The notes under the pieces are model-generated. The model was not told the origin of the DNA. It did not search any database and saw only the letters and a program-made list of their open reading frames with translations. 64,000 nt of DNA from Polytrichum commune (lineage: Eukaryota; Streptophyta; Polytrichopsida; Polytrichales; Polytrichaceae). Positions 1 through 64,000 of the stretch are shown here, piece by piece (position 1 is the stretch's first letter; the number at the start of each line of letters is the position of its first letter). The stretch lies in the NCBI GenBank assembly GCA_950295325.1, contig OX485804.1:61534533-61598532 (forward strand), in the 5' to 3' direction. Made by a program: the position numbers and the translations under genes.

Positions 1-399
1 CAATTGATACCCTAATCTTCCGTGGATATTTGCCTTAACTTTAGGCTAAGGTATTAAAGAACCTACAGTTACAATATCAACCAAGAGCATTTATACAATT
101 GATTCCTCAATATGTAGTTATAAACATACGTGTTATTAGGAAAGCACAATAATATTATGAGCCCATGTTAGGGTACTCAAAGTAGTGTTGATGGAGACAT
201 CAACTCACATGTGGTGGAGTAGTCAATAGTTTGTTCATTTTTTATTTTAGTTTTTACTTTGTTGTGTGGTTCTATTTCTTTTTTCTTTCCTAAGTGCTTT
301 GTTTTTTTTATTGTTTTGTGTTGTGTTGTGGTGTGGTGTTTTGTATCTTTAGTTTGAATTTTTGGGACTAAGAGAGGGTCAAAATCAAAAGAGATATTT
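1..399. other. AT-rich stretch, no gene seen
   Basis: A T-rich tract lies at about 236-350 with GTTGTG and GTGTGG runs. I see no coding pattern, inverted repeat or recognisable element. Confidence 0.5.
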
Positions 400-960
400 A
401 AAAAAAAAGTTATATGAAAGTGAAAGTTAAGAAACTAAGAGAAATCATATTTTGCCTCAAAGTTAAGAAACTAATAAAGTTAAAAAAACTAACAAAGATC
501 AAACTATTCTTCAAAGTATGGAAACTAAAAGAGATCCAATAATGAATCAAAGTGAAGGAACTAAGAGAGAAGTCAATACTTAAAAGAGATCCAAGAGAGA
601 GTGTTAAAAAACTAAAAAGGATATGATAATTATTCAAAATTGGGAGATTATGAGAGATCCAATAATACTTCAAAGTAAGGAGATTAAGAGAGTTCCAATA
701 ATGAATCAAACCAAAGAATCTAGGAGTTAGATCGAAAATTAAAGAGATATCCAATAATGAATCAAATTGAAGAATCTAAGATTTAGATCTAAAATTTAGA
801 AAATATCCAATAATGAATCAAACTGAAGAATTTGAGAGTTAGATTAATAATTAAGAGAGATCCAAGAGAGATGAAAGATCAAGCGAGATCCAAAAATTAT
901 TTAAAATTACGAGGCTAGGAGAGATTCAATAATGGTACCAACCTAGTAAATTAAGAGAGA
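400..960. repeat. degenerate minisatellite, ~56-bp unit
   Basis: The block CCAATAATGAATCAAA begins at 535, 695, 751 and 807. The last three are spaced exactly 56 bp, and the gap 535-695 is close to three units. Between them recur variants of AAGAGAGATCC and GAATCTAAGAGTTAG. The open frame across this block on the minus strand (410-754) is a by-product of the repetition and is not a gene. Confidence 0.75.
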
Positions 961-2515
961 TCACTAATATACTAAAGCTAATTACAAAAGCTCTGATAAT
1001 GCAAATGAAGGACCATAGCTACTAAGAACACAAACCAAAAACTCCTCAAAGCATAATCCAATAGCTGCAAACAACTCTCACACAAATCAAGAGTTAAAAA
1101 CCCATATTCCACAAGCACTGAGAGTCGCAACCACCGAAAGCCTCAAGGTGATAGACAAAAGAGGAAGAGGAGAGTGTTCTAAAGGCCTTTTATGAAGTCC
1201 TTTGCGTGGGTAGGTGGGATTGAAAGTGCTCATGGCCGCCCTTATTAAGACTTGAGGCATGTTAGTCGTGGGTAGCTAAAACATATAAATACAAAGTCAA
1301 CAAGTTCCTATTAGACCGGATTTTAAATCATGATAAAAAATAAGGGCCCTTAAACAAGATGCCGTCTTACACCAAGTGATATTCTTAGAACCACATAAAT
1401 GAACTCTGTTTCACAATGATGAAAGTCCATCGCCTTGGGCTCCGAGATGAGAATACGTAGACGTTGCGAAACCCAAGCCAATGTTAGAGGTACCTTGACA
1501 ATTTGCTAAGTCTTCCAAATTTGAGTAGAGCTTCACAAACACAACTCATCAATTGAGTAATGTTACTTCAGTGATTCTTAATCTGGCAATCTATCGATTC
1601 ACAAAATTTGATTGCAATGATACGCAATGTTTATGCTTCCATGTGGATGAAATTCTCAAAATTGTTTTTCATGAAGATTATAGAAATTGGATGATATCGT
1701 CAAGTTTGGGATGAATATGCACAAATTTGAATGAAATTCATACAACCATTTATGTTGTAGCTAATGCCCTTCTCTTGAAAATTTGAAAAGAAAAATCAAC
1801 GGTTTGTATGTACATAGGGGCGTTTGGTTTTACTTCGTGGAATGAAGTCAACACCTTACCAAGGGAGAGGACAAATTAGGGGAAAGAAGAGTGAAAATGT
1901 TGATTAAAGAGAGAAGAGCACGGGGATTGCTATTACATAATTTCTAACCTCTAAAATGAGATTAGATATCCCGAATTAATACAATGAATTTAAACAATGG
2001 TGAATCAACAACCAACCTATTGAAAGAACTTGAACAATTCTTTTCCCTCAAATTTTGCCACATGTCACGACACGGGTACCACATTCCACATAGTAGTATT
2101 GAAGATGAAACCGATTGGTCTCCAAGGTACACAATCACTCACTCTTTGCGATGTGGGGCAATGCAACTCCCAAATAACCCGGTTTAGTTGTGATAACCCT
2201 CTTTGAACTCCTACATCACAAAGAGTATTATTTAGACACCTACTTTCCTTAACACATTGTTGAGTTGGAACACGTAACCTCTTCCTAATATAGTTGTTGT
2301 GAATCGAATATAGATAAGAAATGTTGTGAGTAGTTGGTGAGGAAATTAAACCTCCTCGTGAGCTTCGTATGAACATAATATGAAAAGTACAGTAATTTAG
2401 AATTTTTTTTCTGGCACAAATTGAAAATTCAATTGCAAAAGATACAACCAAAACGGGCGAACCAGCACAACCTGAGTGGAGATCAAGAAACAATGTTCAT
2501 CTGTGGCGTAACCTT
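961..2515. other. unclassified intergenic DNA
   Basis: Short open frames on both strands (for example 1984-2187 plus and 2065-2493 minus) overlap each other and have no recognisable motif. I see no inverted repeat or family shared with the rest of the window. Confidence 0.4.
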
Positions 2516-2728
2516 TCAAGTGACAACTAAGTTACTCCAAGTCACGATAAGGCCTTTGACTCCCCAAGTCGAATCAAACTCATTAAGAACGTCCTCGTAG
2601 GCCACGTTTGGGGCCTTTATCCAAGTCCATGAGAGTCTATTTCCACTCAATCCTACCCTAATCCTGCAAGGCCTCCCAAATGACCTGACGTGTTTTCTCA
2701 ACGGCCATTGCATATTGTTAAAAACCAT
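2516..2728 (-). pseudogene. possible decayed coding fragment, unrecognised
   Basis: A 70-codon open frame on the minus strand has a less biased base composition than its surroundings. The residues near its C-terminal half, APNVAYEDVLNEFDSTWGVK, look protein-like. Reading the first part in another frame also gives a plausible string, so a frameshift within an old coding segment is possible. I do not recognise the family. It could equally be chance, because no second copy occurs in the window. Confidence 0.2.
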
Positions 2729-3289
2729 ATCATTTCGTTAATTTAGATATTACAAAAAGAACACGAGACTTTCCAAGTCAACCTTTTCAAAGGTTACATT
2801 GACCGGCTTTTGCAAATGAGAACATTTGGACGAGTGTGATGCAAATGCAAATGTAGTCATTGTGGTCTGGATGTTTGTGGCAATAGATGGCATATGTGAT
2901 GGATATTAAGTGAGGAGTTGGGAGTTCCCTTAGTCTTAAGGTTCACTTATATATAATATAACAAACGGTTGTAAAGAAATTTTTAATTCATTCGTTCCTA
3001 CAACCAAAACATTGCTCGGATGAGTCCCAAATCATATTTAAGTGTATTAAAATGTTCCTAATATACAAGAAGTCCACATTACACCAAAGTTGTATGAAAT
3101 CCCCAACGAAGAAAAAAAGAATGTTGATGTTCTTGCACTGACATGAATGTGAGCATGTGAGCCTTATGTTAATGTTGTTTATCCATGTTGGCATATTTCC
3201 ATCCTTTCATAAGGTGGACTATGTTGCGCTAAAGGGGGGGGGGTCAAGGTAAGTTAAGATTATGCGAGATAGTAAGATAAGAAAAAGGA
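2729..3289. other. unclassified DNA with a G10 tract
   Basis: Nothing coding is seen. A run of ten G residues lies at 3234-3243, one of nine G or C runs of ten or more in this window. Confidence 0.5.
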
Positions 3290-3531
3290 TTTAAGTATGT
3301 TTGAATTTATGCATGAATTTTTGGACAGCTCCAACCATCAATACGACGTGCACTAGATTGCAAAAGTACACAAATAGGGTGGTTGGCGAACATGGGAATA
3401 CAAACATTCAAAGTTGTGGTTGTTATGATGTTGCTTTTGTTGTGGTTGTTTGATGTTTTTGTCCCCACAAGTGCATATTCTTTTTTTAAATTTGGACAAG
3501 TGGTTTGTCCAGGTATACGTAAATGAAAGAT
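3290..3531. repeat. dispersed repeat family D, copy 1
   Basis: Aligns end to end with 24350-24585. Shared blocks include GCATGAATTTT followed by GGACA, the GGTGGTTGGC segment, and a 3' hairpin TGGACAA-GTGG-TTTGTCC near 3494-3512 that is kept in both copies. Both copies are in the same orientation. No coding capacity or terminal repeat is evident, so the class is unknown. Confidence 0.65.
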
Positions 3532-4202
3532 TAAATTAAATGTGTCCAAATATACTTTGTTTCATGTACAATTTTTGACATAAATCCAAATAGGTACATC
3601 TTCTACGTGGAATTGAGGTCTGAACACTTATTACAGACATAGACCAAGTTCTTAGTGCATAGTCTTGCAATTTCATGTTAATCCATATTCTTTGTGATGA
3701 CTAAGAATGACTTGGAATATAATGCAAACCCTATATAATACCCTATAATGGATCATTAACACTACTTAAGCTTGTGTAAAGTGAGAATTTACCATATTCC
3801 AGCAAAAACGTAAGGCGAATTCAAATAATTCTGGCACATTGTGTCTATTATTTTCAAAACAATCTGACATTAATTTTTTAGAATTATTTTGTGCCAGATC
3901 GATTATCAACCAACGCCATACATATGATACACGACATAGAAGCCATGCATGTAGACCTTGATAATCAATACGTTGTGTCATATTAGAAAGAAATCCGGCT
4001 GCAAAGATTTCAAGGAGTATCATGCTTCATACAAACTACCATTTTAACTCTCCTCTTTTGCAACATTAGAATCTACGTGTGCTCATCATACCTAAACCTT
4101 TTTTCAATTCATGGCTAATTCACTTCCAGAAATATCGATTCCTAGAAGATCGTAAGGCCATAAATAACTTTTGAAATTTCATCGACCTTCCATTGAACCA
4201 TA
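3532..4202. other. unclassified intergenic DNA
   Basis: An 85-codon open frame on the minus strand (3766-4023) has no recognisable motif and no second copy here. I treat it as a chance frame. Confidence 0.4.
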
Positions 4203-4373
4203 TACATAACTTTATTCATATCCGTAACAATGTTATGTGGGACTGATAATATTCCACATAATATTTCCGGATGTTTCCCACATTCAGTTCGAATGTGGGA
4301 AATATATGGGAATATCCCATGAAATATTGTCAGTCCCATAGCACATTATTATGGATCTGAATAATGTTATGTA
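4203..4373. mobile_element. foldback MITE, ~171 bp, long inverted repeats
   Basis: The left arm starting TACATAACTTTATTC and the reverse complement of the right arm, TACATAACATTATTC, stay alignable for about 60 bases. Both contain TGGGACTGA and AATATT blocks. A second hairpin sits in the middle, TTTCCCACATTC-AGTTC-GAATGTGGGAAA, with a perfect 12-bp stem. The whole element could therefore fold into one long hairpin. No clear target duplication is seen apart from a possible TA, so the superfamily is undetermined. Confidence 0.7.
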
Positions 4374-5869
4374 GGTTTTGTCATGTTGTTATGATTTTTA
4401 ATTTTTAATTTTTTAAAAATAAAAATAACATCCAGTTGCACCACGATATAAATTGTGAAAAGTGGAATTGTTTGGGTTACTTATTATTTCCAAGAGGCAA
4501 GGAAACTACAACATTGGTGGCCTCGACCTTTGTAGCTCTCAGTCATGAAAGCCTCGAATTCTTATCAAAATCCTCATGCTACCCAAATTCCTCTCACTAA
4601 GTTAGAACAAAACTTGTCCGTGACAATCATCCATTACAACTAATTGTTGAGAAACTCACATACAGAGAATGTATTGTATAGTGGATAATTTTGGTTGGCA
4701 ATTGGAGGTTTTTGATTGTCAGGTGTCCAAAACCCGCAACCAAGTTGATGACTGAAGTCATTTATTTCTACAATTTCTCATCATGAGTTGTAATGGAGAG
4801 GTTTTCTTTTAGTGTCCCCACATGACGTCTTCACAATGATTTTAAGAGGGTTCTTTTCTTTTCTTTTTCCCATGTCTCTAGAACTTTTGAACTCCTACAT
4901 ATCTTTTAGGCTTTTGGACATAAGTGTGTGTTGTCGTCTTAAGTGGCACAAGAAAAGGCACCCAAGTAAGACGGGCAAATACATGGGCAACACCAAAAAA
5001 CAAAAATCTGGTTACAAATGCCTTTCCTCTTTACCTATTGGCATGTTGTGTGATATTGCGACTGTCAAGGAGAGTTTGTTACAGTACGTAGTTGAACATG
5101 TCATGAAATTCATGGATATGTTTTTATTTTTTTTCATTTTTTCATTTTTTTTGAAAATTCAATTGCAAAAAGCAACTAGAAATGAAATTCATGGAAATAT
5201 CATAACATATCCACTGTTTAACTCTTGTTTTGTGGGCCTCCATAATATAACATTTAGATGCTTGAAAAGTTGCGCATGGAGACTCAAATTCAAGCTGGCC
5301 TCCCAACATATCATCTTTATAATATGAGCACCCACGTCATTGAGTAATGTTGTGGTCTTTTTTACAAATTAAGTGATATTGAAGTTTGCATTCAATATCT
5401 TCCAAAGTGATATTACTTTACCCAAGTAAATTATTGTATACACAACGGAGCAATGGTTGGTGGGTGGTAAGACCATTACCCTCTGATCATTTTCAATTGT
5501 CGTGAGAACATGGACATAAATGGGCAATTGATGAGTTGACCTTGGGCAGTTGAATCCCTAATGACCTTCCATATAAGGTCATGAGGTCTAATCCCAACAC
5601 ATGCCCAAATCCAACCCCATATTCTCCCAAAATGCCTCTGCCTTTCACCCAAGTGCTCCTCCACTATGTGCCGGAGACATTTGGACGATTTAAGGTATGC
5701 TCATGTCATGGGATTTAGGAAGCTTGCAATAGGTGTGCATTTGAGGGGAGCTTGGAACTAACATTCTCTACCTTATAAGGAAGACGTGCCTAAATCAAAC
5801 ATAACAAGAATCTTGACACCTCTATTCAAACAACATGTGATTAGGTGTAAATCTAAGAACATACAACTG
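4374..5869. other. intergenic DNA with one long unassigned frame
   Basis: A 171-codon frame on the plus strand (4812-5327) is long for AT-rich sequence, but its translation is rich in Phe, Leu and Ile with no recognisable domain. I see no second copy in the window. It may be an old element fragment or chance. Confidence 0.3.
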
Positions 5870-6655
5870 AAAGACATGTGTTTTTTAAGAATATTTACAC
5901 CATTCTAGGCTCAATAGTCAACATTGGATTTGGAGGATCTATATGGTCACTTAATTGATGGGCATGAAAATCTTCACTTTGATATTGAATCAAATACTCA
6001 TATAGCTCTATAACTTTATGAGGCAAATTGCTACGAGCATGATATGGATTTGCTTATCACTTCACATTGATTGCATGTTTCACATCCTATGAGAGGTGGG
6101 TGTGGAGAGAAAGCACACTCAGACCTCCCTAATATCATGTTTATGGCAACCAAAGTGCACGTGATTTTAAGGAGGTGTGTATTGCTAACATGAATGCATG
6201 ATAATAGAGAACTAGTGTAGCATGTGACAATATGGAGCAAACACAAAGTACAACATTGCAATGTTGAAATTGATTGATGAACATGGAACACGAATAATCT
6301 CCCAACGCCGCACACAAACGCAAAGCTCTAACTTTCTAGGATATGTTTGTTCATAATTTCATAACAACATGTACAAAATGGCATGAATAAGAGCAAGTAC
6401 ATCTAATGCTTCTACATATATAACGCGTAAATGCTCATTATCAACTCTGCAATATAAAACTCCTAATATCATACTTCTCAATGACACTTATATGAACAAC
6501 GCACATTCCAAACAAATCATCACAAATGCACTCCACTTGCAATAACTCATAACAAGAAAAACTTTATGAACCTTCACCTACGATAAATCCAATAATTATT
6601 TCGCACAAACATGCGGCTTCCTTCAAGTTTCAAACACCATATTGAAACACTTCTC
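5870..6655. repeat. dispersed repeat family E/F, longest copy
   Basis: The first part (5898-6090, marked by ATTCTAGGCTCAATAGTCA and a TTCACTTTGATATTGAA block) recurs at 22687-22890, and more weakly at 25706-25815. The second part (about 6100-6655, marked by GGCAACCAAAGTGCA and GAATGCATGATA) recurs at 10330-10860 and, truncated, at 20285-20435. This copy contains both parts, so it is probably the least truncated member. No terminal repeats or coding region are seen. Confidence 0.6.
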
Positions 6656-6734
6656 AGCTTGCATACTCCAAAACCCCGATTCGCACGAGGAATATCAAAG
6701 TATCCATTGCACAGTTGTAGTGTACTTCAAACCT

Positions 6735-7085
6735 TAGGCACCACGGGCTTGGCTTGGTGGTTAGGGCTCATGGCTCCCAATGAGGAGGTTGTGGGTTCTA
6801 TTCCCCATGCCGGCATGGTGCTCACCACCTTAGTCCACCCAACTATGGTGGGGGTTCTTTGGACCTTGTTGTATGGGTACCTCAAAGCCCTTTGGGGGGA
6901 TTCCATGTCCAATATCCTCAAGGCACTAGTGGCTAGCTAGGAACTAGTATAGTGTGTCCCTATAGTGCCCACCCCGATAGGGGTTAGTAGTCCTGCACCA
7001 CTGGTATTATGCCTTGAGGGTTTAATGCCAAGGGTGGGCCGAACGGGCATTCCAATCATGTTGATCACATGGTCATCGTTTCTTC
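6735..7085 (+). mobile_element. tRNA-derived SINE, copy 1
   Basis: A 351-bp element flanked by a perfect 12-bp direct repeat, TACTTCAAACCT, at 6723-6734 and 7086-7097. It begins with a tRNA-like Pol III promoter: A box TGGCTTGGTGG (6750-6760) and B box GGTTCTATTCC (6794-6804), 44 bp apart. The first ~230 bp match the SINE at 23325. The 3' half is more diverged but still aligns through TAGTAGT and CCGAACGGGCA. The open frame crossing it (6611-6940) is not a gene. Confidence 0.85.
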
Positions 7086-7097
7086 TACTTCAAACCT

Positions 7098-8279
7098 CTA
7101 AGGCATTGTTGACAACACTGATGTCGATGGAACTAAAATTGGAAATGCACACGTTCATCTACAATCCTCAAATGTTACCACACAGCAAGTCAAGAAGAAC
7201 TGCTTCTACTCATGAGACTGAAATCTCAAGAAACGGTGGTAAAAATACGAGACGGCCTCCACTTTTGTCTCCAACAATTTGTTCAATTTCTTGATGCAAG
7301 AACAAGGGAACCTGCTCGATTCACGTCAAGAAAGAAAGTAAGCATCCCAAATCCAACACGGAATCGAAGTCTATTGAAAGATCTCAAGTTGCGCAACAAC
7401 AAGTGTGTGACATTCAATCCTCACCGATCCACAAATATTAGGAGTTTAGAAGTATAGAACACACATTTGTAATCGAACCTCTAAGACATTGTCGAGAACA
7501 CTACTTGTCGATGTGAAGCGCACACGTTCCTACAATCCTCTAATGTTAGGACTAGGGGTGCATTTATTTTTTAATTTATTTAGAAACATGCATTTTATAA
7601 TACTTGGAAAAATTGGAGACATTTTTTGTTTCTTTAAAGTATAAATTCACTACTATAGTCAGTCTAGGCAAGTAGGGTGAATATAGATTCACGCAACTTG
7701 GCCAATTGCTCCATAATACCATATATCATTAATATATTCAAACTCAACGGTAGTGCATAAGCCCTTAAGTCCTACCACACGAACTGACGAATACGGATTT
7801 CGCATCGGGAGACAATCCATGCGCAGTCTAGGATCAATACTTGGGTGGAGAAGAGCTCAAAGAACCGATCCTAGAACAGAAGAATGTTTTCGACAACGAA
7901 TTGCCAAGGACCTCATGGATTGCTGTCTTTGATGATTTTCAAAAAAAAAAATTAAAAAAAATAGAAAAGTTTTGAAAATTGATAATAAGTGTTGCTACTC
8001 ACAATACCGAAATAAGAAGATACAAAGTGACCTTTGGTTTTGCCTCAAGCAATTTGTTCACTTCCCTGATGTAATATGTTTCCAGAGAAGCTCTTTCCCA
8101 TATTGCACGGTTTTGCATGCCTCAACTCCAAAATTTGTGAGCTTGCCAGTGTGTGCCCTTTGCAATCGAAGTTCTTCAAGCCTTCTCAAAGTCTTTGCTC
8201 TTTGCCTCCCACATATCCCCTAAACCCTAACCCACCCCACACATCAACCATGAGGGTAAATTGTTGAGGGAAATTCATA
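7098..8279. other. unclassified DNA with an internal similarity
   Basis: The segment at about 7245-7310 (CTTTTGTCTCCAACAATTTG) resembles 8035-8085 (TTTTGCCTCAAGCAATTTG) at both base and translated level, suggesting two old copies of one sequence. A plant telobox-like AAACCCTAA lies at 8222-8230. No gene is evident. Confidence 0.35.
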
Positions 8280-10329
8280 ACATGTAATAAAGGCAAATGG
8301 GTAGAGGTAATTCAATCACATTGTTCACGGTATTTAGTGTCACATACACTTATTGTGAAGGGCTTAAACTAGATGCTTAGAGATCTCAAAGTGTTACGCC
8401 TTCTAATTGCTAATACGATTCCACTCATCAACATAAGTAACTCCTTCAAGTGAAAAGAATTCTACATTATGACATTTAGAGTAGATCGTTTTATGGTGTT
8501 TAGTGTAACATGCGTAATAGTGTGACTTACCCTGTTTTGAGGCATATGCTAGGTTACATTGATGATTAATGACTTCACCATAAGTGTCACCCCTTGACAC
8601 TTGGTGTTCAAGTGCGCTACTAATGTCTTGGCATGAGTATGCTCAATAGTGTTATGGGGTGCATGCCTGTGTAACACAATGGTCTACAAGTTAACAAATG
8701 ACACTTGCCATTAATATGCTCAGGACTGTCTTCCTCATGTATATTAACTAGTGATGGTCCACGTTGGACACTGGCTCGGTGAGTATGTGATTCAATAAAA
8801 AATGATTGATTTTTGAAAAAAATATAAATGATTTTTCAATTCAACACTAACAATTGAATCTTTTCCCTACTTATCTTCTTGAGAATAAAGCTATTGTGAA
8901 TACAATTCTAAGAGCACTCCAACCTCGCTATTCTCAACTGGTCTAAACTCCCTAACATGTTTTGTGTAATTGAGTGACTTCTGAAGGTATAGGTAGAACT
9001 TGCAACCTACACTTAATAAGCTCAATGGTCCACCGTTCATGGTATATAGTGTCACTTACTATTTGGAATTACGCAAGGTCATAACTCCTTATTATAGATT
9101 CTATATTTTAACCAAAAAAAGGTTAGGTAGGTTCTATGGACTTTACTTCATGAAAACTTACATCCTTGGCAAAAAATCACAGCATTGCATAACCTTATAT
9201 AGTAAGTGACTCTAAGTAGCATAAAGTTAAACTCAACAAAACTATTAAAGTCGGGTATGACCATTTGGTGCGGTCAACTTAACCCCTAACTTTTTATGGC
9301 CAATTTCCCTCAAATCTGCCCATAAAATGTGACCTCAATTTCAATAGCCGTAACTGGAAGATCTAAAGTTTTTCTTTCAAAAATCCAACCATGTATATGT
9401 TTGCAAGTTAGAGGTGACTACTCACAATCTAAATTTTTATTTTTTCAAGTTATGTTGTTTAGAATATTATAATAGGAATGTCAATAGTGGTTTTGAGGGG
9501 TAACAATCTAGAAATTAAATTGGGGTTAGTTTTTTTGATCGAACCTCCACTCAAATTATCTCCTAATGACAAAATTTCACCCTCATCCAAAAGAGGGGCA
9601 ATCTACTTACTCAAATCAACTTACAAATCTCGAAAGCATCGTTTTGTAATTTTTTTGGGAAGCTTTGCAAATTGAGGTAGCGGTGCCAAAACTACGCAAT
9701 TCCACATGGATTTACACCCACCAACACATGTCCAACTAAAAATTGCTATAGGAGATAGTTAGGATATGTTGTGTTTGAGTGTCGATGCAAATTTTCAGAT
9801 CAATTAGAAATGTCACTAAAGTTGTAGTGCATGGGAGGGACACGCTTTTTTTCAATGGTTGGAACCATCATCTGGTCATAGAACAAAAAACACCGAACCT
9901 TCGTGTATAAGAGAAATGTAAACACATGACACTTGGCATTAGTATGCTCAAAATTATTTTCCCCTTGCATACCAAAACACAAGACTATCTTCTAAAGTAT
10001 TCCAATGTGCTACTCGGAATATCATAATGTAGATTATTTCTCACTTGACGAAGTTGCTTACATTGATGAATGAAATCATATTGGCAATTAGTGGGCGTGA
10101 CACTTTGAGCCCTTTGCAATTAGTGTATGTGACACTAAATACCATAAACATGTACCACATTGGGATACTTTAGGTAATAGTCTTGCATTTTAGTATGCAA
10201 GGAGAAGATATTTTTAGTGTACTAATGCCAAGTGTCATGTAGTTACATTTTATTGTGAGAGAGGAAGATATTATCGGGCATACTAATGGCAAGTGTCATT
10301 TGTGTACACTTTAGTCACCTTGTAGACCA
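8280..10329. repeat. mosaic of short repeats in both orientations
   Basis: The block at 8320-8475 reappears inverted at about 10020-10165, sharing a GTATTTAGTGTCACATACACT core and a CAAGTGA-AAAGAAT-CTACATTATGA stretch. A second block with ACACTTG(C/G)CATTA(A/G)TATGCTCA occurs at 8699 and 9925 forward and at about 10200 and 10262 reversed. The block 8745-9110, opening CTAGTGATGG and including GGCTCGGTGA, recurs at 28155-28700. No coding sequence is seen. Confidence 0.55.
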
Positions 10330-10860
10330 TTGCGTAACATATGCATGCACCTCATGACATTACACTCTAAGCTCCATAGTATCACAATTGTGGCAACCAA
10401 AGTGCACATGATATTATAGAGTTCTTTAGTAATTAACATGGATGCATGATAGTAGAGAATTAGCATAGGGTGTGACACCGTGGAATAACACAAAGTGCAA
10501 AATTATAATGTTAAAATTGATGATTTCATACATGGGACATGGATAATCTCTCAATGTTGCACACAATTGCAAAGCCCAAACTTTTTAGAATATGTTTGAT
10601 CAACATTTCATGATAATAAGTAGAAAATGGTGAGAATAAGTACAAGTGCAAAAAATGGCCATTATCAACCATGCAACATGAAACTCTTCATATCGTATTT
10701 CTTAGTAGCAGCTATATGAGCAATGCACATCCTAGATGATTGATCACAAATGTACTCCACCCACAACAACGCCGAACAAGAAAAACCTTTTGAACCTTTG
10801 CCTACGATGGAATCCAATCATTTATGAGCACCAACACAAGCTTCCACCAAGTGAATAGTT
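10330..10860. repeat. dispersed repeat family E/F, second-part copy
   Basis: Aligns with 6100-6655 over essentially its full length in the same orientation, including GGCAACCAAAGTGCA, the GGATGCATGATAGTAGAGAA block and the terminal CTACGATGGAATCCAATCATT region. Confidence 0.6.
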
Positions 10861-11599
10861 TTGCATTCCATGTCATCATTGTATGTTGTTGTGTTAGGTT
10901 TTTCCTATTGGAGGATGGCCACCTAAATGAATAGATGATCAAGAATTCCCCCTCAAAGATTCTCAAATGAACAAGCATTGCCTACAATTTTAAATTACAA
11001 TTGTTTAAGATCCAAGAGCAAGAAAAGGTCCTCAAAGATTTTGAAACTCGCTCAACTTACCCTTCTCCCTCTCACCATAAACATTGTATTAGCTATATAA
11101 TACATGGATTTGAAAATTTTCAACACCATACTTGTGACAAGTAAAAAAAAAGGAAATAAAAACCAACGTCGGGTAATCCGACGTGAATTTGAGCATGTTG
11201 GCCCTACCTTGCTCAAGAATCCCCTTGGTGCAGGGCGGGGTTTACTGCCTACCTTGTGGTAGGTGGGCTCTTGTTTGTAAGAATGATATATAAAAATAAA
11301 ATAAAAAACATTATTTTATCACACGTACATCACAGAGGGTGAATGACATTACACAAAAGTTTGGGGAAAAGTTTGGAGGGATTCGCTCCAAGCTTGCATC
11401 AATCATGTCTCCCTTACTAAGTTAGGGATTGAAGTATTCTGACTTTTATTAAATGGAGCTTTCATTTCTTTTGTTGAACTACAAAACCTCTACAATTGTA
11501 GTTAAAGTCCCAGAAAATCAGCATAAGTCCACAAGGACATTAATCTGCAAAACCTTCTTCTTTGGAAGGTCACCAGGGGGTCTTGCTGAATGCGTGCTT
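10861..11599. other. unclassified intergenic DNA
   Basis: A small hairpin, CGTCGG-GTAAT-CCGACG, lies at 11166-11182, and a local CTACCTTGTGGTAGG palindrome at about 11253-11267. No gene is recognised. Confidence 0.4.
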
Positions 11600-11800
11600 A
11601 CTTGGAAACCGGCCATGAACTGTCCGTCACCAACACTAAATGTAAACCTAGCATTATATATCATCCGTTGTAGATGGTTTCCACCATTACAGATTCACAA
11701 TGTTGCAATTACTACCACTTGGTGACGTTTCCTCCAAATTTCAATCATCCATGACAACATTTCATTACAGAAATGTTAGGATGTGGAACCCACACCAAAC
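11600..11800. repeat. dispersed repeat family H, copy 1
   Basis: Aligns with 29080-29260, most strongly over AATTTCAATCATCCATGA and AACATTTCAT. Downstream to 11939 the plus frame stays open (79 codons from 11700). The repeat could carry a piece of old coding sequence, but nothing is recognisable. Confidence 0.45.
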
Positions 11801-12790
11801 TTGGTTTCAATCAAATAATCGTGCAGTGGACGAACGAAACGTAAGCTGGGATGACTATTATTCATGGGGAACTGTCACTAGAAAACCCTACCTTCTCTTG
11901 TCAGCAACTTGTGATGAAAGAATTGTCCTAAACAATTGAATTTGGATTAAAAATAAAAATAAAATAAAAAAATCACTTGGTAAGCAACAGCAACGGCAAC
12001 AGTACTGTAAATCTAAAATCTTCAAATTTTTTCACAAGGAGTGACAAACAATGTCGGGTTCACGTTTAGTCTTGCTGACACTTCACCGCAGTTCACAATC
12101 AGTATCGAGCAAGACGATGAACACGAAGTGGCGACACTAAGTATCATATCCAGTGCAGTTTTTGACGACGGAACTGAGAGCGCGGTCGAAAAAGGTAGAA
12201 TCTGAGTGACAGTCGAGACGTAACATGGATGGGCGAATATAAGAAAAAGACACTGCTAACGTCACAGAGAAGGAGTAGTAGGAACACAAGTAGTGGATGC
12301 ATGGCAAGGCAAGGAGAAGGCGAAGGCAAAGGCAAAGGCGAAGGCCGCCCCCACCACTGTCCGGGGAGAACTGACAGTTAGTTACAGATGATAGAACTGG
12401 TTGATGTTGGAGACTTCAGGAGACCTACCCATCATTTGGGAGGAATCTAGGGAAGAATATGCCTCCTCCAAATGAACGAAAGCAGCGTGCATTTGCCACC
12501 CGAAGATGATGTCAACATGTAACCATCCAGCTGCTTGGATTTAGAAGCAGTACTACTGGACTGTAGAAGCCCAAATAATACTGCCCAGGCACTGCCTCCC
12601 ATGCTAGCGGATTGCGCTCTTGTGTGTGTGTGTGTGTGTGTGTGAGAGAGTTGGATTCCAGTAAACGATCCAGGGCTCTCTTGTGTTAGGAGGTATGGTG
12701 TGTAAGGTTTTGTATGTCTGAGACATGCGCCCGGAGAAGAGAACACACCTCGACGTGAAATTGGCATGTGTGTTTGAGAATCGAGTTTTT
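11801..12790. other. GC-elevated block with a (GT)n tract
   Basis: From about 12000 to 12780 the sequence is visibly richer in G and C than its neighbours. It contains a purine-rich GGCGAAGGCAAAGGC run (12310-12345) and a (TG)12 microsatellite at 12621-12644. Minus-strand frames (12144-12335, 12447-12767) are open but unrecognisable. It could be the remains of a gene edge; I cannot support more. Confidence 0.3.
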
Positions 12791-14180
12791 GTTGAGGGGC
12801 TATTTATCTTAGTTTCTGATTTGTTGAACTTGATTCTTGTAAGAAGTTTTACTTGGCATTGTTTTCCTCCACGCTTAGGTGAATTCCATAATTGAGTGAT
12901 AAATTACACCCCATTTTGATTGATAAGAAAGGGAAGTTCGATTTGTTTTCCCTTGTGGTGTTGGAGTGGAGTTCTTTGTGTGTTGATGTTCTGTCACGTA
13001 AGGAAACATAGCAAGATGACAAAGCGTTTGAGAAATGTGAAGATGGTGTGACCAGGATCGAAGCTAAGGGAAGGGGGGGGGGGCTCAGTCCCCCTTGGCT
13101 TAGTCCATGTTGCCAAAGTTTGGTTATTAATGACATTATCAAAAAAATTATGGAGATGTCAGCTTGACAAGTCCAAATATCTCAATAAATAATCAAATTT
13201 GACCACCTATTGAAATTTGCAAAATGACAGTGAAAAGGGTAAACTAGCTCCACGTGCTTCTAGCCCCTAAAGAACTCCTTTTTCTTGTTTAATCCACCAC
13301 AACCCAAATATCATCCATATTGCACCAACGTTCATTCCTAGTGACAAACCCCCACTATTTTTTGTAAAGAAAAACTAAACTTACCCTCTAAACTTACTCA
13401 TCCTACAAAGAAAAATATTTATTCCAATGTTTGTAGTCTACTTTACAAGAAAAACAAAACAAAATTAACATAAATTATAGTATCGTATGCTTTATATATA
13501 ATTTACATATGGATACATAATGGATCATTAGAGGAGGAAGTGTTATAGTAGTGGGCCTCAAGTTTGGGGGATTTTTAGTGAATGCCCTCTCCACCCCACC
13601 CCCCCCCCCCCCAAAAAAAATCGCGGAACTATACTTTCTTTCTCATCCTTTGTGGCATGTTACGTGCCACTAATAAAATCAAGACAAGGAAACCATTGTT
13701 CAAATATTTGGTCCCAAATATGCAGCACACCCCGCCAAGCTAGTGAATAGGGAGATCCAACCGCTAGTTACAGATGAACCGGTTGAGTTTGAGAACTTTA
13801 CATTTCCCGCCCTCTACATTTCTTGCCCTTAACATCTCGTGCCTTTACATCTCCCGCTCTAATAAGATCCACTCAAACGAGATCTACTCATGAGATTCTT
13901 GGTTGGCTAGGCCCATGGGCATAAATCAAATTAATAAGAAACACACCAATTGAGGTTCCTCTGAGGCCTATTTGACCCCCCATTCCCTCTTCTAAAGCCT
14001 ACTATAGATATAAACAAGATATACAATGCATATCTTGTGACTATATTCCACCCTGCCTTTTTCTCGCACATCGTTTATGCTTGATTTGTTGGTGAACTCC
14101 ACTACAACATGCGTAATTAGGGATGATCTCCTCGGACGGAGAGCGAGTAGGGAGAGTACCAAAGGGAGCCACCCGGACAT
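12791..14180. other. unclassified DNA with G11 and C14 tracts
   Basis: A G11 run at 13073-13083 and a C14 run followed by A8 at 13599-13620 stand out. The rest shows no coding pattern or shared repeat. Confidence 0.45.
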
Positions 14181-14640
14181 TGGTGTCGTTTACGAGTCCT
14201 TACCATAAAACCCAATGGGACGGAAACCACAAGTAGACGGAACCGGTGCCCGTTGGCTTGTTTACATCTAAATAGTAACATGGGAGTTAGTGCTAGGCCC
14301 GAGGGATGGAAAGATGCGAATTACCCCGCCATAGATGAGTCATGCGTTCTATGGGTGCCACACTATTTTGGGGTCACTAGGAACGGGAAAAAGGGCTCTT
14401 GGTTTTCCTACAAGTGGCCTTGTGTGTTTTCGAGTACGTGAGGTATGAAGTGGGGCATTGAGAGCCGATGCAGACAATGAGTGGAAGAACCCTTGAAGAA
14501 ACGTCATTGACCTAATGGCTTGGCCGTTGCATAGAGACATATGTACTCGGATGGGTGGCCTTCCCAACACTTGATTTTTGGTGCGCCCTACCACTTATTA
14601 TGATGTACCCAATCATAGCATAGGTATATTTTCAACCTAG
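14181..14640 (+). other. GC-rich unclassified block with a 5S-like motif
   Basis: The string CGGATGGGTGGCC at 14548-14560 resembles the internal C-box region of plant 5S rRNA, and a partially similar stretch lies upstream. The rest of a 5S gene cannot be aligned, so this is not an rRNA gene; a 5S-derived SINE relic is possible. Open frames (14253-14441 plus, 14349-14594 minus) are unrecognised. Confidence 0.25.
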
Positions 14641-14850
14641 GGCCGTGCAGTTGAGGGAGATAGGTACCGGATGGCTTGTTCGCCCCCAATCAAGGTGTTC
14701 ACCGTCTGAAAGGAGGCAGTGGTTGGCCCTGTAAATCTTGTCATGTCCGTTTCGTAATGTGTAGATTCAAACCATTTTGAAAATGAAGCACACCGTGATT
14801 CACAGTGGTGGCAACATTCGAGTCGCCTTTCTTTCTTTCTTTCTTCTTCT
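14641..14850 (+). repeat. SINE-like repeat family B, copy 1
   Basis: About 190 bp aligns with 48955-49165, sharing GGGAGATAGGT, a GTTCACC block, TTGAAAATGAA and GGCAACAT. It ends in a (CTTT)n tail at 14828-14845, and the second copy also ends in CTTT-type sequence. Simple-repeat tails in both copies suggest a retroposed short element. I see no clear A/B boxes or target duplication. Confidence 0.5.
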
Positions 14851-15330
14851 CCTTCTTCATTGTTTGTTTCATTTCTCATATTCTAGACTATCCTATTTTT
14901 TTTAGAAGAAAAAAAATTATTTCTTTGAGATCATCTTGTTTTTCTTCTTCACAATCCCCTTGTTATACTTATCATGTATGTGCTATCTTATTCTTTAAAC
15001 TATTTTTACTTCTTTTATTCTATAATGTTTTTTTTTTTAAATCTCATTCTTCATTTGTTATTTCTCTTGATTTTTGAAACCAACTTGTTTCAATATTTTA
15101 GTAGTATGGTCATCATCAAGGTCGCATTGATCATCTTGTTCTTTGATATCATTCATTTTCTTTTGTTTCTTAAAATCATTTTGCTCATCCTTCTTCTTGA
15201 TATGACCTTAAAGCTACTAAAACAATGCATCATTTGGTGGTTGTTTCACTAAATTTTGAGTTGTTTTGATAGAGGTATGACAATATTGGAGGATGTACAA
15301 ACTTTACTTTGATAATTTAATTGTGGTTCA
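14851..15330. other. T-rich intergenic DNA
   Basis: Strongly T-rich on the plus strand. The Phe/Leu-rich open frames here (14805-15252) reflect base composition and are not taken as genes. Confidence 0.5.
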
Positions 15331-15339
15331 GGGTTGTGC

Positions 15340-15670
15340 ATGTCGTGATGGAACTAGATGGGAAGAGAAAGAGGGCAAATATGACTCTAGATGAGAAGAG
15401 AAAGAGAGTTGGTGCAACATTATCGATGAGATCCTAGTTGGGCTCAATAGATGATAATATTTGACTTTAGCAAGAGGCATAAGGGAAGGAAGTTAAGAGA
15501 AACACCATCCCTCAAATTCTTCATAACTCCACATACCACATATCTTGGAGGCTAGTGAGACCCTCAAAGAGGTTAAGAGAGAGAAAGGGCCAAAGTATCT
15601 AGAGCTTGAGATTGCTTTGTTAGCATGGTTCAAACATATCTTTATGTTGATGTTGATGTTAATTTTGTTA
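15340..15670 (+). pseudogene. possible CENP-B/pogo-type DNA-binding relic
   Basis: One plus frame contains KREKGPKYLELEIALLAWFKH at about 15560-15630, preceded in the same frame by ILEASETLKEV. Upstream, another frame reads MTLDEKRKRVG. The order (basic helix-turn-helix start, then a KxxLE-ALLxWF helix) resembles the CENP-B N-terminal plus Tc5-type HTH domains of pogo-like transposases and their domesticated relatives. Frameshifts and stops separate the parts, and no DDE domain is seen. The assignment is by eye and may be wrong. Confidence 0.35.
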
Positions 15671-17440
15671 TCACTACATGTCTTCATTTTTTTTGGTTAA
15701 GGCATTGCTTAAGGTCAAACTTTGAATTGTCATTATGGTTTAGCATATCCATAATATAAACGAATCAATTTCCAGTTTCATGAGAGAAGTTTGCATATTT
15801 GTAAAGACATTTGAAAGAATATTTACTTTGTATATGTGGCAAAATATCCAATGGGTGTTTTCATGAAGTACCTCGTTAATATGACAAAGAGGTCCAATTT
15901 GTCATATAATTGAATATGTAAAACCTCGATAATACAACGGTTTTCTCGTTCCCCAAACGTGTCATGTTAAAGAGGTAGGATTGTAGTATTACATGCTTAA
16001 AATTGGCATGTGTCATTGGTGTGTGCCATTGAAACTTGAAACGTCACATCACCCTCAACATGTTGGGATCTCACATATTCACAATGAAATATTGTATTGA
16101 ATTACATACTATCATTCTATTGCTCTTTAAATTTATCTAGAGTGTTGTCAAAGAAAAACCCTCATGCCATGTATGCATGCACGGCACATTACAATTTCAT
16201 ACATAATTTGATTTGCTTTGATTCTTTATGAATTGCAATTGATGAAAGGAGTGCCTTTTGCATGGAATTTGTGGATGAAAACGAGTCATCCACAATATCA
16301 ATTAAAAGTTAAAAAAAGAAGAAGACATGAAAGTCAAACATAACTTTAAATAAATCTAGAACTCCCTACCCCGGCCACCGGGTTCTAGTCTCGATCAACC
16401 ATTTATTTTGTGAAAACGAATGTTGGACAACGCTATCGCGAATAGTTCACAAATGTTCACTATTACCAGCTATTTAAAATTGACGATGAGGAAGTTATCA
16501 ATGTAGCTCATGCTTATGGCCATATTTAGACTTCATCCATTGCTAATATTCCGACATTACTCTCAAAATCCCTTGCCCTCTTGGTGGTGGATACGTCTAT
16601 CCCATGCTCACGGCTATTGCCAGAAACCACACAAACATTACTTATGCTCATAAATTCATATCAACAATCAACCTTCCGCTCTCAGTCAATTGCACTTTGG
16701 CAAACTTTTACTTTCAATGTTAGAGCTTTCCAAAGTACTTTAGAGTCCGAATCACTCGGCTATCCTGACTAATTCTACATCTAAAGCATTTCACTGAGCT
16801 AAGTGTCTATGGCCAAACTCAATCACTGAGCTTTGACATTCTCTGCTTATTGCTACTCTATTTGAGATCATGCCTGATTTTGTAACATGAAAATAGCATG
16901 TCTCCTACATTGGTAGTCTCCTCCTTATCTTTGAGGGAGGGGACGAGGTGGTTAGCAGTCATAACCACATCCTAACGGCAATCGCCCTCCCCAACCACTC
17001 TAGATGACCTCCAACCACCAATTGCCGGATGAAAGACGTCAAAATTTGGGAATGGCCCTATTCAGACAGGCGATGGCCAAAAAATGGTTCTACAACTTAC
17101 ATAGTAAGATTGTAAATCATTCTTTGAGAATCAATCAATTCTTAACATAATTGGTTGACCTAAACTAAAATGATTTGCTTTTGGAAAAAAATTAACTAAT
17201 TGAATGCAAAACTAGTCCTATATAACCTTTATTATTTTCGTAACATGTCCTTACATTTTATACCTAATCATCCTTGTACAAATTTTAAGATCTCCCTTCA
17301 TTAAATGTTGGTGGTCCTATAGCCGTGGGGCAACAAAATCTATAACCGCACGCCTTCGTTCTAACATTGTGCCGGGAGTCTGTTACCGTGGCCGAGGTAC
17401 TCGGTTCCGGGAGCTATTTCTCTCCGCACATGACATTCTC
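15671..17440. other. unclassified intergenic DNA
   Basis: A short GC-rich block with CACCGGGTTCTAGTCTCG at 16376-16393 resembles a Pol III B box but has no A box upstream. The 63-codon frame at 16581-16772 is unrecognised. Nothing else is evident. Confidence 0.4.
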
Positions 17441-17445
17441 TCCAT

Positions 17446-17985
17446 ATGCATTCTCGGCCACTAAATTCGGTGTTCCTTCTCCCTGGCCCAACTTGCTTGG
17501 CTTGTTGCTATTTTTTATTTTTTATTTCTTATTTCTTCTTCTTCTTCTTGACAATGTTATTACTCAACAGATGCACATGCTACACGACAAGGTGTACATG
17601 CCTTGCAAAACTAAGACCAAACATAATGGTAATAGAAGGTATTTCACAAGAACACACCAACCTAGTCTTTACCAAACCTCAACCTCAATGTCCAAATTAA
17701 AGAATTCACATTCACACACAGTAGATTTATGGACCAAGCTATCAAAACTAAACAAGACAAATATCACCTCCTCATTAAAAAATTTTTTAAAAAAACCATC
17801 CAACACTTCGCCATTCAAATACCTCCCACACCTAGTCCTCAACAAAAGAGAACTTGACAACAAACAAGAACCGAGAACCAATACAACCGTCCACATAAGG
17901 ACCCTACATCAAACTAACTAACACATGAATGAGCTCACTTACTGAAAGGATAGGCAGTAGATCCTACTACTTTAACCCTTAAAGG
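17446..17985 (+). pseudogene. LINE 3' fragment with nuclease-like domain, copy 1
   Basis: Decayed C-terminal part of a LINE polyprotein in three frames. One frame (17446-17700) gives CTCYTTRCTCLAKLRPN followed by IMVIEG, a CxCx4CxC cluster and an RPN at the KPD position. A second frame, starting near 17690, gives KEFTFTHSRF and then KTKQDKYHLLI. A third (17736-17921) gives LVLNKRELDNKQ. These match, in order, the copies at 25 kb, 51 kb and 62 kb. The downstream sequence to ~17985 weakly resembles the LINE 3' UTR at 51 kb. The coding strand is C/A rich. I infer a PD-(D/E)XK-type endonuclease end, inactive here through frameshifts. Confidence 0.6.
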
Positions 17986-18725
17986 ACATATGCTTTCCCG
18001 ATACCACACCCAAAATATATTTTAAAATTCATTTAAAGCATGATTAACCAATTAATTTACATAGGCTCTATTCTAAAGAAGTACAGATCTTGCTAAGGTG
18101 CTCGATTTGACATTCTAAAACCTCCATTTGGTGCAATGGAGTAGAAGTTTTGAGCAAGATTCTCCCAAAATAATACCAAGCCCGTGGGGCAGCATTGTCC
18201 TTTAAGGGTTAACAAGGAGCCCCCTTGTTAAATGAAGGGCCAACGAGCTGAAATTCACTTTTAAGGACATCATATATGTTGGATTTCCTTTTCTTTCTTT
18301 ACCCTTTCAACATTTTGACAAAGATATTATTTTATAATTATAGGTTATGTTTTTATTGGATTTTGCTGGTAATTAAAAGAGGAATTCAACGCATCTTAGC
18401 ATGTAAAGTTCTTGGACACATTATCAATTAGAGCATTTATTATACATGTGTACATAACCAACCATAGGCTTTAGCTCACTTTTGGGTAAGGGTCACAATC
18501 AAGTGTTGTTAGAATACATGATTAGTTGATGAACAAATATGTGACACAAGAAAGCTCTCAATCATGGTGATGTACAATTCAAATATTATTTCTATAAGAT
18601 CTCCATCATGTCAAAGGTAAGTAGAGTCCTAAATACAAAGTCAATTGTATTGTTGTGTCTAGAAAAATGTGGAAAATTATGGATTCTTTTTAGCCTTGTA
18701 ATTCATGCATATTGTAATTATTACC

Positions 18726-18757
<32 letters not shown>

Positions 18758-19049
18758 TATAACTATATTTATGCTTATAATAATTACTATTATCATTATA
18801 AGTCATCGAGAGGGGTTTGTAATAGGCTTGAGGTTAGGGTGGAGATGAATTTTAGTATTTCATGAAGGTTTTTCTAATCTATGACTTGATATTTAACAAT
18901 GCTTAACAAACTTATTTTCTTCTTTGTGTGCTTCTATGTAGTAAACTCCAAATAATCTCCCTCTTGACTCAAAATAAAGTGCTACATGGGAATGGTTTGA
19001 TTTCTTCGCAATACTTCTAATGCACCATTGGTCACACATGAGGCTTGTT
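17986..19049. other. unclassified DNA with (TAA)n
   Basis: A (TAA)10 microsatellite lies at 18727-18756. No gene or shared repeat is seen. Confidence 0.5.
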
Positions 19050-19200
19050 TTGAGTTTTCTCTTAGTGCTTCTTAGAGTGTGCTTCTAGTTCATAGATTGC
19101 TCTGAGTGTTCTCTTAGTGTTTCTTAGATTACACTTCTAGTTCATGGATCGCTCTAAGTTTCTTTAATGTACTATCTCTAGTGCACTTCTAGTTTAACCC
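19050..19200. repeat. three-unit minisatellite, ~51-bp period
   Basis: Units open with TCTCTTAGTG at about 19058 and 19110 and carry CACTTCTAGTTCAT-like and GCTCTGAGT-like blocks. A third, diverged unit ends near 19200. Confidence 0.65.
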
Positions 19201-20284
19201 ATATTCAATGCATGGCTAGATCTAAAGTGTGACTTTCCTTGCCAAGATTCATCCTTCCTCCTCCCCCCGGCCTCCCCATATTTCATCTTATCAATAAATG
19301 TATGCAATAAATTTCCAATAAAAAAAAGTGAATCAATTTTTAAAAATAAAGGAGGTTATATTTTGGGTGGAAGTATATGAATTTGCAAAAATGCCATATA
19401 CGGTCTCACTAGGGGAAATTCCATCTTGAGCAACAATTCATTTCAATTGAAACCAACCTCTGTGGTGGTCATTTTCCTACCAAATGATTTTGTGGTTTGA
19501 AACCACCGCAATCACTTGGGTATGTTGTAGCGGATGGTGGTTGAGGACAAAACGCCGTGTCACCTTTTTTCATGTAATGATGCGTTCACTATTTTTTAAG
19601 GTTAGTGACCGCCGTTTTTCGAGGGTAGGTGTTGCCCTGTGGTGTTGCATGGATATGGAGGATTTCCCCAATGGGTGGTCGGCTGTCATTTCCTATAGTG
19701 ACATTTGGACAACGCCACGTCAGCTCTAAGATCCATGGGCAACTCCATTTGCAACAATGCCACATATGCAACTCCATGTGTCCATGCAAATGACAACTCA
19801 CCATGGACGGCATCTAGTTTTCGTCCATGAACATATTGGTTGTGCCCCCACAAACATGTCTTGTTGTGGTCACAACTTGTCCTCTACTCTCCCCTCACAG
19901 AGTGTGTAAGACAAACCTTGCTAAAGTCAACACCCTATAATCTTGCATTATAAAGAATGAGTACCATGATATCCACCATGATATGTTTGATGTCCACCAT
20001 GATATGTTTTCGTATCGATTTGGGTCATGAACGAATGAAGTTGTGAACTCTTATGAACTTTACATGTGAAAGTCAAATAAGGCATATTGTGGTGCATTGG
20101 AATTCCCCTTTTAAATCCTACAAAACCAAAACTTCATCAAATTAAAAATAGCATATATGATAAAAAAAAAACATCCACAAGATGAAACCAAAATGACGAT
20201 GTGGCATGGGTGACATAGGCATGAGCATGTGACGAGTACACACACATATGAGGGACATATGGTGACATGGATATACGGGGCTGA
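19201..20284. other. unclassified intergenic DNA
   Basis: Contains short dispersed words (ATATGCAACTCCATG at 19765) that resemble 49560-49600, but no element with clear ends. No gene is recognised. Confidence 0.4.
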
Positions 20285-20435
20285 GCTAATCCAGGTTGTA
20301 CACTCTAAACTCCGTAGTATCACACTTGTGGCAACCAAAGTGCAAATGACATTATGGAGTTTTGTAGTGTTAACATGGATGCATGATACTATAGAATTAG
20401 TGTAGCATGTGACATTATGGAATAACACAAAGGAG
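20285..20435. repeat. dispersed repeat family E/F, truncated copy
   Basis: Shares GGCAACCAAAGTGCA, TAACATGGATGCATGATA and GTGACATTATGGAATAACACA with 10350-10495 and 6145-6250. Confidence 0.6.
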
Positions 20436-22680
20436 ATGTGAGGACAATTTGAATTCGTTATCTTGTCATCTCCGCTAGTGTGGTCCACTCCACTTGGCCT
20501 TCCCGGGCGATGTGGTGAATGCATGCACCAACATTCAACAAGTGGCATATGAAGAAGAAGAAGAAGAAGAAGATGGCACTCCACATGTTGACACATGGCG
20601 CAACGCGAGGGTGTGGATTGACTTCTTGACTAGTTTGCATTAATGACAAATTTTGTGATATAAGGAAGAGAAATGTGACAATAAGGAGTGATATTTGAAT
20701 TACGAATATCCGTTCCTTAGGGTTTTGAGGATATTAGAGAGTGTGTGACATTATGGAGGTTGATATAAGGAAGCTTAGGGTGTAGTTCATATGCATGGGT
20801 GCAACATGCTAGGACAACACGGGTCTAACCTATTATATAATGTTTCTTATATTTTGTACTTTGGAATTTTGCAAGTTTTTCCTCCCATACAATACACACA
20901 CACATTGTTAAGTATCCAGGGATGTACCACTGATGGTATAAACCTGAGTTCGCGCGATCTGGTACCCGCTCCCCATGATAACTGGTTAAGTTAATTGAGT
21001 GTCCTGGCACTTCTTACCCCTTATTGCGTGTGCTTCCATAGCTTCATCATCCCCACCTAGTGTAGGTATTATGTGGCCATCATTCACATGATTCACCCTT
21101 TTCCTTCTTCTTTTTGGGTACAAAGTGAGCAAATTCAATTCCACATGATTCATCGTGTGCTTTGACATCACATTCTAAAATGTATTTTTCATTAAAAAAA
21201 TACCCTATTTTTTAATTAATTTTAATTTCCTTCCTTTTCTTGTAAGGGCCTAATAATTAATTTTCTAGTAGCTTGTGGCCGTGGTTGGTTAGTTGGGGTG
21301 TTGAGATCCGCATGGGATTGCGGTGGCAGATCGGAGGGTGAGGGAATCATGATGCTCATTTATTTACCTAGGCCTAGAGTAGAGGCACATATTCCCGATC
21401 ACAACCCATCGGCAATCTAAAGGGTGCCGGAATTTTGAGAAGGGTGGGATTGAGTTTTGATCATGCTGGGATTGAGATTTCAATTAAATTGGAACCAATA
21501 GTGCCATGACACATGTCTTGGTTTTGAGTGCTAAACCGAGGTGGAATGAGTGGTTTTGACAGACTCTAGACATTGATAATATGTCTGGGCCAACTTTTGG
21601 CTTCAAATTTTCATAGTAATTTCAATTTAAGGAAAAAAGATTACCGACAAATTAGGATTCTTCTTGATTTTTATCTTCCTACACGGGAAAATGTTGCACC
21701 ACCTTGTACTTCTTCTTAAGATCTGGCACATAATCTCTTGAGTGATTGGTTTACGAGCGCCTCCACTCTAATGAGTCCGTCTCGCAATCACTTGCCACTT
21801 TCACCATTTGTTTAAACCATAAAGGCAGATGTGCCTTAATTCGATTCATTGCATATTTCAACGTGTCTAATTACTGGTTTGTCATGGAATGGAGTACCTA
21901 TTAGATGAAAACATTGTAAATATTTTATTTAAAGAACACATAGGTTGAAGCCTAGGCACATTACACATCATCTTAAATAGTAGCTTAGGTGGCAATCAAG
22001 AACATTCACAAAATTAAAAAGTTGAAACCTTGTTTTAATTGATGATTATTTTTCCCACAAAGGAAGTCAAGAGATCCTTCCCCATCTCCCACTCCGCCCA
22101 ATGTTAATTCTTTCTCCAGTTGAGTGCAAGCTTACATGAAATTGACAACCTAAGTACAACTAAGTATATGTGAAAAACGAGAACAAAACTAATGCTCCCT
22201 CCCCGAGCCCTCTCCTCCTGTTCCCAGTTGCTCTCTCTCTCTCCTTTCTTTCCCACCTTATGCATTCCTTGCCTCTTCCTTGCCCTCATATACAATGTGT
22301 TCATTGAAACTCCAGTTAGTGGAGATATTCAAGAAGCAATGATATAGTCAAAGAACTCAAGTTACTACTACTAGTTAACGAAATAACTAATGGTTATAGT
22401 CATCAAAGATAACAACTAACACTTCACCTTCACACTTCAAAATAATGTATTGTCAATGGCCATGTGAAAACATTCACTTCCAATAACATTTCAACTCTTC
22501 TCCGTATGGACATTATACACAAGATGGCTTGCACCGCAAATCAAACTCCGAATCTTCATGGTACGCCTCAACTAATGATCAAAAAATGACAATAGGTGAG
22601 TAATTTGTGGTTTTGTGTGACTCCAAGAATGGACGCTAAGCGGACATGCGTTTCAAAGAGTTTGAATTGCTTGTTTAAAA
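20436..22680. other. unclassified intergenic DNA with (GAA)n
   Basis: A (GAA)6 tract lies at 20555-20573. A pyrimidine-rich block occurs at 22195-22262. I see no gene. Confidence 0.4.
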
Positions 22681-22895
22681 TATAGTTACTATTCTAAGCT
22701 CAATAGTCAGTATTGGGGGGGGGGGACCCACTGGTGTAGCCATTTAATGAGCACAAGAATATTCACTTTGAGATTGAACAGGATATTCGTACGCACTCCG
22801 AAAATTGTGAGGAAAGCAGGTACACTCTTGATTGGATTTGCTAACCATTTCGTACTTCTCACGTGTTTCATATCCTAAGAGGAAATGGGCTAGTC
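22681..22895. repeat. dispersed repeat family E/F, first-part copy with G11
   Basis: Aligns with 5890-6090 (ATTCTAAGCTCAATAGTCAG, TTCACTTTGAGATTGAA, TTTCATATCCTAAGAG). Relative to that copy it carries an inserted G11 run (22715-22725) directly after AGTATT. Confidence 0.6.
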
Positions 22896-23312
22896 GGAAA
22901 AAGAAAAAAAAAAGAGGTCGCATTTTGAATCCATCTACCCTAAATGCCTCCAAACGAGACTTTTCTACTTGAAATGGATATCTCTTGCTAGATCCGAGTA
23001 CTACTTTCAGTATTTGGTTTGTCACGATGACTTCCACGTTTATAAGATCGCAAAATGTTGCCAAGGATTGTCCTCTATGCATCACGTGGTGTTCACATTT
23101 CCCAAGACATTCGTGGGCATTTGAAGAACAAGTGAGACTTGCAACTTCCCACGCTCTACGATTTTAATGGTTCAAAAACCGAGTTTTCTCACGAAACCAA
23201 CGAAATTGTATGTTACATTCATTTTGTTAGTTTTCACCCCTAGACTCAACATATATAACACGATCAAAGGAAACATCCCAATTCTTTTAACCGCACAGAT
23301 GTGATCAGTAAA
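22896..23312. other. unclassified intergenic DNA
   Basis: No gene, inverted repeat or shared family is seen. Confidence 0.4.
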
Positions 23313-23324
23313 TGGTGCATGAGG

Positions 23325-23708
23325 AAGGCACCACGGGCCTTGGCTTGGTGGTTAGGGCTCATGGCCCCCAATGAGGAGGTTGTGGGTTCTGTTCCCCATG
23401 CCGGCGTGGTGCTCACCACCTTAGTCCACCCAACTTTGGTGGGGGGTCCTTGGACTTTGTTGTATGGGTACCTCAAAGCCCTTTGGGGGGATACCATGTC
23501 CGGTATCTTCAAGGCACTAGTGGCTAGCTAGGAACTAGTATAGTGCGTCACTATAATGCCCATCCTCGGAAGGGGAGAGTAGTATTGCCCCAATGTCCCC
23601 TTGTCCGGTGGGCATCGGGTCATTGACATTACGAACGGACACTTTATTCACGCCGGCCCCTTGCTAAAAAGGGACCGGAGTTTCTATCTATCTATCTATC
23701 TATCTATT
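23325..23708 (+). mobile_element. tRNA-derived SINE, copy 2 (full length)
   Basis: A 384-bp element flanked by a perfect 12-bp target duplication, TGGTGCATGAGG, at 23313-23324 and 23709-23720. A box TGGCTTGGTGG (23341-23351) and B box GGTTCTGTTCC (23385-23395) define the tRNA-like head. The 3' domain contains GAACGGACAC, ATTCACGCCGG and an imperfect CCGGCCCCTT/AAGGGACCGG hairpin, then a (TATC)n tail. That 3' domain is shared with the LINE 3' end at 50882-51043 (minus), which suggests mobilisation by that LINE. Confidence 0.88.
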
Positions 23709-23718
23709 TGGTGCATGA

Positions 23719-24195
23719 GGGCCACTTCACACATGAGCCAAGAGTTGTGACCATGAAATTGTGAGAGCCCAAAAGAAAGTGTCCAAAGGCTGTCTTAAGA
23801 CACCTCCAAAATCATGTAGTGTGGTCATGGACCCTCAAGTGTAGTGTGAAGTCATATGTGACCATGGTCTCAACCAAATGCTCATTTCAATGAATATCTA
23901 TTCATGCAAGTCCTCACACAATTGTGAGCATTTGGAATGCCATGGTCTCCTGGTTTTGTGTTAGGTCTACCTCCAAGAGGTAGTTTTTGAAAATAATTCA
24001 AGTGACCATGAAACACGATCCATTCAATGCCATGTAGGAATCCATGTAGACTTTACATTCATCTTGCATTCACATACTATGTTGGTCCCTCAAGCGTAGT
24101 GTGAAGTGATCTTGGATTGGCTCCGCGTTTTCTGCCAATAAGAGTGCTTAAAGTGTAAGGGTCACGGGCTCTCAGTCTTGTGTGTGAAGTGGCCC
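23719..24195. mobile_element. inverted-repeat DNA element, ~477 bp, TGA TSD
   Basis: The left end GGGCCACTTCACACA matches the inverted right end, and looser similarity runs on for ~35 bp to GTGACC. Flanking TGA trinucleotides (23716-23718, 24196-24198) are a possible 3-bp target duplication. A GGGCC end with a 3-bp duplication fits the PIF/Harbinger pattern, though TGA is not the usual TWA. No transposase is present. The SINE at 23325 inserted at its left border. Confidence 0.6.
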
Positions 24196-24349
24196 TGATT
24201 ACCATTATTTCTAGCAATTATCAAAATTGCTTATTAACAAGTTCTTACAACACATCTTATAATGTGCAATACACCTTTGTACAATAATGGTAAAGTTGAT
24301 GTAGGCATATCCAAAATTAACACTATGTATGAGCACATCATAATTAGGA

Positions 24350-24585
24350 TATAAATATATTTGGATTTGTGCATGAATTTTGGACAATTCCAACCACCAG
24401 TGTAATGTACGCTATATCGCAAAACTACACAAACATGGTGGTTGGCAAACACGGAATACAAACATTTGAAGGTTTGGTTGTTGTGTTGTTGCATTTGATG
24501 CCGTCATGTGATGTTTTTATCCCTATAAGTGCACATCCCTTATTATTTTGGACAAGTGGTTTGTCCAAATAAACTTAAATGTCAA
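24350..24585. repeat. dispersed repeat family D, copy 2
   Basis: Same orientation and near full-length match to 3290-3531, including the terminal TTGGACAA-GTGG-TTTGTCCAA hairpin at about 24547-24566. Confidence 0.65.
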
Positions 24586-24899
24586 TTACATGTTTGTAGC
24601 CCCCAAACGTATGGTAGTCATACACTAGCTTGGACTTGTGACCTCATACCATGTACCACATGTGTGTATGCATTATGAACCGTGAAAGTTGTCTAGCTGA
24701 TATTGCTTTAGAAGTTTTTAGAAACACTTTCAAAAAAAATAATAATAATAATAATAATTTCAACATGTAGACAAACCATTACAAAGAAAACAAGTTGTTG
24801 GATATAGATTTGGATTGGCCAAACATGTTGCATGGTGCACCCGCACACTCAAAATAGTTAACCAAGCCATTCCCGCACCATTCGCTCAACATGGCGCTG
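24586..24899. other. short unclassified stretch
   Basis: Contains an (AAT)n tract at 24739-24759. Nothing else is recognised. Confidence 0.4.
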
Positions 24900-25620
24900 T
24901 CGGCAATTGTCCATTTTAGAGCTTTGAACCCGCAATTGCCTCACCACACATGCAACGTCATTGTTCACCCCTTCCATATCGAGGAAGGAACCATGTCATC
25001 TAGCCCATCACACTCATGTGTGCGACTTGTGAGTTGTCAATGATGTATATTTCACTCAAAGCCCCAAACCAAACACAAACACCCATGACACCCTCCCACA
25101 CTCACACAATCCAATTTATTGAATTCACATACTGCCATGATAGATTCCCTAAACAAGCCCTCTCACATAAGCACACCAAATACGACCCAGTAATCAATAC
25201 CATACAAAACAATGGATGGAAAACCAACCCCCTCATCACCATCACAACCGGAGTAAGAGGAGCCATACACGAACACTCCATAAATAAACTGACCAACCTC
25301 AAAATTTTAAAATCCAACATCAAGACCCTCATGAAGAATATACACCGGAACGCCATCAAATATTTCACTTACCTTCTCCTAAAGAAAAGGAAACTAGAAA
25401 ATAAACAAACCTTTGTCCCACCCCCATAAGGCCCTATGATTACTAATGCAATGCACAAGCCCACCTCCCAAAGGAGGCATAACACCCCATGTTGCATTAT
25501 GAACTATTGTGATCAACATTTGGTAAACGGGCTCACATTCACGCTGGTATATAATACGGGCATAATTTTTTTCTTTTTTCCTTTTTCCTTTTTTTTCTTT
25601 GTCAATGCTACTTCATAATT
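24900..25620 (+). pseudogene. LINE 3' fragment with nuclease-like domain, copy 2
   Basis: The longest uninterrupted version on the plus strand (25016-25429, 137 codons). In order it shows CATCELS at the position of the second CxC pair, IEFTYCHDRFP, KHTKYDPVINTI, GWKTNPLITITTGVRGAIHEH and a basic LLLKKRKLENKQ end. The KPD motif seen in the 51-kb copy is not preserved. The 3' flank, 25430-25600, aligns with the LINE/SINE 3' domain (CCTCCCAAAGG, ATAACACCCC, AACGGGCTCACATTCACGC) and ends in a T/C-rich tail. Known REL-type LINEs place such a nuclease after the reverse transcriptase; the reverse transcriptase is absent here, as expected for 5' truncation. Confidence 0.7.
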
Positions 25621-27425
25621 GCCTTCAACATCATTCTTGTTTTTTCTCTCTTTTCACCCAAAATACACGTGTTTAAAAAAGATTGGAATGCATGTTGAGA
25701 ACTTGTTAAACTATTCTACACTCAATAATGAATATACTTGAGAAGACCTATAGGATCGTTCAAGAAGAAATATAACATTCACTTTGATTAAAAAATCATG
25801 ATATGAAAAATTTGAGAAATGAATTCTAAAAATTTAAAGTAAATAAAACAATTGAATAATAACATCCAATGCACCCCTCCCCAACCCCCCCCCCCTTTAG
25901 CTTGTAATTAAGAAGGGACAAATGGTAAGTTTGGTGGGGTTGGCGTAGTACGGCCTTCAACGACAATTGTGTCAACACCCATGTGCCCTTATCCTCGTTG
26001 TTGGCCCTTTCCAAAATATGTATAAGATAAGTGTTGGTTTTGGTTATATGTACCTTATGCGGGCCCTCTAAATGGTATATGGCAAGGCTTGTAGTGAAAA
26101 CTGAACACCAAAATCACGAGCTTCTCAATGAAATTGCACATGGAGCTCAACAACACACACCATTCTAGGCTCAATGTCATTGCTTAAAGAGAGTGAAGTA
26201 AAATCTTCATGTTGACCTCCTACAACTTTCGCACATCAAGCCCAAGATCTTTTTACATATTGACCTTATGTTGTTCATTTTCCTTCAAATTGAAGGTTGC
26301 AAGGCTAGGCTTAAAGGGTATGTGAGGCAAATATGTGATGTAGTTGGTGTCCTTAACCAACTTGGTGGGCTCCATGTCATCATTTTTGTTAGAAATTAAA
26401 CAAGTTCCTCATAAATTAAGACTATGTACATAGCTTTAGGTTGAAATCTTTTAAGTCTCCCAAGAACATGTAGGTTTGTGACGTATCAAAACATGAAAGT
26501 AGATGATGACTATTTATGGATGATATTGCAAGGAAAAATATTTTAATATATGTACTATTTTGAGTAAATTATTGCATATGAAATATGTAATGATTATAAG
26601 TCTTAGTCTCATTTTTCATTTAATTGTGGTCTGATGTGCATTTCTTGATGGAACACTAAAAGTCCAAACCGTGCATAATGAATGCATTCTATAGAAGATT
26701 GCTCACAACTTATGTTCCTTGAGGAGTGATTTATGGACATGGAAACCTTTATTATTTTCATGAAATTTTTTTCTTGTTGCATTCAACTAGTGAATGAACA
26801 TATATTAGTTGAGCAATTTATTTTAACACATTGGCGAATAAACCAAAAATGAAAAAATCTTCTTATCTAATATTTGGTATATTTTTTCGCCACAAGTAGT
26901 TACATATGCCATTTAAACATTTGATTCAAGAAGTTTGAACGAGACAATTCAAAAAATCAAGAGCTTTTATTTTATAAACATGACCAAAGACAAACTACAA
27001 TTGGGTTTTATCTTGTAACTAGTTTGGGATCCAATTTTGGTATGATCTTGTAGCTATTTTTGTAAATTCCATGCATATAACAGGTGCCTCACCTGGAGAG
27101 TTCAAACACACTCTTTCTTGTTTGAATGTGTCAAGGTTTGTTTTCTTCGTTACTTTCAAAGATATGATAAAACCACACGTTTCTTTATACCACCATGTGA
27201 CAATTGAGTAGGCCCACATAATTGACCTTGAACTTACTAAATCTAGTTCATCAAGAAAGGATAGTGTAAATAGGCTTGTAATGAATTAAAATAATAAAAG
27301 ACATGTGAATTATATAACTATGAACTTCACATTAAAAAATGAAGGAAAAAAAACAGATTGAAGGAGGTCATAGTCCAATAAAAAGGGATGTAACTCTTGG
27401 GGTCAAAGCATATGGCTATTGATAG
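25621..27425. other. unclassified intergenic DNA
   Basis: A degraded family E/F first part lies at 25706-25815, and another short piece (CATTCTAGGCTCAATG) at 26161. A C11 run lies at 25885-25895. No gene is seen. Confidence 0.4.
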
Positions 27426-27440
27426 GTATAAATAGGGAGA
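27424..27440 (+). promoter_or_regulatory. possible TATA box, LTR or gene promoter
   Basis: GGTATAAATAGGGAG is a strong plant-type TATA box, with an AATAAAAAGG stretch about 45 bp upstream. No downstream coding sequence is recognised, so it may mark an old LTR. Confidence 0.25.
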
Positions 27441-28154
27441 ATTTTCTTTTGACTATGGGGATTACAATTGTATGATTGAGTGACATTGAAACTCTATTGA
27501 ATTATAGATCTTCATAGGTTCTCTTTGGTAGTCTAGGAATCGGTGTATGGGGTAAGTGATTTACATTCAATCAAGTTTGACTATTGTTTGAATGAATTGA
27601 GGAACCACCAAGGAGTTTGTATTGATTATCTTAGATCCTCATAAATTTGACTTTATGTAATTCAAAGTGTGATAATGTTTTTGATCAAAGTTGTAATTTT
27701 GTTTAAGAGATTAATTGAGATTGTTTTGACTTGCATGTCTATAATGGAATTGAAATATTCAACAATGATCCATATTGAGCATGAAGGATTAAAGCAGATA
27801 GTTTACGAAGAAAGGTTATTGTCTATCCGAGTGTAATTCCGCATAGCGAAGCACCTTAAATTAAGAGGTTCATTATGGGTGGTTGGATATTTAAGGAGTA
27901 ATTGAAAGTGAAATTGGGGAAGTCAATTGATTGTTCATTATTGGATGTGGGAGAATTTTTTACTAGAAACCAAGGAAAACAATTTTTATTGCTCAACCTT
28001 TGTATGTGAGAGAGGTGTGTCAATTTGAATGGAGGATTAAATAAGTTCATACCTAGGATGTTTGTAATACACAAGTAAAGTAACATCACTCAAAAGAAGA
28101 GGTCATAAAGTTGTCGATGTTTATGAGAGAAATTCATAGAGCCTTGGCTTGTGT
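27441..28154. other. unclassified DNA downstream of the TATA motif
   Basis: Plus frames at about 27800-28080 look faintly protein-like but are broken by stops, and no family is recognised. Confidence 0.3.
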
Positions 28155-28700
28155 GAATACTAGTGATGGCATGTGCCGGACACCGGCTCGGTAACTATAT
28201 CATTCATCAAAAATATATTGAGAATCTAAAAATACAATGGATTTCACGTTTTAAACTAATGATTATCAATGATATTGTGAATCTCTTCTTGAGAGTAAAG
28301 TTTGTTTGAAGAAAATTCTAAAGGTATTCCAATCTCGCTCTTCTCAATGTTGATTGTATTAGGTTGATCCACGAACCTCAAGAATCTCACTTGACCCTTC
28401 CAAGAGACATAGGCCCCATCAAAATAGTGGTGATCATTACCATTATGTCTTCTTTAACCAATGAATTGTGTTTGTTGTTCTTAGAATAATACATTTAGTG
28501 TACTTGTTAAAGTACATTGTTGCCCACCTTGGAGAGAAGTTGCTTATGGAATTGGGTGCTTCTACCTTATGTGTTGTGAACACTTATTCCCAAAACTTTG
28601 TGATGTGGCTGAATATTATTAGGCTACACATATCATGGTCTTTAGTGTCATTTAGTATTCGAAGTTACACAATACTACAATTTACAAGTGAATGCTCATG
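28155..28700. repeat. dispersed repeat family J, copy 2
   Basis: Aligns with 8745-9110: both begin ACTAGTGATGG and contain GGACAC(C/T)GGCTCGGT, a CTTCTTGAGA block, a CCAA(C/T)CTCGCT block, and further on an ATGGT-TAGTGTCA word. The copy is longer than the first, which may be deleted in its middle. Confidence 0.5.
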
Positions 28701-29079
28701 TAAGGTAGTGGGTGCTTAAACCAACACTTTAAGCTATTGCACATGCATATGCTCGTGTGGTTGAAATTGAAAAGAAATACAAAAAAATAAAAAATAAAAT
28801 AAAATTCATGTTAGCCTTTGGGCTAAACATATGTGCAAAGAAAAAGAAAAAGAAACCTTAATCGAATATTTGATGAATATTCAAAGTCAAAACCACTAGC
28901 TTTCTTAAATCAATCCCTAGGCCATGTGTATAATGACCTTGCATATGATGAGGATCTCCACCTTCATTTCCCATAACCAACACAACATAATTGAGTCCTA
29001 GACCCAAGCTAGATTAAAGCCCAACTACACTAAATATGATATTTAATGTCATCAATTCTGATTGTCTTGCTCAATACGA
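28701..29079. other. unclassified intergenic DNA
   Basis: A-rich with AAATAAAATAAAAT runs. No gene is seen. Confidence 0.4.
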
Positions 29080-29260
29080 ATTGCAAACTGCAGTATAGTG
29101 TCACCAACAATAAATGTTAACCCAACATTATTTGTCATTTATTGTGAATTTGTTTGAGGGCTTATAGATCTACAATTTTGCAATTATTGTCATTTACTAA
29201 ATGATTTTTCATGCAAATTTCAATCATCCATGAAAACATTTCATCACAAATTGCTGTCAA
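29080..29260. repeat. dispersed repeat family H, copy 2
   Basis: Matches 11620-11790, for example AATTTCAATCATCCATGA and AACATTTCATCACA. Confidence 0.45.
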
Positions 29261-30580
29261 GAGAAGGTAGGGTTTCCGCCAATGGATAAACTCATCCATC
29301 ATCCATGACACTATTTGTTCATTTATTCATAAGAAGTGTCATCCGACAAGTTACCATAGTGACACTAAATACCATAGGACATGAATATCATATTTAGTGT
29401 AGAAATGGTGCGCAAAGCCACATGGCCACCTCCATGATCAACCGGTTCACTTTCGAAACCGTCACCTTGCATCATGGGTACTGACCCCTTGCATCTTGGG
29501 AACCAACCCTCTTTGTGCCCATAATTGGTTTTTTTCTTTTCTTTGTGGGCCTACCTCCTTGGATTTGTAAGTAGAATGGCTATAAACGTTCCTCCCCCCT
29601 GCCCCCCCCCCATGTATAGAATAGGCATTGACAAGCCACACCTATGTGTGGTGGGTGGTGGTGGTGCATCTATGTGGGTGTTATGTTGGTGGTGTGGGTC
29701 TAGGTATTGGCATGGAGGGTTGGTTGGAAGGTTATGGAGTCTGTAGTTAGTTTTTGCTCTCATTTAAGGTAACCCAAAACCCAGGGTACAAACTCTCAAG
29801 GAAGGCTTTACTAGTGTCTATTACATGCATTTGTCACTTCATAGTTCATTAATTAGACCAGAGGGTTGCTATCTTCACTCTAAAACGTCTCTTATCCATC
29901 TTTTACTCTCTTCTCCATAAGGTTTCCTCTCACTGTTTCCTATTCAGTGGGGTATGTGTGAGAGTAAGCTGTAGTTTCCATCTCGTCATGAGATTTTGTA
30001 TAACAATAGTCAAGAGAGAACAATAATTCTTGAGTATCACAATTGTCTTTGGTAACCATTGGCCAATGTATTTTCAATTCACAATAATACCTTCATTAAT
30101 TGGTCAATGTTGATTCCAATACAAGACAACTTTTTTATTTATTGATTCCAAGATTTAATCATTACTCACAACTTATGCAACTAACAACAATTAGCATGTC
30201 AAGCTATAACAACAACAACAACAACAAGATCTTGGTCGCCCTGCACAACTTGCAACAACAACAACCATGGTAACACACAAGACGATAGTTGATCTTGTTA
30301 ATGTGCATTTCATACTCAAAGATCAAGTCTCTTGACTAAGTATCAATTTAAGACCCAACTTTAGACTAGAATAACTCATGCCTAAATCTCCTTGATATTC
30401 CAAAGTTCATCTTATTTTAAATGCACTTAATTCTTCTTAAATTCTCACTTCCCCGCTAATCAACTAATCAAAAGTGATTTCTCATCACCTTAGTTCATTG
30501 AGGTTCTCTCATTAAACTCACTCTTCAAATTATATTCCTATCAGCCTAAAATTCAGGATTCAACTATAATTTCATTCGGC
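29261..30580. other. unclassified intergenic DNA
   Basis: A C10 run lies at 29602-29611, a G/T-biased patch at 29640-29760, and (AAC)n tracts at 30208-30270. No gene is seen. Confidence 0.4.
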
Positions 30581-31260
30581 TCAACTATTCACTTTTCTTA
30601 GTATTGCCTCTTACAGGCTCAACTAAAAGCAATCATACCGCTTCATGGACTGACACTTGGCCTTTCGGCTTCCCTATACTGCCTACATTAGGTTTCCACT
30701 CAAGCCAATAGTATCCTTCTCGGACTGACCCAACTCCTCCCTCTCACAGGGTAATCCGAATTGCCAGTCAACCACATTCACAACTCGACCTCTGCTTCAT
30801 CAGACAATTTTTCAACTCCCTCACTCTCCCTCTCACAAGATCGCCTCTCTTCCAGAGCTATTCGATTATAGTTTCACTATGTTCGATCCCTTTTTCGGCC
30901 AACACTCCATTACTCTGCGCCAATTAATTACATCCTTCTTAGTTCAAATCAACAACACACTTCCAACAAAGTTTGGTAATCCGCAATCACTGCGGTAATT
31001 ACTCAAAAAGGAAAATAGTTCAACAATTATACTCGCCCGCTCGTAAGGCTGAGGGAGATAAGCCTATAGTTTAACTATTCGCTCAACGATAATCAGAGAA
31101 TGCATGCTTGCTTCTCCCTCGCCAACCCTCTTAGCTAGGTGGGGAAGACTATAGTTATCAACCGTCTATGGCCTCCTAAGGCCAAGCCTATAGTTATAAC
31201 TACCCTAGCCAATGGTTCAATTATTTTCATCCACTTGGACGTACTTCATCCGAGATTTAA
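30581..31260. other. block with recurrent CTATAGTT words
   Basis: GATTATAGTTTCACTA (30864), GCCTATAGTTTAACTA (31061), GACTATAGTTATCAAC (31147), GCCTATAGTTATAACT (31187) and ACTTATAGTTAAACTA (31265) recur at irregular spacing. GC content is higher than in the flanks. It may be an old LTR or repeat edge. No coding sequence is seen. Confidence 0.35.
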
Positions 31261-33921
31261 CTATCTACTTATAGTTAAACTAATTGGCCAAAAATTCGGC
31301 TCACAAAGTCTTTGAAGGATTGTAAGGCATTTTGGATCCATCTTGTTTATTAGATGTTCTTTGCATATGTTGGGGAGTGGGCTTATTGCTATGTTAAATG
31401 CAAATATGTGTGTGTGGGGGGGGGGGGGGCAGGGGCGGGGTGATATGATGTGAGGAATTTGTTGTGTCGGAGTAGGTGTATTGAGGGGTTGTTTGTCCAT
31501 TGTGTAGTTTAGGTGATTGAGGTATGGGTCAAAGAGGTTGGCAAGGTGTGCACAATGTTGTTTTAGTTGTAGTGTATTTGGGGTAAAATATTGTTTTGGT
31601 CTTTGGTGATATTCTTTGGGAAGTCCATGTAGCAGTGTTGTAATTGGCCATGTATTATGTGCTAGCATGAGGCTCAAGTCGTAGAGGCGTTTGATGTATT
31701 TGGGGTTTTGGTGGTGAGGGTTTGTTATGGTATAATATGTGATAGTGATTATTGAAGTCATGAATAGTATGTACTTGGTGTGGCAAGACTTGTGGTTGAT
31801 GTGTGGGATATGAGTAGCTTGAGGTGGGTGCATATGTGTTAGTGGTTTATTATAAGGTTGTGGGTGAGTAATTTGTTGTTTATTTTTGTTGTATGGGTTG
31901 TGTGTATTGTTTGCTACTTTGTGTGTGGGATTTGTGTTTACTTCCATGGGGAGTGTATGGGATAGGGTTAATATGATGACTAGTATCTTCATGCTTGGGC
32001 ATGGGAGGTGAAACTTTGGTAGTTTAGGTGTTTTTATGGTTGTGGAGTATGAGTGGTGGTATGGTGTCTTGTATGATGTGCATTTATTTTGTTTATCCAT
32101 ATGCATTTAGGGATGATTATGAATATCTTTAGAGGTAATCTTAATGCACTTTTGTTGAACATGTATGTATAACCACATAGACATATAGTTATCCAATAGG
32201 CGATGTGGGGCTTGCACATTTCATTTATGAGGAGGGTAAGAAGACATTTAGTAGAGATGTGGATAAGAAGTGGCTCTATGCTAAGTAAGCTAGCCCTAGT
32301 AGTGACTCTAGTGGTATTCTATTTATTAGGAGGGTTGTAAGCTAGGTGAGGGATTTGAGGGTTAACATGACTATGTGGGTTGTGTGGCCTAGGGGCGCTT
32401 GGAGTTGGAGTGGGTGGCCTCCCATGTGTGTGGTGTTAATGAAAGTACTTGGACCTTAGTGATTTGTGGTGGCGAATCTTTGGTAGAGGCTTGGAAACAA
32501 TGTAGCAAGACTTTGCATTATCGCATGTATCTTTTGTTGAGGCATTTGAAATTTCATGGCCATGTTGCCAAGGATCTTGTGAATGGTGACGGCTTGGTGT
32601 ATGTTGGTGACAGTTGCCACATCTAATTTGGTGTTGGTGTTGTGGTTAATGGCTGTGGTGAATTGAGTGAACTTATTGTCAATTTTCTCTTCCCATTCTA
32701 GGATAGATTTACTGAAATATTTCTCCAAAAAAATGGGGTGATGTGGGCATTGCTCATGGCCTTAAGCTATTGGGCTATTGTTTCCCTCATCTACACTTGC
32801 ACTAACCAAATTGCAATCTTGGTGGGATTTGCTTCGTCGATGCTTCCTTTGTAAGGCATGAAATCTACTCTCCTCCCAAATATCTAAATGAATTTGTATA
32901 TCCATTCGAAGTAGGTGGCGGTGTTGAGGCATTGGATGTGGCACTATTCAGATTGCTTGTCCTCCACGTGGTTGACGATGCCTCCAAAGTTGAAACCTAC
33001 AATGTTTCTGTCGCCAAACTTGTTCTTGAGAATCATGACAATTGATGTTTGAGTCTCCTTTTGGGGAGGTTATTTGCCACAAGGGTGGTGTTAATGCAGA
33101 GCTCCACTAAGTCCACTTGCCTCCATGTCTCTTGTGCGGTTCACATGGATCTTCTCATGATGATATGCAAGCCCATAGTCCAAGATGGAATCTCGGGCTT
33201 CTTTGGATATGAGGGTACAAAAGACGAAGTCTTTAGTGGTGTCAGGCTTGGTTAGGCTCATGAACTTAGATTGCTTTCTTTCATAGTAACTCTTTTACTA
33301 ATGTGGGGAAGAGATTATGTGCATGAATATCTCTCAATGTATCCCCGTTGAGGTTTAGACGAAGGTTTCTAGCTTGTCACACGAAGAGTTGGAAGCTCTT
33401 ATCATTTCCTCCACTTCCAACTCTAAAGGAAAAACACGTGTACCTTGGCGAAGTGTGAAGTCCATCCACTTGTGGCTTCTAAAGGTGGATTTTGGTGAAC
33501 CTTGCCCAATTTTTGGTGATTGAGCTTGAGCCAATGTCCAAGGGATTGGAGTAATACATGCAAAGGGAGATATCCATCTTGCGAAGCCTTGCATATATGT
33601 ATTTCTTATGTCACTCTTAGTCATGGTCCTAAAGCCCATGTCGAACAAGATGGTGATGTGGTACCCCTTGAATAGTCCCGATTGCCGGTTGATCTTAAGA
33701 TGTGGGAGTTGTGTGAAATGGAAGTATTGACCCCGTACTGCATCTAGGCGTTCGTTGGGATAGAGCTTTTGAGAGACACTTGGGAAGGCATGCCTTAAAG
33801 TGAGAATACCCCACCCATACGAGTTAGTATAGGCACCATAGAAAGAGACACCTAGCCTGGACAAATTATTCATCTTCCTTAAACCCCTCCTAAGATGGCT
33901 AGAAAAACATGACATAGGCAA
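31261..33921 (-). pseudogene. decayed LINE 5' half (ORF1-like plus C/A-rich ORF)
   Basis: Read on the minus strand, a 188-codon frame (33921-33355) is followed, with shifts, by a frame at about 33040-32760 that is broken by only a few TAG codons. It includes KNKFGDRNIVGFNFGG and FGRRVDFMPYKGSIDEANP. A 90-codon frame with a helical, Gln-rich sequence (32728-32456) follows, then a 281-codon Pro/Thr/His-rich frame (32106-31261). The C/A-rich coding strand matches the LINE relics elsewhere in the window. I infer the first ORF and the start of the second ORF of the same LINE group. Direct homology cannot be shown here, because the other copies lack this part. Confidence 0.45.
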
Positions 33922-34029
33922 TCACTTTAACACCTTGCACACCAGGTGCAACACTATCACATTCGCAAATAAGACCTTGCCTTAGTGATTGACAATATCC
34001 ACAATATGGAACTACAAATCCACAAATTA

Positions 34030-35560
34030 CAAACATTTGCATAATGGTCCAACATGGACATGTAGCTCACCAAATGCACCATGAATGGATGGCCAAGCAA
34101 ATCCAACCTATGACTAAACAACTTTCAAGGATCATCCAAGCCCAAAATATCATATACAAAAGTAAATCTTCCCTACCCTTTTCCAAAACAAACCCTACGC
34201 AAACCTTGAAAATACATACAGCCTCGTCTCACTTATGGAAAATCCGAAAGCAAATAACCACCAACAAAGCCAAAAATCATTATAAACTACTAATGACCTC
34301 CCCTTAACAAGATCAAACAAAACATCAAGATCCTAGATATGGTAATCAAGCTAGGAATCACCTACACATACTATACAATACCGTTTTCTGAAATGGACAT
34401 TGAAAAAGTACATAATTCCTCAACAAACGCACCAAAAGGCATATGCAACTTCCCAAAAAGCACAACCAACATCTTCACCAACATTCACACAAAAGATTCC
34501 AACATAGAAACAATCTCATTACTACCAACTTATGTACATTGCAAAGGGCAACAAAATATTCAAGCACTTACTGATCAAATACAACTATGCACCATCTACC
34601 AAGGATTAACAAAATGCATATCCACTCACTGCGCCTCCACAAGCTAAATACCAAGTATGCAAAAGATTTTCTATTCCCCAAACCTTAATTATGCTAGAAA
34701 GAGAATTCAAAATCCATGTCAACATCACCGGCCATGCCTTCCCCATGAAAACCACTCCCCTACAAGATAAATGGCAAGCCAACCCCATATACACATCACT
34801 ACCCTTTGAAACCAAGGAAAACAAAAACAATACCTCAACAAATTCTAAATGTATAGCATCACCGCCCTCCAACATATACAAAACACAAGCCTTTCCGCTA
34901 TACTAATTCCACACGAATATTGAACAAATTACCACCACACCCCCAAACTCATACAAGAAAGCTCTTATAATAGCCAATATATTATTCTTGCCAACTCTCC
35001 CCCAACCAACACCATCCCAAATAGTTGACATGCCCATATACAACAACCATGACTTCACACACCCAAGTGACATACCAGAGCGATCCAAGAAATAGTTGAA
35101 ACCCAAACAACCATTAGAAAAGGACATGGGGTGCACAATCCATCAAAACACATTACCTCTTTTCTGTAAAGAATCAAATAAATATGCAAAGCAACAATAT
35201 AAAACATGTTTTTATATATATAAATAATAGATCAAGCAACAACACCTAAGGGCCAATGGAATAACACACAAGGTAACACACAAATATGTTGAGAAGAAGT
35301 TGAACTCCTCTTTAAAGACAACGTCATGCTAGAACGCAATCTACTCCACTTTACTAAATACAATAATGTTACATACACCAAACAAACCAAAGACAAATGC
35401 AAAAGTTGCCTCAATTACACCAATCCAAAGATTTGAAAAAGATTTGTCATTGCTTACAATAGGTTATGGGCCCACATCTTGCGCTCCAAATGGTCGAAAT
35501 CTTGTTGTCTACAGTCTGTTGTACAATTTCTTGATCTCTGATTACAAAGTTGTTTTTCCT
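34030..35560 (+). pseudogene. decayed LINE middle part (RT thumb/linker)
   Basis: Three plus frames follow each other (34044-34307, 34339-34647, 34691-34906). They read like the region after the catalytic core of a non-LTR reverse transcriptase: KLGITYTYYTIPFSE, then ICNFPKSTTNIFTNIH, then ISLLPTYVHCKGQQNIQAL and LCTIYQGLTK. Weaker pieces continue to about 35545. The core motifs of the polymerase and the downstream nuclease domain are missing. C/A-rich composition links it to the other LINE relics. It stands head to head with the ORF1-like part on the opposite strand. Confidence 0.5.
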
Positions 35561-35733
35561 TCTTGAAGGGATAGTGCGTTTTTTTTTTCCCCCCTCTTCC
35601 AAATCCAACCATGTCACCCTATCCAACCAATAATGTAACCCAAATAAATAGATTATCGCATCCAACCCATAGTCCAAATCCAAGGCTCAAAAATGCACAC
35701 ATATAACCAAAAAGAAAGCTACATTACCACCAT

Positions 35734-35791
35734 CACTGTCTAAAATCTCTATGCCTTTTAATTTTGAAAGGCATAGGGATTTTAGACAGTG
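35734..35791. repeat. near-perfect 58-bp hairpin
   Basis: Two 25-nt arms (35734-35758 and 35767-35791) pair fully apart from one T-G position, leaving the 8-nt loop TAATTTTG. It begins CACTGTC and ends GACAGTG. No target duplication is visible. It could be a miniature foldback element or a small-RNA-type hairpin. Confidence 0.75.
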
Positions 35792-36084
35792 TTCACACAA
35801 ATCAATGTCCACTCATAGGTTAACCAAGCAATTGCCAAACTAAACTTGAAACATGGGTACACTCACACCAAAACATGACAAGTCATGGCCATGAACTCCT
35901 CATGTATCCAAACCAAATTCCATACTCTAATTGCCCTCACTGCTACCAACCCAATCATCATTATGTTCCTCTGCCTCTATATCCACAAATGGCAAGACAA
36001 GAAGATCATAATGTGTAAATCTATAATACACAAGGCAACGTGCTTACAAAGTGTTTGCAAGTTATAAAACCAAAATAAAAAATG
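35792..36084. other. C/A-rich stretch, unclassified
   Basis: The strand bias resembles the LINE fragments, and a 60-codon plus frame (35885-36067) is open, but no motif of the LINE family is seen. Confidence 0.3.
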
Positions 36085-36152
36085 GACCAAAAAGTGTGGA
36101 ATCTTGGTTTCGTTACCGAAACCATTATTCCACTCCTTATCGACTTTTTTTA
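36085..36152. repeat. foldback hairpin, member 1 of a pair
   Basis: The stem GTGGAAT..TGGTTTCG (36096-36112) pairs with CGAAACCA..ATTCCAC (36117-36133) around the loop TTAC, with two internal mismatches. Outside the stem are GACCAAAAAG on the left and a T7 run on the right, the same layout as the hairpin at 36411-36452. Confidence 0.65.
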
Positions 36153-36355
36153 TGTATTTCTTAAAGATTGAGGGTTATAGCAAGAGATGAGTAGGGGGTG
36201 GTGGATCAAACCCAGCCCCTTTGCAAAGGCAAGTGCAATTTAATTGCTAAGTACTCAATACAGAGATGCTCAAAGGGGAGGAGGCTGAAAGAGAAACAAC
36301 CAGGCCCCTGACCATGCTAACCACTCAACACATTTAAGCTTGGAGCCATATTAGG

Positions 36356-36498
36356 CCCTTGCAAAAATCTGCAGACCCCACAAATAAAATAAAACAATGA
36401 GACCAAAAAAGCGTGGAAATGTGGTTTCGGTGACGAGACCACATTCTCACGCCCTTTTTTTTAATATTTTTTTTGAAGCCTGCAGATTTCTGCAAGGG
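36356..36498. mobile_element. nested foldback element, 143 bp
   Basis: Outer 19-bp inverted repeats (36356-36374 and 36480-36498) differ at one base. Inside them an 18-bp stem (36411-36428 / 36435-36452, loop GGTGAC) resembles the hairpin at 36096-36133: both carry TGGTTTCG and are preceded by GACCAAAAA and followed by a T run. No target duplication is clear. Confidence 0.65.
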
Positions 36499-36529
36499 TC
36501 TTCAAAATCAATATCCAACCTTTGTGCAT

Positions 36530-37010
36530 ACTACATAAATCCTATGTGAGTCAGAAGTCAACGTTGGAACCTAGCATAGATTTCAACCTCGGAATCAGAG
36601 ACAAGATTCATCATCGAGTTTGCATTCAGAGTTCAACCTAGGAACCAAGTTCAGAATCTGACATTGGAATCTTACTAAGTACTCATACTCGGAACCACAT
36701 TCCACATCCAATCTCGAAATTGCACAATAGATTTCACAGCGGGTTCGCATTCACAATCTGGCATTGGAATCAAATTCAAACACCAAATTTCTAGTCTCAC
36801 TCAGGATTCAACCTTTAAGTCACATTCGAAGTTTGTCCTCAAAATCACATTCTCAATCCAACCTCGGAATCTCTCTCAGGATTCATCCTGGGATTCAAAA
36901 ATTGAAACTGATTTGAACTTCATTTGAACCTGTGTTGGACTTCAATCACACATTCAAACATATTCAAGCTGACTTGCACATTCAAACTGATTCCACCACA
37001 CTCACACTTT
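36530..37010. repeat. degenerate short-period repeat, ~25 bp
   Basis: Variants of CACATTC, CAATC(C/T)AACCTCGGAATC and CAGGATTCA recur throughout with a unit near 25 bp. An example of the least degenerate form is AATCCAACCTCGGAATC (36855-36871). Confidence 0.55.
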
Positions 37011-37054
37011 GATTCAAGATCTTCGGGAAAGTGGGGATATGAAGAATTGTACTT

Positions 37055-37279
37055 GTGTTGCGACTCCCCCTCTCTCTCCATCGCCAACTCCTCGCTCTCC
37101 TCCACCATCTTCTTGCACTCCATCGCCTGCTTCCGCCTCCCTGGCCCGCTCATCGCCCTCCTCTGCACCCTTCGAGACGCTCCATTCCCTCCATGGCCGA
37201 ACTCGAGCTTTGCGTGGTCTCCTCCTTCAACTGGTTTAGGATAATGGAACCGGGTTTAGGGTTTAACGGGAGCTTAAGG
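37055..37279 (+). CDS. candidate host-gene first exon (weak)
   Basis: A GC-rich, CT-rich leader (37065-37190, with CCCTCTCTCTCC) precedes CCTCCATGGCCG, a good plant start context, at 37193. The reading from this ATG runs 29 codons (MAELELCVVSSFNW and onward) to TTAAGG|GTGAGT at 37279/37280, a strong 5' splice-site match. A telobox TTTAGGGTTTA lies at 37255-37265. Against it: no acceptor or second exon is recognised, the protein is unknown, and the frame also runs open past the putative donor to 37423. It may be the edge of a real gene, a captured fragment, or chance. Confidence 0.25.
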
Positions 37280-37289
37280 GTGAGTGGAG

Positions 37290-38235
37290 GCACTATCATA
37301 ATAACCCCAAAAAATAGGCCCCCTTTGCCCAATGGAATGATCACAATTCCCATCGCAAAACTAGATTTGTGTAACTTGCCACTAATTTGTGCGTTCCATG
37401 CTTTTTTCCAACTAGATTGTTAGGTTTGGATGCGACTAAAGTATTATCTCCACGGTCTTTTCTAAATGTCCACAATCTTCAAAATGTTGATGTGTCTTGC
37501 GTTGTGTTGCTAACTTTGTCTTCAATATGTATTTCAAAAATGTTTGGTTGTGACATATTAGTTGTGTTTCCATTCTCTTAATTCCCCACTCCCTGGAATA
37601 ATTATGTTCCCTTGTCGCACTCATAGATTTAGCACATATATATATATATATCTAGAGAGAGATAAAATATAGTTTGGTAGAAAAGAAGACTAGCTCAATG
37701 TTCCTTCTACACCTTCTCTATTGTGTAGCATGTTCTATTTTTTGCATTTGCGAGAGTACCTATGGGAGGTTTTGAGTGTTGGTGACAACTCATTTAATGT
37801 GTTTGTCTCTTTTCCATGTTGCTATCAAGACTTCCATGTATACATCTCATTGCATTCAAGGTGAGGGATGCTAACACCACTTGATGTTGTTTAACATCTG
37901 TAAAAATTGAATTGGTTCCTTCCACACGATCTATCTACCATGTATTTGTTTTGTTTTGTTTCCTTTTTCTAAATTGGTTGTTGTCAAAGCTAGAGGTTCT
38001 TTGGGTTTAGGGTTGTTTTTTTTCATGTAAATGGGTTGTGGCGCACATTATTATAAAAGAACTCATGTTAATAATGACACTAATTGCAATCATGGTAGTA
38101 GATTAGGTCATGGCCCATATTTTTTGCAAATTTGTTATTCTCATATTAAATCCAAGTTCAAACATTATTTTTTGAGGAATCTTTTTTATTTAAAAAACAC
38201 GCTAATCCGATACTCACAATACAAATAGTGTTGCA
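37290..38235. other. unclassified intergenic DNA
   Basis: A (TA)9 tract lies at 37634-37651. No exon following the candidate at 37193 is recognisable. Confidence 0.35.
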
Positions 38236-38402
38236 AACAAGAAGAAGAAGAGGAAGAAGAACTACGTTCTCTAGTGGAGGCCGAAGTCAATAGATTGTCT
38301 ACTAGTAGAACGTATGTGGTCACATCCAAAAGGATAATGACGTTAGATGTAGAACCACGTTACCCTTTGCAGGGAGTAGACATTGTGTTAGTAATTGATA
38401 AC
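38236..38402 (-). mobile_element. LINE/SINE 3' tail, solitary truncated copy
   Basis: On the minus strand this aligns with 51043-50882: it starts TTACTAACA, carries CTCCCTGCAAAGGGT, and ends in a decayed terminal hairpin followed by a (TTC)n tail (GAAGAAG on the plus strand at 38242). No tRNA-like head and no LINE coding region precede it, so it is 5'-truncated and either parent is possible. Confidence 0.65.
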
Positions 38403-38832
38403 TATAAATAATACCAATAAGCATGTGGCTATATTTAGTATTAACATCAAGGAGTAGAGTTGTTATTTATGATGAGGTATATGGTTGTGTTTATGGGAAG
38501 GGGTGTACACCAAATCACTAGCTCCATGTTGGTAGGAATGAATAATTACTCCATATTTGGTCTGAGTTCGACTCCAATGGGGTTCGTTTAAGTGGGTATA
38601 GGTGTAAGGTGACTTAGTGTTGCAATATGAAGACAAGCATGAAGTGTGATATCAACCAACGGCCCATCCTAGAGTAATTGCTAATTAAGCTAAAATACCG
38701 GATAGGAATCATATACGTGGAATATGATATGTATTTTGTGGACAATGTCATATCAAAAATAATCTTGATACATAAGAACATGAGTGAGGATGGTCATGTA
38801 TGGAATTTGGGTCTAGGATCATTTAGGGTTAT
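38403..38832. other. unclassified intergenic DNA
   Basis: No gene or repeat is recognised. Confidence 0.4.
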
Positions 38833-39475
38833 TGTTACAGACAACTTTGCATAGAACTTCCCATAGTCTCTAAAGTTAGGTATTAATATAAATAGGTCTT
38901 TTGCTTTACTAGTATAAATAGACCTTTTACTTTAGGTATTGGTATATAATAGAGGGACTCCTCATATTTGCCAACATCATTCTTGGAGCAATCCTCAGTA
39001 TTGCCTTGTTTGTATCTTGTCTAGTTATCAATGTAGTTCAAATATATTTTCTTGAAAGCTATCCTCGTGTACTATTGTATCTCTTATTCTCTAGTTCTTG
39101 TGTCCCTGACTATTTGGTGAGACTGACATTAACAATACTAGCCTAGAGGATGGTAACCTGCAACCTCTAGAATGTTCTAGTATTGGCAATGTTAATCTTG
39201 CCAAACTATCATGAACGTAAAAACCAAAGAACAAAAAGTACAATAATACACAAGGATAGCTTTCAAGAAAATGTATTTGAACTAGATTGATAACTAAACA
39301 AGATACAAAATAAGACAATACCAAGGATTGCTCCAAGACTGGTGTTGGCGAGATTGAGGAGTCTCTTGTCTCGCCTCCTATTATATATTGGTACCTAAAG
39401 TAAAACGCCTATCTATACTAGTACCTAACTTTAGAGACTATGGAAAGTTCTATGCAAGGTTGTATGCTTGTGACA
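38833..39475. repeat. inverted pair of LTR-like sequences (~300-bp arms)
   Basis: 38833-39134 (plus) and 39475-39190 (minus) align over almost their whole length. Each begins TGT(T/C)ACA and ends TTAACA, like LTR borders, and the left arm has TATAAATAG boxes at about 38893 and 38925. The arms are joined tail to tail by ~55 bp that contain a further CTAGAGG/CCTCTAG inverted repeat. The arms differ by many substitutions and a few indels, so the palindrome is old. Neither arm has a matching 5-bp flank. No internal retroelement domains are next to them. Confidence 0.65.
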
Positions 39476-39533
39476 GTTATAGGTTTTCATGACTTCCAAA
39501 TGCAAATTTCCAATGTTATTTTAAGAAACAAAT

Positions 39534-40759
39534 ATGGCATGTGAACAATCCAAATCCATTGTTAACTTGGAGCCCAGTGAAGATGTTGTTTTTGTTTTGT
39601 TTAATTTTGATGACAAAGTTTATCCGACAATTAAATTTTATGATGCAATGTCTTTTCCTTTTGAAAGTATAGCTCATGTTCCTTTAAGATCTCAATAGAT
39701 GTAAATTAAACCCTTACAAACCCTTTATACAAGGGTTGTTTGTTAGGGAGCTCTATCTCAAAATCCACCTTTGCACCCTCTTTCATCCTCTTCAGGGTTG
39801 AATATTGTTGAGGCATTGATACTAACGAAGTTTGGAAAAAGGTCTAAATTTGATCTTACAATTGTTGACTTTGACAACATTAATGTATATGATATCAAGT
39901 ACTTACAACCATGATTTGACAAAGATGTATAATTTGTGTTGTCCCCTATGTCGGTGGGACTTCCAAGCGCGTATGGTTGTTCCATAGATGGCATGGACAA
40001 GATGTGTAATGGACACCCTTGGTGCACAACAAAACAATTACAATCCATAATATTTTTGAATTCTCATCCAAGTGATTATTTGTGTCGGTCACCTCCAGTG
40101 TCCAAATGACAACTATGATTACATGTATTACAATTGGGATGTTTGCAACTATAGTGAATGGATTAGATCAACTCCTAATCCTTGAGAAATCTAGATTGAA
40201 TGTCTAGGGCTTGTATTCATCTAGGTGCATATGACCAACCTATTTCGAATGATACATGTGGTGAGTTATTAGACATGGCTTATCAATGTGTTGCCAAGGA
40301 AGTCATGAAAACACCTACTGTCAAGAACTTTGCAGTGGTAATGATAAGAACAAACAATTATAATTGGCAAACTACCTTATTAAATCTCCATCAAATGGTC
40401 AAGGCACTACATGGCAAGTATGTCTTTGAGGTGGTTATGGATAAATCCATGGTTATTGCCTCTCCAATTTGTCATAAATTTGTGTCAGGTTCAAAATCTT
40501 TTGTTCGTAGTTTGATGGGTACGATGGATAGCAGTATGGCACTCAAAGATCATTCAAGTTTCAATACATTCATGATAGGAAGTTACCAATGTGATCCAAA
40601 GACAAAGTATTTCTCTTCAAAATGTCAATGGACCTTCCAAGGAGTGGTGTGGATTTTGTGAAGTGTATGCAGGTCTTGAAGGGTTTCATGGTGGACAATG
40701 TACATATAATTGGAATGTGGTAGATAGATCTATATGGATGGCCACCGAAATCTACCCAT
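39534..40759 (+). pseudogene. SWIM-type transposase relic, N-terminal half
   Basis: The first decayed segment opens MACEQSKSIVNLEPSEDV and stays open for 55 codons. A second frame (about 39845-40020) reads VDFDNINVYDIKYLQP, then LPSAYGCSIDGMDKMCNGH with only two stops. A third open frame, 40200-40661, reads LLDMAYQCVAKEVMKTP and on to KFVSGSKSFVRSLMGTMDS. The coding texture then continues directly into the chromovirus insertion point and resumes at 46869. I infer one long protein, probably a Mutator-like transposase, because the far end carries a SWIM-type zinc finger and a second copy exists at 59-60.5 kb. No catalytic triad can be assigned. Confidence 0.55.
40755..40759. repeat. chromovirus target-site duplication, left
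   Basis: CCCAT, repeated at 46864-46868, is the 5-bp duplication typical of Ty3/gypsy integration. Confidence 0.9.
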
Positions 40760-40826
40760 TGTAATGTAACTAGAATTATTAAGGAATATTCTAACTACAT
40801 GTGCCAGTGTGTAAGCAGAAAAAAAT

Positions 40827-41298
40827 GAGAGCTAGACAACTCTCGGTGGAGAATGAATGGAAAGGAGTAAGACAACTCCAGATTGACAACATGTGCACTG
40901 GAGTTAGACAGCTCCGCATTTAGTGCATTGGAACTAGACCATTCCAAGTGAGAACAAGTGCACATGAGTTAGACAACTCTCGATGAGGTGCACAGGAGTT
41001 AGACCACTCCATGGATAAAGCTAGTTGGAATTAGACAGTTCCAACTAGAAGATTGACTAGTTGGAATTAGACAATTCCAACTAAGAGAAAGGTTGGATGA
41101 ACCAAGTTGGAATTAGACAGTTCCAACTGGAATGAAGGATGAATGTATTTAGTTGGAATTAGACAGTTCCAACTAGAAAGAAGAATGGATGAATCCAATT
41201 GGAATTAGACAGTTCCAATTGGAAGAATGGAATTGAGATAAGAGATGAAAGAAGGTTCTAGAAGAACCATAGATAGAAGATTCATAGTAGAACTATGA
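40827..41298 (+). repeat. array of eleven related hairpins in the LTR
   Basis: Eleven palindromic units share a central (T/A)AGAC(A/C) loop with changing stems: 40827-40844, 40864-40879, 40900-40915, 40928-40947, 40966-40979, 40995-41010, 41021-41048, 41058-41083, 41105-41128, 41150-41175, 41195-41222. Stem cores change in concert (GGAG/CTCC in some, GGAA/TTCC in others), and stems grow from 4-5 bp upstream to 9-11 bp downstream. Two unrelated hairpins follow at 41254-41268 and 41282-41298. The same array lies in the 3' LTR at +5301. Confidence 0.9.
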
Positions 41299-41325
41299 GA
41301 TAGAGCTATGAATAGAATACTTTTA

Positions 41326-41341
41326 CTATATGTAAATATAG
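41326..41341 (+). promoter_or_regulatory. LTR TATA-like promoter element
   Basis: CTATATGTAAATATAG lies downstream of the hairpin array, within a larger imperfect inverted repeat (TACTTTTAC ... GTAAAAGTA, 41319-41353). Its position fits the U3/R boundary. The transcription start is not determined. Confidence 0.45.
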
Positions 41342-41477
41342 AAAGTAAAAGTAGTGCTTCGGCATAAAAGGAAGCTCGGGGGAGGAGAGAGCATCTTTTT
41401 TGTCTCTCTCCTATGGTCGGGTGGTAGAGCTTCGTTGACCAAACTTTATTTGGTTGCGGTTTGTACTTAGAGGAAGA

Positions 41478-41483
41478 AATAAA
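41478..41483 (+). promoter_or_regulatory. LTR polyadenylation signal
   Basis: AATAAA, about 150 bp after the TATA-like element and ~80 bp before the LTR end; the functional copy would be in the 3' LTR at 46779-46784. Confidence 0.5.
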
Positions 41484-41565
41484 ATTGGTGTTGGTTTCAA
41501 TTCTTTACTTTGAGATTTTGTGGTCAAGACACAAATTGCCAACCGGTGAGAGGTTCGTAACAAAT

Positions 41566-41580
41566 TGGTATCAGAGCATG
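41566..41580 (+). promoter_or_regulatory. primer-binding site, initiator tRNA-Met
   Basis: TGGTATCAGAGC begins three bases after the LTR end and is the standard complement of the plant initiator tRNA-Met 3' end. The sequence runs straight into the ATG at 41578, so the first possible gag codon abuts the primer site and the element has almost no separate leader. Confidence 0.95.
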
Positions 41581-41898
41581 TTAGATGCCATGGAGAGTTT
41601 GGAAGAAAGAATTGTGAGAGCGGTGTTGATAGTATTGAGAGAAAACCAAGGTATTCCATTACAAGAGGTCCCACCTCTTCCTGGGGATCCTCCTCCCAAT
41701 TCTCCACCTCCTCCAAGAGAGAATCATGTAGCTACACCACTTGGCTCGAGAGAGGAGGAGTCTAGTTCAACATCATCTCCAAGAAGGCTAGCTCATGGAG
41801 AAGTGGATATTTTGAAAGACGTAAAAAAAATCCAATTAAGCCTAGTTTTGGAGGCCGAAACTGCAAACCAGAAGAAGTCATGTCGTTCATTTCAATAG
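41578..41898 (+). CDS. gag: gag N-terminal segment, out of frame with the rest
   Basis: From ATG 41578 (or 41590) the frame encodes [17 protein letters not shown], then a Pro-rich linker ([15 protein letters not shown]) and an acidic, Ser-rich stretch. After DILKDVKK the sense continues in the -1 frame, while this frame runs on with unrelated residues to a stop at 41898. The switch maps to an A8 run at 41823-41830, which is also a canonical slippery heptamer (A AAA AAA). Chromoviruses normally have one continuous gag-pol frame. The change may be an inactivating 1-bp length mutation, an assembly error in a homopolymer, or programmed -1 slippage. Confidence 0.8.
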
Positions 41899-44800
41899 TG
41901 GAGGATTTCTTCCCTTCAAAATACATTGATGCAGATAAAATCAAAGTCACAGTAATTTTCTTGAAGGACAAAGTTCGGGTTTGGTTTGACACACTGAAGA
42001 GGGACCGAGAAAACAGGGGACTGGGACCTATTGCAGCATGGAGTGAGTTCAAAGAACTATTTCTTCACCAATTTCTTCCTAGCAACTACGGTGAAGACAT
42101 GCGCCAAAAGTTATACGACTTGAAACAAGGAAGTCTATCAGTAACCCAATTCAAGTTAGAGTTCGATAAACACATTGTTTACTTTCCCAATTGGGGTGAA
42201 AGTGACAGAATTGAATTCTTTGTCCGCAACTTAAAGGATTCAATAAGGTTCAAAATTAGTGCTCATAACTTACAGACTTTAGATAAAACTTATAATTTGG
42301 CTATGAACTTTGAGAGAGAAGTCAATAGCAGGATGGAGAGGACAAAAGGTCAATTGGGAAAAAGAACTTCAGAATTTAAATACCCTGCCAATCAAAGCTC
42401 CAAGTTTGCGAAATTTTCCAAGAGTTCTAAACCATCTCAATTTTCAAAGTTCAACCAAGGAAACAAGACGTTGATGCTGAGCAAGGAAGAGCAAGAGGAG
42501 CACGTCAAGAAGGGTTTATGCTTCAGATGTCACAAACCTGGGCACCGGAATTTTGAATGCCCAACAGTCAAGAGGAAGATAGCAGCAATCGAAGTAGAAC
42601 ACGAAGACGGTGATGAGTCAGCTGGTGAGCCAACCAAGGAAGGAGTTCCGAGCATCTCAACAGCAGTCATGAACATGGAGGTGGAACAAGAGCCAACAAT
42701 GCTACAAATCAAAGGATTTCTAAATTCTACCTTTTCTTCGATGATCTTAATTGACTCTGGCAGCACTCATAACATGATGTCAGTTTCATTTGCTCATAAG
42801 TTAGGACTTCCCTTAATTCCTATCAAACCATGTTCAGTATGGTTGCCGAACAATCAACCAAGTTTTATTACTCACCGCGTGTTGAGAGTGCCTGTAAACA
42901 TCCAAGGAGTGGACACTGAAGCGGATTTTGAGGTTTGGGATGGAGCGCGATATGAGGTGATACTAGAGATGGCGTGGCTTAAAGAAGTCGATGCATGGAT
43001 CGCATGCAAAGAAGGAGAAGTGCACGGGAAGCTTCTGAACGGTAAATCTTTTTCTATCAAAGGTAAGAGATCTTTGCCGAACACTCCTACTCTTTCACAT
43101 CTACAAATGAAAAGATGTGGTAGAAAAGGTCATCAAGTATTTTTGATACATATAAGCGAAGTTGAGAATGAATCTAAAGATGACGCTTTGAGTAATAACG
43201 GAGTGAAGATATTCTTGGATGATTTTAAAGATTTATTTCCTGAAGAGTTAAATGAGATACCACCTACTAGAGAGGTTGATCATGCTATTGACCTCATTGC
43301 CAATGCTGCTCCTGTGGCTAAGGCACCATATCGTCATTCTTTAGCTCAAAATGTTGAGCTTAAAAATCAATTAAAGGATTTGTTAAACAAAGGATATATT
43401 AGGCCAAGTAAATCACCTTGGGGAGCTCCTGTTCTTTTTACTAAGAAGAAGGATGGATCTTTAAGATTGTGTGTAGATTATCGGGGTCTCAACAAACTAA
43501 CTATAAAGAACAAGTTTCCTTTGCCCCGCGTTGATGATATTTTTGATCATCTATATGGATCAAAAATATTTTCCAAAATAGATTTGAGAAGTGGATATCA
43601 CCAAATTCGAATAAAAGAATCTGATATTGCGAAAACTGGATTTAGGTCATGTTTGGGTCATTACGAGTATGTGGTAATGCCTTTTGGTCTTACAAATGCT
43701 CCTGCTACATTTATGACTTTAATGAATTCAATATTTCGTGATTATTTGGGTAAGTTTGTACTTGTGTTTATTGATGATATCCTTATATATTCTAAAAGTG
43801 AGGAAGAACACAAACAACACCTTAAACAAGTTTTTGAAATTTTGAGAGAACATAAGTTATACGCTAAACTAAGTAAATGTGTTTTCTTTACTTCGCGTGT
43901 TGAGTTTCTGGGTCACGTTATCTCTGATGAGGGAGTCTCCGTTGACCCTAGAAAGGTTACGGCCGTTGCTGAGTGGCCAATACCAAAAGATAAGACTGAG
44001 GTTAGAAGTTTTTTAGGTCTTGCAAGCTATTATAGAAGATTTGTAAAAGGATTTTCTAAAATAACTGCGCCTATGACCAACTTGCTAAAAGGCAAAAGTA
44101 ATGCGATAGATTGGACCCCGGAATGTGATTCAAGTTTTCAGACTTTAAAATCATTGTTAACCCAAACTCCTGTTTTAACTATTATGGATCCTTTGAAAGG
44201 AAACATAATACTATGTACCGACGCTAGCGATTTAACTATTGGTGCAGTTTTGATGCAAGATAAGAAAATAATTGCTTACGAATCTCGTAAATTGAATTCT
44301 GCTGAGTTGAATTATCCGGTACATGAAAAGGAATTACTAGCAGTAATCCATTCGCTAAAGGTTTGGAGACATTACTTACTAGGGGTAAGGTTTAAGATTC
44401 AAACAGACCATGAGTCTTTAAAATATTTGTCAACTCAACCTCATTTGAGTAGAAGACAATGTAGATGGATGGAATTTTTACAAGAATTTGATTTTGACAT
44501 AGAGTATATTAAAGGAAAAGAAAATGTGGTTGCTGACGCTTTGTCTAGAAGACCGTTAGCAAATGCCATCTCATGCATTAGAAATCCTTTAATGGATGAA
44601 ATTAAAGGACATTATGCTACTGATGATTTCTTTAATCTTTCATTTGAAAGTTTGTCTAAGGAAGCTAGGACCGCAGATGAAATTGAAAAATTTAAATGTT
44701 TTGAAGTGAAAGATGAAATTTTATATTATAATGGTAAAGTTTGTGTTCCCAAGTTTGGAGAACACAGACTCAACATTATAAATAACCTTCATGACATTCC

Positions 44801-46046
44801 AATAGCATGTCATCCAGGGTTTCAAAAGACTTACATGGCGGTTAAGCGTCATTACTATTGGCCAGGAATGAAAAAAGATATTAAAGAATATGTTGAGAGA
44901 TGTTTAAAATGTCAAGTCACTAAAACAGAACAAGTGAAGGACCCTGGATTGCTCCAACCACTTGGTGTGCCTAACTTAAAGTTTGAATCAGTCAGTATGG
45001 ATTTCATTGTAGGATTGCCAAAGACTCAAAGAAATTTTGATAGTATCATGGTAGTTGTGGATAGGTTGACAAAGATTGCTCATTTTATTCCCACAGTTAC
45101 TATTGTTACTGCTTATGGAGTTGCTGAACTATTCATGAGAGAAATTTTTAAGCATCATGGAATTCCACGAGAAATTATAAGTGATAGAGATCGTAAGTTT
45201 GTGAGTGAGTTTTGGACTACTCTATTTAAATTGTGTGGAACTAAGATTAAGTTAAGCAGTGCATATCATCCTGAGACGGATGGACAAACTGAACGGACAA
45301 ACAGAACTCTTGAGGATATGTTAAGGATGTATGTTGGCCAGAGACAACAATCATGGGATAAGTGGTTGCATATGATTGAATTTGCTTATAATGATCATAT
45401 TCATAGTAGTATTGGGGTAAGTCCATTTTATGTTCTACATGGTCAGGAATGTAGAACCCCAATTACACTTTCTACTCCTAATACGAGATTTGAAAGCATT
45501 AATGCTATGATTAGGGAGATGAATGAAATTAGAGAAACGGCAAAGTTGGCTATGAAAAGTGCTCAGGATAGAGCTAAGCATTATGCTGATAACAAAAGAA
45601 TTTTTCGTGAATTTGAAGTTGGTGATAAGGTGTTTTTAAAGGTAGCACCTAATCGATCTGGACTTAAACTTGGCAAGTCAAGAAAGTTATCACCTAGATT
45701 TTGTGGTCCATTTGAAATTTTGAAACGGATAGGCAAAGTAGCTTATGAGTTAAAATTACCAGAGGATTGGAAGATCCATAATGTTTTTCATGTGGGTTTA
45801 TTAAGAAAATATGTGTCTGATCCTAACCATATTTTGCCTGACCTTCCCAAAGTTGCTCCAGAGGGAGAACTTCTTGCAGAACCTGAGAAGATTTTGAAAA
45901 TAGAAAATCAATATCTAAGGAATAAGACTTTCTGTAGATTTTATGTGAAGTGGAAAGATTATCCTGAAGAAGAAGCTTCTTGGGAAAGAGAAGTTGATTT
46001 CAGAAAGGACTATCCTAATTTTGTCATTGAGGACAATGACTTTTAA
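41880..46046 (+). CDS. gag-pol: gag-pol polyprotein with chromodomain
   Basis: 1,388 codons from the first ATG; the frame is open from 41764. Residue positions: gag capsid region 1-150; zinc knuckle C214, C217, H222, C227; protease DSGS at 292; reverse transcriptase with [10 protein letters not shown] (D632, D633); RNase H acidic residues D781, E818, D843, D886; integrase zinc finger H971, H978, C1008, C1011 and catalytic D1041, D1102, E1138 (D,D35E); GPF motif at 1276-1278; chromodomain from ~1334 with [16 protein letters not shown]. All catalytic residues are present and there are no internal stops. The first aromatic cage residue of HP1-type chromodomains is not evident, as in group II plant chromodomains. 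Chromodomains in this family direct integration to heterochromatin. The early-gag register change would limit expression unless bypassed. Confidence 0.96.
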
Positions 46047-46047
46047 T

Positions 46048-46059
46048 GGAAGGGGGAGA
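46048..46059 (+). promoter_or_regulatory. polypurine tract
   Basis: GGAAGGGGGAGA directly after the gag-pol stop and one base before the 3' LTR; it primes plus-strand DNA synthesis in this class. Confidence 0.93.
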
Positions 46060-46060
46060 T

Positions 46061-46863
46061 TGTAATGTAACTAGAATTATTAAGGAATATTCTAACTACA
46101 TGTGCCAGTGTGTAAGCAGAAAAAAATGAGAGCTAGACAACTCTCGGTGGAGAATGAATGGAAAGGAGTAAGACAACTCCAGATTGACAACATGTGCACT
46201 GGAGTTAGACAGCTCCGCATTTAGTGCATTGGAACTAGACCATTCCAAGTGAGAACAAGTGCACATGAGTTAGACAACTCTCGATGAGGTGCACAGGAGT
46301 TAGACCACTCCATGGATAAAGCTAGTTGGAATTAGACAGTTCCAACTAGAAGATTGACTAGTTGGAATTAGACAATTCCAACTAAGAGAAAGGTTGGATG
46401 AACCAAGTTGGAATTAGACAGTTCCAACTGGAATGAAGGATGAATGTATTTAGTTGGAATTAGACAGTTCCAACTAGAAAGAAGAATGGATGAATCCAAT
46501 TGGAATTAGACAGTTCCAATTGGAAGAATGGAATTGAGATAAGAGATGAAAGAAGGTTCTAGAAGAACCATAGATAGAAGATTCATAGTAGAACTATGAG
46601 ATAGAGCTATGAATAGAATACTTTTACTATATGTAAATATAGAAAGTAAAAGTAGTGCTTCGGCATAAAAGGAAGCTCGGGGGAGGAGAGAGCATCTTTT
46701 TTGTCTCTCTCCTATGGTCGGGTGGTAGAGCTTCGTTGACCAAACTTTATTTGGTTGCGGTTTGTACTTAGAGGAAGAAATAAAATTGGTGTTGGTTTCA
46801 ATTCTTTACTTTGAGATTTTGTGGTCAAGACACAAATTGCCAACCGGTGAGAGGTTCGTAATA
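46061..46863 (+). repeat. 3' LTR of the chromovirus
   Basis: Matches 40760-41562 base for base except at 46862, where C is T, so the element ends TA instead of CA. The hairpin array lies at 46128-46599, and the AATAAA signal at 46779-46784. Confidence 0.97.
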
Positions 46864-46868
46864 CCCAT
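46864..46868. repeat. chromovirus target-site duplication, right
   Basis: CCCAT, matching 40755-40759. Because the altered LTR end reads TA, the flanking match extends to TACCCAT on both sides. Confidence 0.9.
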
Positions 46869-48950
46869 GATCATTCATAAACGCTCATGTTTTTTTTCCA
46901 TTGGTCATCTAGTTTGTATAAGGTGACACAAAAGTATATTAAATTATCTTTGCAACTTCAACACAAACACGTATACAAGGACTGCAAGGATGCCCAAACA
47001 ATGGACGAAGTTGAGACTAAATATCGTGTAAATTCGCTCATGGTGGTTGTCATTTGGAGTTGCCATGGAAGAATGTATTTTTGGCATCTCTGGGTGGTTG
47101 AGATTATGGCAGTTTTGTTACATGCAATAAGGTGGTCATATGTTTATTGTAAGTGAAATATTAAATTACATTCTTGAATGTTATTTTTTTCATGCCATGT
47201 AAGAAATATATGCATTCTTGAATAATTTTTGTGGTGTTCACCAGAGATGACAATAGAGGAACATGTGGAGATTCCAACATGTAATCTTGCAAAGAAGGTG
47301 TATAATAAGTACCTTTACCAATCCGGCCACAAGATGACTTGCATGTACGAAGCAATGATGGACAATATGATCTTTGCATTCATGCAAATTGAGATTTACA
47401 TGTTGTGGTTGAAAGGGCGATCTACTAGTAAAGGCCATGATTCAACGCCCATGAATCAAAAGGTTTGGAGATTCTAAATTGCCCGTAGATGCCATGATGA
47501 TATATGATCATGGGGTATAAGATCTTAAGATCATAAGACCCATCATCTGGAAAACAAATGATGCAAGCAAACACAAACACAAACCAAACAATAAATAAAG
47601 CCAATACATTTACTTAACATGTGGAAATGTGCCTTGGAAGGCTCAAAGTTGTTTGGATCCACCAAACGGAAGCTTCACTTACCACCCAATGTTGATTGCA
47701 ACTCACATCGACCCAACAAAGTGAACGACTCAATCCCTCACCCTAGCATTCAACCTAAAAGGGCATGCATAGAGGATTCTTTGAGTTTTATAGAGCACGG
47801 TGTGGCTCAGAACAACATCTATTTTAGATATTGACTACCGTACCTCACAATGGTACATTACTAGATTGCCCCCCATCTAAACCAAAAGATGTTGGGCAAT
47901 ACAAGCCAATACATGTACTTTGTGCAATGCAAAAGTTGGTACTGACAAGCATGACATTCATGCTCCAACTTACAAAGGCACAAGAATGAGTTTTGCTCTA
48001 GCTACCATGTGGAGCATGAGTTTTGTTTATGCCCTTACAACATCATTGTGAGTGGTGGCAACAAGAAGTATGTGCTACACTGGCCTATAGTAACCAACAA
48101 ATGGCCAGTGAAGATAGGAAATAATCTTTCAAAGGAGGAGATGTTGGCACTCGAAGATGTCAGGTTCCAATTGGAGTAAAAGAAGGCCTTCTCACCATGT
48201 CGGAGGCTTTGAAGAATTACACTCCCAATCCATGTTCTCGTTATCATGTGCCAACAACACCCACAGCCAATCACAACAACAAATGGGAGATTGTTTAACT
48301 CGTAGACAATTACTATGTAGTTGGCATCACTATCATTCCAAATCATGGATTCAAAATGATAATCAAAATCATCTTTAGGGAGGAAAACTCCTACCATGAC
48401 ACAATTGATGACATTGCGCATTGCACGTGCCCAAATTTCACAAATGTGTCCTCTTAGGCTTTGGGTAAGAGAGGGAAACAAAACTATTGCAAACATCTAT
48501 ATAATATGTTACATCTATATATTATGTTTGGATTTTTGTACAAGGTGGACTACGACAATGACGTGTTCATTCATGCTCCAACGCTCACCTACAACAAGGG
48601 CAAGTGAGTACTTGAACTTGCCGGTGTTGTAAAGTATGAGTAGTGTTGAGTCACATGTTTGACAATGTCAATAAGTGACATGTATTGGTATGAATTGTTT
48701 AAAAAAAATGCCAACATTGGACCAATCATTTTTTGAAGTATCCATGCTACTAGGCCCCTTTATTGTTGTTCATTCAAATTGTTGGTACTTAAAACACTTG
48801 AAAAATTGGAGCCAAATGAGTGCCAATTTTAAAATATGAACCCTATAACCACGTACATTTACGAACTTTGGCGTCATCGCTCACATGTTACTGCTCATTG
48901 CTCATGTCTTAGCTTCCCTCTTTTCAACCAACCACGTGGAATCCTATGTG
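46869..48950 (+). pseudogene. SWIM-type transposase relic, C-terminal half
   Basis: Continues the protein interrupted by the chromovirus. Segments in order: FFFHWSSSLYKVTQKYIK with KDCKDAQTMDEVETKYRVNS (46887-47040); EHVEIPTCNLAKKVYNKYL (47259 on); CALEGSKLFGSTKRKLHLPP (47627 on) with NSHRP; and a C-terminal part with AHCTCPNFTNVSS and NYCKHLYNM, giving CxC at 48422/48428 and CxH at 48488/48494 (CxCx19CxH, a SWIM zinc finger). The end reads DVFIHAPTLTYN. Stops and frameshifts are scattered throughout. The 3' noncoding part to about 48950 also matches the second copy, so a whole transposon was present. Confidence 0.65.
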
Positions 48951-48954
48951 GCTT

Positions 48955-49165
48955 ACCCTTGGGAGAGATAGGTGCCAACCAACTTGTCCATGCCCGTTCA
49001 AGAAGTTCACCCTCAAAAAGAGGTAGGATTCATCAAAGGCCCTCTAATTTTCATAATGCATGTTTTGGGAATACACATATAGTCATATGAGCTTGAAAAT
49101 GAAACAACACCATAATTCACGGCAATGGCAACATCGGAGCCATCATTATTTTCTTTCTTTTATTT
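48955..49165 (+). repeat. SINE-like repeat family B, copy 2
   Basis: Aligns with 14641-14850 (GGGAGAGATAGGT, GTTCACCCTC, TTGAAAATGAA, GGCAACATCGGAG) and ends in TTTTCTTTCTTTT. It sits at the end of the SWIM element but is absent from the equivalent position of that element's second copy, so it inserted separately. Confidence 0.5.
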
Positions 49166-50880
49166 CACTCTAGTGAACAAATCAACCGCCACCGATCTAG
49201 CTACTTTTGAAATGCACGAGGTATATTAGATGCACAAATCATACAAATTCAAATTTAGATACACATAGTACATGGGATTCCTTAGGAAAGTATATTTTGG
49301 CCACTTACATACATGAACCTTACCTACACGCTATGTCAAAATAATGATAGGGACACATGGCCTCACCTCCTATCTGCATTTGCAAACTAACACATTAAAT
49401 GACTAGAATAGCTAGACATAACAAAGTTGTTCATTATGTAGCCCAAACGCAACAAGCCATCAAATTCCCTAGATTTTTCACACTAAGTGAACTTCGGGAC
49501 CGTCAAAAGCCAACCCTTGGACACAACAATCCCACATTGGCTACCCCCATGCATATGTAGCTCCACTCCATGTCATTTCCATGCCATATGTAGCTCCACG
49601 TCTTAATCAAACACCTATATTGATTGGTGTGTGATTATGTGAGGAACAAAGAACAAACACTGTAAAGACACATGTTTGAAAGAGATTGGACTACGTCTTC
49701 AAATGTTATTAACCACTCCACACTTGATAGTGAACATAATTGGGAAGTCTTATGTATCAAGTTAAGGAATCACCATATATATATGTACTTCTGATAACCA
49801 TTACTAAAAAGGGGAGGACCAATTTTCACTCCTAATTTTGGTGATACTTCATCATATATTTTCTAATGCAAACACTTGAAGTTTTGAAGTGTATACCGAA
49901 TCGGTAACTTAGAAATTGGAGAACATAAAATAAAAAGCCGAATAACACCTGCATGCCATTCCACCAAATTGTGGCAATAGATTCCACTTTAACTGCAAAA
50001 TACCAAACCCGTGTTATTGGTTGGATAGTTACTTAATTTTCAAATTACAATTAATTTTGTGTCTTCTATTGATCTGATTTACATCTTGCAATTTGTTTTG
50101 CATAAACAAATTTTTTGATGAAACACCAACAAGAATTGTAACAAAAACCAAAGTAAAAAAATGGATCTCGCAAATATTTCAAGGCTCATGGTTATCGAAA
50201 GTGCATGTTTGTTGCTTCAAATGTATGACAACGTATGTCATGTTGGTTTGACGTTACGTGTTGGTTTTGGATATGCTGACCTAAGTCAAACTACAAAAAG
50301 AAGAAAATATGGGGATTATGGTTTCACAAATAAGAGCCTATGAGTTATAGTGGAATTGGGCATTTCACTAGAATACATTATAAGACTCCTAAACGAATAC
50401 CTCAAATCTTGCTCATACTATTATAATCTTTCACATGAATCAAATCTACAAAGGATTGAAGTGTGAACCACATGGTTCAACAAAGTCAAGATGGTAAGCT
50501 AGAACATTAAGGGATTCAAGCATGAGATATTCTAGATAGGATTGGAAAAACTTTAAGTTTGCAATCTTCATGTGGCATTCTGATTTCAATGTCTTCATGT
50601 GTTAATCTACCTATTATCTTGTTCTATGTCATGCTACGTAACTTTATGTCTTGAAATATCATCCTTGCTATATATGTCAATCATTTTTTTGACTTTCCAT
50701 TTACAAATTTTCATGACTACTATGGAACACACTAATTAATTTTATTTTTTAAATTATGTTTCCTTAGGCATTCATGCAACATGTTTTGAAAGTTGATGTG
50801 TTGGTAGCAAATATCCTTACATTTTCATTGTAATTTTGACATCTCCAATTTTGTTCAACTTGTATTGCAACTGGCCCAAC
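49166..50880. other. unclassified intergenic DNA
   Basis: A diverged piece of family E/F (CACTTGATAGTGAACA) lies at 49721-49760. No gene is seen; the 60-codon frame at 50161-50343 is unrecognised. Confidence 0.35.
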
Positions 50881-50881
50881 C

Positions 50882-51043
50882 AAGAAGAAGAAGAAGAAGA
50901 AGAAGAACTCCGGTCCCTACTAGGGACCGGAGTGAATAAAGTGTCTGTTCGTAGGACAACCGTGGCCGTACCCCAGGGTAGCGGCGTTGGGTGTAATACT
51001 ACTTCACCCTTTGCAGGGAGTAGACACTATGTTAGTAACTGAT
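50882..51043 (-). mobile_element. LINE 3'-terminal domain with perfect hairpin
   Basis: Read on the minus strand: TTACTAACATAGTGTC, CTCCCTGCAAAGGGTG, AGTAGTATTACACCC, CGAACAGACACTTTATTCAC, then a perfect 11-bp hairpin (arms 50905-50915 and 50921-50931) and a (TTC)n tail (GAA repeats 50884-50904 on the plus strand). The same order of blocks ends the SINE at 23325-23708. It lies downstream of the nuclease-like ORF of the LINE copy on the same strand. Confidence 0.8.
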
Positions 51044-51061
51044 GTTTTAACCGGTTAAACC

Positions 51062-51076
51062 GGGGGGGGGGGGGGG
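51062..51076. repeat. G15 tract
   Basis: Longest of the nine G or C runs of ten or more in the window; it lies inside the LINE 3' region. Confidence 0.9.
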
Positions 51077-51179
51077 AAGGGGGTGTGTAGGGTGCATGGG
51101 TTTTAATTTAGAATTTTCTGTGGGTCTTGCTACTTTGTTTGGGACGAGAAGCGTGCGTATTTGTTTGGAGTATAAGTGG

Positions 51180-51438
51180 TGGTTGGTTGTATAGTTGGTC
51201 GCCAAGTCATGGTTCCAAGGTTGGTTGGATAAGGACGTGCGTGTTATATTAATACGGTCCGGGTTCGATTCGCGTTGAATCCGTTTGAGCGTGTTAGTGC
51301 AATACACTGTGACTTGGTGCTGCAAGTGAGTTAATCATAGGCAGGAAAGTTATGCCAACCAGTCGGCTACTCCCCGCCTTTCTGAGCTATAGGTGGTAAC
51401 TTAATAACTAGTGGTATGACCACTACCCCTCTCTAATT
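51180..51438 (+). mobile_element. possible second tRNA-related SINE, antisense in LINE
   Basis: GGTTCGATTCG (51262-51272) matches the Pol III B box, and TTGGTTGGATAAGG ~40 bp upstream could be an A box. The sequence cannot be folded into a proper tRNA, because the T-stem does not pair. A hairpin, TAGTGGT-ATG-ACCACTA, lies near 51410-51426. It lies in the LINE 3' region in the opposite orientation, which fits a nested SINE. No target duplication is found. Confidence 0.35.
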
Positions 51439-52035
51439 TTAATTATGATTTTGTAGGTTTGTGATGGGTTGTCTATTTTCTATTCGTCTTTTGTGGATTA
51501 GTATTGAGTGTGCATATTGTATGGCGATTATGTTGATTTGTTGAAATGTGTGCCTAATTTGTGTTGTGGGAAGTTTGAGTTGTGTTTCTAGTGCCTTCAT
51601 CGAGGGGATATGAGTTGTGGCTCTAGCGCCGGATGCTAGTACTATAAGTGGGGCAACCTTCCATCCTTTTGTAGTGAGGGTGTTAATAAGTGGTTGATAT
51701 TTCATGGTTTTTCTTTCTAGTGTTTCGGCCGAGAACCTGTCATTACAATATGTGAATTCTATGTATTGTATTGTGACTTCTTGTGTGGGTGCTTCTAGTG
51801 GGGGGGAATTATATGGATGACCGATGACACATAATATGTCGGGTTTGAGCTGAGCATTGCAATGACATCGTTGGGTGTTGCATGGGCATGGTAATAGCCA
51901 TGTAGGTACTGTATTTTCTTGTGGAGAATCGTTGTGTGTTCCTGCGTTCATAAGTGTATAATATCTAGTAAGTTTGTTTGAGATGAGAAGTTTACGGATT
52001 TCCCATACCATAGAGGATTGGCAACTCAACTTCAT
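51439..52035 (-). pseudogene. LINE C-terminal ORF with nuclease-like domain, best copy
   Basis: 198 codons open on the minus strand. Residues in order: basic start; PCPCNTQRCHCNAQLKPD (CxCx4CxC then KPD); EVTIQYIEFTYCNDRF; ERKTMKYQPLINTL; GWKVAPLIVLASGARATTH; and a basic end, HKRRIENRQP. KPD, the Glu of EFT and the Lys of KxxKY are the kind of residues expected in a PD-(D/E)XK active site, and a Cys-rich knuckle followed by (K/R)PD is the layout of the restriction-like endonuclease in R2-type LINEs. Here KPD and EFT are 26 residues apart, more than in R2. All upstream ORFs are lost by 5' truncation. The frame itself has no stop or shift. Confidence 0.7.
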
Positions 52036-53622
52036 GGATATGTTTGTTTATTGTCCACATCATTCCCCAAAAACTAATTCTTGCTCAAATGTATGAATAA
52101 AGGATTGGTGGATAAAATTTCAAGGATGAATGTTAAACATTTGACCAAGATGAATGATGCAATCGGTTTTACAAATCTCAAAATTTCATAAAACACTCGA
52201 AACATGTTTGCGGGATAGTTTACCCATCATATTATGCACAAAGATGTTATTGAATAAAGTATTACTCTATTGACATTATGATCCTTGTTGTATAAACTCC
52301 ATCATAATATTACACATCGTATGAACACTCCCTCCAACCATTGTGCATATGATATCAAATTTGGAGAAATAACACCATCACAATACAAAAGATTGCTACG
52401 TTAAGGGAAATCGTCTTATTGTGAGTGGCCATTCTATTAATTGGGGGGGGGGGGTAGGGCAACTTAGTTGAGTTTTTTTTAAATAAAATAAAATATTGGG
52501 GTTGCTTTGTTATTTTCCCTTGGCCCTTAAACTTGCACACCATCAAAGTTATTTGTAAGTCCTTAAAAGAGTGATGTGACCATGGGTTTGATCCTTCTTT
52601 GAGAAAGTTTTCTATTAAGAGCCCGTTAGCTCATTGTGCATTGGAGCCTATTTTGAAAATTGCATGAAACTTTTGGGATCTCGTATTTCCACCTCAAAAT
52701 TTTGAGGATCTAAAATAGGGCATGCACACGAGACCCAACCTAAATTATGAAAGCGGCATGTGCAAGGCTAGCCTAGCCCACCCATCCTAATCAGATAATT
52801 AGCAACAGCCGGATTTTAATATCATGACAACACTTTTTGTGTATGGTAATTTAAGCGCTAAGAAAACTTGAATGACTTTGTAATAATCCTCGTAAACTCA
52901 TGGTTTAGGACTTCACCCATGCTTTCATTTGCTTTACTTTATGGATGCAACACTCTATTGACGGAACAAAAACTCAACGTATGAGGAAGTGAAGATCGGC
53001 CGGAACAAGGTATTTCACCACATCTTTAAAATTATCCAAAAAGTACTAAGGTGGTTGTTGTTGTTGTTTTTGTTTTTTGGATTTTGGATTTGAGATGCCT
53101 ATAGGGCTCCGGCTTAGAGCACTCGAACTTCAAAGGGATAATGCATTGTCAGCCATGCCCGTAAGTGTGTGTGTGTGTGTGCCCGCAACATTGTACTTAT
53201 GGTATGTGAGGAGTTGTTGGTGATGATATCTCATCCTTATCCTTGGTGGCCATTGGGCCCGCGACCAAGTGTTGATACCATTTTGCTTTATACGCACACG
53301 TTTGGCATGAAGGACAACCCCCTCAAAAAGGCAAACGTTCCCGCATTTGCCATGGGGTTTGACCCCCGGGCCCCACCCCATCCCTTTATGTTTGTTGGCC
53401 ATCACAAACTTCGCCACGCTCGACGCTCCTCCTTTTGGACGGGTCCCACCTTCACTTCATTTGAAGGGTTCCTATTTTTCTTTGTCTTTGTTGCCTTTCA
53501 ATGCGATCAACAACCTTGACAATTATTTTTCAAATGACGGGTTGAGAGAATCTTCATCTTTCACACAAGGTTTGAGATCACATCGTGTTTCTTCAAGTGT
53601 AAATGAGAGAAGTTTGAACTTC
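52036..53622. other. unclassified intergenic DNA
   Basis: A G12 run lies at 52443-52454, (GTT)n at 53053-53075, and (GT)8 at 53166-53181. Frames at 53130-53640 are unrecognised. Confidence 0.4.
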
Positions 53623-54075
53623 TTACAATGTGTAGTTTAAACTAAGAACTTTCTGATTCTTCGTGTCGCGGCATAACTCATATATTGCCCCCCAATCCAT
53701 ATTCTCCAACTCTATCCCACATAATGATACTCGCATCAAAGCATCCAAGATGTCCAACTTCAATGAAAGTGGCTCTTGATAGCATTTTGTTTGAAAATCC
53801 CCTTTCACAAATTGCAGTACGTGAGGAAATGACAAGTAGTTTTTGCCAAGTTGCATGAGATGTTGTCAATTGATTTACCACTTGTTGATGCCCCCACAAA
53901 ATTGCCACTCCTCATACAACGATCCGTCTTCACATTCATGCCTCAAAGTTTCTACAAACTCAAGCAACTCAACTCTACTTGCATCACTTTCAATCGTTGT
54001 CAATCCAAATTTTACGATCAATCTCTCCAACCATTGCTCTGACATAATTATACGAACTTCTTCATCGCTTGGTTA
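53623..54075 (-). pseudogene. hAT-type transposase relic (C-terminal dimerisation part)
   Basis: On the minus strand, one frame (53908-53678) contains SSRTAICERGFSNK and a second (53856-53623) contains LSLKLDILDALMRVSLCGIE and NMDWGAIYEL. Together they match the order of the hATC dimerisation domain (xxA-CERGFSxxN, then LDALMRVSL-x(4-6)-MDW) found in plant zinc-finger/hAT-like proteins. A frameshift separates the two motifs. The DDE core is not recognisable upstream. Confidence 0.6.
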
Positions 54076-54440
54076 ATACTGTGGACTAAAAAGTTTTGAT
54101 GCGTTGAAAACTGGTAAATCATGAGACCTTTCGTATAAGTAAGGTATAGCATGGCTTCATGTGCTATGGTTTACAAACACACTATGTTCAAAATTTGTGG
54201 AATAGCCATCAAGCATAAATTCTTCGATAAGAGTTCATCCCATGTCAAGTTTGAAGCAAACTTGTAAAGAAGAATTCAGTGGCCTCATGGTAGTCCACGT
54301 CAAATTTATTTGTAGGGTGCAAGATGCAAATATTATTGACCATTTAGCCGACCTTGCTAGGCTTCGCCCTGCTAATTGCTTCTAAATACCCATCTCCCAC
54401 TAAACTATCAATGAATGGGAAGAACCAACTGCTAATTACA
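54076..54440. other. unclassified intergenic DNA
   Basis: No gene or repeat is recognised. Confidence 0.4.
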
Positions 54441-54825
54441 AAGAAACCAATCGAGTTTGAGTTGAGGTTCAAGACTTCAAGAAAAACCCTCGATTTAGTA
54501 AAGAAAAACCGAAATATCACAATATGTAACCAATTGGACTTGGAAACGCTAGGACTTTGATTTATTATGCCCAAAATGATCTTTGGATGTTGCAAACTAT
54601 AATTGTGACTTGGACGTGATTTACAATTGAGTTTGAGAAAGACAAGTTGAAGTTCAAGACTTCGGGAAAAACCCCTAATTTAGTATAGAAAATTTGAAAG
54701 ATCACAATATGTGACCGGTTGGACTTGGAACACTAGGATCACAACATGTGACCGATTATGCCCAAAACTTTGCATGGGCACTGCAAACTAGAATTGTGAC
54801 TTGGATGTGACTCGTAGTTGTTCCT
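54441..54825. repeat. tandem duplication, ~190-bp unit
   Basis: Two direct units (54441-54630 and 54631-54825) share GAGTTTGAG, GGTTCAAGACTTC/AGTTCAAGACTTC, TTGGACTTGGAA, TATGCCCAAAA and ATTGTGACTTGGA(C/T)GTGA. The second unit carries an extra GATCACAACATGTGACCG piece, itself a partial duplicate. Confidence 0.75.
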
Positions 54826-55849
54826 TTGAGGATCATGTGAATTACTTTGGTACATACATATTATCTCTCATCACTATCACAATCACATTGAAAATTCAAC
54901 ATAAACTCGATTTGGGTTTACTTAGGTGTCACTTACAAGTGTAGAAGTTGACTCGTATCTCCTAAGTCATTATGAAGTGAAAGCATGACTTATACATTAT
55001 GGGATACAACATTGTTTGCCCATAGTTATGGGATGTGATTGATGGGTAATGGTTAAGGGGGCCTTTTCTTTTGACGGTTGCTTTTCATTTTTATTTGCTT
55101 TTCCATGTGATGGACATCTTTTGCATTTTCGCTTTTTCTTTCAACGGGCAACATTAGTTTCAAACTTTCTACGCCTTTGTCGTGGCTTGTGATGGGTGCA
55201 AAAAGAAGCCTCGATGCTCGAGCCCATATATTCTAACTTCTACCCAACTCAAGTCAATGATACCTACTACCAAATCACATTCACAGGTATGAAATTCGAA
55301 ATAGCCATACTTTTCAAGCTACATATCCCCACCATTAGCATATGAAAGTACACATGTGCTCCACCATATGCTTTAGCACGTGCTATTTATTGACCTCAAC
55401 ATGGTTGTATTTCACCCACTTTGTATCACTACATTCAATCCTAGCTATCACTTCTATTTTCCTGTCCTATTTTTCACTTTGAAGCATGGAGTTAGTTGAA
55501 CCAAAAGGATACTCAATACCAACCCCCCCACTTTGTACGAGTCGATTGAAGGTGTCCATGGCAAACTTCACACCTTTTATGCTAAGATGCGTGGTTCTAT
55601 TTTGAGCACTTCCAACTTCACATACCAATTTGACCAATAGATTAGGCCAAGGATTGTCACATCATGTTCACAATTCTAATTTCAAGTTTTATAATCACAA
55701 TTGAATTGCAAAAGATATAAGAGGTTAAAGTGAAGATTATAATGTTCTTTGATCGATCCCATAGACCCTCCCAGTTGCTTCATACATCAAAGCTAGAACA
55801 ATGGTTGTAATTAGAGCATGAGGTTGCTAGAAGCACAAACACAAAATGT
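54826..55849. other. unclassified intergenic DNA
   Basis: No gene, repeat or hairpin is recognised. Confidence 0.4.
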
Positions 55850-58520
55850 GTAGGTCATTTGGAAAGCACTTGGAAAAACTTGCCACAAATTTTAGGGCAC
55901 AAAAATATCGGAAATTGTATGATAAAAATGTGACTACAACTTCTATTTTTTGAGAGGCGCTTTTGATTTTTTAAGCTTTGGAAAGACTGCCGTAGTCCGA
56001 CTATTGAGTCAATTGAGAAAACACTTGATTGAAAAATGCTGAAATTGAATCGTAACATTTCCAAAATGTTGGAAACGTTTAGTCTTGGAACAATCACTAC
56101 AATTTCCAAAAAAAAAATCGACCCACCCACCCAACCCAACCCCCCAACAACAACAATAATAATACCATGGGAACCACTATTGAGGTCATCTGGGAAGCTA
56201 TTGAGACAAAATGCCAAAAATTTGACTTGAAATTAAAGGGTCCCAAAATGTGGGCCATTGTAATTTCAAAATGGTGACTACAGTTTCCAAATTTTGGGGG
56301 TGCCCCCTTTGACTTCTGAAACCATGAAAAGCAATGCGGGTTCATTTGGAAAGCACTTGAAGAATAAAAGTTAAAATTTGGATTAAATTGTAGGGGTTAC
56401 AAAAAAGCTCATCTCAAATTTATCACAACAATTTCCAGTTTTGATTGCATCTTATTTATATCCTAAACCTTGGAAAGCTCAAACCACCACCGGGTGATTT
56501 CCTTGAAAAAGCACTTGAAAACGAAATTTCAAATTAAATTAGGAGACCCACACTCATATTTGTTTTAGTCTCGTGGTCATGTATGTAATTTTCAAACTAT
56601 AGGGTACTCCATTCGATTTCCCAACCAACACTAGTTGAAAACTATGCGAAACAAAAACTACAACCGTTTTCCCATTGTGGTTTTTTTGACTGTCCTGATT
56701 TGCAGTCACTAAACAATTGCAGAGTTGTATTTTTTAGTTTACCAACTGTCATTTTAGGAATTTGGGGGCTTGTAACATACCGTTGGAAATGTATTGAAAA
56801 ACTTTTCCAACGGTGTCTTACACGCCTTGCAATGTTTTGAATTACAGTCACAAAACGAAAAAGAAAAGTTTGCAGTCATTTAGCAATTGCAAGTCAGGGT
56901 GGTCAAAAGAACTACAATGGGAAAACGACTGCGGATCATTTTTTGCATAGTTTTCTACTAGTGCAAGGAAAAAGCTGTCGAATTCATTTGGAAAGAACTT
57001 GAAAAACACATGTTGAAACATGGGTCAAATTTGAAGGATCTCAAATGCTAAACTTTTTTTTTAAATGGAACTGTGACTTCATTTTCCTAATTTCGAGGTG
57101 GTTCTGTTTAGCTCTAAACCATGGAAAACACTATGAATTCAATTAGGAAAGCACTAAATTTATTAAAAAAAAAACAAAAAAAAACGCACATCTTGAAGTT
57201 TGGATCAGATTTTAAGGGTTCCAAAATGGTGGAAATTTTCAAATTCAGAACCATGATCTCAATGTCCGATACCTTGGGTGTCCTTATTTGATTCCCATGA
57301 CCATGTAAAACATTGCTCCATTCATTGCAAAGCACTTGAAAAAATATGGTTTAGATTTTGGATCAAATTTTAAAGGGTCCCAAAATTCTTGGGAAGTTTT
57401 TTGACGTGGAAACATGACTTCAATTTCCAATTTCTAAGGTGCCTCCATTTGATTTCCAAAACCATGGAAAACAATGCCCATTTCATGTGGAAAGCACTTG
57501 AAAAGTACATGTTAAAAGTTGGCTCAAATCTAATTTGCAAAGCCTTTGAAAAACCCCACATTAAATTGTGGATCAAGTTTTCAGGGGTCCCAAAATGTTG
57601 GAAATTTTTACATTCAAAATCGTGACTTCAATTTCCATTGTTTTGATGGTGACCATTTCATTTGCTAAACACTTGAAAATCACATGTTAAATTCCGGATC
57701 AAGTAGTGAAAATTTTGAGAATCTTGGAACGTTCTAGATTCGGGACCTTGACGTCATTATCCAATTTTTAGGGTGGCTCTATTTGAGGTCTAGAACCATT
57801 GCCAAGTTTGCGTGGAAAACACTTGGAAAATGCATGGTAAAATTTGGATGGAATTCTTAAGGGTCCCAAATGTTGCAATTTTCCATATTTGGAACTTTGA
57901 ATTTGATTTCTAATTTCTAGGGTGTTTTTGTTCAATTTCAAAAACCATGGAAAGCATTGCCCATTTTATTTGCAAAGCTTTTGAAAAAAAAAAACCCATG
58001 TTAGTTTTTGAAGTTGTAAGAGTCCCAAAATGTTGGAATTGTTAAAAATTGGGTTTCATGAGTTCAATGTATGGGTTCCAGTGTGCAACCATTCTCACTA
58101 AACCCTAGATTCAATAGTATTTTCGAGTTCAATTGGAAAGCATTCGTAAACGTTGAACAAAGGTTGGATCGAATTTTAGGGGTTCCAAATAGTTTTGGTC
58201 GTTGTATCGTGACTTTAACTTAAAATAAGTATGCAACTTATTTTAACCACCACCACAACTATGCAAAGGATTTGAATGTTGGAATGTTTGGAACCATGAC
58301 TTCAACTTCCAATTCCTAGGGTGCCCCCAAAGCATGGAAAGCATTCCCCATGTCATGTAGCAAGCATTTGCAGAACAAATGTTACATTTTGGATCCAAGT
58401 CTATGATTTCCAAATTTTGAAGACCGGCTCCTCGGTCCCATTGAGTTCCAAAACCTTGGAAAGCATTGTCAAGGTCACCGGTGAAGCACTTGAAAAAAAT
58501 ATATTAAAAAGGGTTTAAAT
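55850..58520. repeat. degenerate satellite array, ~158-bp monomer
   Basis: Monomers are marked by TTTGGAAAGCACTTGAAAA-like words at about 55863, 56348, 56511, 56991, 57147, 57330, 57488, 57666, 57817, 57976, 58137, 58360 and 58474, mostly 150-180 bp apart. Each also holds GGGTCCCAAAATGTTGGAA, ACCATGACTTCAATTTCC and ATTTCTAGGGTGCC variants. Reconstructed unit length is near 158 bp. Monomers are strongly diverged, so the array is old. It is interrupted by a CACTA miniature element. Confidence 0.8.
56629..56963. mobile_element. CACTA (EnSpm) miniature element, 335 bp
   Basis: Ends CACTAGTTGAAAA and (inverted) CACTAGTAGAAAA, the hallmark of the CACTA superfamily, flanked by CAA on both sides (56626-56628, 56964-56966) as the expected 3-bp duplication. 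Subterminal arms of ~90 bp also pair, including CGTTTTCCCATTGT on both sides. No transposase is present. The surrounding satellite continues on either side. Confidence 0.88.
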
Positions 58521-58989
58521 GTGAAACAACTTGTAGTGTCTCCCAAATGTTGTGCTATTTGGCACCACACCATGCCCTTTCTATGTTAATTGTGGGCCCC
58601 TTATTGCTTGAAAGGTGGTATGCGAGGATTGCCTTCGCACGGGGTCCCACTTATGTTAGCAAGTCCCGACATGGAGGCAAAGTCTCAACTTTTGAGCTTC
58701 AAGAAATCAACAAGATATGGTTGATTATCATTGAAGTTGGATCTTGATTATTTTATGCAATAAAATTGGGGGACATGTGCAAAGAGTTGGTCTATGTTTT
58801 TTGTTCAATCTAATTCTCAACACACATCTCAAGCCTCATTTCCAAAAAGTGTTGTCATGTAGGCATCCATGTCATATTTGGGACCTCATATTTGAGATCC
58901 CATGTCAAGTGGAAAATCGCAGCTTCCATGCTCTCAACGGTTGAGATTGCATAGATTGACCCCAAGTGACTTGGGACTTGGTACCCCGT
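58521..58989. other. unclassified DNA
   Basis: Open plus frames (58547-58747, 58744-58944) are not recognised. No repeat is seen. Confidence 0.35.
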
Positions 58990-60540
58990 GTGAATCGGCC
59001 CTTAGTCCCTGGGTATTCATTGTTCTTTGTCAAGCTCGCACAATATTTGCCATAAATCCATAGACGTGGCTTAAGAGGGAAGATGTCTCATGAGTGATGA
59101 GTAGTGAGCAATGATCAGTGACAGATGAGCAACGAATGGCAACATATGAACAATGATTCAGAGTTGATTTTCAATGTAAACATGCACAAACTTAGGGTTC
59201 AAAACCTAAACTTGACAATACATTAATTGTATGATTTGAATTGTAAATTGGAAACATTCTAAATGAAGCAAGAGCGAAGGGGCCTATTATCATGGATTGA
59301 AAAGAATGTTTCTAGTCCATTGTTGATATTTATCATCACAATCCAAACCAATACATGTCATTCATTGACACTCTTAGACATACAAATTGACACAATACTT
59401 GCAATTATATTCACACTCTACAACACCAACAAGTTCAAGTAGTTGCATGACCTCGTTGTAGGTATACGTAGGTGCGTGAATGAACTTGTCATTCTTGTAA
59501 TCCACCATGCACATAAATAATAAAGTAATAAAGATGTTTGTAGTAGACCCATTTCCATTTCTTTCCCAAAGCCTGAGAGGACATTCATGTGACATCCAAA
59601 CATGTCCAATGTGAGATGTTGCCAATTTGTGACATGGTATGTGATATCCTCCTTGGAGACAATGTCGTTTATCACTCCAAAGATTGGATTTTGAATGGCA
59701 GTGACTCCAACCACATAGTAACCGTCCGTGACTCAAGAGCACTCCTACTTGTTTTTGTGATCCGTTGGTGGTGTTGCTATAATTATGATGCATTTTCTTC
59801 TCAAACCTGAATGTAGGATACGCATCTAGGTTTGGTGGCACACAAAAATGCAACCAATGGATGGGGAAGGTCATGATTGTTGAAAGCCTACGATGAGGAG
59901 ACAATGCATTCCTTTGTTGCAATTGAAATCCAACGTCCTCAAGCACCACACCTCGTACCTTGATAGATTGGTACCTATCTTCACTGGCCAAGTTCAAGAC
60001 ACTATAGGCCAATCCAACATATGTTTCATCTTATTGTCACTCACACAATGCTTGATGTCATCATGACTAAACCAATTATCATACTCCACATTGTTGGTGG
60101 ATCATAATTCCTTCTTGAATCCTTTGTATGTTGGAGCACGTGTGCCATGTTTGTCCATCTTGATTTTCGCATTGCACAAGTCCGTGTAATGGCTTTCATT
60201 GCCCAACATCAATTGGTTGAGTTGGGTGGCAATCTTGCAATGTGTCACTTGAAAGCAAAACAATCAATCCCTAACTCAGATGTAGTATGGGCCACACCAT
60301 GCTTTGCGGAATTCAACGACTCCTCTATGCATTGACAAATTGCCTAGGTGTTAGGACAAGGAATGGAACAATACACTTTGTCGGGTTGATGAGAGTTGCA
60401 ATCAACACCCCGTGGTAGGTTCACGTTTCGTTTGACGGACTCAAACAACTCGGATACCTCCAATGCACAATCTTTGGTGTTAATGGTTTTTTTTTTTTTT
60501 TTTTCCCCCCTTTGGGTAAGACTTCGTGGCATCAACAATC
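58990..60540 (-). pseudogene. SWIM-type transposase relic, second copy
   Basis: Minus-strand segments match the element at 39.5-48.9 kb in order: CALEVSELFESVKRNVNLP (about 60475-60420) with NSHQPDKV; LEDVGFQLQQRNALSPHRRL (59945 down); VGVTAIQNP; and SSQALGKKWKWVYYKHLYYF with DKFIHAPTYTYNEV. The SWIM cysteines are partly lost (third Cys replaced by Tyr). The 3' noncoding match runs to about 59000 (TGACATGTATTGGT, TAGGCCCCTT). The N-terminal half is missing; a retroelement protease fragment abuts it at 60.6 kb. Confidence 0.6.
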
Positions 60541-60599
60541 GCTCAACTTAGAGACAAGGCAATTAATTTGAGTACGATATTATTGTATCTTAATATGGA

Positions 60600-60860
60600 T
60601 TTGCATGTCCTTGTCGGTAGGAACTAGATCATCATTACTTAATACCAAAGTGTTATTGCCTTACTTTACTTTCAACCCAAATGTATTAGCAAAAGCAAAA
60701 CTCACAAAGCAATGCGATGTTGCACTATCCATTGTAACAAATGCATTCATATGTGCTACTTGCCATGAGAAGGTCGTCATTAGTCAAGATGACAAAGAGA
60801 GGTTATTCAAAATATGTGGCTTGGCCTCATCCATATATACTTGCCATAAATTTTAATTAG
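60600..60860 (-). pseudogene. retroelement aspartic protease fragment
   Basis: The minus frame from 60780 reads FVTMDSATSHCFVSFAFA, then FGLKVK, a stop, and NTLVLSNDDLVPTD. The D-S-A-T core followed by H-x-F-V-S and a hydrophobic helix is the pattern of gag-pol proteases in LTR retrotransposons. It differs from the protease of the intact chromovirus (DSGS), so it derives from another lineage. No adjoining reverse transcriptase is recognisable. Confidence 0.6.
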
Positions 60861-62232
60861 ACTCAAATTGATGCAACAATTTAAACCTTGTCAAAGTTTT
60901 CTTCATGTACTTTGCCTTATGTTTTTGACAACAAGACATGCATTAGTTTCATAGGGTGCCTCCTTTCTACTATGCAAATAGGCCCCTAATAAACTTTGCA
61001 AACCCTTCAATGAGGGAATAATGAATAAACAAGTCCCAAATACATTAGACTTTTCATTGTAAACAATCTTTAGTGCAAAATTGAATATTCATATTCATGG
61101 CCATGGTGTCCCACACCACATATGGAAACATACCCTAACACCAAAGAGCCCTAAGACTTAATTCAAAAGCTTGACAAGTCCTAATATATCAAAGAAAAAT
61201 AGAAGAAATCAAAAGGAAGCACTTGAAGTTCCCTACAAAAAAAAACCTTTAAAAAACACTTGTAGAAAACCAAAATTTCAAATGTCATGTTGGTCGAGTC
61301 ACCAAAAACATTTAGCAAAATTTCTACCAAGCCTACCTTAAGCGCTCCTCTCGCTAATCTTAAAATAAAATAAAATAAAAACTTTACTCTTATACTTCAT
61401 AAAGCAACCAAGTCATTCCTTTCCTTTGTAAAGTACTCTAATTGTCTCCCATACTTGAAACACAAATGTTGCGCAATGGAAAAATACAAATACCTAAAAC
61501 ACCAACATACAAGATCTTGAAGTTCTCATGCCAATGCAACGTCTTTCAAATGAAAGAGGGAAAATTAAGAGGCATGATCCACCCAACCTTGAGCCTAATA
61601 CATTTGTAGGAACTAGACGTGAAACTTCCTCCATGCCTTAGATGTCTCTAGGACGTCCAGTCTTGGTAATAGACATGCAAAAATTATAAAATAATTATGT
61701 TTATGGATATAGGGAGTGGGATAGGGTTCTCTATGTTTAAGTAATAGATTATGAGAGAGACCAATACAATATCCTTGATGAACTCAAAGACACTCGGAGC
61801 TTGCATTGGTAGTGTGCTATTGATGTTTTTGAAAATATGCTTTATTTTTATAACGATTGTGTTTTGTTTCAGAGGAAGATATTGTATCCTTGGTAGGGCA
61901 ATCATTTTCGTATTGCATGCAGTTGTTATATTAAACATTTACATGCATATGAGTCAACTTGGGAGTTCTCTATTGATTGTATATGCCTTTGTTGATGTGT
62001 TGTTGGATGCAATTTACCATGTGGAGGGAACGGCGGAAGCAATGGTGAAGGTTTCAGGTGAATATACATTGGAAATGTTGTTCCATTTAGAGGCATTGGA
62101 GGACAATTGGGGGCATTTAGAGAGTTGACAATGCCATCCACTATATGTTTGATTGGATAGGATATTATTGGATTGAAACTTGGACTACATAGGGTTTTGC
62201 ATTCTATATGCTTGCAACTATATTTTATAATT

Positions 62233-62235
<3 letters not shown>
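60861..62235. other. unclassified intergenic DNA
   Basis: A 125-codon plus frame (61751-62128) has hydrophobic stretches but no known domain, and the opposite strand is equally open. I do not call a gene. Confidence 0.35.

Positions 62236-62296
<61 letters not shown>
62236..62296. repeat. compound microsatellite (AC)n(AT)n
   Basis: (AC)14 at 62236-62264 passes directly into (AT)16 at 62265-62296. Confidence 0.95.
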
Positions 62297-62299
<3 letters not shown>

Positions 62300-62434
62300 A
62301 GCCATTACATGGATTTATGTGACAATGTTTGAAATTTTAGCTTCCTTTTAAATTGCCACAATGATTGTACATTAATTTTTGTGATCGATTTTCTCTTGTC
62401 CTTCCATCTAGATGCAATAAATCTCACGCAAAAT

Positions 62435-62850
62435 GCAAGATCATTGAATTTACATTATGCCAAGATCAAGACCCCACTACTACCGCCTAACAAAAATAAA
62501 AATAAAATACCAACCACTAGTTGACATACTAGAAGACGCTAAATTGTATGTAACGATGGTTATCCTCACAATAGGCACACGAAGTAGCATCCACATGAAC
62601 AACATCACTAAGCTCTTTGAACAATGAGACATCCCTCTAATGCCCATACATGCATGCATACAACAAATATACATGATAGCTATCAAGCACCTCGCTCTAC
62701 TATTGCTCAAAAAACGTAAATTGGAAAACCATCAACAATCGATATTCCCCACAAAAGCAAAAAGCAAAACCACATACATACATCAAAACCTCAAGACTGA
62801 ATCTTACAACATAATGCCCAAACCAAATCAACTAACTCCATATTAAGGGA
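62435..62850 (+). pseudogene. LINE 3' fragment with nuclease-like domain, copy 4
   Basis: Plus strand: IIEFTLCQDQDP at 62440, then (after stops) KYQPLVDIL, TIGTRSSIHMNNITKLFEQ and, in the frame 62640-62846, LLLKKRKLENHQQ. All line up with the copies at 25 kb and 51 kb. The most decayed of the four: in-frame stops follow the EFT motif, and the Cys cluster and KPD are not visible. Confidence 0.6.
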
Positions 62851-63147
62851 TGACACAACCGCATGGAGACACCATGGACAATCAAACCCAACTCAGGTTG
62901 CAAGTTACGACACCACGCCCTCATAACACCCATCGTTGAGATGCACAACCTTACTAGACCAAAACCCATATTCTCCCCCAATGGGCCTACAAATGCCCCT
63001 CTTCATTGGTTACCAATAGGGACCGCCTCCAACAAAAGGGAGTAGCACGTGACCCATAGCCTTGCTCATACAACATCTTATGGATTCACATACAAGCTCA
63101 TGGCTATGATCGAGGTGAAGCTTCCTTCATTCACGCCAATCCCAAAG

Positions 63148-63150
<3 letters not shown>
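62851..63150. other. C/A-rich stretch after the LINE fragment
   Basis: May be part of the LINE 3' region by composition, but I cannot align it with the 3' domain at 51 kb. Confidence 0.3.

Positions 63151-63197
<47 letters not shown>
63151..63197. repeat. (CT)n microsatellite
   Basis: About 23 CT units. The Arg/Glu-repeat frame on the minus strand here is an artefact. Confidence 0.95.
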
Positions 63198-63203
<6 letters not shown>

Positions 63204-64000
63204 TTATAAAAATATAATTTAGAGCATGCTTGATATCTGGAATGTGCATTGAACTATTTATGAGGAATTTGATCTTGAATCTAGCAACAATGTTAAAATT
63301 CATTTTCAAATCTTACTACCAAGCTTGCGAATGTTGATTACGCCATCTCCTAGTCCTCCATTCAATCTCTTGTACCACAAACCATTGTTTTTGACGACAC
63401 CGACAATGTGTATGTTTGGCAAGTGCACAAACACAACTATAAGATTGTGTTTTCTTGTATTTCAACTTGGCACACTTCATCCCATAAAATATAATTGTTG
63501 CTATTTGTCTTCACAATCACAAAGTGATTGCATTTGTGGTCTCCCTTCCAAGTTGGTTAGTTGCTCCAATCTAACATAGGGCGTTGCAATTGCCCAAGCA
63601 ACCTTGTCCATTAGGCCCATTGTTGAGAACAGTGCTCATGTTTTAGATTACCTAAAGTTAGAGGCATTAGAGGAAACTATTGACACTACATGTACATATA
63701 TGATTGTACTTCAACGCATAGTTCCACAAGTGACTTGTATTTTGATGGTGATGTAATTTTCATTCTTTACTTTCGTATATGTGTGGTTTTTGAAAATTTC
63801 ACAACACTAGATCACTATGTGTTGTTTAACCACATTTCCCAACATGCATAAGTGTTCACAATTTTCCATGTTAGCAATTAATTAACTTCTTTTTAAATGT
63901 TTAAAGTGGGCATTCACATTTTAAAAAAACACACGCAAGCACAAGAATAGAGTTATTGTTGTACTCATAGCCATTATTTATTTTTCCACTCATTGCTTGC
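63198..64000. other. unclassified intergenic DNA
   Basis: No gene or shared repeat is recognised to the end of the window. Confidence 0.4.

Follow-up and report, generated by a model that had tools for sequence, protein, structure and literature searches.

Fragments of a probable Dualen/RandI-type LINE with two endonuclease-like domains, 2A-like motifs and a PCIF1-like domain in a genome with plant-type telomeres

A 5′-truncated LINE copy lies among divergent relatives

The window, i.e., the whole 64,000-bp stretch that we analyzed (G000:C2:61534533-61598532), contains a minus-strand frame (51439-52047) that is open for 202 residues. This frame encodes the motifs CPCNTQRCHC, LKPD, IEFTYCNDRF, KTMKY and GWKVAPLI..ASGARA, followed by a basic tail, HKRRIENRQ. 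Its first 12-13 codons are supplied by flanking DNA; the remainder belongs to a 5′-truncated LINE insertion that ends in a restriction-like endonuclease (REL)-like domain, a 3′ UTR and a tail. The features of this insertion and of its relatives in the window are as follows.

50882..52009, minus strand: 5′-truncated LINE insertion (3′ end of ORF2, 3′ UTR and tail), from blastn against the long copy L044
51439..52009, minus strand: C-terminal coding part with the CxCx4CxC cluster and REL-like domain (KPD, EFTYCNDRF, KxxKY, GAR), from motifs, tblastn and alignment
50907..50933, minus strand: 3′-terminal hairpin CTCCGGTCCCTAGTAGGGACCGGAG, a palindrome of the same kind as in the fetched copies
50882..50907, minus strand: (TTC)n tail, an AAG repeat in the window, with the same tail in other copies
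38236..38399, minus strand: second 3′-end remnant (tail and 3′ UTR), 74% against 50882-51043
17572..17794, plus strand: divergent broken remnant with CxCx4CxC, RPN, EFTFTHSRF and KQDKY in two frames, from tblastn
25064..25408, plus strand: divergent REL-like remnant, 41-45% against the long copies
49295..49585, plus strand: divergent remnant of the zinc region preceding the REL-like domain, 31%, E 1e-4
62437..62735, plus strand: divergent broken REL-like remnant in two frames with one stop, from tblastn
32387..33801, minus strand: ORF1 remnant of a divergent relative, 35-44%, best E 7e-65
33869..34962, plus strand: RT C-terminal and following region, remnant of a divergent relative, 28%, E 4e-24

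The original prediction described four decayed copies of the domain in the window, all sharing one ordered series of motifs. The insertion at 51.7 kb is not decayed, since it is 98.5% identical to L044 over 1121 bp (blastn), and its positions 52008-51442 match residues 1007-1195 of ORF2_E44C at 97.9%; it is a 5′-truncated copy. The other three predicted copies are indeed relatives. Specifically, a tblastn search of the window with the 202-residue frame returned plus-strand matches at 31-48% identity, more than chance, at 25091-25408 (43%, E 1e-24), 62487-62735 (33%, E 1e-9) and 17572-17794 (two frames, E 7e-7), together with 49487-49585 (E 7e-6), a locus absent from that prediction. The complete motif series is found only in the 51.7-kb copy, and the others hold parts of it. 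In the 17.6-kb copy, the Cys cluster and the three motifs after it are present and the GW..PLI block is unrecognizable; the 25-kb frame begins downstream of the Cys/KPD part; and the 62-kb copy retains EFTLCQDQD, KIKY, GTRS and a basic tail, spread over two frames with a stop. A motif scan of the window found no RT motif beside any of the REL-like copies.

Several further observations concern the surroundings of these copies. The ORF1 remnant at 32387-33801 (minus) abuts the RT-region remnant at 33869-34962 (plus), both from divergent relatives, and a frame at 31261-32106 (minus) resembles, by eye, the stretch that follows the last 2A-like motif of the long copies described below; the layout of 31261-34962 resembles a twin-priming inversion. 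A gypsy element occupies 40758-46861, where identical 803-bp direct repeats (LTRs) flank a 1426-residue frame with, by eye, a chromodomain-like stretch at its end. Long inverted repeats with short or no spacers and arms 71-77% identical lie at 38838-39466, 56629-56963 and 4203-4373 and are possibly small DNA transposons. A run of about 14 C (sense strand) lies at 51060-51077, close to where the compared part of the 3′ UTR begins, and recurs in the 3′ UTR of most fetched copies, E42 being without it.

Long copies join two endonuclease-like domains in one ORF2

To place the domain in a longer element, we searched the 407.8-Mb assembly (64 contigs) with the 202-residue frame. The search gave 4847 first-look candidates, of which 150 were scored; all 150 match at E ≤ 1.8e-83, and many sit in frames far longer than the REL-like domain. 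From these we chose 14 long copies (L039-L052), mainly for their long open frames, and they are thus not a random sample. The long copies carry an ORF1 and an ORF2 whose order is 2A-like motifs, APE, RT, PCIF1-like domain, RNase H, CCHC, CxCx4CxC cluster and REL-like domain. As originally predicted, therefore, the domain follows a reverse transcriptase in a LINE.

The clearest case is L047, in which a 648-residue frame and a 2169-residue frame are separated by a single in-frame stop. The APE, RT and REL-like domain all lie within the 2169-residue frame, with the APE motifs ETKL, GDFNRD and SDHLPI, the RT motifs QGDTLSPYLF and AYADD, and the REL-like domain at its end. None of the 14 fetched copies has an ORF2 that is open throughout, L047 with its one stop being the best. 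Profile searches agree with these assignments. Of the three frames covering the APE region, two score above the Exo_endo_phos_2 (Pfam) cut-off of 27.4 bits (L047, 29.9 bits; L042, 37.1 bits), and L050 falls just below it (27.1 bits). RVT_1 matches at 2.5e-26 in L047 and 1.6e-27 in L039, and RNase_H (PF00075) at 8e-15 to 1e-14 in all three frames holding that region (L047, 8.3e-15). The expectation that an APE would be absent, with a REL in its place, is thus contradicted: an APE and a REL-like domain are both present. As a side result, viral contigs scanned with the element's RT gave five pattern matches, none of which was confirmed.

Between the RT and RNase H, PCIF1_WW (PF12237) scores 36.9-38.1 bits against a cut-off of 31.1 in three of three frames (L047, 1.6e-9), and up to 40.6 bits over all searches. 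The PCIF1 structure 6irx aligns with this region at E 0.019, with its NPPF falling on HPHT, and all five copies compared have GYAHPH unchanged. This replacement of NPPF by HPHT makes canonical methyl transfer by the domain unlikely, judging from the motif; at a guess, it might bind the cap or the CTD.

All five enzyme-like domains are strongly constrained, with dN/dS of 0.04-0.12. Over nine pairs drawn from five copies, the values were 0.06-0.10 for APE, 0.05-0.07 for RT, 0.07-0.12 for the PCIF1-like domain, 0.04-0.10 for RNase H and 0.07-0.10 for the REL-like domain, all far below 1 and rough because dS is near saturation. The same five copies retain the signature residues of APE, RT and RNase H (GDFN, SDH, YADD, YTDGS, RAE, FTD). 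Eight of the 14 copies, located on different chromosomes, have frames of at least 1520 residues, long enough to span everything from the RT to the end of the REL-like domain. The copies can be aligned over the whole of the final 7.6 kb, at ~97-99% inside one subfamily and 79-82% across subfamilies, with an insertion in L052. Compared with L039 over this length, L040, L042, L044 and L048 represent at least four further subfamilies at 79-82% identity; since all of these are present with long frames, several lineages of the element seem to have been active side by side.

The 3′ end is shared, while the 5′ part varies

In all 14 fetched copies, the element ends with a hairpin followed by (TTC)n. 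The hairpin of five departs from the commonest hairpin sequence, and the consensus fold of the 14 has 46 pairs, for which covariation carries no weight because the copies are too alike.

Integration was assessed in the ten 5′-truncated copies among L009-L038 that have a placeable break. Target duplications of 8-12 bp are found in about half of these. Between the two flanks of a copy, the longest common word measured 14, 13, 12, 12 and 11 bp in five copies, 9 in a sixth and 5-7 in the remaining four, against a mean of 5.6 and a maximum of 9 in 90 mismatched flank pairs. Five of the ten therefore exceed every mismatched pair, and the sixth ties their maximum. No clear target duplication was found in the window copy (longest word 7, non-adjacent) or in three other truncated copies. 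The flanks of the ten copies are unrelated to one another, which implies that there is no single insertion target.

Four of the 14 long copies were extended upstream; in the other ten, the fetched stretch stops short of the ORF2 start, so that the counts given here for the 5′ part and the 2A-like motifs are lower bounds. In L054, a 1186-residue frame without a family match lies upstream of ORF2 and represents ORF1; its homologues are found in L056 (50% over 662 columns) and, in shorter form, in L055 (56-73%). Three copies have both ORFs; in two of them, E50 and E48, the start of ORF2 and the stop of ORF1 overlap as ATGAATAG, and E39 differs. A copia element occupies the expected place of ORF1 in L047; immediately upstream of that copy, L053 1207-4500 (minus) holds a copia polyprotein frame (RVT_2, 1.9e-55).

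The exact motif D(V/I)ExNPGP is present in at least 7 of the 14 copies (E39, E41, E43, E45, E47, E48 and E51). All seven match exactly the StopGo/2A core, (D/G/C/N)(V/I)ExNPGP, as given in PMC12846837. Six further copies have NPGP-type variants alone, several with Q, H or Y instead of E, and these variants may be inactive. E52 has no 2A-like motif, the stretch being missing or beyond the fetched part. There are three motifs per copy in E39, E43 and E47 and two in most others. Downstream of the last 2A, ten copies are ~97-99% identical as far as the 3′ end, while the 2A stretch and ORF1 show 65-97% identity and an arrangement that differs among copies. This difference between a conserved 3′ part and a variable, rearranged 5′ part suggests that 5′ modules have been exchanged.

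The C-terminal domain resembles the REL of R2

The original prediction proposed a PD-(D/E)XK endonuclease by analogy with R2. For comparison, we used the R2 structures 8gh6, 9dou and 9nl2, whose chains carry RHN, KPD and KxxKY after the CCHC in the same order as the C-terminal domain of the element. Substitutions in two of these motifs, KPD/A and K/ARNKY, are named as endonuclease mutants of R2Bm in PMC6895275. When the element C-terminus was aligned with the R2 REL by hhalign, KPD fell on KPD and KTMKY on KRNKY, so that P-D, E and K-x-x-K-Y are in register. The probability was ~1%. In the first comparison, the observed score was 17.87 and the highest of 100 shuffle scores 21.66; when the divergent window fragments were added, 2 of 300 column shuffles scored as high as the observed alignment. 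Run across the whole of ORF2, the R2 REL profile gave a sole match, 2033-2131, which is the C-terminal domain.

Conservation was computed on an alignment (A1) of 14 sequences less than 95% identical, from which L020 and L030 were left out and to which two window frames were added. E225, K241, K244 and Y245 are invariant in A1, one row of which is just 39% identical, and K196-P197-D198 is at least 90% conserved. In Pfam, NCBIfam and PDB, neither single sequences nor profiles of the C-terminus gave a match. The AlphaFold model of the domain has a mean pLDDT of 49.8, with 57-76 in most of 201-290 and ~40 around KPD. It predicts a helix (118-151), strands (156-162, 198-206, 220-228), helices (235-254), a strand (263-267) and a helix (275-285). 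In this low-confidence model, D198 begins one strand, E225 lies in the next, and K241-Y245 fall in a broken helix that is followed by a further strand. This order fits a PD-(D/E)XK core with D198 and E225 on adjacent predicted strands.

Altogether, the R2 motifs, their register, the position and the low-confidence fold make it likely that the C-terminal domain is a REL, a fold that is supported, short of proof.

A probable two-ORF element with two nucleases

We consider it probable (about 0.8) that the fragments in the window derive from a two-ORF LINE of the Dualen/RandI type, abundant and recently active, whose ORF2 would encode a polyprotein of ~2800 residues with a 2A-divided N-terminus, APE, RT, PCIF1-like domain, RNase H, CCHC, CxCx4CxC cluster and R2-type REL. 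We infer its biochemical activities, including which nuclease cuts which strand, from the domains. In the proposed cycle, translation of ORF2 would start at the overlap with the ORF1 stop (ATGAATAG), and ribosome skipping at the 2A motifs would release the catalytic portion separately from the short peptides of the N-terminus. A protein of the element would then recognize the 3′ hairpin of the element RNA. One endonuclease would nick the target and the RT would copy the RNA from this nick (target-primed reverse transcription), after which the second strand would be cut 8-12 bp from the first nick.

The most serious rival is an APE-type LINE whose C-terminal zinc domain binds nucleic acid and looks like the R2 endonuclease without cutting. 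The lack of a significant endonuclease sequence match for the C-terminus, the weak hhalign score and the low-confidence model all speak for such a domain. However, P-D, E and K-x-x-K-Y stand in the register of R2 KPD, D/E and KRNKY; none of the 14 sequences of A1 departs from E225, K241, K244 or Y245, and K196-P197-D198 shows 90% conservation or more; and the predicted order fits a PD-(D/E)XK core in a domain whose constraint resembles that of the others. We therefore regard a non-cutting domain as rather unlikely.

Much less probable still are two readings that would separate the nucleases. An R2-clade element with a REL only, which the R2-like lineage of the original prediction would amount to, could draw on the RT, whose best solved match is R2 (1.8e-25, compared with 6.9e-14 for the L1-like 8c8j), and on the REL-like C-terminus. 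Yet the APE shares one frame with the RT and the REL-like domain in L047, which refutes this reading for that copy, and the RNase H, the separate ORF1 and the unrelated insertion sites also stand against it, leaving it very improbable. A chimera, produced by misassembly or by nested insertions that set an APE-RT LINE beside an unrelated REL gene, is conceivable in a genome where elements do nest, as with the copia element upstream of L047, but is refuted by independent long copies: eight of the 14, each with a frame of at least 1520 residues, come from different chromosomes, and the alignment of the final 7.6 kb runs through its whole length, both inside one subfamily (~97-99%) and across subfamilies (79-82%). 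This is the least credible of the alternatives.

Beyond the two-ORF, dual-nuclease reading, we put forward tentatively, and with more doubt than belief, that LINEs with two endonucleases form a flourishing branch in plants or their near streptophyte relatives. APE and REL would there split the two strand cuts, tandem 2A motifs would free several short peptides from one polyprotein, and the catalytically altered PCIF1-like domain would hold the capped RNA 5′ end for completion of integration. If true, this would be a natural use of 2A skipping in plants and an extant intermediate linking the REL and APE types of LINE. According to PMC4640811, LINEs are thought to have had a REL first and to have swapped it later for an APE, with Dualen, which has both, cited as the intermediate. 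An abundant family in a plant-type genome in which both domains are constrained would offer many natural copies to test why both are kept and which strand each cuts. A recent survey (PMC12846837) reports that StopGo works in plants and found no plant virus that uses it naturally; the 2A-like motifs therefore matter, since they would be a natural case from a plant element. In addition, a constrained PCIF1-like domain without NPPF hints at an unexplored tie between LINE integration and the mRNA cap. Annotation pipelines that see 3′ ends alone will misname such copies.

Comparison with known systems

The combination of domains proposed here is, in part, best known from green algae, and Dualen/RandI LINEs reportedly go back to Kojima and Fujiwara (2005). 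The (CCCTAAA)n telomere type marks green plants in the wide sense; it was found at four of seven large-contig starts, the other three starting with N, which places the host among these plants. Dualen is described as combining an APE and a restriction-like endonuclease in one element, plus RNase H (PMC4640811); Dualen/RandI LINEs are also treated in PMC8226300, and SINEs paired with RandI/Dualen have (ATT)n and (CTTT)n tails (PMC3747384). The element shares with them the APE N-terminal to the RT, the RNase H and a short-repeat tail, here (TTC)n, and its REL-like C-terminus would probably correspond to their restriction-like endonuclease. Because it has both an APE and a REL-like domain, it resembles Dualen/RandI rather than an R2-like lineage.

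R2 lacks an APE, consists of a single ORF and inserts into 28S (in part PMC6895275). RT similarity, and a CCHC followed by a C-terminal domain with RHN, KPD and KxxKY, are common to R2 and the element, whereas the latter has both nucleases, two ORFs and varied sites; membership of the R2 clade is ruled out by the APE and by the differing flanks of the ten truncated copies, which show no single 28S site.

Similarity to PCIF1 lies in the PF12237 match, and the difference in HPHT at the NPPF catalytic motif. Plant L1 elements have two ORFs, an APE and an RT, and are not known to have a REL. The two ORFs, the APE and the RT, and an RNase H that PMC4640811 also ascribes to plant L1, are shared with the element, which differs in its REL-like C-terminus and in having (TTC)n in place of poly(A); this tail, present in 14 of 14 copies, rules out membership of plant L1.

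Non-LTR retrotransposons bearing 2A (Odon 2013, as cited in PMC12846837) likewise have D(V/I)ExNPGP within a LINE polyprotein, but the element has two or three motifs per copy, Q/H/Y variants and a host genome with plant-type telomeres. Neither a dual-endonuclease LINE in land plants nor a PCIF1 domain in a retrotransposon was found in titles and abstract openings of the open-access literature, a scope that makes this absence weak. APE, REL, RNase H and a short-repeat tail together are, on the domains predicted here, the Dualen/RandI plan. To this plan as described, the element would add 2A-like motifs, a PCIF1-like domain and a host genome with plant-type telomeres, and a Dualen-type LINE with 2A motifs and an HPHT PCIF1-like domain in such a genome looks like a new variant.
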